A DNA stretch of 64,000 bases from Nitzschia sp. DOCU1 (Eukaryota; Bacillariophyta; Bacillariophyceae; Bacillariales; Bacillariaceae), in contig OX595999.1 in assembly GCA_951394045.1 (NCBI GenBank), forward strand, positions 1,550,001-1,614,000, written 5' to 3'. Below the pieces are notes generated by a model, which saw nothing but the letters and a program-made list of their open reading frames with translations, was not told the origin of the DNA and made no database searches. The translations under genes were made by a program, and so were the position numbers. Below, piece by piece: positions 1 through 64,000 of the stretch. How positions within the stretch are numbered: the first letter of the stretch is position 1; every line of letters begins with the position of its first letter.

Positions 1-185
1 AAGGCTACTGGTTGATGAATAAATAGATCATAATGAGAACCGAACAATTGTAATCGTTGTGTCATATCCTTGAGAAGGTCCAACTTGTCTTCTAAGGAAA
101 GTTTGGCCCATTCGTCTCGTTTGGAAGAAACGTGTTCGAGGGATGTAAAATAATTAGAATCGTCGGGGGAGGACGAGGGCGCCAT
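1..185 (-). CDS. N-terminus of an unidentified protein, cut by the left edge
   Basis: On the minus strand an ATG at 185 opens a frame that stays open to base 3, giving about 61 residues before the window ends. The peptide starts MAPSSSPDDSNYF and continues with a charged amphipathic stretch containing EWAKLSLEDKLDLL. It has no signal peptide or membrane segment. The helix with a W-x-x-L-S pattern vaguely recalls the N-terminal helix of aldehyde dehydrogenases, but this is too short to assign. The gene is divergent from the desaturase starting at 816. The 5' end is complete and the 3' end is missing. Confidence 0.6.
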   Translation of the reverse strand, partial: MAPSSSPDDSNYFTSLEHVSSKRDEWAKLSLEDKLDLLKDMTQRLQLFGSHYDLFIHQPVA

Positions 186-815
186 GATGATGATGGGGAC
201 TACTACTGTTGTTGTTTACTTGCCCACACCGTTCCAGAGAGTGAATAAAGATGATGAAGAAGGAATGAATCCTGCTATGCAGAATGAGACGAGGATCCGA
301 TCACATCCGCCCTTCCCTTCATATGTTCTTTTGTCGATGATGCGATTTTTGAAAAACTACCAACGGATTGTGATGCCGGCGCGCAACATAAGCCCCCGTA
401 ATGTCATCTTTGATGTCGTGGCATTACGAGATTCGGAAGTTGAAATAAGCCGACGTGTGCGTCCACCTGCCGTGTCGCACGCTTCGCTCTATGATACTCC
501 CAGCGCAATTACGATATCATACACGCGGACTGCGTCAGCCAGCCACATTTCTTTGGTGGGAGAGCATTTCTTTGCTCTGTAGATTTTAACAGCAAATTCT
601 TGCCAGAAATCCTTCGGCTGGCGCCCACCATCCGCCCTGGTCGTTCGCAATAGCGAGGTCTTGTGTGCTTTCTTCCTCTGTTTTGCTCGTGGATGTGAAG
701 AATGGGAGACCAAAGACGACGGAGGCCCTGAGGCTTTGCCATACTTCTATTGACACAGCAATAGAAACAGCACCTTTGATCGTTTCCTCTCTGTCTCATC
801 ATTGTTCGTAGTAAA
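186..815. other. Intergenic region between divergent genes
   Basis: This 630-bp gap separates the leftward gene starting at 185 from the desaturase starting at 816, so it probably holds both promoters. Small ORFs on both strands lack coding-like composition. No repeat, RNA gene or conserved motif is seen. Confidence 0.5.
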
Positions 816-1925
816 ATGATGAAAGATAGCGTGACAATGGCACGTCCCTGGTATGCCAAGGGCGGCATGGAACTGGCCCAGATCGGCATGGCATTGAACG
901 TGTTTCTGCCAGTGGTATTCATGGCATCGTATTTGGAGGAACGAGTTCGTAATCAGTTTTTAGGTTTGCTATTGTTTTCGTATACTGCTTCTTTGGCGAC
1001 TGGTCGAGAAACTGTCTATTGTATTCTGATTGTTCCAACCTTCATGTCGTCCCTGGTCTTATCGGGATACTTGGCGGGAGGCGAGACTGGCAATGTCGAA
1101 TCCTCCTTTGTCTTGATGGCAACCGCTCTATTTCTTTCGCTGGCCTTGTCGATTGTCAAAGTCAATGTTTGCATGTCCGTGTGTTATCATCGCTTTGCGG
1201 CTCATGCGGCCTTTAAGTGTGGTCCCCTGACACAAATCGGCATGGCCTTGTTGGGCTGCCTGAGCAATCAGGGTGGCCCCATTTGGTGGGCCTCTCAACA
1301 TTTGGGTCATCACAAACATTGTGATGTTCCCGGTGATCCACATTCACCCATTATTTCGGGAACGGAAAAGGCATTTTCGTTTTTTGAAACCAACTTGCAA
1401 GTATGGGAAGAGTTTGCTCCCAAGCATTTGGATTCATTCTTGCTACGAGTGATTGATACCTTTTCGACAGTACCTGTTTCATTGGAACTTTTGTGTGCCT
1501 ACTATTGGATGGGACGACCAGGACTCTTTGTCGCTTATACGAGTGGATGGATTTGTCAATCGGTCACACTTTGGTTCAATGTGGCAAATCACCCACCACC
1601 CTCCGAGAGCATTGCCTCTACTGCCAATGACAAGGCCAAATTTTTGGCCAAATGCAATGCCGCCGACAATGTTACCATGAATCCCTGGAGAGATCCTTGC
1701 ATGAAAAATGGTGGAGTCTATTTACCCTTCTTCTTTTTGAACTTTTTAATGGTGACCTTTGGATGCTTTGTAGATGAACGTGCCCACGAACATCATCATG
1801 AACATCCTCGACTGGCTAAACGATCGACCTATGATTTGGCCTATTGGGGCTTTGTGTATCCATTGGAACAAATGGGTCTCGTGTGGAATGTCGTAGTACC
1901 AGAAGGGACCAAAAAAGTAAACTAG
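816..1925 (+). CDS. Acyl-CoA delta-9-type fatty acid desaturase
   Basis: A 369-residue integral membrane desaturase. The three histidine boxes of the di-iron centre are visible: HRFAAH near residue 125, HLGHHKHCD near residue 162 (followed by the DPHSP typical of delta-9 enzymes) and HEHHHEHP near residue 325. Hydrophobic segments lie before box 1 and between boxes 2 and 3, as expected for an ER or plastid-envelope desaturase. Known members insert the first double bond into a saturated acyl chain using O2 and cytochrome b5 or ferredoxin. No cytochrome b5 domain is fused here. The ATG at 816 is followed by further Mets within eight residues, so the exact start is uncertain by a few codons. It is a single exon and appears intact. 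Acyl-CoA and acyl-lipid delta-9 forms cannot be separated from sequence alone. Confidence 0.9.
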   Translation: MMKDSVTMARPWYAKGGMELAQIGMALNVFLPVVFMASYLEERVRNQFLGLLLFSYTASLATGRETVYCILIVPTFMSSLVLSGYLAGGETGNVESSFVLMATALFLSLALSIVKVNVCMSVCYHRFAAHAAFKCGPLTQIGMALLGCLSNQGGPIWWASQHLGHHKHCDVPGDPHSPIISGTEKAFSFFETNLQVWEEFAPKHLDSFLLRVIDTFSTVPVSLELLCAYYWMGRPGLFVAYTSGWICQSVTLWFNVANHPPPSESIASTANDKAKFLAKCNAADNVTMNPWRDPCMKNGGVYLPFFFLNFLMVTFGCFVDERAHEHHHEHPRLAKRSTYDLAYWGFVYPLEQMGLVWNVVVPEGTKKVN

Positions 1926-2107
1926 AAAACAACGGCTGTTACTCGTATAGTGTGTATGGCCGTCGCGGAAGCAGCTTTGCGGTACGAAAGGTCGCCGTGC
2001 CGAATGGCGAAACTTCTAGCTTCACTCCTCGCCACAGCTAGCATTTGAATTATGAATTACAAAGTGGGTTAAGATTAGCTAGAAGCCTTCTCATTCACTT
2101 TTGGACA

Positions 2108-4765
2108 CTAGCAAATGTACCAATAGTCTTCGCACGCGGCGAAACTATTTCCACTCACGTCCACCCCGTCTCTTCCAATATCTTGGAGAAACGTAGGGAC
2201 CAGTCCCGTCAGCTGATTAATGGAAAGGTTCAGATCGGTCATTACATCCAAATAATGGAAATCGCCAGGAATCGTGCCGGTCAATCGATTATTGTCCAAA
2301 TGAAGTTCTCGCAAGCCAATCAATCTACCGATTTCAGATGGTATCGGGCCTTCGAAATCATTGTAGTGCAAGACCAAACTTGTCAGTCTGGTCAATTCTC
2401 CCAGCTGAGTAGGTAGAGTACCTGTCAAGCCTGTAGTACTCAAAGACAAATCTGTCAATGCAGTCATCCAAGCAAATTCCGATGGTATCGTTCCGCCAAC
2501 CGTACTCGTCAAGTCGACGCGTTCGACACGAAAGGCATCGACTCCCGCTGTCTTTCCGTCCGAACATGTAATGCCCTCCCAAAAGCATACATCCCACTCA
2601 CTCATCCACGGTGCTCCAGTCCCATCATCCAAGGTCAACGCATCGGGGTCATCGCGACTCAAAACCCACATGGCCAAAACATATCGATCGATTAACCGAT
2701 CGGCCGTGTCCCATCCAATTTCCATTTGGAAGGGATCTTCATCGGCAAGCCACACTAAGGCTTGAGTTTGTGCAGGGGTGGATGGAAAGACGGGAAGCTG
2801 CTCGAATCCAGGAGGTTGAGTTATATCCAAAGCGTCATACAAGGCGGAGCTGAACAGGTCAACAAGCTGATTAAATCGTTCTCCTCGTAGGGGTGGCACC
2901 GTAGGCATCGTTGGATGCCGTGTCATGGTGGGAGCGGGCGAGGGGGCAATTGTAGGAGACATGGGAACGTTTCGGTCGTCGTCTTTGCTTCCACTAAGAG
3001 CAGCCACCACTCCACCGATGACGGCGGCAGCAATCGCTACCCCCATTATAATTCGACGCTTTCTAGTACCAGAAGTGGCTTCTGGGGACACAACGGCGGA
3101 TAATTCCTTGTCCGTGCCAGTCTGCTCGTTCTCCCTGCGACTCGGGTCATCGCCGAACCGATCTTCTTCGTCAACTTGGGTTTTGGAGTCGTTTTCGATG
3201 AGTGAAGAGTTGATCTTTTCCAACTCCTCATCTGACGACGACAAATCTTCTGTGTGCACTATCGGAAAGTCCGAGTCTGTACTATCGCCGGAGCCAAACG
3301 GTAAACCGTGAACAGTGCGCATTCCGGGAGGGTCCGGCGCCTTTTTATATGTTTCGGTAGAGGTTTCCTTCTTCTTGTCTGCAGGCGACGTCTCTTCGTT
3401 CTGTTGATTGGAAACGTCTTGGATATTCTCTTTGTCACCAGAAACGTCTTCCCCATTGGATGCTAGAAGAGATATATTGACAATATCTCTTGTGGGCGCG
3501 GCAATCGCCTCGGGTGGGCCCACGGTCGATTCTTCATACACATCTCCCAAAAAGGCAATGGAGCTCACCTGAGACGCGTCTTCCTCGGCCCATTCTCCTT
3601 TTGCCAACTGCGTCGCCTTGGCAGAATAGGGCGGACCCGCGGGGGCTGGAGATGACGCTGGGAACATCATATTGGAATCATCCCCATGATCGCGTTCACT
3701 CGACGCCCGTTGCAACAAAGAAGTCCGGGAGGCGCGGTTGGCCGTCGTAGAAACGGCTCGTTTCAATAGCTCTGCGGCGCTTCGCCTTGTCTCCATAATT
3801 TTACTCTTGACCTCCAAACTCTCGCGAAGCCGTTGAGCCTCTTCCTCGTCGCCCATGTCCTCCGCTCGACGGACTTGAGCTTCCAGATCCCTAAGTCGCT
3901 TTTCTTCATTCTTTTCATTACTTTCCATTGCGTGAATGATCGAGCCCACTTCATTGGACGTCGTAGTAACAGCTCTTTTCAAAAGTTCCACGGCGCTGCG
4001 CCGTGTTTCTAGAACCTTCGCCTTGACCTCCATACTTTGGCGAATGCGCTGGGCTTCTTCCAAATCGCCATTGGCTTCCGCTTGACGGGCTCGAGCTTCC
4101 AGCTCTTGGGTTCGTTTTTCTTCATTATGTTCATTACGTCCAACTGCGTTCATTAACATGTCGACTTCATCAGCGGTATTAACACTCATCACGCCACCTT
4201 CCCCGTCCGTCGAATATGCTCCAAAATCGTCGCTGGTGAAGGAATCATAGCTCGACCGACGTTCGGCTCGACTCGCGGTGGAGTTGTCCCACATGACATT
4301 CACCGATGGTTTATATGACTGAGAAGCTGCATTATGAGCGTTGTCTGCTAGCTCTAGATCTGTGCGTAGTTGATTCAAGGCGAGCAAAGCAGTCTCGTCA
4401 TCGGTTTCGTCTCCCATGAGAATTGACATGCCAGACGACGACCCCCCTCGTTTGTCGCTTCCTTGGGAGGTACTCGTCCAAGACGACTGATTTAGATCGA
4501 TGCCAATTTCACGGGCCATCTTATCTAGAGACCCCATGGAAGTTGAAGGACGAATGCCACTACCAGTGGTATCGTCCGCAAACAGGGACGCCTTGACTTC
4601 TTCGTCTTGTTCTTTTACTTCTTCGGCGTGACCGTCTCCTCCTTTCAAGGGGACAATCTCCTCGACTTCGACAGACTTGTCCATGCTTGTATCATCCGGA
4701 ATTTCTTCATCCTTGGGAGGGCTCCCCGGTTCTTCTTTGGTTGTATCCATTATGGTTCTTTTCAC
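2108..4765 (-). CDS. LRR receptor-like single-pass membrane protein
   Basis: An 885-residue single-exon protein. Residues 1-560 are acidic, Ser/Thr-rich and probably cytosolic. They include a tandem coiled-coil repeat with two clear units (EKRxxxLEAxxRxAE ... VKxKxxETRRSAxELLKRAV). One membrane helix lies near residues 569-592 after an RKRR stop-transfer cluster. Beyond it are a conserved ectodomain with the motif PWMSEWDVCFWEGITC and 4-5 plant-type leucine-rich repeats (LTGTLPTQLGEL, FEGPIPSEIGRL, LTGTIPG) from about 745 to the end. This architecture resembles plant RLK/RLP ectodomains but has no kinase domain. Such LRR proteins are expanded in pennate diatoms and the ligand is unknown. A truncated, frameshifted tandem copy lies just upstream (5242-6761). 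Confidence 0.85.
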   Translation of the reverse strand: MKRTIMDTTKEEPGSPPKDEEIPDDTSMDKSVEVEEIVPLKGGDGHAEEVKEQDEEVKASLFADDTTGSGIRPSTSMGSLDKMAREIGIDLNQSSWTSTSQGSDKRGGSSSGMSILMGDETDDETALLALNQLRTDLELADNAHNAASQSYKPSVNVMWDNSTASRAERRSSYDSFTSDDFGAYSTDGEGGVMSVNTADEVDMLMNAVGRNEHNEEKRTQELEARARQAEANGDLEEAQRIRQSMEVKAKVLETRRSAVELLKRAVTTTSNEVGSIIHAMESNEKNEEKRLRDLEAQVRRAEDMGDEEEAQRLRESLEVKSKIMETRRSAAELLKRAVSTTANRASRTSLLQRASSERDHGDDSNMMFPASSPAPAGPPYSAKATQLAKGEWAEEDASQVSSIAFLGDVYEESTVGPPEAIAAPTRDIVNISLLASNGEDVSGDKENIQDVSNQQNEETSPADKKKETSTETYKKAPDPPGMRTVHGLPFGSGDSTDSDFPIVHTEDLSSSDEELEKINSSLIENDSKTQVDEEDRFGDDPSRRENEQTGTDKELSAVVSPEATSGTRKRRIIMGVAIAAAVIGGVVAALSGSKDDDRNVPMSPTIAPSPAPTMTRHPTMPTVPPLRGERFNQLVDLFSSALYDALDITQPPGFEQLPVFPSTPAQTQALVWLADEDPFQMEIGWDTADRLIDRYVLAMWVLSRDDPDALTLDDGTGAPWMSEWDVCFWEGITCSDGKTAGVDAFRVERVDLTSTVGGTIPSEFAWMTALTDLSLSTTGLTGTLPTQLGELTRLTSLVLHYNDFEGPIPSEIGRLIGLRELHLDNNRLTGTIPGDFHYLDVMTDLNLSINQLTGLVPTFLQDIGRDGVDVSGNSFAACEDYWYIC

Positions 4766-5241
4766 GAATTTGGACCTGATGCTCTAGCAACAGGATAGGT
4801 AGCAAAATAATAAAGCACGGACAACTAGTTTATCCTTCGGCCAAGGTGATGTAGATCGATGAAGGTACTTCGCCTTTTTGCGATCCTTTCACCTTTCGGT
4901 CATGACACAGCATCCTGGTGCGTGTTCGAGCTCAGAGTGGATTTAGACATATGTATGTGGTTGAATTAGGCTTTTTGGCGAAAGTGAGGCGAGGACGGCA
5001 TCCGCCAGCGCCCCCCGCGCGCAATCTTGCATAAAATGATTCGATTCGATTCGGTCGACCACCTGCGCGAGGCAACCGTGCATGCAGGGCCACAGCTTTT
5101 GACTTATTGGATTGTAGTGACCAAAACTAGAACATGATAGGTCCCAGCAACGATTAAAAGGGTGGGTTTGTGGCGGAACCTAGCATTGACATGTAAATAG
5201 CTATATTCATTTTCAAAAATTATCATCGTTCACAGTATCCA
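4766..5241. other. Intergenic spacer between LRR gene and its broken copy
   Basis: This 476-bp gap holds the promoter region of the LRR gene and the 3' flank of the pseudogene. No gene or repeat is seen. Confidence 0.5.
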
Positions 5242-6761
5242 CTAGCATTTGTACCAAGAGTCGTCGCATTCGGTGAGATTGTTCCCACTGAAGTCCACAA
5301 CGTCTCTTCCTATACCTTGGAGTGCCTCCGGTACTTCCCCTGTCAATCGATTCATGGAAAGATTAAGATCGGACACTTGCTTCAGAGACGTGAGGCTTTC
5401 AGGAATAGTTCCGGTCAATCGATTATTGTCTAAATGAAGTTCCCGCAATTTAGCCAACGCGCCAATTTCAGAGGGTATGGGCCCTTTAAGATCATTGTAA
5501 TGCAAGACCAAACTTGTCAGTCTGGATAGTTCTTCCAGTTGAGTAGGCAGAGTACCTGTCAAGGAGGCGATACTCATGGACAGGTCTTGCAATGTAGTCA
5601 TCCAACCAAACTCGGACGGAAGTGTGCCGCCGTAAGGATGCGCTAAATCCACGCGTTCGACGAAAGGCATCGACTTCCGGCGACTTTGCGTCGGAACATG
5701 AAACGCCTTTCCAAAAGCATACGTCCCATTCGCTCATCCACGGCGTTCCGGTCCCATCATTCATGGTCAAGTCGTCGGGGTCCTCGCGAGTAAAATACCA
5801 CATGGCCAGAACATATCGATCGACTATTCTGTCGGCTGTGTCCAATCCAATCTTTATCTGAAAGGGATCCTCAAAAGCGAGCCACTTTAAGCTTTTGATT
5901 TGTTCGGGTGTTGATGGAAAGGCGGAAATATCCATTCCGTTAACAGAGTCCGGAGAATGATTCACGATGGAGCCGAGCAGTGTTGAAAGTTGGTCAAATC
6001 GTTCGCCCGTCAAGGGCGGGGCGGCAGGTGACGCTGGAGATCGTGTAGGGGAAATCGTCCGGTCGTCATCGTCGTTGCCACCTGCCACCACCCCATCCAC
6101 GACGGCCGCAATGACCACAAGTAATGCCGCTAAGCCGATCCAAATCCGACGCTTGCTGCTCGAAGTCATTTGCGACGGTGTCATTACTTCCTTCTCCAAG
6201 TCATTCTGATTCCCATTTTTGGGACTCGGATCGTACACAAACGGATCTTCTTCGTCAACTAGGGTAATCGCATCACCTTCGGGATCAAGTTTGGCCTTTT
6301 GCAACATACCTTCAGACGAATCCGAGTGCACTACGGGGCCGTCAGACTCGGACGTGTCGTTAGAGTAAAACGGCAGACCATTTACAGTGCGTACCACAGG
6401 AGGATCCGGCGCCTTATGAAATGTAACGGCGAAGGGTTCCTCTTTACTTGCATCCAGCTTGTCCTGATGATCGGATTTTTCTTGAGTATTCTCGTATCGC
6501 CTTCGTCACAAGCCGTTTTGGCTGTGAGAATTATAGATTTGACAATATCCGTCACACGCGTTGCAATCGTCTGGGGCGGTCCGACGGCCAATTCGTCGTG
6601 AACATCTCCTAAAAGGGGAATAGAACTCGTTTGAGATGAGACTTCTTCGGACCATTCCCCTTTTCCTAGTGTCGTCGCGGCGTTAGAACACCGCTAGAAC
6701 AGCTAATATCTTTTTCGATTCCTTCCTCGGAAGTTTCTCCATCCTTAGAGGATGGTTCCAT
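5242..6761 (-). pseudogene. Broken tandem copy of the LRR membrane protein
   Basis: This copy matches the C-terminal half of the intact neighbour: TM anchor (RRIWIGLAALLVVIAAVV), ectodomain (PWMSEWDVCFWKGVSC) and LRRs ending at 5242. It is broken at least twice. At about 5665 two bases (AC) present in the intact copy are missing, so the frame shifts between the DAF and ERVDL segments. Near 6440 the homology moves to another frame (GPPQTIAT... then ...HKAPDPPVVRTVNGLPF). Upstream of about 6660 a fragment matching KGEW-EE--SQ-SSI is found in a frame with stops. The large N-terminal coiled-coil region is absent. Homology continues through the breaks, so introns do not explain them. It is probably not functional, although the 5492-6397 segment could still give a short membrane peptide. 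Confidence 0.8.
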
Positions 6762-7249
6762 TACATGTGATCGGCACAGGCTTCCAATTCGTCCTTCTTG
6801 GAAGTATCCATATATGATGTCGATGCGGCGGCCCCAAGCAATCTCTGCACCCGCACTGCTTCAATATCACTACAACACCACTCTACTAGCACAGGTACAC
6901 AAAGCGATAAAACAGCCAGTTGTCCCATCTTATGTTGAGGAACAGTCGAGGTGTTGCATAGGTGCAATGCAACTCTTTTTAGAGGTGCGCGTTACCGTGT
7001 GTTCTCTTATTTTGTCGGTCACACCTTTCATTTGCATGTGGACCGTACGTCGTCCGGCCAGGTTTCCCGCCAGAGTTCCTGTAAAGGGGGCACGAGCGCA
7101 CCGTTGCTCGAGCTATTTTACCGACCGTCTGACCATCCAGCTATTCGTCGCAACCTGACACCATGATGCCCCTTCCATGGTCTACTTCGATCGATATATA
7201 TATCTTTAGTATTAGTACATTTTATAATACGGGCCTTGACACCCCTCTA
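6762..7249. other. Intergenic region
   Basis: No gene is supported. A 68-codon minus-strand ORF (6761-6967) ends at the pseudogene and may be a remnant of its lost N-terminus, but no homology to the intact copy was seen. The last 60 bp before the GPCR stop are AT-rich. Confidence 0.4.
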
Positions 7250-10200
7250 TCAATATTCCCCAGATGTATATTCTTCCTTCGATGGGCTTTTGGGGGCGTT
7301 CAGGGACTTCGATGATGCGTCGAATGACTCGAGGTCTTCTGCCGATTCTTCCTGTATCGAGTTAGGATTTATCGATATATTTCGTCTTGGCTGAATAACT
7401 TGTTGTTGTTGTAGTTGTTGTTGTTCTTCTTCTACAGGATCTTCCTGCTGCTGCTCTTCAATATTGCTCGCCGAATTCTGGCCGGACCATAGATCCTGGG
7501 AATGCCGATACGATGAGGAACTGTTGGAATCAGGCATTGAACCGACACCACCGTTGTATTGTTCGTCTGGAGCATTCTTGGCCCCTGAAGAAGACGATGT
7601 AGTTTTCACATCGGAATCCAATCTTGAGAGAAGATTGTCACTAAACGTGACAACGTTTGGAGTGTTGACCACAAATTGCTCCGAAACGTCGAATCGCTCC
7701 GACGCACCACCATCCGCTGAAAAGGCCGAACTGGAGGGACGCCGCTTGGAATGGCTTTGCATATCGGTACGGCGATCCATGTTAGGGCGAGTCAAGCTCG
7801 TTCGAGGATTGGCAGTTCGCCCGGCAGCGGCGTAGTTTGCGGATGGATCAGCTTGCCCCATAAAGATCTTGTACATTTTGGGGCCAAAGATCAGTACAAG
7901 AACAACGAAGTTTTGGGAAAAGATGGCAATAGCTTGGACAAAGTGAAAGACGTCGGGCGAATCTTGGACCAAAGCGAGAATGGGTACGGCCAAACATTGG
8001 ATCTAGTGGTAGCAACGAAGAAAAGGAGATGTGTGTGAGCACGCACTTTTAGTATACCGTTAAACTTCGATAACGATCGCACTGCGTACCTGGAACATAA
8101 ACATGACCGCCAAGAAGAGGTAGCTACTTTCCGCAAACTCGTTGTTCAAGTCCTTGGTCTGCCACGACAGCACCAGCGCATAGATCAAACAAATCACGTG
8201 AAACAGAATAATTGCCAAAAAGAACCAGGCTCCCGAGTCAGATTCGCACACGCCGACACTTTCCACAGGGAAACCATCTTCTCGCTCTGTCACAGTTCGA
8301 TGCCATCGATAGGGCGACACAAGTTGCCACGAAAGCAACAACACAAATTCGATGCCCAACATGACAATCATGATGGGCATTACGTCCTTAATGGTAACTT
8401 TTTTCCGTTGCATGTTGATGCCCGCCAAGTAGATCAGTTTGACGCGTTGAATCTTGGCGAAAATAGCACTAAAGGTAACTCCGAACCCCAGCCCATAGAA
8501 CCACGGCACCATCATACATGCGGCATCGACAAAGTGAATGCTCGCGTTTTCAACGAGGGTCAATTGCCCAGACGCGTTGTCTTGCACGAAGCGATACTCA
8601 GTTTCCACGCCCAGAAAGGGGATGGAAAGAGAAGACAAGACGATGCCACACAACATGAGATAAAGAAATGTGGGCTGGCTAATCTTGACCACCCATTTGG
8701 CTCGATAGTAAAAAGTCCAGGCAGCAGCCACGGCCGCTCCGAACACCAATAGCCCAAAGAGCGTGTAAGTAAATGCGAGAATACCCGGCGAAATGAAATT
8801 CATGTCTTCCGGAGGCCGTTCCGGACAAACTTTGAAAAAGTTGGCTTCGCAAATCTTGGATTCTGGGGACGGTGCGGTCTCGACGAAATCCGGCCCACTC
8901 TCCACAAAGTGATTTTTGAGCGATTGCTTCGTATATGCAACCAGAGCCAGTAGGATTACCGGCATGTTACCTTGTAGAACGGGTTGTTGATCAATTCCAA
9001 AAAGAAAAATCCCACTATCCAAACCTGCATAAAGTTCTTCGTTAAGATCAAAGCTTCCCACGTAGGCGCCAGGATGAGCCTCAGAAAGCGTTTCGCGATA
9101 GGGTTCGACCTGGGACGAACCTAACAATAAAATCCCAACACCAGTCCAATCGCCATCTTGTCCCACAGCTGCTTCCACAATGAGTTTGTACTCTGCCTTG
9201 TTATCCAAAGGCACATCGAACTTGCCCATATAAGTAACGTCTCCAGGAAAGTCGGCAATTGCATCTCCAAAGCCTTGACATCGTTGCTCGGTGACGACGT
9301 TGCCTGGAGCATGATCGAAACAGTATGCCTTAACCATACCAGCATCAATCAATCGCTGAGCCGCTCCATATCCAGCATTGTACTCAATCATTCCAATATG
9401 ATTCAACAATCCCATTTCCTCGGATTTATCTCCACCCGCGTTGACCGAAATGACTGGTACTTGCAAATCCAGACACCTTTGGATGGATTCCACGACGGTA
9501 TCACTTGGAATTGTCACGAAAATTCCATCGACACCTCCTTCGCAAAGTGTCTTGATTCTAGCCGCCATGCGTCGAAAGATATCTTCATCCACGTTGCTTG
9601 GCTCAAAGCGTATCAAGTCCATATCAATACCCATATCGGAAGCTGCTTGCTCGGCAGCAGCAAATACAGGATCCCAAAAAACATCGGTCGTGACCCCATG
9701 CAAGACACCTCCAATCCGAATTTTGGAACGGTCCGTACAGGCACAAGTGGCCACATCGACCCCATTGGGCGCCAACGTATTGGGACAGACTGGGAAGGCA
9801 TCGGCCTCACATTCTTGAATTGTATCTGTCGGCACATTGTCCTTGTTGATAATTGTAGGACCACTCAAATACACTCGTTCATGAACCGGCAACGCCAATG
9901 CCTTGCCTGTCGTAACATACATGGCGGCAAAATACACTGGTAGTACAGCTTGTAGATAGGGTTGTTCGCTCACGCCAAAGGCCAATCGGCCCTGGACAAT
10001 TTCATCATGTATTTCGGGTGTGTCATCAAAAGTTGCCAACAAGGATTGTCCAAGGCATCCACTCGATTCGAGAGCGGATGTGGCCACCTCCAAACTCGCG
10101 CTACTTCCCAAGAGGACCACATCGTATTGACAATTCTCAAAGGCGTTTTGAATGGCCGTCACATGGGCGAATTGATCACTTGGATCGACTTGAATCATTT

Positions 10201-10849
10201 CGACCGTCGGTCGATTCGTGATTCCATTTGTAGTATTGCTGTCCAACGATACCGGTGGCGCCAGGGCTTGTTTGAATCCTTGATACCGAGCATCCAATCC
10301 CGCGTTACTTTCCGGGTCATTATAAACAAACAAGGCTTTGTCGATAGTAGTCGAATTCGAGAGAATGCGTTGAAATTCTTGGGCGGCTGCGGTGCCTGCC
10401 ACGGTTTCATCTTGTGCCGCAAATCCAATAATACCCAATTCTTGTGCGACTTCATATCCTAAATTCATTCCAAAGACTGGCGTGTTGCGTTCCTGAATGG
10501 CCACATTCACTGCTTCTTGTACCATGGCATCAGGGATAGTGACAATTAAGGCATTGTACATTTTGTTTTTCGAGGCGGCTTCAATTTCTTGTGCCATTTC
10601 AAAGGAATCAAAGGTCCGCCTCAATTCTAATTCGAGCTGGACACCCGCATCGAGTGCGGCTTGTTTCATGGCCGACTGCACCTGAAGCCAAAAGGCTTCT
10701 TCGTCAGTCCCGTGCAAAATCGCCTTGAGCAAGTATTGTTTGCGATCAATACAAGGATCGCAATCCAAGGTAATTGCCAGTGATGCACATGGCATCCAAG
10801 CGAGACATAGGACCACCAGGGACCAGCACCATAGGCTGCAAAACTTCAT
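7250..10849 (-). CDS. Class C GPCR (GABA-B-like 7TM) with two periplasmic-binding-protein domains
   Basis: Two exons: 8090-10849 and 7250-8002. The 87-nt intron 8003-8089 (GTACGC...CTAG, phase 0) joins MFMFQ to IQCLAVPILALVQ, restoring TM7. The product is 1169 residues. Start at 10849: this Met is followed directly by a signal peptide (FCSLWCWSLVVLCLAW). The frame is open to an ATG at 10981, which would bury that signal 44 residues in. Two bacterial-type sugar-binding (PBP type 1) domains follow, at about 25-350 (LHGTDEEAFWLQV, DALIVTIP-like segment) and 370-670 (GGVLHGVTTDVFWDPV, GIFVTIPSDTV). A class C seven-helix region spans about 680-965 and ends in LIFGPKMYKI. The roughly 200-residue cytosolic tail is Q- and S-rich. 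Known relatives sense small ligands and signal through G proteins. The ligand here is unknown. Confidence 0.88.
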
Positions 10850-11400
10850 GCTGTGTATCTTGTGTTTCAAACGTGAATGACGCAATGACTTTTGGCTGGT
10901 GACCCCGAGCGTTGCCAGTTTCGCGATCGGAATACAGGAACTAGATGGGCGTGGGGAGGATCCTGGGGCTGTAGCTTTCAAGACCTGTTGTTGTGGTTCT
11001 TGTCGTTGCAGGTCAAATCGAAGAGATAGCGACGGCGGCTGTATGCATGTGAGAAATGCTACCGATCTTCAAGGAAGGGAGAGGAGCCACAGCCGCCCAA
11101 TCTTCTTCTCTCATTTTCATGCCGGGAGATGGGAAGAATGCTACTATGAGAATTCCGAAACGCGGATCGTACGAAAAACATATAGAGATTCAATGTCGGG
11201 CATTAAACGCAAGGCATATATTGACTCTATTGTCTATATAGCCCTAATCCCAAAGTTGAGTTCTCACTTGCAGTCATAAAGGCGATAATGTTCATCGAAG
11301 AAAAATATATAAGATGCAAATCTGGCATCTACCGTTTAAGGCATATTAGGTTGGTATTCTCACCTGGGTCATTAGGCACTATTGTTGTTCGACAAAAGAC
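10850..11400. other. Region upstream of GPCR gene
   Basis: This region probably holds the promoter and 5' UTR of the leftward GPCR gene, including the open-frame extension to 10981. No other gene is supported. It ends at the target duplication of the gypsy element. Confidence 0.4.
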
Positions 11401-11540
11401 TCAGCTGACCTATCCTTGAGGAAGATGATAAAAAAAGGAATTATGACCTTACGATTGAGGGGCTCCGGCGGGAGTAACTTGCCACGCTGACGGATGGGAG
11501 CATAACAAATACTATGGAGGTCGAGGTCGATTCGGCGCGT

Positions 11541-11660
11541 AGTGCTTGGAATTTAGCATAAGTACTCCGCTTAAGGCTACGAATTTAGCCAAAGCATTTC
11601 ACTTAAGGCTATGAATTTAGCCAAAGTATTCTCTTAAGGCTACGAATTTAGCTTCACGCG
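11541..11660. repeat. Short tandem repeat, about 35-bp unit
   Basis: Three to four imperfect copies of a unit built on GGCTACGAATTTAGCCAAAG separated by CTTAA-type spacers, inside the Mutator-like element. Confidence 0.8.
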
Positions 11661-11699
11661 CGCATCGCGTTGCTACCGAACCACGCACAATAACACAAC

Positions 11700-12000
11700 A
11701 ATAGCCAAAACAGTGACAAACGCGGCTTTTCCGAAATCGCGTGGTTGCAAAATAGTGTGTTACGAAACTGCGTGTTGTGAAATCTCGGGAAATCACCTGG
11801 AGTTGCGAAAGCGCGTCTTGCGAAATCGTGTTGTGGTGCAAAATGGCTTCTTATGAAATCTTGTTTTACGAAATTGCGTCTTGTGAAGTCTTAAGAAATC
11901 GCGTAGTGTTACGAAAACGAGTGGTGCGAAATCGCGTCTTATGAAATATTGTGTTCCAAAACGCGTGCATTGCGAAATCTAGTGTGACGAAAGCGCGTGC
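11700..12000. repeat. Degenerate short repeats built on GCGAAATCGCGT
   Basis: Many diverged copies of a 12-20 bp motif (gcgaaatcgcgt, acgaaattgcgt, gcgaaagcgcgt) follow one another. The motif is partly palindromic. It lies inside the Mutator-like element and has no coding potential. Confidence 0.7.
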
Positions 12001-12550
12001 TCTACTAGCTACCGATAGTACTTGCGTCGTCGTCTACTGGGGCCGTGAAGTAGCGTAATGTTAATGATAATGCTCTGGCTAGCACTGGCGTCGTTGACGC
12101 CGATGCCCCCGCCGCTATAGTCATAAAGTAACATAACAAGACAGAGCAAGAACATTAGCAGTGATGTGGCTGGCATCACTATTGCCCTCGCAGATCTATC
12201 TAGCTAGCTAGAGTAGTGGTGTTATTCGTTGAGTGAATGTAGTCATACAGCTCGAGGAGCATGCAGCTTACAGATCTTTCGGAGAGATCCAAAGCAATCC
12301 TCGTGGCTGCCTCGGCAAGAAGAGTAGCAAGGATCTTAGTTTGCCAGAAAGCGATGCCGCGCAAAGCGCGGAATCGAGCTAATCAAAATCTCATCCGTCA
12401 GTGTGGAAAATTTGCCTCCGGCGGAGCCCCAAGCTACTACTTCAAGATCCCGAGTGATGACTCCGGACTAGGGTCTATAGGTAAATGTCCTGGGTTTATA
12501 CCCTAGGACCATAGGTAGGCAGCCTCGGTCACAATGCCCGAGGTACTGCA

Positions 12551-12561
12551 CTCTTCCCCTC
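12551..12561 (-). promoter_or_regulatory. Polypurine tract of element 1
   Basis: On the minus strand GAGGGGAAGAG lies directly before the TG of the 3' LTR, the expected place for the plus-strand primer of reverse transcription. Confidence 0.75.
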
Positions 12562-12562
12562 A

Positions 12563-12585
12563 ATGATAGCGAAACTAGCTATCAT
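12563..12585. other. Perfect hairpin next to the polypurine tract
   Basis: ATGATAGC and its exact complement GCTATCAT are separated by 7 nt, giving an 8-bp stem one base from the purine tract and downstream of the pol stop at 12614. It may mark the 3' end of the transcript or help prime plus-strand synthesis; this role is inferred. Confidence 0.55.
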
Positions 12586-12613
12586 GAGAAGAATAGTTAG
12601 AATGGCCAAAACC

Positions 12614-15600
12614 CTACGGTGCAGGGAAAACACGCCGAATGTTGATTCGCTCCGTGATGTGCGGAGTCTTGCGAATGGTGATGTTGCCATTGGTGTGGAC
12701 TTGTTCGATAGTGTAGGGGCAATGAGTGCGTGGCTGTAGCTTGCCTGGATTAATCTCTTTCACTAGGACGCGTTGCCCCGGTTGATAGTCGTGTCGAATG
12801 CATCAAGTGTTGGCCTTCGCGAGGTTGCGTTCGACGATAACCTGGCAACGCTGTTGTAGTGCATCTAGGTCTGCTTGCAAAGGAATGTCGAGGAACATGT
12901 GACGGCTAAACGCTAGCTTGCCCGGCGAGTGGCCATCCAGCACCCGAGAGTTGGAGGCACGTGTGGCATGCATTGCGGTAGCGAGCACGTTGTCAACGAT
13001 GTCGGGGGCTGTGATGGCCGTGACGTTCTCGCCGTAAAGCAAGGTGCGCAAAATGTTGCCGACGGTTTGATGCATTTGTTCGTAGACGGCGTTGGACTGC
13101 GGATTGTGAGACGTCGTAGGACTGTCCTCGATACCGCACTGTTCCAACAGTTGTTGAAATTCGAAGCCGATGAATTTGCTGCCATTGTCGTGGATGCAGC
13201 GGAAAGGCCAAGGATATCGACTGAGCCAGCAATTGGCGAACTTTTGTGCTACATGCACTGCCGTAGTGTTGTCCACTTGTACCAATTCGACAAGGTTAGT
13301 AACAGGATCAATGCATGTCAAGGCACGGAATTGCACGTCGATGTTATTCACGGTTACCTTCCAGGGGCCAATGAGATCAATGTGTACTTTGGCCCAAGGC
13401 CAATAGGTAACGTCGCGCGGCACTAGTTCTCCATACCCCGCGCCTTGCTGTTTGTGCTGCTTACAGACAGCACAGTTGGCGCAGAAGGCCTCGATTGTGG
13501 CCTTGAGGTTCCGGTGATGAAAGCGTGCGCGAATCGAGTCGTACACTTGCATTGACCCAGCGTGGCCGAGCACGCGGTGAAACCACTCGACGGTATTCAT
13601 AAGCAACACCGTCGGGATGCAAATTTTCCATCGATTGGGATTTTGATCCCCAGGATCGGCACGATAACATATGATGGGGCGCCCATTGAAGTCCCGCACT
13701 GGGAACCATTGTGGATGCTGTTGTCGCTGCGCATTCAATTCGTTGTCCTCGAATTGATTCTCCTGTATCCAGCGAATCTCAATTGGGTTGTGCATTTGTG
13801 GTGGCGCCGGCAGATTGAGAAAACAATCCAACAATTCACCGTCATCTGTGAGCGAAAAGAAGAGCGACTCTTCCAACCCTGGTGCCGCACTCTTCCCCTC
13901 GGCGATTGACTCCATATGAGGCAAGCAAGAAAATGTGTCGCCCAAGATGTTATTTTTGCCTTCTAAATATTGGTATGTGATGTCGTAATCCTCGAGAAAG
14001 AGTCGCCATCGAAGGACACGAGAGTTGGTGAGAGTACGATAGGTGAGGTTTTTGTGATCGGTATATACCTTGATTACTGCACCGAGCGGTGTAGATCGAA
14101 ACTCTGACAATGTCATGACAGTCGCCAGTAGTTCCTTTTCCATCGTAGTGTAGTTGAGTTGCGCCGGAGTAAGCTTTTTGCTGTAGTAAGCGACGGGGAA
14201 ACCGTCTTGCATGATGCATGCACCAATTTGGTAGTCAGAGGCATCGGTGTAAATTGCGAATGGCTTGTTGTGATCGGGGAACCACATCAACACATCCGCT
14301 GCGATTACCGCCTTCATCTCTTCGAACGCCTTTTGATGTGCTTCAGTCCACTCGAATTTGCCCTTTCCTGTGAGATCGGTGAGTGGCTTGAGCACGTGAG
14401 AACGTCGCGGCCACATGTCGCGATAATAATTAACAGCGCCCAGGAAGCTGCGCAATTGCTTGATGTTTTGTGGGGCTTGCATTTTCAAGATGGCATCGAC
14501 TTTCTTATTCCACGGCTTAAGGCCAACGGGAGTTAGCCAATAGCCTAGCCAGTCGGTCTCTTTGACGCCCCATTCGCATTTCAGGGGATTGACAATGAAG
14601 CCGTTGTCGTCGAGCCGCTGGAAAATCTGGTCGAGCAGCACAATGTGCATCTTCCAGTCCTTGGAGAACGCACCGATATCGTCTAAGTAATTTTCACAGT
14701 CGATGCCTCGGAGAACTTCTTCCATGGTCTCCTGCACCATGTCGGGAGAACACTTTACCCCCATGGGGATACGACAATACTGAAACTTGCCGTACAGAGT
14801 GACAATCGTGCAGAGATCCTTGCTCTTGTCGTCAAGTTCCAGGGTGTAGAACATCATCGAGATGTCTAGCTTAGTGAAGAACTCATACCCTGTGCGTCTT
14901 TTGAGAACTTCGTTGATACGCGGCAGTGGATAGATGCGCCGCTTGATAACCTTGTTGAGCTAACGGAAATCCGAGACCCAGCGAACTCTGCCATCCTTCT
15001 TGGGGATGATGAACGTCGGCGACGCCCAATCCGTCGCGCCGACCGGGCATAGAATGCCGATTTCGCAAAGATGCTCTAACTCTTTCTTGAAGGTCGAGCG
15101 TGAACAGGGCGAGCGCCCGGTTCTATTTCGAGAGAGAATTGTCGGTGTGGATACTTCCGCAGTTTGTTCGAGAACAGTTGCAAGTACTTCGCCACTAGTC
15201 GCCTGATATCTTTGCATTGAGCAGGGGTGAGATGTGTTTGTTTGCTGGCCACTACTTCTGGAGAATGGCTCTCATCCTCAGTGTCAAGGATCGTGGTAAA
15301 GCCATCGGCTTGCTCAAGAGGATCCTGTTCGTAGGTGGCGTCGGCGCCATCGAGAACCCTGTCATAGATTTTGCCATTGGCGTAGCACATTTGGACTTCA
15401 ACGTCCATCCAGGTAACAGTGTTCCTTTCGAAGTCGAACTTCATTCCGGCCTTCCGTAGGAAGTCTCGGCCAAGAATGAGATCATAGGGGCAATCGCCAC
15501 CAAAGATGAAAGCGCCCTGCCCGTCAATCTTCTTGTTTCGATCGAATTTGGGGAGAACGACTTCGTGCAAATAAACGTAGCATTTGGACATAAACGTCCC

Positions 15601-15939
15601 AGCAATAGTGGTGGACTTGGACTCTCGTGACGCCAACGAAAGCACACACCCACGGGGGAGAATGCGTTCATGCGCCATGGTTCTGTCGCCACCGGAATCC
15701 AATAAAACTCGAAGGAGTCGTCGCGAGATGTGCCCATTGATCGTGTTGGCCACGATGAATGTCATCGGCGCTGGAGTCCTGTCGGGGCGGTACTCTTGTT
15801 CTGTTGGAGCAGAGGAAGTGTCAGCTGCAAAGTAGGCGCCTTGCATCCAATGAGAGTCGAGGGATAAAGAAAGACCAAGGGTCTTGTTAATTGTTTCATC
15901 TAAATCGTCCTCAACATCACACTGGATCGGCGCACCCCA
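12614..15939 (-). pseudogene. gypsy Pol polyprotein of element 1 (PR-RT-RH-INT), broken
   Basis: It follows gag in the same frame after TGA at 15940-15942. Protease at about 15770-15400: LLDSGGDRT active site (DSGG rather than DTG) and [29 protein letters not shown] and catalytic YLDD (near 14690). RNase [12 protein letters not shown]. Integrase: H-H-C-C zinc site (H-x-H ... CANCAVC) and D-D-E ([25 protein letters not shown]). Damage: near 15095 about ten codons between HAR and TFKKEL are deleted with a frame change; TAG at 14960-14962 sits where the other element has Glu (DFR-E-LNK); TGA occurs at 12803-12805. After that TGA the same frame continues to 12614 with the C-terminal chromo-like/GPY region. 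RNase H ends GDTFSCLP instead of the usual ADALSRL, consistent with decay. Confidence 0.88.
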
Positions 15940-15945
15940 TCAGTT
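15937..15945 (-). promoter_or_regulatory. Candidate UGA readthrough site between gag and pol (element 1)
   Basis: On the minus strand the codons are AAC TGA TGG. No frame change is needed to enter pol and no other stop occurs before the protease. The second gypsy element in this window has AAT TGA TGG at the equivalent place. Function as a recoding site is inferred. Confidence 0.6.
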
Positions 15946-17013
15946 GTTCCCCCAGTGGACGCGATTGTTATCACTAGTAGTAGTGTTGTTGCTACCCTGA
16001 TCGTAGGCGTAGCTGGTAGCGGACGTACCGCTTGTAGTTGGCGCTGGGTTCTCCGACCCCTGGCCTTGGGCGTAGTACGAACCATTGTTCTGCTGCCCAT
16101 TCCCACGGCCGCCTCCACGGACGGCATTGTGGTTCCGAGTGCCTCCGCGGCTGCCCGGCGAATTCCCGTTGACATTGCCGCCTCTGCGGTAGAAAGGGCT
16201 GCTGGGATTCTGATAATAGTTCGGGGAACAAGGATTCTGCGAGCAATTAGCCAACGAATGCATCCTGTTATGTAGGCGACAAGGGTTCCCTCCGTTGGAG
16301 GACTTCTGCTTCTTTCCTTTGCCCCTCAACTTTGGGCCAGAGGAAGAAGAGCCCTTACGCTTCTTGCCCGAGGATTCGTCATCGGCGGAATCTTTCTTCG
16401 CTGCTGGAGGCTTCTTCTTGTCGAGGATGCCTTTCTTGGTCTTCATGTACTCGATGATCTTGCGGCGAACGGCCTGAGTTGCCGCCGCATTCGCTCCGGG
16501 CTGCGGAAGCCCGTGGAGTAGCTGATACTCATCTTGCCAGCCTTGAGCAAAGCTCTTGAAGATTTTGTTGTTGATAACTTCTTCGGTAAGTTCCGCGTCA
16601 GCGCCACTCAAACAGTTTGCGTAGAGGCACAAAGTCTCGATCCGAGCGACGTGTTCCTCCACATCCTTGTCTTTAGGCTTCTTGCAGTGATCGCTGTCAA
16701 TGTAGCGAATCAAGTCGCCATGAGGATCGCGTGAGATGGCGTAATGCAAAACAAAATCCTTGAACTTGGTATCAAAGCGTTGGCGTGTGCAATCTGCATT
16801 GGGGATCGCGCGAACTTGATTTTCCCATTTGTGACGAGCATTCGCGTCAAGGACATCAGGGAAATACTCGAAATAATCTCCAACGTCGGCGTCGTCAAAC
16901 TGGAGGCGTTCACCGCAACGAATGAACTCATCATAGACATAGAAGAGGCCTTCGACGCCTTTGCTGCTATCGAAGATGGGGAGTTCGCATTGACGTTGCG
17001 TACCGTCGTCCAT
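15940..17013 (-). CDS. gypsy Gag of element 1
   Basis: A 357-residue capsid/nucleocapsid protein, uninterrupted from the first ATG at 17013. The frame is open further upstream to about 17085 with no Met, so a longer non-AUG or spliced N-terminus is possible. The N-terminal two thirds is helical capsid-like (FDTKFKDFVLHYAIS). Then come a basic KKRKG linker and an unusual zinc knuckle CRLHNRMHSLANC (C-x2-H-x3-H-x4-C, where retroviral knuckles are CCHC). The tail is Gly/Asn-rich. It ends ...HWGNN then TGA. The same frame runs on into protease, so Gag-Pol may form by readthrough. Confidence 0.8.
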   Translation of the reverse strand: MDDGTQRQCELPIFDSSKGVEGLFYVYDEFIRCGERLQFDDADVGDYFEYFPDVLDANARHKWENQVRAIPNADCTRQRFDTKFKDFVLHYAISRDPHGDLIRYIDSDHCKKPKDKDVEEHVARIETLCLYANCLSGADAELTEEVINNKIFKSFAQGWQDEYQLLHGLPQPGANAAATQAVRRKIIEYMKTKKGILDKKKPPAAKKDSADDESSGKKRKGSSSSGPKLRGKGKKQKSSNGGNPCRLHNRMHSLANCSQNPCSPNYYQNPSSPFYRRGGNVNGNSPGSRGGTRNHNAVRGGGRGNGQQNNGSYYAQGQGSENPAPTTSGTSATSYAYDQGSNNTTTSDNNRVHWGNN

Positions 17014-17122
17014 CAGCACTTCGAGCTTGTGAGTCGCGTAGTCCTTAACCTTGACGTGTTCCTCGTAGAGGACCGTCGTTACTCATAGTTACCGATTAGA
17101 TGTTAGTCTCCGCAAGGGAAAG

Positions 17123-17134
17123 CTGTAATTACAG
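17123..17134. other. 12-bp perfect palindrome abutting the 5' LTR of element 1
   Basis: CTGTAATTACAG directly follows the 5' LTR on the element's strand, in the position of the primer-binding site. No match to a tRNA 3' end (TGG...) is recognisable. Confidence 0.6.
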
Positions 17135-17326
17135 TGACCTATCCTTGAGGAAGATGATAAAAAAAGGAATTATGACCTTACGATTGAGGGGCTCCGGCGG
17201 AGCCCCAAGCTACTACTTCAAGATCCGGAGTGATGACTCCGGACTAGGGTCTATAGGTAGGTGTTCTGGGTTCATATACTAGGACCATAGGTAGGCAGCC
17301 TCGGTCACAATGCCCGAGGTACTGCA
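17135..17326 (-). repeat. 5' LTR of element 1 (192 bp)
   Basis: The TG...CA-bounded repeat matches the split left LTR and is followed outside by the TCAGC duplication. It contains a GC-rich inverted segment ggggctccggcggagcccc (17189-17207). Confidence 0.9.
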
Positions 17327-17331
17327 TCAGC

Positions 17332-18062
17332 GCGACTTGAAAGGCTCTTCCCGAACCCGTTTTGGGGAGAAAGTACTGTCTGTATGACTACCAGTAACTA
17401 CCAAAGAAATACCGAAGTCGAACAGGTCAAATGAAGAATCCGGCGGGCGCGGCCTTCGAAACACAGACCCGGTCGGTTGAAGTTCTCATTGCATCGTACT
17501 GTGGAAGATACCCATACAATCTAGGTAGGTATCTACATATGAAAAGGTCTTTATGGTCGCGCGAATTCCCCGTATTTAGGTCAAAGCGAATTTTGCGAAG
17601 GCGCCGAAGCTTTGTAGAATTCAAGGACAGCAGCGTTATTTAACTTCGGTGGGACAAGAGAATGAATTGCATCACACCAAAACCGAGCGCTAATATTCCC
17701 TCCGATGAAAAACTGACATACCTCTATCGAAACAGCAGCCTGATGACTCTCCTTTGCAGAAACCTGCTATCAGCCGAGTGCAAAGGAAGATGGGACTTTA
17801 CCTACCGTGAAGAGTGAGTACTATTGTTTTCAATAGTTGCGTTTCTGGGCGGCGGAGGAAGTGTTGTTGCGTAATCTGCTGACTATGACGAAGGACCTTG
17901 GACCTGGATTCTTTGTCAGTCAATCGTGCCATTCGTGATTTCTTGTTCTAACTTGGTCGATGTTGGTTTGCCGCATTCTTCTTCTTCCCTTCTCTTGTGG
18001 CACGCTTGGATCCATTCAGATTCGAATAGTCAGACGAAGAAAATCCCGCCCCATTATTAAGC
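17332..18062. other. Region upstream of first histidine kinase
   Basis: No separate gene is supported. From about 17800 the sequence resembles the region upstream of the second kinase (21840-22080), so the duplication extends into the 5' flank. Position 17813 has a GTGAGT-like donor that corresponds to the mini-exon donor of copy 2, but the ATG of that mini-exon is not preserved here. Confidence 0.45.
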
Positions 18063-20811
18063 ATGTTCCAAAAACGAGTGCGCCGAGATAGTCGGTCCAC
18101 CTCACAAAAATCGGCTACGAGCAGTCAGTTCTCTGCGGATATCGAGTCGGCCCCGCTAGATTCTTCGCACTTTGCCGTCCCACGATCACCAGGAGTGTCA
18201 AGCTCGAACTATATTCAACATCGAAACATTAAGCGGGTCGACCTGTTGTCTACATCATCCGAATTCGAGCACGATGTCAAAGAGCAGCAAAAGCAACGTA
18301 CGAGGTTAGAAGAACTGAGACTAATGAAACGACAAACAAGTCAACGGCGATCAAAAATACAAATATGTGCTGCTTGGGTGCCGATTGTCTTTGTAACAGC
18401 ATTGATCTTTTTTGTCTTTGCCGGGACGGGTATCGTGGTCGCTATTGCTATTCGAGAATCCCAAGAATCCGCAACTGAGGAAGAAGCCCATAGACTTTCT
18501 ATACAGACGGGGCAGTACTTCAAAGAGCAACTGGACAAAGCCATCTTGCCGCTATTTAGCATGGCACAGTTTGCGGTACATCTCGCTGCTTTCCAAAATC
18601 TACCTGATCGGATAGGAGCTGCAGGGGCACCGGGCGCTTTGCCTTTGAACAATGACACCTGGAAGCGGAATATCACAGGAGTATGCGATGACCCAGAATT
18701 AGTGAATATCTTTGTGGACATTGCTACTACCATCAAGAAGCAGTCAGGGATGGAAGGGGTGCTAACGAACATTCAACTTGCACCGCAAGGTGTTATTTGC
18801 TTGCTTCACCCCATGAACAACACCGAAGATTTTGACAAGGGACAATTTCTCGACAGCACTCCAGTTTGGGGGGTAGATCTCTTCAATGACCCCGCCATGA
18901 AGTCCAATGCACTGCAAAGTATAATCCGGGAAGAAGTGGGCATTGCAGGCCCACGACCCCTTACGCAATGTCCTGCCTGTGATCCGTTTTTAATTGCCCG
19001 GCTTCCCATTGTGTATAGCGGTCATCAAATATATGTGGATGGAAAGGCGTACAACCGCTGGGGATTTGCTACGGCCTTGATTGCATGGACAAAGCTTGTG
19101 GAGCAAAGTGGTGTCTACGAAACGTTTGCGGAGAACGCATTTGACTTTCAATTGTCTCGTACCGATCGAATATTGAACACAGACACGAACCAATACGATG
19201 TTTCCAAAGTCGTCCTGGCTGCTACCCCAAACTTCGACAATCTCGTCAATTGGCGCTACGTCTCCCAGTCTTTGACAACGACAAACAATGAATGGGTCAT
19301 GACGGTGGCCTACGATCCAGCTCCCCTGTCGCGGACAACAGGGCTGATTATTGGCTCCTGCGTGGTTGTGGCCTTTTTCATAGCCATTTTGGTTTACATG
19401 GTCCTCTCGCAGAAGCATGTACATGCAGACATGCTTGCGGAAAACGTGGCCCAAGAAGCAAGAGTAGCAACGGAGCGCGACATGACGGCCTACTTCGCCC
19501 ATGAATTGAGAAATCGTAAGTTGGATCCACTTTATCTGGACCATGTTAGATTTCATCATCTCACAATTCGCTCTTCGTCTCTCGTCGCACAGCCTTGAGT
19601 GCTCTAGATAGCGCTCTCAGTAGTATAACTACGGAAGACCTGCCAGCAAGTACCAAGGAGCTGTTAGACGGAATGCAACTGTGCAGTTCGTTCATGTCCA
19701 GCATCATGAACAATTTGCTCGATGTGCGCAAGATCGAGGAAGGCAAAATGCGGATACGCTCCCATCCGTTGAAGTTGAGCAAGTTGGTGGATGATTTACA
19801 CACGATGATGAGGTCCTCGGTGAGAAAGGGCGTCGACTTTTTGGTTGTCAAGGACATCCCGAAAGGGCGCAATTGGGTGTTGGGCGACGAGCCTCGGATT
19901 CAACAAGTTTTGACGAACGTACTGACCAATGCCATCAAGTACACTCTTCACGGATCAATAACATTGTCAGTCTCTTGGCTGGGCAGCTTTGTTCAGATAG
20001 AATGTATCGATACGGGCCCTGGAATTCCCAAGGGCGAGCAAGATCGCCTGTTCGAACGATTCGTCCAACGGGGTGGAGCCCCAGGCACAGGTTTGGGCTT
20101 GAATATTGCCCAGCAGATTGTCAACTTGATGCAAGGGTCGATCTGTTTTGAAAGTGACCCGACTGTGGAGCCCGGGACCACTTGCCGTATCCTATTGCCC
20201 CTACTCATTTGTGAACAGCCCGAGGAAGAGCCTGTCCGTCCCGCGGAGGTCCATGTCATTGAGCGCGCGTTGAAGATTTTGATTATCGACGATATCAAGA
20301 TGAATCGTACCATGCTTAGTCGACGCATCCAGAAGGCCATCGCCCCTAAAGCCCAAATCACCATGGCCGCAACGGCCGAAGAAGCCTTGGAAATTTGTAG
20401 TTCCCAAGAGTTCGATATAATCATTTGCGACCAATTTATGGTAAGTATCTGGGTGTTTTCGGCGCGTTGTTGTTGGTGCATAAACTGCGGTGCTGGTGGC
20501 GTGTTAATATTTCACTTTCCTCATTCTGTCGTTCTGCTGATCGTAAACTTAAGGAGGAAGCAGGGGGTGTTATGGTCGGCACGGACGCCATTATCGCCAT
20601 GCGTCGTAACAAGGTGAATGCTTATATCATTGGGTGCTCCGGGAACGACTTGGATAAGGACTTCTACAACGCTGGAGCAGACATGGTATGGGGTAAACCT
20701 CTGCCCACAAATGCGGAGATCATTGGACAATGGCGAGATGGTCTGGGCTTGCCCTGGGGAAGCTCTTCCGTCTCCAAACGAATATTAACCACAGGTGACG
20801 TCGTCGCGTAA
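18063..20811 (+). CDS. CHASE hybrid histidine kinase, copy 1
   Basis: Exons 18063-19515, 19593-20440 and 20554-20811. Introns are 77 nt (GTAAGT...CACAG, phase 1) and 113 nt (GTAAGT...TTAAG, phase 0). The 852-residue product has a cytosolic N-tail with an RRDSR motif, TM1 near 102-130, an extracellular CHASE-type sensor (about 150-415, with RLPIVYSG and WGFATALIAW) and TM2 near 427-452. HisKA follows, with HELRNPL near residue 481; the Pro codon is created by splicing. HATPase_c has N box NVLTNAIKYT, DTGPGIP and GTGLGLNIA. The C-terminal receiver has the acidic pair IIDD, phospho-acceptor D near 764 and Lys in WGKPLP. Known CHASE kinases, such as cytokinin receptors, bind small ligands and start phosphorelays. 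The ligand here is unknown. Confidence 0.9.
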
Positions 20812-21870
20812 TAGAACCAAGCTCTTGTTGCTTTACTCGATAATTTTGACGATGAAGACCATGTTGATTAAATAAGGATAATTCACATTGGTACGGCCCA
20901 GGATACAATCGTGCCCAAAGTGATAGAATCCGGCACTCAGTTCGACGAGGGAATACCCTTGACTCCGACTCAGTTGTCTTGACACTCATTTAATGCTGAG
21001 ACTTTTTAAAGGTATACCATATTCGTTTGATTTTACTACCAGTAGTAGAGAGACCATGGCAAATATTGAGATCAATGAAGTCGTCGCTGGATTTGACTTT
21101 TTTAGATTTATGTCTTTTCGGGCAAAGTGAGACCGGTAGTTCTCGTTCTGTCCGTTCTCGTTGGGGAAGTTGGCATCATGTTTGTGCTGACTTCAAACAG
21201 ATGGTGGGTCAGTCTGTTTCCTTCTGTACTACAGTATCACGCTCAAAGGTGCAAGACGGTGAAATACTCTTACAAGTTTCCCCGCGTTTCTGTTTCCATT
21301 CAGATCTTTGGACCACAATTTCTGCGTTAAGTTATTTTATTAACAAGATGGCTCTACCGGTAGATAGGGAACATGCAATTTTTCTACCACCACTTAGGGC
21401 TCAGATATCGGGAACGCGAAGATAACGGGAAAACGTCAAAATTCAAATTGCCCCTTCATTAGTGGAGCTTTCAACGAGTGCATATGGAGGCACCAAAATG
21501 TACTTTTGTGTTCTATTGTAGCGCAGGGCACGTAGGAATTCTGGAGCTATAAGAAGCCGGGTCGTGTTCTAATTATGGGCGAACCTGGGCACGCCGAGTG
21601 AAGCATCCATATTTTCCTCGTCGCTCTCCAATCATCAGTGCTCCTTTATCTCCTTTTTTGGGGCTCCGCCGGTCTCGTCGTCAAACTCAACATCAACGTC
21701 GTACGCTTCGCTGACATGAACCAATAGCTGGTATTGCTCAACTTACTACCATTCAGTAGACGAGCATCTTCCCTGTGTGTTTTATCATGTCCCTTTCGCT
21801 TTCGGGAACCTATCAACCGAGGAAAAACTCTTGTAGTGCAAAGGGAGGAGATGTGACTACGGGCACTGAC
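20812..21870. other. Spacer between the two histidine kinases
   Basis: About 1 kb with no supported gene. Short ORFs on both strands lack protein-like composition. The last part belongs to the duplicated 5' flank of the kinase. Confidence 0.45.
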
Positions 21871-24809
21871 ATGGAAGAGTGAGTTATCCTGATGATTACA
21901 TCAGACTTCGCGATTTCTCGTGACGATGATGAAATCGTTGCCTTCTTGTTCTAACTTGCCCGATGCTGTTTCTGCCGTGTCTTTCTTCGCTACTTTCTTT
22001 CCGCTGTTTCATCTGACTCACTAAGATTCGATAGTTTAGGGTCCGGCAGATCGGACGAAGAAAACCCCCTACCTCTAAGCCAGTTCCAAGAACGTGTGCG
22101 GCGAGACAGTCGATCCTCCTCCCAGAAGTCGGCCACGAGTGGTCAATTCTCTGGTGATATTGATTCGTTCCTCGCCGTCCCACAATCTCCAATCACGTCA
22201 AACTCTAAATACATTCAACATCGATCATTGAAACGCGTGAACCTGGAGTCTACTACATCCGAATTCGAGCACGATGTGGAAGAACAGCAAAAGCAGCGGG
22301 CCAGGTTGGAAGAATTGCGACTGATGAAACGACAAACAAGTCAACGGTCAAAACTACAAATATGTGCCGCGGGTGTGCCGGTTGCCTTCGTAACAGCATT
22401 GATCTTCTTCGTCTTTGCCGGGGCGGGTATAGTGGTCGCTATAGTTATCCGAGAATCCCAAGAATCCGCGCTCGAAGAGGAAGCCCACGGGCTTTCGTTA
22501 CGAACGGGGCAGTACTTCAAAGAGCAGCTAGACAAGGCTATCCTGCCGCTATTTAGCATGGCACAGTTTGCGGTACATCTCGCTGCTTTCCAAAATCTAC
22601 CTGATCGGATAGGAGCTGCCGGAGCGCCGGGCGCTTTGCCCCTAAACAATGAGACCTGGAAACGGAATATCACAGGCGTATGCGATGACCCAGAATTAGT
22701 GAATATCTTTGTGGACATTGCTACTACCATCAAGAAGCAGTCAGGGATGGAAGGGGTGCTAACGAACATTCAACTTGCACCGCAAGGTGTAATTTGCTTG
22801 CTTCACCCTATGAACAACACCGAAGACTTTGACGAGGGACAATTTATGGATAACACTCCTGCTTGGGGGCTCGATCTCTTCAATGATCCCGCGATGAAAT
22901 ACATTGCGCTACAAAGCATAACCCGGGAAGAAGTGGGCATAGCTGGACCACGACCCCTTGCGCAATGTCCCGAGTGTGACCCATTTTTTATTGCCCGTCT
23001 TCCCATTGTATATAGCGGTCATCAGATATATGTGGACGGAAAACCGTATAGCCGCTGGGGATTTGCTACTGCCTTGATTGCATGGACAAAGCTTGTGGAG
23101 CAAAGTGGTGTCTACGAAACGTTTGCAGAGAACGCTTTTGAATTTCAATTGTCTCGTACCGATCGAATATTGAACACAGACACAAACCAATACGATGCTT
23201 CCAAAGTCGTCCTGGCTGCTACCCCAAACTTCGACAATCTCGTCAATTGGCGCTACGTCTCCGAGTCTTTGACAACGACAAACAATGAATGGGTCATGAC
23301 GGTGGCCTACGATCCAGCTCCCCTGTCGAGGACAATGGGGTTGGTGATCGGCTCCTGCTTTGTTGTGGCCTTTTTCATAGCCATTTTGGTTTACATGGTC
23401 CTCTCGCAGAAGCATGTACATGCAGACATGCTTGCGGAAAACGTGGCCCAAGAAGCAAGAGTAGCAACGGAGCGCGACATGACGGCCTACTTCGCCCATG
23501 AATTGAGAAATCGTAAGTTGGATCCACTTTATCTGGACCATGTTGGATTCCATCATCTCACAATCTCGCTCTTCGTCTCTCGTCGCACAGCCTTGAGTGC
23601 TCTAGATAGCGCTCTCAGTAGTATAACTACGGAAGACCTGCCACCAAGTACCAAGGAGCTGTTAGACGGAATGCAACTGTGCAGTTCGTTCATGTCCAGC
23701 ATCATGAACAATTTGCTAGATGTGCGCAAGATCGAGGAAGGCAAAATGCGGATACGCTCCCATCCGTTGAAGTTGAGCAAGTTGGTGGATGATTTACACA
23801 CGATGATGAGGTCCTCGGTGAGAAAGGGCGTCGACTTTTTGGTTGTCAAGGACATCCCGAAAGGGCGCAATTGGGTGTTGGGCGACGAGCCTCGGATTCA
23901 ACAAGTTTTGACGAACGTATTGACAAATGCCATCAAGTACACTCTTCACGGATCAATAACATTGTCAGTCTCTTGGCTGGGCAGCTTTGTCCAGATAGAA
24001 TGTATCGATACGGGCCCTGGAATTCCCAAGGGCGAGCAAGATCGCCTATTCGAACGATTCGTCCAACGGGGTGGAGCCCCAGGCACAGGTTTGGGCTTGA
24101 ATATTGCCCAGCAGATTGTCAACATGATGCAAGGGTCGATCTGTTTTGAAAGTGACCCGACTGTGGAGCCCGGGACCACTTGCCGCATCCTATTGCCCCT
24201 ACTCATTTGTGAACAGCCCGAGGAAGAGCCTGTCCGTCCCGCGGAGGTCCATGTCATTGAGCGTGCGTTAAAGATTTTGATTATCGACGATATCAAGATG
24301 AATCGTACCATGCTTAGTCGACGCATCCAGAAGGCTATCGCCCCTAAAGCCCAAATCACCATGGCCGCAACGGCCGAAGAAGCCTTGGAAATTTGTAGTT
24401 CCCAAGAGTTCGATATAATCATTTGCGACCAATTTATGGTAAGTATCTGGCTGTTTTCGGCTCGTTGTTGTTGGTGCATAAACTGCGGTGCTGGTGGCGT
24501 GTTAATATTTCACTTTCCTCATTCCGTCGTTCTGCTGATCGTAAACTTAAGGAGGAAGCAGGGGGTGTTATGGTCGGCACGGACGCCATTATCGCCATGC
24601 GTCGTAACAAGGTGAATGCTTATATCATTGGGTGCTCCGGGAACGACTTGGATAAGGACTTCTACAACGCTGGAGCGGACATGGTATGGGGTAAACCTCT
24701 GCCCACAAATGCGGAGATCATTGGACAATGGCGAGATGGTCTGGGCTTGCCCTGGGGAAGCTCGTCCGTCTCCAAACGAGTACTACCAACAGGCGACATC
24801 GTTTCATAG
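21871..24809 (+). CDS. CHASE hybrid histidine kinase, copy 2 (tandem duplicate)
   Basis: The domain order matches copy 1. Exons 2-4 are 22050-23512, 23591-24438 and 24552-24809; introns of 78 and 113 nt lie at the same places. The Met used by copy 1 is CAG here (22081-22083). I propose a mini first exon ATGGAAGA at 21871-21878 joined over a 171-nt intron (GTGAGT...GGCAG) to 22050, giving MEESDEEN... in frame, 858 residues in all. The alternative is translation from ATG 22324, which keeps both membrane helices but drops most of the cytosolic N-tail. His, N and G boxes and the receiver Asp are intact. From the CHASE domain onward the two copies are nearly identical, introns included, while the first 100 residues differ more. 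This points to recent duplication or gene conversion. Confidence 0.82.
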
Positions 24810-25329
24810 CAGAGTAAGGTCTCGCTGGCATAGCTACTGCGATAACTCGTCTGTCCGCCCCAGAGATGTTCGTCACATAATAACAATATCAATCATACAT
24901 TCGACACATGGTAAACATGGAGCATACTTAAGGGCACCCCGACCTTGAGGACATATCTAATAAAGAAGGCTTCTTCTTGGGGTACTTATTATGACCATAC
25001 TACATACCGGTAGCACCCCCGACAAAATTTCAGACTGCCCGAATGGGCGGCAAAACGCTTGCTTGGAGACCGCCCAATGCCCAAGGGTTAGGCACATATG
25101 TTATTTAGTACTATTCAATATAAAAAATCGGCGTAGGCAGAACAGAGCAAGCAAACCAAAGAGCTGTCGCGGGGTTTCCAAACTTCCGCTCACGCGGCTC
25201 GTGATACAGTAGCGGCAGACCTCACGAAATCCCTCAAAAACCATCGGAAATTAGACTCCGTGATCACAAAAAGCCGCGTTGTTATTGTTGTTGAAACTAC
25301 CACCACCCGTACCTGTACTACTGCTAACG
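24810..25329. other. Intergenic region upstream of first DUF6824 gene
   Basis: No gene is seen. The last 100 bp are near-identical to the sequence before the second DUF6824 gene (29600-29705), including a Leu/Val-coding GTTGTTATTGTTGTTGA stretch in the probable 5' UTR. Confidence 0.5.
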
Positions 25330-27370
25330 ATGACGGATCTCAGTCACCCCCCTTCTTCCACCAAAGAAGACACACCCAGTACGACGTTGCTGAATAGTAA
25401 AGCCGCAATCCCACAGGAATCATACGATCAGGGGGTTAAAACTGCTAGCCTTCTTGATGTTGTTGTTCCTACGGAGAGAGACATTTTGTGTTGCCGCGGT
25501 CTGACCGCCACAGAGCATCCTGGCAATGTCCTATTTCGTGCCATAGTTAGGGCATACATTCCTCGTTACAGTAGTTTATTCGGATGTAATGCGGCGGCGT
25601 CACTCTTGTATTGGGAAATTACCCAAACGCTCCAAAGAGAGCACGGAGCGCGATTTCTAAGGAAACGGGGCGATGTATGGGGAATTGTCGATGACGAAGA
25701 AGCTCGTAAAAAAACCGCGAGGGAAGTTCGCAAACAGCAGAAGCTTCAGGAACAAAGAGAAGCACAGAAAGCAAAGAAAGAAGAAGAACAAACCATGAAA
25801 CTTAGTAGTGCTGGCAACAAAATACCATCCTCTCGTGCTGTGGACAAGACTATCCGAAAGAAGCCGCGTGGATCATTATGGTCCTTTAATGCAGAGATTT
25901 CTCGAATCATGGGTGAAGAAAGCGACGAAGAAGACGAGGAGAAGCAAGGAAGAGGAGGGACGAGTAATAAGAGCACTACTACAAGTACAGCCCCCGCGGC
26001 TAGCATGACTTTTCGTGGTCACCAGGATCACCAACACGCACGCGAGGAACAGGAGCAAGAACAACAAGAGGACGGGCGAGAAGCAGATGGGACAACTGCT
26101 AGTACTAGTAGTAGCAGTACTAGTAGTGGCGGCGGCAGCAGCGATCATGAGCATGAAAAAAGGCATCCAAGCAACATCATGAAGCCACTGCCCACCAATC
26201 ACAAGAAGAACAACAAGAAGCAGCAGCTTTTTCTCAAGCCTCATTCTGTTGGAGAAGCGCCAGCGTCTCGCGGTGTTAGTATGGTTCTGGAAGCGGTGGA
26301 ACAAGTACCACCATCATCAAGGAGTCCAGCATCATCCGGTCGTCGTAATTTTCTTGCGCTGGTTTCTCAGAATCTCCCCCCTGAGGACGAGGGACACGAA
26401 TACAGTTTCAGCACACGACGGCAGATGATGGTGACAGGAAGCCCCCAGCACCAGCAGCACTTCCTTATGAGTGGTCCTTCTCCTACTAATTATATCGGGG
26501 ATGATGCGTACGACCATTCTTATTGCCAAATCGACAACAACATGAATGGTCTACACCACGTATCGAGGATTCTGCAAGGAGAGCGGGGCGGCGAAGGCTG
26601 GGGAGTTAGTAGTACCACCGTCCTCTCCCCACGACCAGCAGCAGCGACGTCCTATTACCAGCACGACCACCACGACGAGTGTCAAGATGATGATCGTAAA
26701 GCTCCCTCTCTTCGCTCCGAAAATGTTCCTTCTTCCTCCTCTGCTGCCCGTGGTCATGATCATAACCTCCAGCACCATCTTCAAGGCAAGCAGGAGCAGT
26801 ACATCGACGAGCGGCTACCTGTCGTGGACTTCTTTTTGGAGTAGTAGGGTCGTCGTCATCATACCGGTAGAGTCTTTTGCGCATATTTAAGGGCACTGTG
26901 CCCATATTCTCTTTTTATGTAGGCGGGATTTCTTACTTATTGGTCGCGACTCCTTCCAGCACCACGCGAAAGAATGTACTGACTGTCCGTAGTACTAGAG
27001 GGGGACGCGACGACGAGAGGGGGATTTCGTTCTCTCTCTAGCTACCAGTAGAGAGCAGTAAAGGATGACAATGATGAAGCAAGTCAATGTCTCGAGTGTG
27101 ATGATCAACAACAACAATAATAAACTCACCCTTCTCTATTTACCCCTCATTATGCTGATTGATGCCACGGATTTTTCTTTGTCCTCATTTGCCCGACTAA
27201 TATTGCGATGTATGCCTCATTTCCCCCCGAACAAATGCTGTGCTGCAAAACAGAGGGACAAAAAATTAACCTTCAAGGAATCTTTGGTTTGTATTCAAGC
27301 AAGAACAATTGGCGCCAAACACCTTGGGGGCATCATTATATTGCAGATGACCTCGATGGAGTGGTGCTCT
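25230..27370 (+). repeat. Segmental duplication, left copy
   Basis: It includes the first DUF6824 gene with its 5' flank and a 3' flank segment (about 27235-27345) that resembles the right copy at about 31240-31360. Boundaries are approximate. Confidence 0.6.
25330..26844 (+). CDS. DUF6824 domain protein, copy 1
   Basis: A 504-residue single-exon protein. Residues 50-140 hold the domain: DILCCRGLTATEHPGN, FRAIVRAYIPRYSS, GARFLRKRGDVWGIVDDEEARKKTAREVR. This matches the HPGN...RFL...W...A-K pattern of DUF6824, a family abundant in diatoms and of unknown function. Nuclear or DNA-related roles have been suggested but nothing here shows that. The rest is low complexity: a basic coiled stretch, acidic and poly-Ser/Thr tracts, and His/Gln-rich segments, ending PVVDFFLE. 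ATG 25330 is the first in frame after non-ATG codons. A paralogue lies 4.4 kb downstream. Confidence 0.82.
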   Translation: MTDLSHPPSSTKEDTPSTTLLNSKAAIPQESYDQGVKTASLLDVVVPTERDILCCRGLTATEHPGNVLFRAIVRAYIPRYSSLFGCNAAASLLYWEITQTLQREHGARFLRKRGDVWGIVDDEEARKKTAREVRKQQKLQEQREAQKAKKEEEQTMKLSSAGNKIPSSRAVDKTIRKKPRGSLWSFNAEISRIMGEESDEEDEEKQGRGGTSNKSTTTSTAPAASMTFRGHQDHQHAREEQEQEQQEDGREADGTTASTSSSSTSSGGGSSDHEHEKRHPSNIMKPLPTNHKKNNKKQQLFLKPHSVGEAPASRGVSMVLEAVEQVPPSSRSPASSGRRNFLALVSQNLPPEDEGHEYSFSTRRQMMVTGSPQHQQHFLMSGPSPTNYIGDDAYDHSYCQIDNNMNGLHHVSRILQGERGGEGWGVSSTTVLSPRPAAATSYYQHDHHDECQDDDRKAPSLRSENVPSSSSAARGHDHNLQHHLQGKQEQYIDERLPVVDFFLE

Positions 27371-28186
27371 GACTATATATGCTTGCAGACTCTCGTCCGC
27401 CGGGGAACTACAAGGACATTCTTTTTGACTGACGTTCAGCCTCTCAGATGGTCAAGAAAATACCACAAGGAATGATTCCAATGGCCTCTGCGCAATGAAT
27501 TTATTATCAAAGACGATTCTTGTAAACTGCCTTCTTCTTCTTCGACTGGAAAGGGGGGGAAGGGGGGGGGGGCGTGATTCTTCAGTCGCTATCCTCATCC
27601 GATGGAGAGTTCTTTCAACAATGTGGTCAACCCCAGAAAGCCGTCACATGAGTCTAGAAGGGTCCTTCTTTGAATCGTATGGGAATCCATCGTGTGTCGA
27701 AACAAAGGGGATGCCCGGTTTACTATTTGTTTCCGTTCTCTAGGATTGTCTCCCAAAAGTATGCAATCGAAGAGTGTTGCCACCGAGGACGAGTAGAGAG
27801 CGAGGAAATGGCAAGAAGATAACATTCACCCCTCTTTGTATTAAGAAGTCATTCTTGATTTTGGTGGAAAATGGAGGAACTCTCCACCAGCGATTTAGAA
27901 GCCCTCGGCTAGAGTGCCGTGTTTATGGCTGAGTGAGCTCTCTAGTATTGGATAGGTGGTTTTCCAGCAGAGCCTTCGTCGTCGTCAAGCCGATCTACTA
28001 CCATGCAACCATCAAACCCCGGTATAGTGAACTTCTACTAGACAACATCATTTACCTTGCCATAGTTCGTTAATGGCGCCCATAGCAACAGCGGCTATTC
28101 CCTTGACGACTAGATATGTCGCCCCTGCAAATTCGTCTAATGCCGAGAGTCAGTCCGTCCATTCGGGGCTCTAGTTCCGAGGCATC
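26845..28186. other. Intergenic region with duplicated 3' flank
   Basis: A segment near 27235-27345 can be read as RDKKLTFKESLVC...ARTIGAKHLGG and resembles the sequence after the second copy (RDKKWAFEESLIC...KHLGG). It could be a small exon or only flanking DNA. A run of G (27551-27573) lies in the middle. No gene is otherwise supported. Confidence 0.4.
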
Positions 28187-29100
28187 TACGGCTTCAAATT
28201 TGTTAGCGGCCTGTCATCGCCTGACCACCGAGCCTATCGTCATCATCCACTCATGGCGGGAGACAACCCGGTATTGTGCATGGGCATGGCCCGGCAAAAG
28301 ATCAAGGGTAAAACAAACGAAGATCTACTAATGGGAGGCGCAACTTAAAACGGGGAGCCACCCAGAGCTCTCCAGACTCAAAGGAACTCTCCGAGGATCA
28401 CGAATTAATTTCTCGCCCCAGACTGAATTCCACACTTTCAACCGAAACACCAGTGGGAAGCGAACAAACGCTAGTTTCCCCCATCGCATCACTTGAGGAA
28501 AAGGGGACTAACTCTGGAGGTCACAGCCAAGACCATCATCACGACGACTTGTTGAATTTCGCAATTTATGCCAACGCATACCTCGAAGAAATCTAGACAT
28601 GCAAATGTTGTTCGGCGAACAAACATCAGAATCCCTTGTGCAAGAATCGAGCCAAGCATCTTTAGCAAATTTGTGTCCCAAACTGATCGAAACCTCCATC
28701 TCGACCCGCATTGCACCGCCTTGAAAAGCAACGTCATTCAGGCGGCCTCCGTCTATCTAGTCACTCCGAAGAAGAAACCCTTCCAGCCATCCATCGGAAC
28801 CATCACCAAAGTCGCATCGATCCGGTAGCGGGTATCTTGCCCGCCTGATGGTGTGATTGCCCCTGATCACGACGCCGCCGTTGTAGGCCGCCAAGATGGA
28901 ATTCCCTGCCAGATATCTTAATGATGATGGCTATACAAAGCTTTCACCAAGAGGACTTCGACTCCATTTTGGAAAGTATTACAGAACATTTGAGTTCATT
29001 CCCCCACGTTATCGAACAACCAAACGTTCCGAACGGGACCATTCCTGAAAAAAGGTACAGAGTATCATTGAAAAACAATTTCATCGCAAACATCCTGCAA
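28187..29100 (+). pseudogene. Decayed coding region of unknown origin
   Basis: Protein-like stretches occur one after another in different plus-strand frames: GFKFVSGLSSPDHRAYRHHP... to 28345; SPDSKELSEDHELISRPRLN... to about 28595 (ends NAYLEEI); NLDMQMLFGEQTSESLVQES... to about 28725; and MEFPARYLNDDGYTKLSPRG... from about 28892. They overlap end to end with no splice signals that would join them well. This is what a frameshifted gene looks like. I do not recognise the family. Confidence 0.35.
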
Positions 29101-29705
29101 AATCATCGGCATCATCAAGAGACAACTTTAGGTCTTCCTAATCATAATATTAGCTAGAACCGCAGCTGTTGAACCCAGTTGAGACACTCGCATCAACGAT
29201 CATGGGCTCACCCTAACAACGACAGCAAAGTTTAGACCATCATGGTCTCACGGCGGGGACGCGCTCGCCGCTCTAGTAGCGGCGTCAACGATAACATTCG
29301 GGCCTCTTTTCGTGGTTTTCAGGCCTCGTTTGGTTGCGCCGACGTTTAAATGTTCAGCGATCGTCTTCTAATGGCTGAAAAGCCTGCGGACGATTTATTA
29401 ATTACCGGTAGGCTCACTCGGACAAACTAAAAGCCATCCAGCACGATCGACTGGTTGAATACCGCACATAGCCCGGCAAAGCGCATATTAGAGAGCACAA
29501 AATATCCATCACTGGAATAACAGAGAAACAAACCAAGAAGTGCTGGGCCTGTCGACGTCGCGGGGTTCCCAAGCTTCCGCTCACGCGCATATTAAAACGA
29601 AACTATCTCAAAAACCACCGGGAATTACACTCCGTGATCACAAAAAGCCGCGTTGTTATTGTTGTTGACATACTACCACCATCCGTACCTGTACTTCTGC
29701 TAACG
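29101..29705. other. Intergenic region upstream of second DUF6824 gene
   Basis: Nothing recognisable until about 29565, where homology to the flank of the first DUF6824 gene begins (ggggtt-cccaagcttccgctcacgcg and onward). Confidence 0.45.
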
Positions 29706-31370
29706 ATGACGGATCTCAGTCACCCTTCTTCCACCAAAGAAGACACACCCAATACGACGTTGCTGAATAGTAAAGCCGCATTCCCACAGGAATCATACAA
29801 TCAGGAGGTTAAACCTGCTAGCCTTCTTGGTGGTGTTGTTCCTACGGAGAAAGACATTTTGTGTTGCCGCGGTCTGACTGCCACAGAGCATCCCGGCAAT
29901 GTCCTATTTCGTGCCATAGTTAGGACATACATTCCTCGTTACAGTAGTTTATTCGGATGTAATGCGGCGGCGTCACTCTTGTATTGGGAAATTACCCAAA
30001 CGCTCCAAAGAGAACACGGAGCGCGATTTCTAAGGAGACAGGGCGATGTATGGATTATTGTCGATGACGAAGAAGCTCGTAAAAAAACCGCGAGGGAAGT
30101 TCGCAAACAGCAACAAAAAGAAGCGCAGAGAGCAAAGAAAGAAGAGATGTCCGCTATTAGACGCAAGTACCACCAGCTTGAACAAAAAGTCATGAAACTT
30201 GGTGACAACAAAGAGCAACCATCCTCTCGTGCTGTGGGCAAAACTATCCGAAAGAAGCCACGTGGATCATTGTGGTCCTTTAAAGCAGAGATTGCTCGAA
30301 TCATGGGTGAAGAAAGCGAAGAAAATGAGGACTACAACGAGCAACAACAAGAGGACGGACGAGAAGAAGATGGGACAACTGCTGCTAGTTGTACTACTAG
30401 TAGCAGCAGTACTAGCGACGGTAGCAGCAGCGATCATGACAAATGGTATCCTAGTAACATCGTGAAGCCACCGCCCAATCACAAGAACAAGCAGCAGATT
30501 TTTCTCAAGCCTTATTCTGTTGGAGAAGAAGAGTCGGCGTCTCTTGTTGGAGAAGAAGAGTCGGCGTCTCCCGGTGGTAGTATGGTGCTGGTGAAAGCGG
30601 TGAAACAAGTACCACCATCATCATCCGGTCGTCGCAATTTTCTGGTGCCGGTTTCTCAGAATCGTCCCCCGGAGGAAGACAAATACAGTTTCAGCGGCAC
30701 ACGAGGGCGGATGATGACAAGAAGCCCCCAGCACCAGCACCAGCACTTCCTTATGAGTGGTCCATCTTCTACTAATTATATCGGGGATGATGCGTACCAT
30801 TATCGCCAATTCGACCACGGGTCGATTCTGGTGCAAGGAGAGCGGGGCAGCGGAGGCAGGGGAGGAGTTAGTAGTAACACCGTCCTCTCGTCCCCACGAC
30901 TAGAAGCAGCGACGTCCTACTACCACGACCATCATCAACAAGGCAAGCAGTACGACTACATCAATGAGGATGATTATGACGACGAGCGGCTACCTGTCGC
31001 GGACTTCTTTTTGGAGTAGTAGGGTTGTCATCATAGTAGGTGTGGTAGTAAACAAGGATAAAATCCAGGTAGAGGAAGTTAGTACTAGTAGTACTACCTC
31101 TTTGACAGGGAGTCGTACCACTGCTGGTGGTGGACGCGGCCGAGGCACCGGGAGCGATTAGTAGCACTACTAATAGTAACAAGGAGATGCCCACAAAACG
31201 AAGGCCTCTAGCAGCAGTATGCGCCATCTTTTCCAGGAGAAATGGTGTGGTGCAACAAGGAAGGGACAAAAAATGGGCCTTCGAGGAATCTTTGATTTGT
31301 ACCATCCAAGAAGCAAGAACAGCAAGTGGTGACAAACACCTTGGAGGCAGCCATCATCATCGCTGATGAC
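29600..31370 (+). repeat. Segmental duplication, right copy
   Basis: Counterpart of 25230-27370, with the gene, about 100 bp of 5' flank and the RDKK...KHLGG-coding segment in the 3' flank. Confidence 0.6.
29706..31019 (+). CDS. DUF6824 domain protein, copy 2
   Basis: A 437-residue paralogue of the gene at 25330. The domain is nearly identical (DILCCRGLTATEHPGN, GARFLRRQGDVWIIVDDEEARKK). The downstream low-complexity part has diverged by many small in-frame insertions and deletions, including a duplicated SVGEEESAS/LVGEEESAS unit near 30521-30570. Both end in VADFFLE/VVDFFLE. Keeping the frame through so many indels argues that both copies are, or were until recently, under selection. Function is unknown. 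Confidence 0.82.
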   Translation: MTDLSHPSSTKEDTPNTTLLNSKAAFPQESYNQEVKPASLLGGVVPTEKDILCCRGLTATEHPGNVLFRAIVRTYIPRYSSLFGCNAAASLLYWEITQTLQREHGARFLRRQGDVWIIVDDEEARKKTAREVRKQQQKEAQRAKKEEMSAIRRKYHQLEQKVMKLGDNKEQPSSRAVGKTIRKKPRGSLWSFKAEIARIMGEESEENEDYNEQQQEDGREEDGTTAASCTTSSSSTSDGSSSDHDKWYPSNIVKPPPNHKNKQQIFLKPYSVGEEESASLVGEEESASPGGSMVLVKAVKQVPPSSSGRRNFLVPVSQNRPPEEDKYSFSGTRGRMMTRSPQHQHQHFLMSGPSSTNYIGDDAYHYRQFDHGSILVQGERGSGGRGGVSSNTVLSSPRLEAATSYYHDHHQQGKQYDYINEDDYDDERLPVADFFLE

Positions 31371-31627
31371 ATCGACGGAGGAGTGGTGATACTCTTACCG
31401 GCTATTAGGCTACGGTACTACTAGTCAGTCAATTCGGGGGTTTGGTAGTACCGAGGCATGTGTGTCGTGACCGTGAACACTACGTAGCTAACTACCAGCC
31501 AGGTAATGTTCTTGGTCTCTCTATACTACTAGTAAAGTGTCGTTTAAAATGAGCTCTACTACTACTATTGGATAGTAGGTTAGCCAGACTCTAGTCGATC
31601 CCGAGCAGCGAGCGATCATCATCATCA
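31020..31627. other. Intergenic region, CTAGTAGT-rich
   Basis: It contains the duplicated 3' flank and many short ACTAGTAGT-type microsatellite stretches. No gene is supported. Confidence 0.45.
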
Positions 31628-32491
31628 TCAAACGCCCGTCACCATCGCCCCGTTATTAGTACTAGTAGTAGATGGAATTGCTTGTAATTCTACTCGAGCT
31701 TCCACGACTCCTTCATAGGTACCTTGATCTTGAGATTCTTTCATGGCCATGACCAGATCCGCAAATTCTTGCGCTCTTAAAATGCCATATAACTCCAGTG
31801 TCTTTGTCTTTTGACAACAAAATTGTTCCAAGGGTGCTGCTGCTCGATGTACGGACACGGCTTGTAGTTGAGGATCGACTTGCCAACAAAATTGATACGG
31901 TTTGACATCAATGCGTTGAATGTGCTCAAAGGGTATAGTGACCGTCACCATGGTGCCATTATCGACGCGAATGCCTTCGACCGTGACGGCGACATGTTGA
32001 TTCCACATGGCTTGACGTCCCCGCAGTGCCATGACGGCCACAAAGGCACCCAACACTAGCGTATACACACCAAAAATATCATCCACCACGGATTCCTCCG
32101 GGTTGTATTTCGCATCCACAAGACCTAAAATCCAGTACAAGACACTCAGACCCCACAAGAAACAGGCGGTTCGCATAAATCGCCAAAAGAACCACTTGCC
32201 AGCTCGGACTGCGTCTCGATCAAAGGCAGCTACCACACCATGTTTGCCATCATAGAATGGATCGGTCCAGCTCAAGTGACGAGCTTGCTCTAAATGATGA
32301 TAAGAAGCCGGGGCGTGACGCAGTGTCGGCGAGTGATCTTGACTTTGTAATCCGACACGATTATCCACGTCATGATGATGGACAAGAGTTTCACTAATCG
32401 AAATGGGAGTGTACATTGTAAAGTAGTGACGAGGTTGTTTCAAAAGAATATGTGTTGCAAGTGTCCGAATGGTGTATGGTGTATTATTCAC
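31628..32491 (-). CDS. Two-TM membrane protein with PH-like C-terminal region
   Basis: A 287-residue protein. A polar N-terminus is followed by two closely spaced hydrophobic helices (TACFLWGLSVLYWILGLV and IFGVYTLVLGAFVAVMAL, about 108-158). A beta-rich soluble part then has the pattern VAVTVEGIRVDNGTMVTVTIPFEHIQRIDV, which resembles bacterial PH-like (bPH) domains that follow paired helices. That resemblance is an impression, not a proven match. ATG 32491 is the longest start; Met at 32416 is also possible. It is convergent with the DUF6824 gene. Function is unknown. Confidence 0.6.
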   Translation of the reverse strand: MNNTPYTIRTLATHILLKQPRHYFTMYTPISISETLVHHHDVDNRVGLQSQDHSPTLRHAPASYHHLEQARHLSWTDPFYDGKHGVVAAFDRDAVRAGKWFFWRFMRTACFLWGLSVLYWILGLVDAKYNPEESVVDDIFGVYTLVLGAFVAVMALRGRQAMWNQHVAVTVEGIRVDNGTMVTVTIPFEHIQRIDVKPYQFCWQVDPQLQAVSVHRAAAPLEQFCCQKTKTLELYGILRAQEFADLVMAMKESQDQGTYEGVVEARVELQAIPSTTSTNNGAMVTGV

Positions 32492-32792
32492 GAACGACGA
32501 TCAAGGTGCATCATGGTCCAAAAAGAAGGCGGCGGCGGCGGCAGTCGCGATTTGAAAGCGTGCGAGCATGCCCGACCTCGCATTGGAGGGAGATAGTAGT
32601 CGAACGGATCCTTTAAGTCAAATGGATCGGATTGGCTTGGACGGCGGGACGGACAGAAATGATGCCGCTGGAGCTAGCCACTGGTGTGTAGTCTACCCCC
32701 ATTAGGCTTTCTGAGCTAGGTCTATCTCCTCGCACGCAATACTCTACTAAAGTCAAAGATGGTACCGACCAACTGTTTAGTTAGAAGTCTGT

Positions 32793-34175
32793 CTATTGCG
32801 ACATTTGTTGCTCCTGACGAGCTTGTTGATACTTTGTAATGGTTGCTTCAAAGCTCTCTAGAGACTGAACGTAATTCTCCAATCGCAAAGTTGCCATTTC
32901 TTTCCATTTCTCCAAGGGTTGTTGAGAGGCATGAAAGAAAATGGCAGCTTCCAACCACGTCATGGGCAATAATAAATCCGACTCGAGTTGGAGCAACTCC
33001 ACATTGGACATGGCAACAACTGTGCTGGGATCATTTTCCGCAATTGTCTCGAGGTAGGTTTGAAGAAAGAGTTCTTGATTGTTGGAATGTGGACGACTAC
33101 TTGTCGTTCGAAACAATTTGGCCAAATCATAGGCTCGATAATGACATCCTGCCGTTTCCAAGTCAATCAATCGAATGTTGTTACTACCATCGCCCGTAAT
33201 AGTAGTGCCACTACCATCACGTGGTACTACTTGTTGTTGTTGTTGTGGCACCAACATGATATTGGAAGGTTTAAAATCTCCGTGACCAATATTCACCATG
33301 GGTAACTTCAAAGCATCCAGTCGGTTTTTTTGGTAATGGACTTGTTCTTGGAGATAGTTGCGCGTCGCTCTATCTGAAATGCCAGGTAACAAGACATGAA
33401 TCGAATCCCACAACATGTTGTTGTTGTAGCCACATGGTTTAGATTTTGTAGATTCATTGTTGTGGTTTGGAATTTGGAGTGTGTGAAGTCTAGCCAAGGA
33501 TTGTGCCACAGGGACCAGCAATGTCGTGGCATTTTGGGCATGAATCATGTCTTCTGTCAAGGACGTGGCATGTTCCAACCATTCCATTAACAGAGCCTTG
33601 TGATTGGATTCATAGACATGGGGTCCTAGTTGTAGCTGAGCCAATAAACCATCGACAGCTCCCGCGGGATGGCCCGAAACTTGAATGCGAGATTGCGCCA
33701 AGTCGAAATAGACCTTGAGAATTAGTTTCGGGGTCGTCGTCGTTGCATTATCCAGGGGACAAACAATATACAAGGAGTTGCAAAATCCCAAACTAGCCCC
33801 CTTGTGTTGCGAGAGTGGCTTGAGCCAGAATGATGACTTATTCCAAAACTCGTGCTGCTGGTCGGCCTCGTTCGAATGCTGTTGTACGCGTCGTTGAATC
33901 CATTCCCAGCATTCGCGAGGCACACCTTGTTCTTGTTGCAAAGTGAGATTGGTCTCCACCACTATCCCACTAGAGTGTCCTTGAGTAGCATGAATAAAAG
34001 AGTTAAATTGTCTTTGCGGCGCTCTGCCATCATGCTGTCGTCGTTGTTGTTGTAGGACAGGATGAAAGCCTGACACATAAACTCGTCCAAACGTCGTCGT
34101 CGTAGTCGACGAGATGATCCATGCTGATGCCAGGCTGACTATTGCACAAAGAAAGAATTGGCTTCCAAGAGTCAT
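32793..34175 (-). CDS. Choline/aminoglycoside-kinase-fold protein with plastid-type leader
   Basis: A 460-residue protein. Residues 290-345 carry the catalytic signature of the APH/choline kinase fold: HGDFKPSNIML (catalytic Asp and Asn) and RLIDLETAG (metal-binding Asp). LLMEWLEHATSL upstream matches the N-lobe hinge. Known members phosphorylate choline, ethanolamine or other small molecules with ATP; the substrate here is not determined. The N-terminus is hydrophobic (FFLCAIVSLASAW). The ASA-W junction fits the diatom ASAF rule, in which F may be replaced by W, Y or L, and suggests import into the complex plastid. It is a single exon. Confidence 0.75.
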   Translation of the reverse strand: MTLGSQFFLCAIVSLASAWIISSTTTTTFGRVYVSGFHPVLQQQRRQHDGRAPQRQFNSFIHATQGHSSGIVVETNLTLQQEQGVPRECWEWIQRRVQQHSNEADQQHEFWNKSSFWLKPLSQHKGASLGFCNSLYIVCPLDNATTTTPKLILKVYFDLAQSRIQVSGHPAGAVDGLLAQLQLGPHVYESNHKALLMEWLEHATSLTEDMIHAQNATTLLVPVAQSLARLHTLQIPNHNNESTKSKPCGYNNNMLWDSIHVLLPGISDRATRNYLQEQVHYQKNRLDALKLPMVNIGHGDFKPSNIMLVPQQQQQVVPRDGSGTTITGDGSNNIRLIDLETAGCHYRAYDLAKLFRTTSSRPHSNNQELFLQTYLETIAENDPSTVVAMSNVELLQLESDLLLPMTWLEAAIFFHASQQPLEKWKEMATLRLENYVQSLESFEATITKYQQARQEQQMSQ

Positions 34176-34692
34176 ATCATAGCATTGTTTCAGAGCAGCC
34201 AGCTACTATAGAGTACAACAAGACGATACTGGACGACGTAGCGTCGTTTGGATGCCAAAGCGACCCTCATCGTTCTCTCATTCGGCGCCGTTGACGATGA
34301 GAGCAAACGAATAAAAGAAAGAGACTCTCGGCACGAAAGATAGACCGCCACGCGTGCGTATCCATCCAATTGACGCCAAAGTTCGCCAAACGATTCGCCA
34401 CTTCAAAACGGCGCTCTTCTTGTTTCGATAGCTAAGACCGGTAGCGGGCATTCCATACTTTTTCTAGCTAGTGGTGGCTTCATAACGAAGCATGGTAGCT
34501 GCTGGCGTAGTCTGTTGTTGTTTGCTCCTCAACAAGTACGAGTTGTTCTTACTACTACGACGACGAATTAGTAAGACTGGAAGAATACCCAAACTACAGA
34601 CGAATAGGAACAAGCACTTGCCAAGAGAGCGAAAATCGCCAACCCCATCATTGTGATCATCCCGTTGTTTACCCCCTACTTGTAGTACCATG
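34176..34692. other. Intergenic region with a doubtful 75-codon ORF
   Basis: A minus-strand ORF at 34464-34691 starts one base past the stop of the glycosyltransferase gene and has one hydrophobic stretch (CLFLFVCSLGILPVLLI). It lies in the probable 3' UTR and I do not accept it as a gene. Nothing else is seen. Confidence 0.35.
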
Positions 34693-36063
34693 CTATGACT
34701 TCACTGGAAAGGGATCTTGGAGAAACTCTTGATGCCTCGTTACCCAGTTCCACAAGTCCTTGAAGCGGTCCCCCTGATGAACGACTCGAGATATTGTCAA
34801 ACCATCTGCCTCGGTAAACAATCCCTCCGAATTTGTCAAGTTGTATTCGAGACCCAAATCTTTTTTGCGGAGAGATGTGTTCTTTTGTTTCATTTGGGCT
34901 ATGTACTCTTTTTCGGCAATGGAGGCTTCGACCCCAATGGTATTGACAATGCCACCTGCTCGATTCGGCCAGGCCGTTGCAAACGGAAGCTGTCCACTAT
35001 AATAAAGATAATTGTGTATGCTTTGGTCGTCCCCTTTGAAAGAAAAGTGACAATGTGGATCGCTCGCCCAAGCTTTCATTTCTTCGTGCATGACATGGAA
35101 ATATTTCATCATGGCGTCTCGAGTACCAATTGTCGTACCAGAACATAGCATGACCTCGTCCAAGTGAATTCCCTTGCACTTTTGAAAGGGTACATCCGTC
35201 AACCAATGTGTAGTGCGTTGGCTCACGTGTTCTTCCATGACAAACAATCCCTTGACCACCGGCGAGCCGGGACCGAATGGATCCAGCTGAAAAAAAGTGT
35301 CCCGCACATCCGTGGTAAGAATGGGGCCCGTACAAGACGGACACTCCTCTAGCCAGTCTCGTTGCAGCGGAAATCGACTCCATCTAGTCTTGATATCCAG
35401 ATAGGGATACGGGCAGTCTGTGTTATTTTGGAATGTACACGGGGCGAGCTTGAGAATCTTGGTGGTTACATTCCGATAGGCCAAATAGTCCAATATTTCT
35501 TTGGAAACATCCGGCGACACTCCCAAGATTATATGACCCTTGTATCCGGTCTTGCGTAGTGAGCCAACAAATCGTTGATAAACTTCCAGGGGATATCCCG
35601 TGGCCATGCCCATGACAGTGGCTGTGGATGAGTCTCCGTTGTAGTCAATGGCTTCGTAAAGACGTGGATCGCTAAGGTCTACACCTGCCTCGGTCCTTTT
35701 GAGACTGGTATCGATTGGATTTTTCAGAACCATTTGGGGGTCTAATCGCATCTCTGGTAATCGTTGAAAGGATGTCTCGAGCGGTCTTGGAATTCTTGTT
35801 TTGGGCACTGGCTTTGGTGGGCGAGTCGTCTGTTCCGCCACATGGATTTCTATCGTTGGAAGTATCTCTGCTGGATTTCCTTGAAGACCTTTTTCAATTC
35901 GGGGAGTACTCAATGAATTGCTTATTGTAGACATCAAGTAGAGGCACGCTGCGACCGTAATGGCAAATAGGCATCGAATCACAAAGAAATTCGCTCGTTG
36001 CGCCGCAGCTGGCTGGTATGGCGACGCAAACGTTGTTTTGTGTCGAAAGACGGGTATTGTCAT
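34693..36063 (-). CDS. Type II membrane glycosyltransferase-like protein, copy 1
   Basis: A 456-residue protein. A short basic N-tail, one signal-anchor helix (FFVIRCLFAITVAACLYLM, about 26-45) and a Pro-rich stem lead to a lumenal catalytic-type domain. The conserved core reads TRWSRFPLQRDWLEECPSC then ILTTDVRDTFFQLDPFG, the D-x-x-D equivalent that binds metal and nucleotide sugar in several GT families that use such motifs. HLDEVMLCSGTT and KGDDQSIHNYLYYSGQ follow. It is probably a Golgi enzyme. Donor and acceptor are unknown. A paralogue lies immediately upstream in the same orientation. Confidence 0.72.
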   Translation of the reverse strand: MTIPVFRHKTTFASPYQPAAAQRANFFVIRCLFAITVAACLYLMSTISNSLSTPRIEKGLQGNPAEILPTIEIHVAEQTTRPPKPVPKTRIPRPLETSFQRLPEMRLDPQMVLKNPIDTSLKRTEAGVDLSDPRLYEAIDYNGDSSTATVMGMATGYPLEVYQRFVGSLRKTGYKGHIILGVSPDVSKEILDYLAYRNVTTKILKLAPCTFQNNTDCPYPYLDIKTRWSRFPLQRDWLEECPSCTGPILTTDVRDTFFQLDPFGPGSPVVKGLFVMEEHVSQRTTHWLTDVPFQKCKGIHLDEVMLCSGTTIGTRDAMMKYFHVMHEEMKAWASDPHCHFSFKGDDQSIHNYLYYSGQLPFATAWPNRAGGIVNTIGVEASIAEKEYIAQMKQKNTSLRKKDLGLEYNLTNSEGLFTEADGLTISRVVHQGDRFKDLWNWVTRHQEFLQDPFPVKS

Positions 36064-36444
36064 TTTGCTCGCTGGATTGTAGCTTTGTTATCTCTGAGGT
36101 TGACTCTGACGAATTGCTGGTTCTGTGGTGCAGATGGGTGTACATTGGGGTGGAATTCCATTCGCTTGGATGCAGATCATTTGAGAGAGGCCAAAATTTC
36201 GACCAACGCGTGCGTTGAGTGCAACAAAAAGTGAGGTGCCGCCCTGCGCGCTTTGTAGTCGCAAGGGTCGAAGCGTCCTAACCGCTGCTCGCGCCGCTTG
36301 CATTCGCGCGACACCCCCCATTTCTGGTCGCATTGGTCGTCGCTTTCCTGATGCATGCTATGGATGGTTAAAGAAAGTGAGTCCATGACCCAACCTTGAT
36401 AGTATAGAAAAGATGACAAGTTGGAAGCCCTACAACAACCACTT
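36064..36444. other. Spacer between tandem glycosyltransferase-like genes
   Basis: 381 bp with the promoter of the left copy and the 3' flank of the right copy. No other feature is seen. Confidence 0.5.
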
Positions 36445-37800
36445 CTATTCCAATGACGGTATTGGGTCCTTTGCAAGCCCACGCGCGTCCAACCACTTCT
36501 GAAATTGGAGGTAATTCGCAAAGCGGTCGTACTGATGGATGACACGAGATGTCGACCCATCGAATTCGGAAAACCAGCCGTCAGCATTCGTCAAGTTGTA
36601 CTCCAACCCCAAGAAGAACTTGTCCGATGAACCTTCAAACGGAATACTTCGGGCTTCAGCTTTGGTGAGTTTTTTGTTTTGCTTTTGCAGGTTTTTGACG
36701 TGCTGCTTTTGGGCTTTGGCCCCGTCCACTCCGACCGTATTGACAATGCCACCCGCTCGATTCGGCCAGGCAGTGGCGAACGGTAGTTGTCCGCTATAGT
36801 ACAAGTAGTTGTGTATGCTTTGGTCATCACCATGGAAAGCGAAATGACAATGTGGATCGCTCGCCCAGGCTTTCATTTCCCCGTACATGACTTGGAAATA
36901 TTTCATCATGGCGACTCGAGTACCAACCGTCGTACCAGAGCACAACATGACCTCGTCCAAGTGAATTCCTTTGCACTTTTTAAAGGGTACATCCGTCAAC
37001 CAATGCGTAGTGCGCTGGCTTGCGTGCTCTTCCATGACAAACAATCCCTTGACCACCGGCGAGCCGGGACCGAATGGATCCAGCTGGAAAAAAGTGTCTC
37101 GCACATCGGTCGTCAGGATGGGGCCCGTACAAGACGGACACTCCTCTAGCCAGTCTCGTTGCAGTGGAAATCGACTCCATCTAGTTTTGACATCCAGATA
37201 GGGGTAGGCACAATATTCCTCCTTCGTCTGCTGGAAGGAGCATGGTTCAAGACGGATAATCTTTGCCGTAACATTGCGATACTTCAAGTAGACCAAAACT
37301 TCTTGGGAAACGTCGGGTGACACTCCCAAGATAATATTACCCTTGAATCCTGTCTTGCGCAAGGAGCCTACAAATCGTTCATAGACATCCAGGTGATATC
37401 CCGTGGCCATGCCCATGACCGTGGCAGTTGAAGAATCCCCCTTCAAGTCTTCGCCTTGGTAATAAAGCCTAGGATCACTTATATCAACGCCTGCTTCAGT
37501 TCTGACGAGTGTCTTGTCGATTGGATTGCGGCCCACCGTCTGAGGATGTTCTCGCATTTCGTCGAGTCGATCATAGGCTGTTTCCATGGGGCGATCAAGA
37601 TTTTTGGGATGGGAGATGCGTCGTTTAGAAGATAAGTTTGGCCCTGGTGACAAAGCATGGTGGGACATTGGGGCGTCGTGGGTCGATAAATTTACCATGA
37701 AAAGAAACGACAAAAGATACAGGGTAATTGCTCCCATGAATAGTCTTTTCGACAGGACGGAACTCCGCCACCGGGTTGATAGTGGTGGAGTTATTGCCAT
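36445..37800 (-). CDS. Type II membrane glycosyltransferase-like protein, copy 2
   Basis: A 451-residue tandem paralogue with the same layout: signal anchor LFMGAITLYLLSFLFMV (about 20-40), stem, then the core with ILTTDVRDTFFQLDPFG and GDDQSIHNYLYYSGQ. The core is nearly identical to copy 1. The N-terminus, stem and the segment after VNTVGV are diverged (a KAQKQHVKNLQKQNKKL insertion here). The N-glycosylation-type motif NLT in LEYNLTN is shared. Substrates are unknown. Confidence 0.72.
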   Translation of the reverse strand: MAITPPLSTRWRSSVLSKRLFMGAITLYLLSFLFMVNLSTHDAPMSHHALSPGPNLSSKRRISHPKNLDRPMETAYDRLDEMREHPQTVGRNPIDKTLVRTEAGVDISDPRLYYQGEDLKGDSSTATVMGMATGYHLDVYERFVGSLRKTGFKGNIILGVSPDVSQEVLVYLKYRNVTAKIIRLEPCSFQQTKEEYCAYPYLDVKTRWSRFPLQRDWLEECPSCTGPILTTDVRDTFFQLDPFGPGSPVVKGLFVMEEHASQRTTHWLTDVPFKKCKGIHLDEVMLCSGTTVGTRVAMMKYFQVMYGEMKAWASDPHCHFAFHGDDQSIHNYLYYSGQLPFATAWPNRAGGIVNTVGVDGAKAQKQHVKNLQKQNKKLTKAEARSIPFEGSSDKFFLGLEYNLTNADGWFSEFDGSTSRVIHQYDRFANYLQFQKWLDARGLAKDPIPSLE

Positions 37801-38270
37801 GGTGCTTATCGCGGTTCCTCGAATAACTCACTTTGTGTGTCCACTTGCTGCATCTTTGTTAGACTAAGTTCACACAAGAGACTTTCGTTTGTTGTGTCCC
37901 TTTCGATCGGGCGGCGTCGGAATGAAAAACTGGCAGTGCTCTCAATAACAAAACTTACAGCGGCTAGAGAATTGGACTACAATGAGTCCTCCGATATAGG
38001 CCGATCCACACACAGACAGTCATGGGCCATTTTTGGCCCTGCTCGCGAGGCCATTACCGACGTGCACTTTTGATGCTTTGGGACGGGCCACGCGAGCGGA
38101 GAAACCCAGTCCGAACGAAAATGATCGATGCCACTCCGTCGACGGGGATTTCGCGGTTCATTTTCAATCTTCCCTCCAACACACAGCTCCATATCCCATT
38201 GCCATTTTGCTTATATACTGCATCCTCCTATCTGATATCATCATCCCCTTGTGGCGATAGCAACTGACTC
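37801..38270. other. Intergenic region with a dispersed repeat
   Basis: Bases 37906-38085 resemble 57676-57792 in the same orientation. Shared blocks include GCGAGGCCATT--CGACGTGCACTTTTG (with one or two differences) and AATGAGTYCTCC. The left copy has about 57 bp more in its middle. Otherwise empty. Confidence 0.6.
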
Positions 38271-39317
38271 ATGTCCAGTCACCGATTGTGGACCCTCTTT
38301 TCTTTCACGTTCGTTTGTCTTTGTCTCGTGGCCGTTCCTGTGCTGTTTCCCGATTCGGTCGTCGTTCTTCGATCCTTGCTTCTGAGCAGCAGCAAACAAG
38401 GCACAACAAATCAAGGGAATGACCCAAGCAGCAGCCATTCCGGTCCATCAGGCGAACAAGATTCCACGGAAAAGGCTGCTTCCAAATCGAAACGGAAGCT
38501 ATCACCACTCGAGCTCAAGTTTGCCATTGATGGTCCTCACGTTCACTATCGCCATGTGGGCGACGACGACGACGTCGAATCAGAGGACGTGAATCCTATC
38601 CAGAATACCGACACTACCAATATCATATACTTGGATTATCGGGTAGGAGACTGGGTCACACGAGATGTCATCCACTATGAAATCTACGACTATGACTGCA
38701 AGGAAGTAATCAATGCCAGCAACAGCAGCAGCAATTCAGCCTATCCCCCCATGCGCGTGTTGGAACCAGAGAAACTGCAGGATGACGCTACTGATTTGTC
38801 AGAAGACGCGGATTCAACGTTGCCAGATGACCGAGACCCAGCCACAACGGCGAAGAAAAGTCTGTGGAGACTGACACTGGAATTGCTGCTGGTGGATGAA
38901 CAAGAAAATCCGTCAGCCGAGGAGGCCACCAGCCACGAGGACGAGGGATCATCAACAGTATCATCCTCGGTCGCCCATCAGTACCAATTTTGTGTCCGGT
39001 GGATGCTCTTTAGTCTTCCTAGATCGAATGAGTACTCTATGGAAACCACTTTTGAGCAAACGCAATTGAAAATCGTCATGGATCATTCCTCGTCGGCTCT
39101 GGTGAATGAACGACGACCAAGAATCCAAACGTTGGAGGTATCCAAACCAGACCCTGTGGATATTCAAGTGCGAGTTGACGGTCGAGGGAGGGCAACCGTA
39201 GTCCGCCCAGAGAAGGACGGCGATGATGTGGCCGCCAAGAAGACTGGCACACCTGGTGCTGCTAGTGAGGCAACCAAACAAGAGAATGGAATGCCGCCGC
39301 AAGACGATGAATTATAG
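38271..39317 (+). CDS. Signal-anchored protein of unknown function
   Basis: A 348-residue protein. A hydrophobic N-terminus (LFSFTFVCLCLVAVPVLF, about 10-27) suggests a signal peptide or anchor. The rest is hydrophilic, with Asp-rich and Ser-rich stretches, a possible beta-type core (DTTNIIYLDYRVGDWVTRDVIHYEIYDYDC) and, after an acidic linker, YQFCVRWMLFSLPRSNEYSM. No known family is recognised. It lies about 190 bp downstream of the dispersed repeat. Confidence 0.6.
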   Translation: MSSHRLWTLFSFTFVCLCLVAVPVLFPDSVVVLRSLLLSSSKQGTTNQGNDPSSSHSGPSGEQDSTEKAASKSKRKLSPLELKFAIDGPHVHYRHVGDDDDVESEDVNPIQNTDTTNIIYLDYRVGDWVTRDVIHYEIYDYDCKEVINASNSSSNSAYPPMRVLEPEKLQDDATDLSEDADSTLPDDRDPATTAKKSLWRLTLELLLVDEQENPSAEEATSHEDEGSSTVSSSVAHQYQFCVRWMLFSLPRSNEYSMETTFEQTQLKIVMDHSSSALVNERRPRIQTLEVSKPDPVDIQVRVDGRGRATVVRPEKDGDDVAAKKTGTPGAASEATKQENGMPPQDDEL

Positions 39318-39590
39318 CGTGATAGGAATAATAAATCTCTCGACGTGATCTTTTCAATTTGTTAGTAGTAGTACGTTTCTTCCAACATCATAGGTCATGC
39401 CTGCTCTATTTCTAATGAACTACTTGGAGGACGGCAGCTACTACCCTGCTGTAGCTACTTCAGTGCTAACTAGTAGTACTATTACTACCAAGAGGACTGT
39501 AAAGCAGGGAAACCTTCGGTGCATTGTCCTACCTGCGACGGTGGCACTCATAGGCACTAGTAGTACTAGTACTACTAGCGCGCACTTTTC

Positions 39591-39628
<38 letters not shown>

Positions 39629-39832
39629 CACGCCTATTTTAGTACTATTTCAGCCAGTACCTTAAAGTGTGAGTCGGAATTTTATACACATGGTGCATAA
39701 TAATCAGACTCGACATACAAGACTAACCGGATGACCACTTGGACTAGTCACGCGCACGGTGCGGTGGACTTCAAAGTTTAAACGACGTCGACGAGACGAC
39801 AAAACGACGCAACAGCTAACACTAGTAAGTTA
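39318..39832. other. Intergenic, microsatellite-rich
   Basis: It contains several ACTAGTAGT stretches and the GA repeat listed separately. No gene is supported. Confidence 0.5.
39594..39626. repeat. (GA)16 microsatellite
   Basis: An uninterrupted 33-nt GA run. Confidence 0.95.
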
Positions 39833-42802
39833 CTACTTTGGATTTGGCTCCTTTGCTGTTTGACATTCTTTACTGCAATACATGTCAAGTTCATTGACTG
39901 TAGAAGTCAGACCATTTGCCTGGGCGCACATATTGTGGATACCAGCAACACTGCAACCATGGCAACAATGGTCAGGGGCCAAATTATTCCACTGACAGCC
40001 TACAATGGAGCATCGTCCAGGGCTTTTTGACACCGGTACTTTTCTCTGCACCTCTGAGGTTCTAGTTTGTGGGACATGTTGTGTAAGGTGCTGCTGCGAA
40101 TATGCACGTAGCTCAAATGTTGAAACATTGCCACGATTGACCTCCACACCAGTAGCTCCAGTCGGTCCAACATAGAGCCTGGATCCATCAAATCCAGCAG
40201 CATCTCCTACTCTAAGTTGTTCTGCCCCAGCAGCTATCATTTCATGGCGCATTTCCTGGTTGGCTTGCTCTCTGATCTCACAGTCACGATCTGCAATTCG
40301 TTGGCGTTGTTCTTCGTCAAGATCTTCCATGCCACCAAAAGAATCCGGAAAGGCATTGTTTGTGGTGGACGAGGGGTTGGATGAATGGTTGCGGCGCCTT
40401 TGCCTTTGAAGCTGATTGGTCGGTTGTAGATTTCTTCTTTTCTGTCGCTGTGGATACAAAGGGGTTGTGGTGCTGTGTCTTTTCTTTCGGCTGCCGCCAC
40501 CACTTCGCGGCCGGTTCCTGAAGGAGGTTGCCTCGGTGCCCAGCTTGGCTTTGTCCTCTTCCGTTCCTGACTTTTTAATAGACGATGGTTGTATCTTGTT
40601 AAACCAGCTAGACACATTCCATTTGACACACCCACCAGTCTTGAAACAATAGGCTACCCGGTTCTTCAAAATATTAAGGCATTCGGTGTAGTAGGCCTCA
40701 ACAGCATCATCACTCATTGTCCGTGTGTCAGTTGGTAGCTGTGTGGTTGCGTGTTTTTCCAAATATGTAAAAATAGGCACCCAGTTGATTCGATAGCGAT
40801 TCTGAAGTTCTTTGGTTGGCAGAGCACTCAACAAACAAAATGGACGAATGCATTGGCTTCCATTTGCATTCACAGTCTGACCCTTGAGCCACAACTGCAG
40901 GCCTTGTCGCAGGGTTGCCGAAGGGAATTGGAATCCTTGTGGAACAGGATGGAATTTCCCGCCATATTGGAAAATATTTGCCGCCTGAAAAGTAGGAGTG
41001 TGGCTAGTGTATCCTTCTTCATCTTTGTTGTCATGGTTAGCGCCAGCATGTCGCAGTCTCCTGATTGAAGCCTTGATGCTTTCAAATTCTTTCTTTGTAG
41101 CTTCCATCTGGTCGTTCTTATGCCTCTCTAGAATTTGTGTGAGGCGATGGCTTGTAATGTGACCTGCCTCTAAGGCGTTTTCTTCAAGAGTCTTCACCAT
41201 GGATGCTACCAACGTTTCGTTTTGGTGGTCCATATTTGCCATCAATTTTCCCGTTTGCTCGACCAGCTTTTCAAGCTGACGTGCATGCATGACATGCGGT
41301 GGAATGCCCGTAGGAGCTTCAATAACCCCTGCAGTTTTTTCAAGGGTCACAAGACTCTTGAGTTCCTTCAGGAGGGCTCAATCGTGGAGGATGGCGACTT
41401 TGGTAAAGTCGTGCCCAGAATGGCACGACATCTTTCCAATGAGGGCGTCGGAATGAAAAACCACGCACGCAAATAGCCGCAAAATCAGTGCAGTATAAGC
41501 TGGTTTGTTTTCCATTAAATTCTTATACGTCAAGGTCATGCCTCATTTCACAAACTTGTTTGACATTGGGTCGGAAATATTCCAATGTGGTGGCAAAACA
41601 TCAAAGTTAGGTGACATTGGATCCAAGCCAGCTAATATTCTGCCAAGGTACTGATCGCCAACACTGCCAAAGTGCCAGTATACATCCAGTACGGAGCCAA
41701 TGCTCCATTCACCCCGGTGAGCAATGGAGGGAATTGATGGTGGCATAGTAGTTCCCGATACTGCATGGGTTGCAGATCCTTTGCGAGTGCCGTATGGGTT
41801 GAATTTTTTAATATTGATATGATTGCCAACTGTCATAAGATGAGGTTGGATCATCCCTACAAGCTGTTCAGCATACTTCTTTGAAGCATTTCCTTCTAGG
41901 AGGCCGTTGTGTAGAAAGAAGCAATCACCAGTCTGCCCTTCGCCTTCACACAAGGCTAACCAAATTCCCATCCCCGTCCAGAAGCATTCCTGCCACTGGA
42001 AGGGATTGGCAAAGATATTCTTTTCCGACAGTTTTTCACTCGCCTTGTCTGCTTTAGAATCGTCATATTTAACTACTAGGGAGTCAACGCCCAATTTCAC
42101 GTTGTGAAAACCAAGTGGATCAATAGAAGCGCACCAAGCCATACAGTTCCATTGTGCAAGCATCCAGAACCACACAAATGTATTGTTGGAATCAATAGCA
42201 TACTTCAGGAGCAGCCTGTATAATGATATTGAAATAGGATCAGCGTCGGTCTGATCCACATTCCCTTTCTTCTTTTCTTTATTGAACTCCTTTTTGTACC
42301 TTCCGAGGAATTGATCAAACATCTTGAAGAACTTCACTGGTAGTAGCACTCCCGCCATCTTGGATCCCCACATTATGGCATCCTTGTACTTCCTTAAATC
42401 TTGGAGGCTTTTTAGCTTGCTGCCATCATCGTTGTGCTTATTGCATACAAGAAAATGTAGAACAAAGCTCTCATTGAGCCCTTCGTAGACAATGTCCTCC
42501 GTCTTGCCAAAGTGATACTTCGTAGCATCTGCAAGATCTGCTTCTGATACTTTGCAAACGCCTACAGCGTAGTATGTAGGGTCATTTTCCTTCCAGAAAG
42601 TGACGATTCTTTTGATTCGGTTGCGGTAATCCTGCCGAGTTTTGTCATTGTGGGCGAATGATGCCGTTTCATTGTATCTCTCCACTAGATCTGTTGGTAG
42701 TGCAAGATCATCGCCAACCGTTGGTGCAGTGTCATTGGTCTCACGTTGTTGAGAATGAATGCGACCACCTCGGTGTCCTCGTTGCCCCCTGCTGGCCGAC
42801 AT
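39833..42802 (-). pseudogene. Crypton-like tyrosine recombinase with C-terminal zinc finger, two nonsense codons
   Basis: Two long ORFs (41543-42802 and 39833-41350) are in the same frame, and the frame between them is open except for TGA at 41543-41545 and TGA at about 41384. I read it as one 989-codon gene. The N-terminal half looks like a tyrosine recombinase: a core-binding helical region (YRNRIKRIVTFW), then GTRKGSATHAVSG (catalytic Arg box), HRGEW and VYWHFGSVGDQYLGRIL with a candidate catalytic Tyr. The first catalytic Arg is expected in QWNCMAWCASID, where Trp stands. The C-terminal half has a coiled coil, a basic QRQKRR stretch and a Cys-rich finger (CSIVGCQW...HCCHGC...CSKEC). This architecture matches Crypton-type DNA transposons of stramenopiles. 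No inverted repeats were found, as expected for Cryptons. Confidence 0.65.
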
Positions 42803-43644
42803 GGTGGTGGTGGTGGTGCGTGTTGTTCCTTGAATGTGGCCAATGAGGAGGAATGAAGCTGCTACTCGTGCTGTGACGTGTTGGCCAGAAAATTATACAT
42901 TGTGGAACCAAGAGTTGTATAATTTTCCGAACGTACCCACGGAAGCGGCATCCCACCGTGCAAAAAACGTGGCAAACTACTGCCGGGTAGTGCGGAAAAA
43001 TAAACATTTTCTGTATAATGGACTTGTATGACTAATGAAGTCCTGTATACGATTCCGACAGTCCTCCAGGTTCTGTGTTCTCGTGTACTTTTGTGTTCGT
43101 CGGAGTTTCGGTCGTAGCTGGTGCTTTGGTAATACTCTAGTAGTAGTGCGGCGGCTGCTACTCTAGTAGTCGTAGTACTAGTAGTACGGTAGTATTGACT
43201 CCTGGCTATCTAGTAAAAGTGATAGTAGCTCGTCACAGCAGCTAGCCACTACTACTACTAACTCCAGGTGACTGGTGAGCTGTGCAGGTACTTTTACTAG
43301 CCCTAGTACTGTAGCTATGAAGTTTTAGTGCTGTATCGGAGTTGCAAATGGCAGGCCTTTGGCGCACCTGCGGTGCACCGCCCCTCCCCCTTTCCCCACA
43401 GCTGGCAAGGAAGGGGTAAAAATGCCGGAATTTTGCTCTTTTGGCCATCTGTTCTTCCTTCGTCGTCGTCATCACTTTGTTCCGATTAGCTTGCTGGGCA
43501 ATAATACATTGTTGGGACTATGGAGCCAGATAGCAAGAACGCTTGAAAAGCCCCTCCCAAATAACGGCAATTCGTTGTGTTCCCTACTTTATTAGGGAGT
43601 TCTTTGGCGGGAGTTTGTTCAGTTTCGTTCATAGTACTTGTCGG
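42803..43644. other. Intergenic, with CTAGTAGT microsatellite
   Basis: Bases 43126-43265 are dominated by CTAGTAGT/TACTACTAG permutations. The remainder probably includes the 5' end of the recombinase element and the promoter of the glycoprotein gene. No gene is supported. Confidence 0.45.
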
Positions 43645-46600
43645 ATGTCGGTGGGTGCCAATTTTTCTTTTTCGTCCTCTAACTTTTTCGGAATGCAAAG
43701 AGCGAACAAAAACGATACCATCATGGAAAGTCATTCGAAAAGCACCTCTACTATGAATTCGTACGATGAAGAACCAGTTGGAAGAGTTCATTCTAGTAGT
43801 AGCAGTGACGATTCTTCAACAATGGAAGACGACGAGTCCTCGCAGGGGCTACTACTACTAGTAGTGCTAGTAAGTGGTCGTGCTGGTGTATCAGCAAGCT
43901 CCTGCTGGCCGGCCGGTCATCACGTTTTGAGCCGGCGTTGAAAAAGCATAGTAGCCTCACCGCCATCATTCTCGCTTCCTGCTCTCTCTTCAGGTCGCCG
44001 CGAAAGCCTCGAAACTACTATTTGCGTCACTCCTCGAGTATCTGGTGGTGGGGGTGAGGAGGAGGGTGGTGGTGGGCCTGATCATGCTGGTACTAGCAAT
44101 AGTTGGAACAGTATTCGCGGCCATTTGTGATTTTCTTGTTATACTCAATGGAACGAGTTCTGCGGCGATTCATACCGATCAGCTGGCCCCGCAATCGTCA
44201 TCTGGTGGTAGGTTCTTGCTTGAGAAAGTGCCGCTCCGGCCATGCATCAGCGGGTTCAATTTGAATTTCTTCCTCCTCACTCGTTCTCCTTTGTTGTTCT
44301 TCTTGCTGGAACCTAGCTAATATAGCAGTAACCAGCACCACCAAGCTGATTCGCGCTGAACCATACTACCACGGCAGAAAGCGGAATGACCACGGTGTAG
44401 ACGAGATTTCCAAGAAGAACGAGATCGACCACGCGGAACATTATTACGATGCCGCCATGAGTAGAGTACTCCAAGAAGAAGAAGAAATCGACTGTGTTCT
44501 CTCGGAAGAAAACGTTTTTGTTTTCCATATTCTCCTGCAGCTCAACAGCCCAGACAACTGCGTGGGTAATGTAGCCAATGGAACGTTTCTTCTGTTGAGC
44601 GAAAATGACAAGGGGCAACTCGAGGATATGTTAGTAGCCTCCTACACGACTTTGGCAGAGCGGTATTGTGATCCATACTACCGCAAAGTCTCGGGCGTCG
44701 AGATCTTTACTCAAGGGACCTCTCCTTCTTTGTTACTTGAGGGTGCTGGCTCCTCGTTGACTTTGGAAATCAAAGTATTCGGGACTCTCCGTTGCAAACA
44801 ATCAGAGGCCTGCAAGGTCGACAAAATTGGTTTGTTCGATTCTCCGGTGCAAGGATCCTTACCCGAGCAAACATGCTTGTGCCCCGAGGACTTGAACAAT
44901 ACCGCTTTCGTCGCAATTAACCGAGGTCCTACCGAGGCAGAGTTTACGGAATATTTCGGTGCCAGTTTGGCTACGGTAGCTCCTGCCCTACTAGACTGCG
45001 CTGATCTCCAAGTGGCTGCGTGTGCTTTCGGAACAGTCTTCCATTCGGCCGTGGAAGTCACTTTTGCGGACACGGAAGAAGCTAGAAATGTTTCAAGCGA
45101 ATTGCTTGGTTCAAGGGCGCTGAGGACGTTCAACGATCTATACACGCCGCCTAATGATGATCCCAATGTTTGTTACACCAATGTCAGGTTCTTCCAGACC
45201 GTCAGCGTCGCGTTCCAAGAAGCTCGTCGTCGGCTAAACGAAACCGACGACATTAACTCTTGCCAAATGCCAGAAATTGCTTCGTCTCCTGCTGCAGATA
45301 TTAATGGAGGTGATGCCGTGCTTTTGGGGCACAACGCATCAACAGCTCCATCGGAATCACCTAGCAGACCCATTGATGCTATTACCACGAATGGTCAGAA
45401 GCTGACAGCTATCCTTTATGTCAACGGGGTCTGTTCTCATTGCGAAAGGGATCTCTTTGTTGTGAACAACGAAGTATCCACAAGACGAAGCCTGACAGCA
45501 ACTTTCCAGGACACAATGGAAGATTGTCCAGGGCGAACGCTTCAAGATAGCAACGCCACCAGCATGAAGTCGAACTGCTATTGTCCCATCGGCTCCGTGG
45601 TCGCCGAGGCACCTGTCCCGACGATCGAGCAGTTCAAAACCACTCTAGAGGAGCGACTCCAGCTGAAGATAACATACATCCAACAAGTGGGCTCAGATGA
45701 GATGGTCGCGGTGGACGATGAAAGTTCTGTCAGCCTTGTCCCCCATAGTTATCCTTGTACTAACGTAAGCTCGACTTTCAAGAGAAACGTCACCCTGGAG
45801 CTCCAGATTACATGTGGGGCTTCTGCGGCGCTATCTGAAGACAATAAAAACATGATCGGTTTGGCATACGTCGATGCGTACAATGCCCTCCGAAGTACGG
45901 TGTGCGATCCGTATAAGCTGAAGGTGACGGGCGCCAAGGTTGTTGCAACTGGTGAGTTGAGGGACAGTGGCACAAGCCTACCACTCACAATGGAAGTCTT
46001 GTTGGTCTGTTACGGCTGCGACCTGCTAGGGACGAGCGTGTACGGATTCCCTGATTTCTCGAGCGAGGATCATACGACCGCGGGAGTCAATCTAGCACCT
46101 AATTATACGAAGACTCGCCGTGACGCGGCGCGCTCCTCTAGAAGCCGATGTCACCGAGGCTCTTGACTTCTCCGTACTGCAAGAACCATGCATTGGGAAT
46201 ACAACATTCTGCGACTTTGGGACACCCTTCGCAAGCAGTGCCTTGCTCGAAGTCCAAGGCAATGGCACCCTTGATCTTCTCGAAACAGCAAAGATCCTAG
46301 AAAAAGCGTACGCAAATGCATTGGACAGGCTGATTGGTGGAGGTAACGCCACGGTGTGTAACCCTCTTTTTGGCCTTGTCACAGAGACTGAGGTATATCT
46401 CGACTTTGCTTACAACAGCGTGGACAGTAACCCCAACGTGACGGCAAGGCGCCAACTCCAAGACCTGCCAGCAACTGCAGCGCCCACATCAGACTCCACG
46501 TTTACGTTCTCCTGGTCGTCGTCCGTATCCGGAAACAACATCACCGACAATCCTACCACTGCTCCAACTATTCAAGTAGCTGATGACACAGGGTTATTCC

Positions 46601-49055
46601 TGCTTGAATCATCTGGTTTGTGCAACGGGTGTCCAACAGAACTGATATTCAATGACGCGGCGGATAGTCGTAGACGAATCAATCAGATCAGCACTGACGC
46701 CAAGATCGGTAGAACTTCGATGTCTGATTCTCGGCTCTTGCAAGAAATGACAAGACAGGATATAGAATCGGAATGCTTCTGCCCGATTGGATCGGTTCAA
46801 GTTGTAACCGATTTCCAGCAGACTTCATTCCTTGAGATTATCCAGGAAGAGGTGGCCAAAATAAGCAACACGATCACAGTTACAGGAGCAGTATCCGGCG
46901 TTAAGAGAGTTGATTGCGTCGAACAGACGCCGTTCTCAACAACTATCAACTTTGCATTCTCAGCTTTCGAGTGGGTTGGCAACAATCCAGATCATCTTCA
47001 AGGCCTGGGCGATGCGATTGCAAAGATATACAATGGTTTAGTGGAACAGTTCTGTGACATATACTTCCGCAATTCCATCGCCTTGACGTACGTCGCTGGA
47101 AGCTTGCAACGGGCGTCAATAGCAGGGCGGCGGCACGACAGAGACTTGCAGCAGAATATGCAAGGATGTTTCAATTATCGTGCTACATTCACTGTTAACG
47201 GCCTATGTCGGGGTTGTCAAGCCCTCGGAACGCCGATCCCGATATTCGGTAACAGCACACTCAATCGAAAGCTTCGCGAAGCCAGCACCAGACCTGTTTC
47301 GCAGTTATCAGGGCAACGCCGACTTCAAGAGGCCGGCTCGACATGTATCTGCGATAGCACCTCCTCGATTTCTCAGCGAAGTGCTCCGAGCTTGGGGGCG
47401 ATACAGGCTGAACTAGAAAAATTGATTCCAGACACATTGCCCTGGACGCAATATCCGTCGATTTGCGGCTTGCCGGTCCAAGTTGAGGTTCCTTGTGCTT
47501 TGATACCAACGGGTCCCTCAGCAACAATTTCCTTGACCTTTTACGCTCGTCGCTCCGATGGCCGGTGTTTGACAGCAGCGGATTTGAACCAAATGGCAGC
47601 CCATTTTACCGATGCTTTCAATACGAGGAAACAACTGGAACGCTTCCCGTGCGAGCCACAATACATTCAAGTCTCCAACGTTTTCATCGACCAGTCATCC
47701 TTAGACGGTTGCCTTCGCCGTCGCGAACTGTTGAGACGTGGCATACAGGACGATGAGGAAGAATTCGCAAGTAAAAATGGCGCACCAAGGCAACTTCTGC
47801 AAGACTTTTCTTTGATGACAACATCCATGACTTTCACTGGCAGCATTTGGACGACCAATCTTGCTGCGATTCTAGCGGACGAACGAACCAATGTGGTGGC
47901 TGCCGAACTCGATATCACGGTGAGAAGCGGAGGGCTCTACGAAATAGAAACCGGAAGAGCTACCCACTCTCCCAGTGTCACGCCTTCAAGCTTTCCAAGC
48001 ACATTTCCATCCGAATTCCCAACGGAGCAATCAAGCATCCCGCCCGGCGAGAGTCCATCATGTGGCCCTACATCAGACTCATGTACTGGAACTCTTTCAG
48101 AGGTTCAAGCTTGGTGCGATTCATTGGCAGGTGCCGATGCATGTTGTGTCCCTCAATGTAGTTTTTCGTGGGAAGCCACCATCTTCAAAAGATCGTGTAA
48201 TGGCGGCAGTGTAGAGGCCTGTAACTTTTTTGGAACCCCATCCGTATCCATCACTGTGGCTGCCGATTCATGCAACGGAGAGAGAGCGTGCTCCGGGATT
48301 GCATGGCAATATGGCACTTCCATATCTATTGGCACCAATAGTTGCAATGGATATTTTGCGTGCGCCGAAATTGCTACAACGCAAGGCACTGAAATAAGTA
48401 TCGGCACCAATAGTTGCAATGGACATCTTGCCTGCTATTCGCTTGCTAGGGATTTTGGCACCTCCATATCGATTGGCAGCGGGTCTTGTCAAGGATCTGA
48501 GGCATGCACCTATATTGCTCTCTCGCAACGCACTTCCATTTTCATTTATGCCGATTCCTGCTACGGAGCCCGAGCGTGCAACGGTATCGCTTACTATCAT
48601 CAAGGCACTGAAATAAGTATTGGCCCCAATTCTTGTCAAGGAAACTTTGTGTGCGAAGGAATCGCAGGCGATGTAATAATTGAGGAAAGTTCTTGTCTAG
48701 GAGACTATGCCTGTCATTCAGTTGCTAATGACGGCACGGGAACCTCGATTGGCAAGCAGTCTTGTCAAGGCGGCTATTCGTGCAACTCGATTGCTTCTGC
48801 TGTTCCAGGCGCTGCCGTAACAATTGGGGATCTCTCTTGTCAAGGAGACAATTCGTGCAACCAGGTTGGCGTTTTCACTGCCACTACCGTGACGATCGCC
48901 AAAGGGGCCTGCAACACGAAGAACTTGGTCGGTCCCTGGCCACTTCTGTGGTTGTTGTGCAGGGGGCATGCACCTCGACTTGCGGAAGCGCGTGTTCTTT
49001 GTTCGATGCAACCGGGAATGTGCAGTGCAACGATTGCGGTTGCGCTGTTGTGTAG
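43645..49055 (+). CDS. Large Cys-rich membrane glycoprotein with SCxGxxAC repeats
   Basis: Proposed exons: 43645-43869, 43994-44207 and 44329 onward. Introns are 124 nt (GTAAGT...TTCAG, phase 0) and 121 nt (GTAGGT...AGCAG, phase 1). A Ser-rich acidic cytosolic tail precedes one TM helix (VVVGLIMLVLAIVGTVFAAI). A long ectodomain holds several copies of a roughly 250-residue Cys module (C-x-C-P-x-G-S-V/A... CDPYxxKVxG). After a Ser/Pro linker come about nine tandem repeats of 24-27 residues of the form SCxGxxAC--IA----xxIG (48150-48910). Two frame switches are needed: between about 46096 and 46166, and near 48925, after which the other frame gives a Cys-rich end (CGSACSLFD...CGCAVV) stopping at 49055. 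These may be real frameshifts, an undetected intron or assembly errors. Start could also be ATG 43693. It is probably a cell-surface protein; function is unknown. Confidence 0.6.
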
Positions 49056-49429
49056 ACAAGGATTGGAACATTACAAACATCATGAAAGGATGCTTATGAG
49101 GATGCGGAGCGTCCCCTCAGACGCTACCAGGTACTACTGTAGGGCGCCCTTTTCTACTGGTAGCTTCGGGCAAGATTTGGTTTTCTGAGCTATAAGAAAT
49201 ATATAATATATCCGTGGATGCATATGTATTGGGGGACATCTGAGCTGTAAAAAGGGTCATCTGAGCTGTAAGGGCTGTCCTCCCACACGTTGGAGCTGGC
49301 CCAAGAACAAATAACATAAGCCCCCAAATGACTTTAGGGCATATGTAAGGTTAGGGTTAGGATTAGGGTTTGGGTTGGGGGCTATATTATTTTACAGCTT
49401 AGATGACCTTTTTTATAGCTTAGATATTA
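49056..49429. other. Intergenic, imperfect inverted repeat around a telomere-like stretch
   Basis: CATCTGAGCTGTAAAAAGG (49239 on, repeated at 49258) and the inverse TTTTACAGCTTAGATGACCTTT (49390-49412) flank the block. This could be a small MITE, but clear ends were not found. Confidence 0.4.
49351..49380 (+). repeat. Interstitial telomere-like repeat
   Basis: Five hexamers in a row: TTAGGG, TTAGGA, TTAGGG, TTTGGG, TTGGGG. Confidence 0.7.
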
Positions 49430-49445
49430 GAGCATCCGTAGCGGT
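49430..49445 (+). repeat. Left terminal inverted repeat of the PIF/Harbinger element
   Basis: A 16-bp exact inverse of 57539-57554, preceded by TTA. Confidence 0.9.
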
Positions 49446-50102
49446 GATGCTAAAAGCTATATTATAGCCCAGATTTTAGCTTCGCGCGCCAAAGTGCATC
49501 CGTACCGGGCATTTTTCGTGCTAAATAAAATAGCCCGGGGGCTATTTTTTTTAGCTCCGAGCTATTTTCCCCCCAAAATAGCCCAGAGCGATTTTCTGAG
49601 CTATTTTTTCCCGCACAAAGCTATTTTTATGTACATATCCAACATTGAATACAGCTTTCATCTCATCAAAGACCACTCTGCCGCCAAGCTTTGGCCTTGC
49701 GGGATTGTGAACTCACCCACTACTACTTGTCAAGATTCCTTTCATCACTGCTACTCCTTTTAGCACTGCTTCACCACAACAGTATTATCCTCTTCAAATT
49801 TGAATGTTGAGTGGATTGGATTTCAAATTTTGAGTTCCTATTGTTCAAATTCTAACTGCCAAAAGTGGTTCGTATTGTTGTGCTATTGCACAAGTCGCTT
49901 CTCCTTCCTCACACATCAATCAGCCATATTGCAACTTCCAAGCCATCAGCCATGATGGGTGACTGTGATGAGGAAGAGGCTGTAGCCTTGGTGGCTATTC
50001 AGCAAAGAAGTGCCGAATTTTCACCAGCTGAGGATCTCCTTGTGGCCAAATGTTGGATCAAAGCCTCGGAAGATCCTATTGTGGGAAACAATCAGTCTGG
50101 AG

Positions 50103-50559
50103 TGCAGTACACTAGAATACCCCTCTAGACCTAACAAGTAGTTAGAACGTTAGAACGTTGTAACATTGCAACGTTAGAATGTTCGAACGATGAGTACACA
50201 CAATGGCCTACGTGTAGTACCAACATACCTTAGATATATACCTGCCGACGTCGACTTGGTCGAACGCCCGTGGACGCACGGACGGACGGGCAAGGCCGGC
50301 GCGGCTGACGAGCAATGGCGACGACAACGGCGAGCGCGGCGAGCCGTCGACGTCTACTACTGAACTAGGAGTTCCAACGGTATCTAGCTATAGACCTTGA
50401 AGAGATCCGAGAAGCTAGATCAGTGGGAGTTGCATCCAACGCATACCGGATGCGTTGAGGAAAGACTCCGGTGATCTAGGAGCGATAGAATCAGCGATAA
50501 CTTTAGATCTCACAATTATTTCCACTACAACTATTTCATCGTACTTTCAGCGTAGTGCA
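50103..50559 (+). repeat. 5' LTR of element 2 (457 bp)
   Basis: TGCAGTACAC...TAGTGCA. It differs from the 3' LTR at four transitions. Confidence 0.93.
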
Positions 50560-50560
50560 C

Positions 50561-50572
50561 AGTGTTAACACT
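50561..50572. other. 12-bp perfect palindrome just after the 5' LTR of element 2
   Basis: AGTGTTAACACT begins one base after the LTR, in the primer-binding-site position. Element 1 has a different 12-bp palindrome in the same place. Confidence 0.6.
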
Positions 50573-50581
50573 CCACGTTAC

Positions 50582-51781
50582 ATGCGTGAGCTAAAGATGA
50601 AGATTGCAAACAGCATCCCGAAGAAGACCGCTGCCGAGAAGCAGGGTTTCAAATCAGCACCGGTCAGCATCGAAAGACCCGAGCCGAAGGAGCTCAAAGA
50701 TGGGGCGTACAGTCAATATGACTTGCGTATCGACCCAAAGGACAAAAAATCGTTGACGCGACGCGTCAAACAACCGCATTTCACGGAAGGAACACCCGAA
50801 GAGTGGTTCCTTTTCCTCATCGGACTTAAGGATGTGATCGCGGGTCAGGACCTAACTACGGGACCTCAGAAATTTGCGTTAACACGCAATTTGCTGAAAG
50901 GCCAGGTATTGGCTGCGTTCAACGCGAAGGCCTCGGAACTCGAAGCCGAAACTCCTGAGACTTTCGAGAAAAGTTTGCACGCGGTTACGGCGTATGTTCT
51001 CCCAAAACGCGCGGTGCAACTTCAAAAACGCTATATGCGTCGGATCTGCCGAAAGCCCCCGACGATGACAATGAAGGCGTATGTCGCTCGGCTCCGCGAG
51101 CTAAACGAGTACCTCGCGCTATTCGACGAGAAAGGCGAGAAAAACAAAATTCCCGACGACGAGCTCATGGAGAATTGCGAGTTTGGAATCCCCGCCAAGT
51201 GGCGCAAAGAGATGATCCTACAGGGATTCGAGCCCGTGGACCACACGGTTCAAGACTTTGTAGACTTCTGCGAACGGCTGGAAGCTACCGAGGAGATCAA
51301 TGAAGCCCTCAGTAAGAAGGCAGACAACAACGGCAAGTCGAATGACGAAAAACCCTCGAAGAGGAAGCGCGGAGGCCCGAGAACGGGAACCGACGGTAAG
51401 GCCAAGTATGATTGTCTTTATCATGGCGCTAACAACACCCATGCTACCCACGATTGCCTCATTTTAAAGGATCAAGCAAAGAAGATGGCGGCTGCCCATT
51501 CGAACGTCGCAGGTCGTTTCAAAAAGGCCCGCTTCGAAAACAAAACTTGGCGCCGCAGCGACAGCGATAGTGATGGCGAAAAGAAGAAGAAAACAGGCGA
51601 GCTTCATGCCTACATCAAGTCGATGGTCGAAAACGCGGTCAAACAATCTGCGAAGAAGCGCAAGGCCGAAGACCCTCCTTCGATGGATAATTTTAATTAC
51701 GATATGGATGATCTCAACGGCATCGATTTCGACAAACTCAGTGTCAGCAGCGGCAGCGACAGCGACACCGACATGAATTGA
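50582..51781 (+). CDS. gypsy Gag of element 2
   Basis: A 399-residue protein starting at ATG 50582, 22 nt after the LTR; the frame continues upstream to a GTG at 50555. A helical capsid region (EEWFLFLIGLKDVI, KAYVARLRELNEYLALF) is followed by a basic linker KRKRGG. A CLYHGANNTHATHDC knuckle follows (C-x2-H-x5-H-x4-C, again with His in the second position, unlike retroviral CCHC). The tail is acidic, Ser-rich, and ends DTDMN. The stop is TGA (51779-51781) in frame with pol. It binds and packages element RNA in virus-like particles, as in the family. Confidence 0.88.
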   Translation: MRELKMKIANSIPKKTAAEKQGFKSAPVSIERPEPKELKDGAYSQYDLRIDPKDKKSLTRRVKQPHFTEGTPEEWFLFLIGLKDVIAGQDLTTGPQKFALTRNLLKGQVLAAFNAKASELEAETPETFEKSLHAVTAYVLPKRAVQLQKRYMRRICRKPPTMTMKAYVARLRELNEYLALFDEKGEKNKIPDDELMENCEFGIPAKWRKEMILQGFEPVDHTVQDFVDFCERLEATEEINEALSKKADNNGKSNDEKPSKRKRGGPRTGTDGKAKYDCLYHGANNTHATHDCLILKDQAKKMAAAHSNVAGRFKKARFENKTWRRSDSDSDGEKKKKTGELHAYIKSMVENAVKQSAKKRKAEDPPSMDNFNYDMDDLNGIDFDKLSVSSGSDSDTDMN

Positions 51782-51784
51782 TGG
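51776..51784 (+). promoter_or_regulatory. Candidate UGA readthrough site between gag and pol (element 2)
   Basis: The codons are AAT TGA TGG. A small potential hairpin GGC-GUGA-GCC (GNRA-type loop) starts at 51783, right after the stop. Pol has no ATG-led ORF before its coding region: the ORF following the stop opens with TGG CGT GAG CCG and the first Met comes about 36 codons later. Readthrough is inferred. Confidence 0.65.
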
Positions 51785-54700
51785 CGTGAGCCGGTTACTA
51801 CGTGTGAATACAATAATATTAATAGTGACAAATTGAACGATTACACTAGTTTTGTCCATAGGGATGATGTCCAATATATGGAATCATTCTACAATAGCAA
51901 TGGCATTTCAAGCGTAACACCAAATTTGCAAAATTCACACACAGGGCGATCTCGAAGTTTCAGCTCTCTCGATGCATGTCTGGCGGAAGCACAGCGCGAG
52001 CGCGAGCTTTACTTATTGAACACGATTCGAGGTAGTCGAACTGTAGGCTCAAACAAACGACAAAAATCCAGTCATCTAGTACCTATCACGTTTGCACGTG
52101 TTAACCAACGCGGCGGACGTCGGCAACAAGTAGTAACCGTCAAGGCACTTCTTGACTCTGGCGGTAGTGGCTGTCTCTGGAAGAAGAGCAGTGCTAGCAA
52201 ACTAAAAATAAAGACCCAAAAAGCGACTACTGTATTCACGACTATGAGCGGTAGCTATAAGTGTACTGAACGCGTGACCACGCAACTCAGTCTACCAGAA
52301 CTACACGACGATCGATTGATCGAGTGGGATTTTCACCTAGCAGATGATCTAGGTAACTACGATATGATTATAGGCAGAGACCTCATGCAAGAGCTAGGTC
52401 TAGTGATCGACTTCAAAGCTATGGAAGTAGAATGGGACGATGCACGTATGCCAATGAAAGAAATAGATGCGACGGCGGCGATGTCGTATCATGTACATGA
52501 ACGCGGACACGTCGATGAGATGTCGGACCGCGTCAAGGAAATTCTCGACGCCAAGTACGAGAAAGCCGATGCACGTAGCATCGCTAGAGAGCAAACTCAC
52601 CTTAGTAAGGATGAGCAGAGTAAGCTAGAACAGCTACTGACAAAATACCAGACCCTATTCGATGGTACCCTCGGCCGATGGCGTGGGGCCCCCTATGATA
52701 TTGAACTAGTAGAAGGTGCAAGGCCGTACCATGCTAGAGCGTACCCTGTACCGAAAGCGTACGAGCGCACTCTCCGCGATGAAGTCGAACGACTCTGTCA
52801 AGTCGGAGTACTCAAAAAGGTGAACCGCTCCGAATGGGGTGCACCCACCTTTATCATCCCCAAAAAGGATGGAACAGTTCGATTCATCAACGACTTCAGA
52901 GAATTGAACAAACGGATTAAACGCAAGCCGTATCCAATCCCGAAGATTCAGGACTTACTGATGAAGCTAGAAGGTTTTCAGTACGCGACGAGTCTCGACC
53001 TCAACATGGGTTATTACCACATAGAGTTAAGCCCAGATAGTAAGAAGCTATGTACTATCGTACTTCCTTGGGGTAAGTACGAAATGCAACGCTTGCCGAT
53101 GGGGCTCTCAAATAGTCCCGACATTTTCCAAGAGAAAATGGGCACCCTCTTTGAAGATCTAGAGTACGTACGAGTGTACATTGACGATCTACTAGAACTA
53201 ACTAAAGGCAATTTTGATGACCACCTAGAGAAACTAGAAGTCATTTTCAAACGTCTAAAAGACACCGGCCTCAAGGTGAACGCCCGGAAGTCCTTCTTCG
53301 CCCGTGGCGAACTGGAATACCTTGGGTACTGGATAACACGAGATGGAATCCAACCAGTCGCTAAGAAAGTAGAGGCTATTCATGCCATGAAGGCACCTAC
53401 TAACAAACGCGAGCTCCGCAAATTCATAGGCGTAGTTAACTACTATCGCGACATGTGGATTCGCCGCTCTGAAGTTTTAGCCCCACTGAGTGCGCTAACT
53501 TCTAAAGAAGCCAAATGGCAATGGGGTCCGGTCGAGCAGAATGCTTTCGACACGATGAAACGAATTATAAGTAAGCAGACACTACTAACATACCCCGATT
53601 TCAACATACCATTCGAGATACACACCGATGCTAGTCATACTCAGCTAGGTGCAGTGTTATCGCAACGCGGGAAACCGATTGCGTTCTATAGTCGAAAATT
53701 GAACCCGGCGCAAACGCGCTATACTACGACGGAACGAGAGCTTTTAGCTATCGTCGAAACACTTAAAGAATTTCGCAATATCCTTTTGGGACAGCGAATC
53801 AGAGTCTTCACAGACCATAAAAATCTTACGTATAAAGAATTTAATACGGAGCGCGTCATGCGTTGGCGCCTCTTAATTGAGGAGTTTGGCCCCGAGCTGG
53901 TCTACATCAAGGGCGAACACAACGTCGTTGCGGACGCACTTAGTCGACTCGACCTCGACGATAGAGCTTTCCCCGAATCTCACTTAAATGAGTTTTTGGC
54001 GGGCGACGAATTACCGCGCGATGCATTCCCCCTCACTTACAAAAATATAGCGCGCATGCAGAATGCCGACTGCGCCTTATTAGCTAAAGTACGCACAAAC
54101 CCACGATATTCAGTTAAAGTCTATCGTGGGGGCGGAAAGAAGCGAGAACTAATAGTACGCGAGGACAAGATTGTTCTCCCAACGAGTCTCCAGAAGCGGT
54201 GCGTCAAGTGGTATCACGAGATGCTCTGTCACCCAGGAGAAACGCGTACCGAACAAACGATTCGACAACACTTCTACTGGAAGAACATCCGCGGCGATGT
54301 TGAGCGGATCTGCAAGTCCTGTCCGACCTGTCAGCTGACGAAGCGAAAGACAATCAAGTACGGGCATCTTCCACCCAAGGCGGCGGAAATAGATCCTTGG
54401 GATACGCTATGTGTCGACCTGATAGGTCCATATAAGATAAAACAACTAGGTAGTAAAAAGACACTACAACTATGGTGTCTCACTATGATAGATCCCGCAA
54501 CCGGATGGTTCGAGATGGTACGCATAGCAAATAAGGAAGCCTTTTCGATAGCCAGTGCGGCCGAAATGGCGTGGTTCACACGATACCCGTGGCCACAAAA
54601 GATCATTTATGACCGCGGAACTGAATTCATGGGAGAATTCCGAAGAATGGTGCGCGAAGACTACGGCGTAATGACCAAGCCAATTACAGCGCGAAACCCG

Positions 54701-55192
54701 CAGGCTAATTCAATTATCGAGCGAGTTCACCAAACCATAGGGAACATGATTCGCACTTTCGAGTTGCAAAACTCCGAAGACACGGAGTCACTGGACGGAG
54801 TCCTTGCAGCCACTATGTTCGCAGTACGCGCAACGTATCACACAACAATGCAAGCGACGCCATCACAGCTGGTGTTTGGCCGCGATGCTATTCTCAACAC
54901 CCGGTTCAAAGCTAACTGGAAATTAATTAAGGAACGAAAACAATCTCGTATTATCCAAAATAACGAAGCAGAAAACAAGACGCGAAGAGTTTACCGGTAT
55001 CGCGTAGGACAGAAGGTAATGGTCCGCAATGAGCAATCCCGCAAGTATGGGACAAATCCGTATAGCGGTCCGTATGAGATCGTGTACATTAATGACAATG
55101 GCTCTATTTGCATTAGGAAAGGAGCAGTACAACAAACATACAATATCCGGAATCTGCATCTGTACGAGGAACGCGATGCTACTGACGAGTGA
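51782..55192 (+). CDS. gypsy Pol polyprotein of element 2 (PR-RT-RH-INT)
   Basis: 1136 codons from the gag stop to TGA at 55190-55192, uninterrupted. Protease: ALLDSGGSG near residue 122 with IIGRDLM later. [34 protein letters not shown] and YIDD near 465. RNase H: HTDASHTQLGAVL near 613, ending VVADALSRLD. Integrase: H-H-C-C (HEMLCHPGE...CKSCPTC), D-D-E in CVDLIGP (about 877), YDRGTEF (about 942) and NSIIERVHQT (about 979), then a C-terminal GPY-type module (YSGPYEIVYIND). All catalytic residues are present, so this copy could be active. It carries DSGG where the classical protease has DTG or DSG. I start the feature at the codon after gag because no initiator Met is placed sensibly. Confidence 0.9.
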   Translation, partial: WREPVTTCEYNNINSDKLNDYTSFVHRDDVQYMESFYNSNGISSVTPNLQNSHTGRSRSFSSLDACLAEAQRERELYLLNTIRGSRTVGSNKRQKSSHLVPITFARVNQRGGRRQQVVTVKALLDSGGSGCLWKKSSASKLKIKTQKATTVFTTMSGSYKCTERVTTQLSLPELHDDRLIEWDFHLADDLGNYDMIIGRDLMQELGLVIDFKAMEVEWDDARMPMKEIDATAAMSYHVHERGHVDEMSDRVKEILDAKYEKADARSIAREQTHLSKDEQSKLEQLLTKYQTLFDGTLGRWRGAPYDIELVEGARPYHARAYPVPKAYERTLRDEVERLCQVGVLKKVNRSEWGAPTFIIPKKDGTVRFINDFRELNKRIKRKPYPIPKIQDLLMKLEGFQYATSLDLNMGYYHIELSPDSKKLCTIVLPWGKYEMQRLPMGLSNSPDIFQEKMGTLFEDLEYVRVYIDDLLELTKGNFDDHLEKLEVIFKRLKDTGLKVNARKSFFARGELEYLGYWITRDGIQPVAKKVEAIHAMKAPTNKRELRKFIGVVNYYRDMWIRRSEVLAPLSALTSKEAKWQWGPVEQNAFDTMKRIISKQTLLTYPDFNIPFEIHTDASHTQLGAVLSQRGKPIAFYSRKLNPAQTRYTTTERELLAIVETLKEFRNILLGQRIRVFTDHKNLTYKEFNTERVMRWRLLIEEFGPELVYIKGEHNVVADALSRLDLDDRAFPESHLNEFLAGDELPRDAFPLTYKNIARMQNADCALLAKVRTNPRYSVKVYRGGGKKRELIVREDKIVLPTSLQKRCVKWYHEMLCHPGETRTEQTIRQHFYWKNIRGDVERICKSCPTCQLTKRKTIKYGHLPPKAAEIDPWDTLCVDLIGPYKIKQLGSKKTLQLWCLTMIDPATGWFEMVRIANKEAFSIASAAEMAWFTRYPWPQKIIYDRGTEFMGEFRRMVREDYGVMTKPITARNPQANSIIERVHQTIGNMIRTFELQNSEDTESLDGVLAATMFAVRATYHTTMQATPSQLVFGRDAILNTRFKANWKLIKERKQSRIIQNNEAENKTRRVYRYRVGQKVMVRNEQSRKYGTNPYSGPYEIVYINDNGSICIRKGAVQQTYNIRNLHLYEERDATDE

Positions 55193-55222
55193 GCTCTTAG
55201 AAGCCCTTGTCATGGGGGCGCA

Positions 55223-55679
55223 TGCAGTACACTAGAATACCCCTCTAGACCTAACAAGTAGTTAGAACGTTAGAACGTTGTAACATTGCAACGTTAGAAT
55301 GTTCGAACGATGAGTACACACAATGGCCTATGTGTAGTACCAACATACCTTAGATATATACCTGCCGACGTCGACTTGGTCGAACGCCCATGGACGCACG
55401 GACGGACGGGCAAGGCCGGCGCGGCTGACGAGCAATGACGACGACAACGGCGAGCGCGGCGAGCCGTCGACGTCTACTACTGAACTAGGAGTTCCAACGG
55501 TATCTAGCTATAGACCTTGAAGAGATCCGAGAAGCTAGATCAGTGGGAGTTGCATCCAACGCATACCGGATGCGTTGAGGAAAGACTCTGGTGATCTAGG
55601 AGCGATAGAATCAGCGATAACTTTAGATCTCACAATTATTTCCACTACAACTATTTCATCGTACTTTCAGCGTAGTGCA
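55223..55679 (+). repeat. 3' LTR of element 2 (457 bp)
   Basis: Matches 50103-50559 except for four transitions. It is followed by the GGAG target duplication. Confidence 0.93.
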
Positions 55680-55951
55680 GGAGGAATATTTGAGGAAAAG
55701 ATTTCTGAGTTCTTCAAAAAGGAGCATCCTGACACCAACCGAAACACTTGCTCTATCATGAGCCATTGGAAACGAATTCGCAAAGGAGTCAATGTCATCC
55801 TGGCCCTGAAGGCTCGCATTCCTCGCCCTTCTGGTGACAACAGTCCAGATGAAGGCAAGTGGATGAAAAAGCTGCTACCACTGGTGAATGAGGAGTTCTC
55901 TCGAATGAAACTTCCAAAGAAGGCTATTGACTCATTCATCCAGGTTGCCGC

Positions 55952-57097
55952 CTATCTAGTCTTATAGTTCTTTTCTCTATTTGTGAGAGGCTCTGTAATG
56001 GTTTTGGCAAAGCGGCTCAGCTCTGGATAGATCCCATCAGTTAGAAACCATAGCTCATTGAACTGCCTGCCTCCAATAGTGAATGGGTGGAGTGGGTCGA
56101 CACACTCCTTCCAAGTTCCATTTTCAAATGCTTGCAACAAAGTAGACCGGTTCCAGATGTCAATATCATTCATTGATCCTGGAAACCCAAAGTTGCAATG
56201 CCAAAAGTATGCATTGTAGTCGCAGGCAGCCTCAACGATGATTGTTGGGTGGCCTTCTTTCCCAGTAAGCTGTCCTGACCAAGCTTTGGGACAATTTTTC
56301 CACCGAAAGTGAGTACAGTCAATCATTCCAGCCATCCCCTCTATCCCAAATTGGGCTTGATGCATTGCCATGACTTTTTGTGCATCTTCACGAGTCATGG
56401 GCCGGAAATACTTTGCATTGAGTTCTGCGTCATTGGCAATGGCATGGAAGAACATTGCTGCAGAATCTCTGACAGATTTCTCAGAAATTTGAAAGTAGTC
56501 CATGAATGCACTCAAGGAAGTACCAAACCTTGCGACTTTCAATACATTCAAAGCTTTAATTTTACCATCTATAGGCTGTCGATTAGCTGCATCTCTACTT
56601 GGTGCAAACGTCTTGGGATATTGACGCATGGCAGCAGGCATCAGCTCATCAATGAACAGTCTCTTTGTGATCCCAAACATTTGTGAGAAGATCTCATCAT
56701 TGAAGATGGGTTCATCAGCTAGATAATCTTCATACACATTTTTGGCAGCACGTTCCCGGTTCAGGCGACTCTTCCGCCTTCTTTTCCCATTGATACCCTC
56801 TTCCTCCTTGGCTTGCATTCGTTTTAAGTTGCAAACTTTGTTGGGATCACTTTCATTCTTGCATGTGGCCGTGATCACTCTGTAGATTTGTTCCTGTTGA
56901 TGTTGTACCTTCATTCGTTGCATCAGCAGTACTCTAGCAATCATCAGTGGTGGGACTAGGAGGACAATGGGTACCGGTACAATACCAGTTGCAGCCATTA
57001 TAACCTGCCAGGAAACACTAAGCTCAAACAGCACCCATAGGCGCCTCTCTTCGGTGGAGATATTCTTCATGCTGAAATTTACTGTTGGGGCGGATGC
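55952..57097 (-). CDS. PIF/Harbinger DDE transposase, C-terminally truncated
   Basis: 381 residues from ATG 57097. A hydrophobic stretch near residues 30-70 (VIMAATGIVPVPIVLLVPPL) precedes a Lys/Arg-rich part and the helix-turn-helix-like region (SLSAFMDYFQISEKSVRDS). The DDE nuclease core follows: GMIDCTHFRWKN (first Asp), FPGSMNDIDIWNRS (second Asp) and FLTDGIYPELSRF. Family members then have an R-x-x-x-E-R-x-F-G segment with the third acidic catalytic residue. Here the protein ends PLTNREKNYKTR, so that Glu is missing. The 3' end overlaps the convergent SANT-like gene by 16 bp. The enzyme is probably inactive. Confidence 0.82.
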   Translation of the reverse strand, partial: ASAPTVNFSMKNISTEERRLWVLFELSVSWQVIMAATGIVPVPIVLLVPPLMIARVLLMQRMKVQHQQEQIYRVITATCKNESDPNKVCNLKRMQAKEEEGINGKRRRKSRLNRERAAKNVYEDYLADEPIFNDEIFSQMFGITKRLFIDELMPAAMRQYPKTFAPSRDAANRQPIDGKIKALNVLKVARFGTSLSAFMDYFQISEKSVRDSAAMFFHAIANDAELNAKYFRPMTREDAQKVMAMHQAQFGIEGMAGMIDCTHFRWKNCPKAWSGQLTGKEGHPTIIVEAACDYNAYFWHCNFGFPGSMNDIDIWNRSTLLQAFENGTWKECVDPLHPFTIGGRQFNELWFLTDGIYPELSRFAKTITEPLTNREKNYKTR

Positions 57098-57538
57098 CAT
57101 GAGAATGGTCTGCAGCGGGTCTTGGACCCGATGTGCACGCTGACCAATCCCTCCGCTAGCCGCCAGCAATTACCCAAAGCGTCCCACACAACCAGGCGAT
57201 CCCGTTAAAACAGGCTCTGTGACTGGTTGCTTTGAGCAGGACGGGTGGTCAGTGCCAGTAATTTATGAGTTTGTTGTTGTTGCTGTTGTGTGAAATGAAT
57301 TTTGTGGGTCTTGTGGACAGAGTTTCGGAAAGGGCGGGAAATGCCGATGATCCTGTGGCTCAGTTAAACCAGTTAAATTTCATGTGTTTCACTCTGATCC
57401 AATCTCCCGCCAAAAATTGAAAAATAGCCGAGTCCTGGGAGTCATTTTGGTGTGCAATGGTTACGGATGCACTTTTTGCCCTGTTCCACGTCATCAAGAA
57501 AATAGCTCGGGGAGAAATAGCCCGGCATTATAGCCCTA

Positions 57539-57554
57539 ACCGCTACGGATGCTC
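57539..57554 (-). repeat. Right terminal inverted repeat of the PIF/Harbinger element
   Basis: A 16-bp exact inverse of 49430-49445, followed by TTA. Confidence 0.9.
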
Positions 57555-58625
57555 TTAGGGGTGCTAGCTTGCATCGGGGCGCGCGCGTCTGTGCGACAAG
57601 AAATGGAAACTAGAGATAACAGCCTGTAAGAATAGAAATACTTATATTCGTGAATAAATATGTAAATTTTAATTTTTTCCCTCCGATCGGCCGGCGTACG
57701 AATGAGTTCTCCAAAAGGCCGATCCGCATTCGTAGGCCCTTTTTCGGCACTGCCCGCGAGGCCATTGCAGACGTGCACTTTTGGTGCTTTGCACAAGATC
57801 GTATCCAAAACCCACGTATGTATGGCGGTAGGTAGAATAGCATAAGGTATTATATTGGTTTCCATGACGTCAGCTATCTGTCAGGGAAAATCTTTTTCTC
57901 CGAGACGTTTTTGGCGCCGTTGTATTTCCTCTGTGTTTCACAATGGTGCAACGGCTTCTCATAGTACGAGTACCCACCTCTTTTCGGGAAAGCGCTGGAG
58001 AGCTTGGTGTCTGGTTGTTGCCCTTGCATTTTTTTGACAACGGCGATGGAGAGCGAGAGAACAACCACAGACCGACCGTGTTCGCAATAGTGGTATTAGC
58101 CTTCTTGAAATTGCGAACGATGCGCTTATTCTTGATCCCGCCGGTGGTAATAATGGATGATGACGCGATTGTCATCATCGTGTTCGCATCAAAGGAGGCA
58201 GTGGTGTTTGATGTCATCAAGTCGGTACTATTCCATACTAAAGTCTTGCGGGAGAACGCGCTACTAACTACTATTTTGGCCAGGGATGTTGATGGGCGTT
58301 CGCATTGGCCATGGGGGGCGGCTTGTGAGTTGGAAAATCAGCGCTATTTCGAAATGGACCAGAAGACTGACGCACGGAAGAAAGCATTTTGGGGTACCCA
58401 TCCTGATGCATTCGCAAACTGCTCATTACTATTGCGAAGCAATTTTGACACATGCGAAGCTTGTGCCTACTGGACGCTACAGTACCAGCTGTACTACGAG
58501 AGGAGTAGTACCTGCGTCAAAAATTTGAATGATACCTGGTATCTTCTTGACACGATCTTTTATCTTTGGGCGCTCTTTGCATAAATTCGCAATCTCTTGC
58601 AATCATCAGCAACAAGACACCAACC
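57555..58625. other. Intergenic region with dispersed repeat and an unassigned ORF
   Basis: 57676-57792 is the second copy of the dispersed repeat seen at 37906-38085. A plus-strand 213-codon ORF at 57943-58584 has mixed hydrophobic and acidic parts but no recognisable domain. It overlaps a 116-codon ORF on the other strand and ends 42 nt before the next gene, so it may be only upstream sequence of that gene. I do not call it as a gene. Confidence 0.4.
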
Positions 58626-59645
58626 ATGAAACTTCTTCTTTCTTCGGCCATTTTGGCGCAGATCCTCTTCACTTCGACGACGAATGGTGCCGACGAGGAC
58701 CGCAAGCGGTTCTTGCTTAACAAGCAACGACGAGCTGATCGTGCCCGAAGACTAGGCAAGCAGCTGCTTACGTCCTATGTTCCGTCGAACAAGAACCCCG
58801 CAGAGATTTTGTCACTGAAACCGCTAAGAAACACTCACCTCAAATCATCAACGACCAGGAACGAAAACAATGATGGGGTGGAAGCAGATGTCGGCTTGTT
58901 GGCATATCGTCAATCGGTGCCGGGTCCTGCTGCTGGTGATGCTGTTTTCGAAACTGAACAAGATGCTGGGATCAATCGTCGACTTCAAAGCGCTTGTGAC
59001 ATCTACGAGTATTTGGGTGCAGAGTGTGATTGTAGCCAAGTCGACGAAGCTACGTACATGGGAACTGCATCTTGTGAATATCGCTCGGAACTATGCTATT
59101 GCCGAGACATGGATTTGGAGAATCAATTTTGCTTCACGTACACCTCACGCTGGACAATGGAAGGAAATCTCTCTTATGGCGGTATGATGGCCAAAGCATA
59201 TGAAAATTGTGTCTATATCACCGAGACCTATTTGGAAGAAATTCCTGAACCACTTTGTTGGAGCTACAGCTACGATGAATACGGAGTGTATGCAGAGGAA
59301 TGCACCATGATGCTCGGCGACACCGTTTGTAACTCTTGCAATACCGTGCCATATGAGTTCCAGTGTAATTGCAGTGGTTATGGCTATGCGAATTACACTG
59401 CGTACTGTTTCAGTTTCGACTGTGAGAACTTGGGCAGCAATGCAACTGGAGTCCCAGTCGGAAGCACTTGCGACTATGAACTTCCCCTGTTAACTGGAGT
59501 AGTTTACCTGCAAAACGAATGGGATAATGTCACTGATAGCTGCCCAGCTGAGGAGGATTCTTCCTTCCAAGAGGAGGACTCCAAACCTGACGATACCGGC
59601 GATGGTACTAAAAAGCCAAAATCTTCGAAAAGGAGAAAATGGTGA
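58626..59645 (+). CDS. Secreted Cys-rich protein of unknown function
   Basis: A 339-residue protein. A clear signal peptide (MKLLLSSAILAQILFTSTTNG) is followed by a basic, possibly propeptide region up to INRRLQSA, a site seen at domain borders of many diatom secreted proteins. The mature part (about 125-320) has around 20 Cys arranged in C-x-C pairs (CDIYEYLGAECDCS, CEYRSELCYCRD, CNSCNTVPYEFQCNCSGYG) and several N-x-S/T sites. It ends in a Lys/Ser-rich tail KKPKSSKRRKW. Similar Cys-rich proteins occur in diatom secretomes. Function is unknown. ATG 58626 is chosen because the signal peptide begins there. Confidence 0.75.
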   Translation: MKLLLSSAILAQILFTSTTNGADEDRKRFLLNKQRRADRARRLGKQLLTSYVPSNKNPAEILSLKPLRNTHLKSSTTRNENNDGVEADVGLLAYRQSVPGPAAGDAVFETEQDAGINRRLQSACDIYEYLGAECDCSQVDEATYMGTASCEYRSELCYCRDMDLENQFCFTYTSRWTMEGNLSYGGMMAKAYENCVYITETYLEEIPEPLCWSYSYDEYGVYAEECTMMLGDTVCNSCNTVPYEFQCNCSGYGYANYTAYCFSFDCENLGSNATGVPVGSTCDYELPLLTGVVYLQNEWDNVTDSCPAEEDSSFQEEDSKPDDTGDGTKKPKSSKRRKW

Positions 59646-60598
59646 GAGGAGGTGGAGGCTTTGTATGGAACGTGGTCGATCTCGGCTCGGCTGACAACAC
59701 CATGCGGCAGTGGTGGTCTATGATAACTACTTAAAGAACTTGCTTTGATGATATCTGGAGTTTGCGATCGAGGCACTACTCTAGCTACCGGTAGGCGTCC
59801 GTCTTACTACTTTAGTGATGAATGTTCGCATTATGGCATTCGACCAATGGCTTCGCTTTTTTACATCGACAATGGTATGCAGAGTTCTGAAATCAGCAGG
59901 ACGGTCCAATCTTCTTGGGGTCGACCCGGTTGCTTCAAGGGCTTTCAAATGTTACGCAATGAAATGTACCAGGTAGTTAGAATCGTATCGTTGTGTGTAC
60001 CACTATAGTCGCTACTACCGTTAGAGCAGTCGCGGCTGAAGCAATGTATGTAAGGTGGTAGGTTGTAGGAGAGACAAAGGAGCTTGGGTTCATCTGACGT
60101 CAGCCATCCTTCAGTCCAGCCCGCCCCAACGAATGAATACACTCGATATTCATTGGCGGCCACGTCCGTACATGCTGGGGGTTTTAGCGAGAAATCTCCA
60201 ACGATTTAGCTTTTGCCTATGTAGCAAGGGTAACGGCCACTTGCTTTAACGACTTTTGCCATCTGGCACCGTCAATACGTCATTTTCAACAGCTGGAGCT
60301 ATTTAACAAAAAATGACATACGTCATTTAGGATTGCATGCGTTGGCGTACCTGTATCGTACCGGAATACCTGGTACGGCCGGCAAGCTGTTTCCGTGGCG
60401 CGGATTCGATTGGAGCAGTTGGTCAACGTCGCAAAGGCGCGGGCTTTTTCGCGGGCGTCCTGTTGCCCATAGCGAGGATGACGTTCTCCCATCACATCTT
60501 TTCCTCTCTTCGAACATCACAGAATCGCTGAAACTGAAATAGATGTGACCAAGAGGAACCGGGGGGTATCCATCACATCACCATCATCAATCAAAACA
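59646..60598. other. Intergenic region
   Basis: About 950 bp with small ORFs on both strands but no supported gene. It contains the presumed promoter of the plastid repeat protein. No repeats or RNA genes are seen. Confidence 0.45.
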
Positions 60599-63500
60599 AT
60601 GAAAATCTCAAATAGAATGGCACTAGCCGGTGGGGGGCAACGGAGGAGGGGGGACACCTTTCGGTCGGTGTCAGAGGGCGTCGTGAAGTCGAACGCAGGG
60701 TTCGTTCGAGTGGCAGCTCTTGTCCTTCTTTTATCGACACGATCTGCGGCATTTCATCAGCCCTGGAACTTGCGAGAGGCAGGTAGAGCGGCCGTAGTGC
60801 TACACTCCTCCTATTACCCTAGCAGCGGCAGTGATGCTTCTGTGAATGGCGGATCGGCGGCTAGTAGAGGACCGTATTTCCAAGGCGGCCGAAGAAACGA
60901 ATTTGACCAATTTCCCGACCGGGTCTTTGATCCTTACATGGACGGACGAGGAGGTGGATTTGACATCCCCCCACCTCCGCCTCCCATGAATAATTACAAT
61001 GCTGGTGTTGGCGGCGGAGGGTACGACCCCGAAATTCAAAAGTATTTTCGTCGAAATAATAACATGAACAATGGAATGTATGGCGACGTTCCCATGTCGG
61101 GAGAGCGCATAATGGGTATGCCAGGAAACGAATTTTATGATCCGCGTGCTAGACCGCCTCCCCCGCCACCAGGCTCTACGTTCTCGAATCCAAACCAAGT
61201 TGGTCGACAAGCGCAACAGCAGCAGCGCTATTACCAGAACAAAGCGCCAGATTCCGCCGCCGGTGTCTACGATGCAGAAGTTTTTCGAGACGATGAGTAC
61301 TATGAACGCATCGCACGTCTCTTCCCTGTATTGAGTCGGATTCAAGGTGTTCCATGGCAGGGTCATCTTCAATATGTCAATGGCGACCTACAAGTTTCTC
61401 CCGCAAGCCGTCAAAGCACAAAACGCCCCATCGGATTGCGGTATGATTTGGACCCGGATGGATATGTTTTCATGACCATTACGTTGGGCGGACGTCGCAT
61501 TGAAATGCGAGGGCAGCGACTGGATAATGATCGGTATGGCCGAGGAGGAGCTTCGGTTTCCCAACGACAAGGCGGCACCATTCGACTTGATCCCATGAAT
61601 GAACAGGATCCCAATTTTATGGAATTGATCGAGTTGGACCCCGATACTGTTTTGATTAATGAAATTGATCGATTCAGTGGCAAAGTTGTGTTGACAGCCA
61701 GCTTGTCGCTTGCCAATCCCGACGAACTCGTCCAAATTTCGCATGATGTCGGAGACATGGATATGCCCATTCAAGGCCATCAAATTTGGACTTTGGCCCG
61801 CCCTGGTAGCAAACAACAGCAGCGTCTTGCCGCTGCGGGGTCGTCATCATCTCTACGTGCTGACCAGAATGCTAGGTCGTCAAACTCTTTTGCGCAACCA
61901 GTTTCGTCTGACGGAGTGAAACGAACTCAAGTCACGACGGGCATTCCTCAATCAATTACACCATCCAACTCCTACCGATCCGAATCCTCCTCTTCGTCTA
62001 CCACCGGAAATTATCGAGGACGACCGGCAATGGGCAACCTGGGCCGCATTTATCCTGTCTTGTCCAAGTTTGCAGGTGTGACATGGGAAGGCGATTGTCG
62101 TCAAGTCAATGGCGATTTGAGACTATCCGGCATTACTCGTGCGTTGTATGGAGGAACTCGTTACGATATTTATGAAGACGGATCTGTCGTTTTGACAACA
62201 TTTTTAAGAACCAACGGACGCGTTGAGTCGATCGAAATGCGTGGCGGACGAGTCAATGGGCCCGGATCGCCTATTCAATTGGATATGGATCGCTTGCCTC
62301 ATTCGATGATCATTACTGAAGTGGCTCCCAACACTCTCATAATGAACGAAGTCCATCGCGAAACGGGCCGAATCTTGTTTACGAGCAGTCTCTTTTTGGC
62401 CGGAGATAATGAAGTGGTTCAAGTCTCTCACCAAGTATCGGGGCGCGATCCTCGCATGCCCATTGATCAGCACCAAGTCTGGCGTTTGGCACCGGCCCGT
62501 GACGGCTATGAAATGGAAACAGAGTGGCGCAACCGTGACCAGTTCCTTGGTCGAGCCCCTGACCGTACGCCAGATGTGAGAGGAGGACGGTCGGCCTGGT
62601 CACGAGGTGCCGACTTGAACCGTGGTGGGCCCATGTACCAGGGTGGTGCTAGCACAAATGCCGTTCGTCGAAGCATCAACGGATTGCTGACCGAGCCCGG
62701 TAGCCGCAGTCGATACGATGAAGACCAGTTGTGGCTCTTGAATCGTTCCCCAGAGGAAATGAGAGATCGCTTCCGCGACAAGTTCAACAGCTGGGAAGTC
62801 AGTCGAGACGTGATTGACGATCCGGACTTTGTGGAAAGTGACATCGGGCCTCTTCGTCAAGACCGTCTCCTGGAACCCGAGCTCCGAGATGCTTTCCCCG
62901 TGTTGAGCCAGATTACTGGAATTGACTGGCAGGGGACCTGTCGTTACATTATTGGGGACACCAAGCCGGACTCGATCATGTTGCTCCAGGGTGGCATGCG
63001 TTATGACCTGAGTCGAGACGGGGTCTGTACCATGACGACGACTTTGGACTTTGCCGACGGTCGTACTCGAGAAGTGCGAATGCGTGGCTATCGAGAATCT
63101 TCCAGCAAGTATTCCAACTCGATGCGCCTCTACCCAGTCGACGACGAAGACGATTCCGTGTACACCATTTTGACGGAAATCTCTCCCGACACTATCTTGT
63201 TGAACGAAATTGATGGCGACACGAACAAGGTCATTTATACGGCTAGTCTGTCTATTTCCAATGACCGCAACGAGTTGGTACAAGTGACACATGAACTTGG
63301 AGATGGTGTGCGCATGCCCGTCGAGGGCCACCAAGTGTGGAGAATGAAACGCTTTGGAGGCACCTACGAAAGAACTCCCGGAATTCGCACGCCTGCCGGT
63401 GGCTGGACGGGCGGAAGCAGCTCGTCTACGAAAGAGCTGTTCCCAGTTTTGAGCAGGATGGAAGGCACTGGGTGGCAAGGAACCTTCCGCTTTGTGAATG

Positions 63501-64000
63501 GAGATCTCGAGCGCCAGCTGAACTTTGAAGCAACCGGTAAAATGTGGTACGATTTGAACCGAAACGGTACCTGCGTCTTGACGATTGTATCATCGCTCGC
63601 GGATGGCAGCAGCCGCTACGTCCAAATGAAGGGCGAACGAGGCAAAAGCGCCCAAGAACCCCTACGTCTTGACCCAGTCGACAAGGATGGTACCAACTAC
63701 ATGATCATTACGGAACTTCCACCGGATACGGTTCTCTTGAGTGAGATTGATCGCTTTACTGGAAAGCTCGTCTCGACTGCTAGCTTATCGATTTACAAGG
63801 ACGAGGTTATTCAAGTGTCTCATGAAATGGGAAATAATAGTTCAAGATTGGACGGTCATCAAATCGCTCGATTGCGACGTGCCAAGGATCGTTCCAGTAC
63901 CTCGCGCGGTAGCATGTCCTATTTGCTCAATGGGGAACTGGAATATCCTACTTACCAAACCGGCGATTCGCTCGTTGATCTGTTCCCGGTCTTGAACCAA
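60599..64000 (+). CDS. Plastid-targeted tandem-repeat protein, cut by the right edge
   Basis: 1134 codons open from ATG 60599 to the last base; no stop is reached. The N-terminus has a hydrophobic signal (RVAALVLLLSTRSAAF) ending in an S-A-A-F junction like the diatom ASAF motif, so import into the complex plastid is likely. A Gly/Pro/Asn-rich linker runs to about residue 235. Then come repeats of roughly 160 residues separated by linkers, starting near residues 241 (LFPVLSRIQGVPWQG), 484 (IYPVLSKFAGVTWEG), 765 (AFPVLSQITGIDWQG), 947 (LFPVLSRMEGTGWQG) and a fifth at 1128. Each has a beta-rich body with RYDL-xxDG, MRG, RLDP, then PDTxLxNEID--TGK and TASLSL...VQVSHE...GHQxWR. The fold may be a small beta barrel, but no known domain is assigned. 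Function is unknown. Confidence 0.8.
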   Translation, partial: MKISNRMALAGGGQRRRGDTFRSVSEGVVKSNAGFVRVAALVLLLSTRSAAFHQPWNLREAGRAAVVLHSSYYPSSGSDASVNGGSAASRGPYFQGGRRNEFDQFPDRVFDPYMDGRGGGFDIPPPPPPMNNYNAGVGGGGYDPEIQKYFRRNNNMNNGMYGDVPMSGERIMGMPGNEFYDPRARPPPPPPGSTFSNPNQVGRQAQQQQRYYQNKAPDSAAGVYDAEVFRDDEYYERIARLFPVLSRIQGVPWQGHLQYVNGDLQVSPASRQSTKRPIGLRYDLDPDGYVFMTITLGGRRIEMRGQRLDNDRYGRGGASVSQRQGGTIRLDPMNEQDPNFMELIELDPDTVLINEIDRFSGKVVLTASLSLANPDELVQISHDVGDMDMPIQGHQIWTLARPGSKQQQRLAAAGSSSSLRADQNARSSNSFAQPVSSDGVKRTQVTTGIPQSITPSNSYRSESSSSSTTGNYRGRPAMGNLGRIYPVLSKFAGVTWEGDCRQVNGDLRLSGITRALYGGTRYDIYEDGSVVLTTFLRTNGRVESIEMRGGRVNGPGSPIQLDMDRLPHSMIITEVAPNTLIMNEVHRETGRILFTSSLFLAGDNEVVQVSHQVSGRDPRMPIDQHQVWRLAPARDGYEMETEWRNRDQFLGRAPDRTPDVRGGRSAWSRGADLNRGGPMYQGGASTNAVRRSINGLLTEPGSRSRYDEDQLWLLNRSPEEMRDRFRDKFNSWEVSRDVIDDPDFVESDIGPLRQDRLLEPELRDAFPVLSQITGIDWQGTCRYIIGDTKPDSIMLLQGGMRYDLSRDGVCTMTTTLDFADGRTREVRMRGYRESSSKYSNSMRLYPVDDEDDSVYTILTEISPDTILLNEIDGDTNKVIYTASLSISNDRNELVQVTHELGDGVRMPVEGHQVWRMKRFGGTYERTPGIRTPAGGWTGGSSSSTKELFPVLSRMEGTGWQGTFRFVNGDLERQLNFEATGKMWYDLNRNGTCVLTIVSSLADGSSRYVQMKGERGKSAQEPLRLDPVDKDGTNYMIITELPPDTVLLSEIDRFTGKLVSTASLSIYKDEVIQVSHEMGNNSSRLDGHQIARLRRAKDRSSTSRGSMSYLLNGELEYPTYQTGDSLVDLFPVLNQ

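What the first reader, a model, noticed from the sequence alone, without database searches (positions are those of the whole stretch)
51776..51784. Gag and Pol joined by one in-frame UGA: probable programmed stop-codon readthrough in a diatom gypsy element
In element 2 gag ends AAT-TGA and pol continues in the same frame with TGG CGT GAG CCG; no frameshift is needed and the rest of both genes is intact (LTRs about 99% identical). Element 1, very different in sequence, has AAC-TGA-TGG at the same place and in the same frame. Two diverged elements with the same AAY-UGA-UGG context and an open frame beyond it argue against random decay. Ty3/gypsy elements usually use a frameshift or a single ORF; in-frame stop readthrough is best known from gammaretroviruses. 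A GGC-GUGA-GCC hairpin follows the stop in element 2.
Basis: partly seen in the sequence, partly recalled or inferred. Interest (0 to 1): 0.85.

Follow-up and report, generated by a model that had tools for sequence, protein, structure and literature searches.

The report
Leaky stop codon joining gag and pol
Retrotransposons in this algal genome end their shell-protein gene with a stop codon that ribosomes probably read through now and then to make the enzymes; the stop is kept in every family copy we could read, and it had been known in such elements mainly from fission yeast.

Summary
The in-frame TGA between gag and pol is real and is not decay. Pattern searches of the 52-Mb genome, with the stop left free, found TGA in 57 of 57 element-2-type junctions, 63 of 63 of a second family and 13 of 13 of a third. 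Element 1's family and a fifth have it too; contigs from other organisms have in-frame UGA or UAG. The conserved context is not TGA-TGG: the next base is C in 56 of 57 element-2-type copies, the window copy being the exception, and 8 of its 13 private substitutions are CpG transitions. One family carries a covarying RNA stem-loop 3' of UGA-C. Indels just after the stop are multiples of three, and in four loci the first AUG lies beyond the protease active site. Best explanation: programmed UGA readthrough giving Gag plus some Gag-Pol. Precedent: fission-yeast Tj1, nearly inactive without its gag stop (PMC4600332). New here: a diatom-like host, several lineages, a stem-loop signal. Readthrough itself is inferred, not measured.

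The parts
50103..50559 (+). 5' LTR of element 2 (lineage C), starts TG, ends CA
50597..51778 (+). gag of element 2, 394 codons from the ATG at which most metagenome homologues also start; predicted capsid fold plus a C..H..H..C knuckle (seen by eye)
51779..51781 (+). in-frame UGA at the gag-pol junction
51782..51784 (+). codon after the stop, TGG here; CGG, CGA or CAA in the other copies (private CpG-type C-to-T change)
51782..55192 (+). pol of element 2 (linker, protease, RT, RNase H, integrase), 1136 codons, own stop TGA
55223..55679 (+). 3' LTR of element 2, 453 of 457 identical to the 5' LTR
15943..17082 (-). gag-side open frame of element 1 (lineage D), 380 codons
15940..15942 (-). in-frame UGA of element 1; next codon TGG, CGG in relatives
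15079..15939 (-). start of pol of element 1 (protease), 287 codons
15845..15927 (-). predicted long stem-loop 3' of the element 1 UGA, arms about nt 13-20 and 88-95 after the stop
12806..14959 (-). rest of pol of element 1 (RT, RNase H, integrase) in another frame: copy is broken
17192..17326 (-). core of the 5' LTR of element 1 (true borders not resolved)
12416..12550 (-). core of the 3' LTR of element 1 (true borders not resolved)

Best explanation
Programmed stop-codon readthrough. Most ribosomes end at the UGA and release Gag. A minority decode the UGA, probably with a near-cognate tRNA, and go on in the same frame to make Gag-Pol, which sets the Gag:Pol ratio. In most lineages the signal looks like the known type II signal: UGA followed by C (CGG, CGA, CTA and others). 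In lineage A, and probably D, an RNA stem-loop follows. Shown here: the stop, its frame, its invariance, the +4 C, the covarying stem in lineage A, and triplet-length indels just after the stop. Inferred: that ribosomes read through, how often, and with which tRNA.
For: UGA in 57 of 57, 63 of 63 and 13 of 13 family junctions with the stop codon left free; the three further matches (one, two) were fetched and are unrelated sequence. All 66 junctions read from fetched loci in five lineages (31 C, 22 A, 7 B, 4 D, 2 E) are UGA in the pol frame, and so is L099, a further lineage A copy. +4 C in 56 of 57 C-type and 13 of 13 A-type matches. Lineage A stem: 40 of 40 cells paired in the inner four pairs, 9 cells changed on both sides, covariation 0.678 against 0.372 shuffled, 0 of 500 shuffles as high. 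Shared indels next to the stop are multiples of three, and those of 9 and 3 nt lie before the first in-frame AUG (codon 31) of the copies that carry them. In L051, L052, L071 and L078 the first in-frame AUG is at codon 83-137, the protease active site at codon 42. Other organisms: L092 has UGA-AGG and L091 UAG-GAA, both in frame; 25 of 30 Gag homologues end in an acid/serine tail like the query's; 119 of 120 listed pol homologues are 638-1179 aa, one is fused at 1497. Tj1 precedent: without its gag stop it was virtually inactive (PMC4600332, passages).
Against: No translation, proteome or RNA data. The linker after the stop is only weakly constrained by codon position in lineage C (variable sites 29/36/52 at positions 1/2/3 over 330 nt, against 13/10/38 in the last 180 nt of gag). 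Two of the five measures for the lineage A stem do not beat shuffling (pairs with two-sided change 3 against 1.9, reached by 75 of 500; further pair types 5 against 5.1, reached by 455 of 500), and the stability z of its 60-nt window is -0.5 to -4.6 in five loci, beyond -2 in only two. Lineage B, with the most junctions matched, has UGA-A, not a recognised leaky context, and its one folded copy shows no stem (z +1.3 to +2.1). Lineage C shows no stem either. Lineage E has UGA-U. In Candida Tca2 a similar gag-UGA-pol junction did not by itself direct readthrough in a yeast reporter (PMC2194720, abstract). The window copy has the less favourable +4 U.
Confidence: 0.87

Rival explanations
1. Decay: the TGA is a random nonsense mutation in dying copies.
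For: Many other copies do carry further stops, and element 1 is broken.
Against: 133 of 133 family junctions have TGA with the codon left free; copies such as L009, L010, L011, L024, L027, L028 and L029 are open on both sides up to gag's start region and the end of the fetched stretch; relatives in other organisms have an in-frame stop there. The patterns need intact flanks, so badly decayed copies are not counted.
Confidence: 0.01
2. Splicing: a small intron removes the UGA from part of the RNA, as recalled for plant Ogre elements.
For: In lineage A the stop sits in a TG-GTGAC context that contains a GT.
Against: Element 2 has no GT between 51745 and the stop. Indels close on both sides of the stop, if shared by two or more copies, are multiples of three, so both sides behave as exon. 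The lineage A stem lies where the intron would be. No RNA data were available.
Confidence: 0.06
3. Termination and re-initiation: Pol is started at an AUG after the stop and is not fused to Gag.
For: An AUG lies 8-13 codons after the stop in 18 of 22 lineage A loci, 12 codons in all 7 lineage B loci, 6 or 12 codons in some C copies, and directly after the stop in L094.
Against: The AUG is not conserved: codon 6, 12 or 31-34 within lineage C, and beyond the protease active site in 4 of 22 lineage A loci; triplet-length indels occur before the first AUG.
Confidence: 0.04
4. The UGA is decoded as selenocysteine or by a changed genetic code.
For: UGA was found in all five stop lineages of this genome.
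Against: Pol of element 2 is 1136 codons without UGA and itself ends in TGA; no match to any Rfam family up to E 1 in element 2 (that SECIS models are in Rfam is recalled); an outside relative has UAG.
Confidence: 0.01

Closest known systems
Tj1, Tosmo1-3 and Tcry1, Ty3/gypsy elements of fission yeasts (PMC10085805, PMC4600332; passages)
   Same: Single in-frame TGA between gag and pol, TGA followed by C (CTA/CTG; part of lineage A shares TGA-CT), Pol made as a low-level fusion.
   Different: Those have a fixed 8-nt GAATGACT core and a chromodomain; here the upstream codon varies, several contexts exist, no chromodomain match was found in element 2, and one lineage has a covarying stem-loop, which the passages I read do not report for them.
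Type II viral readthrough signals (UGA with CGG or CUA and often a 3' stem-loop; defined in PMC11166343, passages)
   Same: UGA, +4 C, CGG in lineage D relatives and part of C, CTA in part of lineage A, stem-loop in A and probably D.
   Different: Stem starts about 12-22 nt after the stop rather than 6-12; lineages B and E lack the +4 C.
Gammaretroviral gag-UAG-pol readthrough (type III; PMC11166343 and PMC5009743, passages)
   Same: In-frame stop between gag and pol.
   Different: UAG with a purine-rich octamer and pseudoknot there; UGA here, pseudoknots not examined. The outside relative L091 has UAG-GAA.
Candida Tca2 (Ty1/copia; PMC2194720, abstract)
   Same: UGA between gag and pol.
   Different: Potential 3' pseudoknot, junction alone insufficient in a yeast reporter; copia class is recalled.
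GyDi elements of the diatom Thalassiosira (PMC2806351, passages)
   Same: Diatom Ty3/gypsy; that paper says most accepted elements have one or no stop codon or frameshift between gag and pol.
   Different: It did not name the stop or propose readthrough in the passages I read; sequences not compared here.

Membership tests
Ty3/gypsy LTR retrotransposon (Metaviridae) | PR-RT-RNase H-integrase order between LTRs | tested here: met
   the protease match of element 2 is below Pfam's cut-off (20.8 against 24.3 bits)
Ty3/gypsy LTR retrotransposon (Metaviridae) | ORF1 is Gag with a retroviral-type capsid fold | tested here: met
Type II readthrough signal | UGA stop in frame with a downstream coding frame | tested here: met
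Type II readthrough signal | 3'-adjacent CGG or CUA | tested here: inconclusive
   Met in lineage D relatives (CGG), part of C (CGG; also CGA, CAA) and part of A (CTA; also CGA, CAG, CAA, CTG); not in B (AGG), E (TCA) or the two window copies (TGG)
Type II readthrough signal | 3' stem-loop about 6-12 nt after the stop | tested here: inconclusive
   Present with covariation in A but starting about 14-22 nt after the stop; predicted in D, 5' arm from about nt 13; no signal in B and C
Type II readthrough signal | measured readthrough | not testable with these tools
   needs a reporter or ribosome profiling
Fission-yeast Tj1/Tosmo/Tcry1 group | GAATGACT core | tested here: not met
   lineage C has AAT/GAT-TGA-CGR in nearly all copies; lineage A has TGG-TGA-C
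Fission-yeast Tj1/Tosmo/Tcry1 group | chromodomain in the integrase | tested here: not met
   no such domain among the Pfam matches (E up to 0.001) of element 2 pol; other lineages not tested
Gammaretroviral type III readthrough | UAG stop | tested here: not met
   UGA in 133 of 133 family junctions of this genome; the outside relative L091 has UAG

The most novel reading that the evidence does not exclude
In-frame gag stops with readthrough are a standing strategy of gypsy elements in diatom-like hosts and their aquatic relatives, not an oddity. They recur in two deep clades beside fused and frameshifting families. One branch (lineages B and C here, L092 elsewhere) uses a readthrough context of its own, UGA-(A/C)GR-UGU-G, that works without a nearby stem and also with +4 A, which the classes described in PMC11166343 do not cover.
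Probability: 0.35. Interest if true: 0.72.

Novelty: new variant of a known kind. Interest (0 to 1): 0.6.

Why it matters
It places programmed stop-codon readthrough in Ty3/gypsy elements well outside fungi, in a host with fucoxanthin-type light-harvesting genes. It gives a covarying RNA signal and natural variants of the +4 base to test. One genome also holds stop-type, frameshifted and fused gag-pol families side by side, so switches of strategy can be followed. Annotation that splits such elements at the stop will misjudge them as broken.

Tried and rejected
Scans for relatives with element 2 pol alone found no relative in viral contigs or genome contigs. With an alignment, viral contigs gave none and genome contigs five contigs in bacterial MAG records, of which L091 and L092 were informative; L094 has TGA-ATG but its gag side is open for only 65 codons, and L093 and L095 do not show the junction. 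Stem-loops in lineages B and C: no signal. Pseudoknots and long-range pairing were not examined. Rfam on the window and on element 2: no match. No tRNA in the window. A two-row fold alignment of lineage D used badly chosen coordinates and is not relied on. One search failed on a file-writing error and was repeated. The first-look script missed minus-strand loci and is replaced. Profile search of Gag against PDB sequences: nothing up to E 0.1. Host identity: one light-harvesting protein matched several algal groups, another matched a fucoxanthin protein, PDB 6ly5, at 1.4e-83; that 6ly5 is from a diatom is recalled. Literature: no paper on readthrough in diatom retrotransposons was among those listed; subscription papers, including Gao et al. 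2003 (recalled), are mostly not held. PMC6875170 (passages) was looked at and not used.

Full report

Is the stop decay? I read the junction in fetched copies. All 31 element-2-type copies (lineage C: L009-L038, L073) and all 4 readable element-1-type copies (lineage D: L039-L041, L043) have TGA in frame. I then searched the whole genome with the stop and some bases after it left free. Lineage C gave 58 matches, of which 57 are family members by their bases, all TGA. Lineage B, the 1135-aa pol family, gave 63 of 63 TGA. Lineage A gave 15 matches, of which 13 are family members, all TGA; the reversed control gave one chance match. The three odd matches were fetched: two are a tandem host-type gene in an open frame of its own and one is non-coding, none resembling the elements. 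So no sense codon was found. The patterns need the flanks to be intact, so badly decayed copies are not counted, and the lineage A pattern missed 11 of the 22 fetched lineage A loci.

Context. The base after the stop is C in 56 of 57 lineage C matches; the exception is the window copy. Of 13 substitutions private to the window copy among eight copies compared over 2715 columns, 8 are CpG transitions, at 352 CpG-context sites. Lineage A has TGG-TGA-C (CGA, CAG, CTA, CTG in 22 of 22 fetched loci; CAA in L099). Lineage B has TGA-AGG (62 of 63; TGA-GGG once). Lineage E has TGA-TCA (2 of 2). Lineages B and C share TGA-(A/C)GR-TGT-GAG in most copies.

RNA structure. Lineage A carries a stem with an RUGGGR loop that starts 25, 28, 31 or 34 nt after the stop. 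Over 10 distinct sequences (22 loci) the inner four pairs are all paired, three of four have changes on both sides, and the covariation score is 0.678 against 0.372 shuffled (0 of 500), falling to 0.15-0.38 when the partner is slid. Two of the five measures do not beat shuffling: pairs with two-sided change (75 of 500) and further pair types (455 of 500). By my script, 8 or 9 of the first 9 pairs form in each sequence, taking the better of no bulge and one bulge; four of the ten use the bulge. The 60-nt window after the stop is among the three most stable of 23 in pol for each of five loci, but its z is -2.6, -1.5, -1.6, -0.5 and -4.6, and longer windows are unremarkable. Lineage D has a predicted long stem, 5' arm CCAGTG at nt 15 after the stop in 4 of 4 copies, 3' arm CATTGG or CACTGG. 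Stability z at 130 nt is -4.4, -2.6 and -2.5 in the three copies tested, with no signal at 60 nt; against other pol windows of the same locus the junction is the most stable in two of four copies. Lineage C (six copies) and B (one copy) show no excess.

How pol is reached. In lineage C, indels shared by two or more copies near the stop are 3, 6 and 3 nt before it and 30, 6, 9, 3 and 21 nt after it, all multiples of three; non-triplet gaps (5 and 1 nt) occur in one copy each. The copies with the 9- and 3-nt gaps have their first in-frame AUG at codon 31, beyond the gap; the two with the 30-nt gap (L022, L023) have one at codon 6, before it; the 21-nt gap lies beyond codon 34. In lineage A loci L051, L052, L071 and L078 the first in-frame AUG is at codon 83-137, after the protease active site at codon 42. 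This argues against re-initiation, and against an intron around the stop. The linker is weakly constrained by codon position (29/36/52), so the argument rests on indels and frame.

Other organisms. L092 (contig in a proteobacterial MAG record, by its content probably a stray eukaryote contig) has E-UGA-AGG-UGU-GGG in frame, and L091 E-UAG-GAA. Of 30 Gag homologues found, 25 end in an acid/serine tail like the query; P0029 runs on into pol-like sequence. That search could not see full fused proteins because of its length limits. Of 21 lineage A Gag homologues, three of the four closest end in W like the query (...QW...QW...GW; P0152 ends ...VWY); none of the other 17 does. Of 120 listed pol homologues (of 1193), 119 are 638-1179 aa and one, P0059, is a fused 1497 aa; split frames there could be stops or frameshifts.

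Other strategies in the same genome. Of the 40 loci fetched have the in-frame UGA. L044 and L074 are fused, L059 and L062 have gag in another frame overlapping pol, and L045, L046 and L075 are unclear. L083-L086 were fetched as examples of families with single open frames of 1484-1618 codons. On a protease-RT tree of 30 rows the UGA families fall in both deep halves, and the starred branches force at least five changes of that label. The tree warns of long branches.

Comparison. Type II readthrough is UGA with CGG or CUA and often a stem-loop 6-12 nt on (PMC11166343, passages); lineages A, C and D fit part of this, B and E do not. Fission-yeast Tosmo1-3, Tcry1 and Tj1 have GAA-TGA-CT(A/G) (PMC10085805, passages), and Tj1 without its gag stop was virtually inactive (PMC4600332, passages). 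Tca2 shows that a UGA junction alone may not suffice in a reporter (PMC2194720, abstract). A diatom survey says most accepted elements have one or no stop or frameshift between gag and pol, without further comment in the passages I read (PMC2806351). I therefore call it a new variant of a known kind.

Host. The genome has 63 places matching the chlorophyll-binding family, and one protein matches a fucoxanthin protein of the Protein Data Bank at 1.4e-83. Diatom is likely but not proven.

Noticed in passing
L059:1006-2464 and L062:883-2335: Gypsy family with gag in another frame that overlaps the pol frame by about 150 nt (a +1 or -2 shift would join them).
   Followed up: partly
window 18164-23865: Long direct repeats about 4 kb apart (99%, 87% and 79% identical stretches), one copy inside a histidine kinase/response regulator ORF: probably a tandem gene duplication.
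   Followed up: no
window 44265-49188: Two long ORFs in different frames overlapping by about 70 nt; the second has DUF7640 matches. Not examined further.
   Followed up: no
window 55955-57169 (-): ORF with a plant-transposon-type DDE match (PF04827) just after element 2.
   Followed up: no
window 8063-11068 (-): ORF with periplasmic-binding-protein and class C GPCR (7tm_3) matches.
   Followed up: no
L091:1060-1062: Outside relative with UAG rather than UGA at the gag-pol junction, followed by GAA.
   Followed up: partly
lineage B, 63 places: Numerous family with UGA-AGG, many members giving identical scores with a 1135-aa open pol frame; no known signal explains readthrough there.
   Followed up: partly
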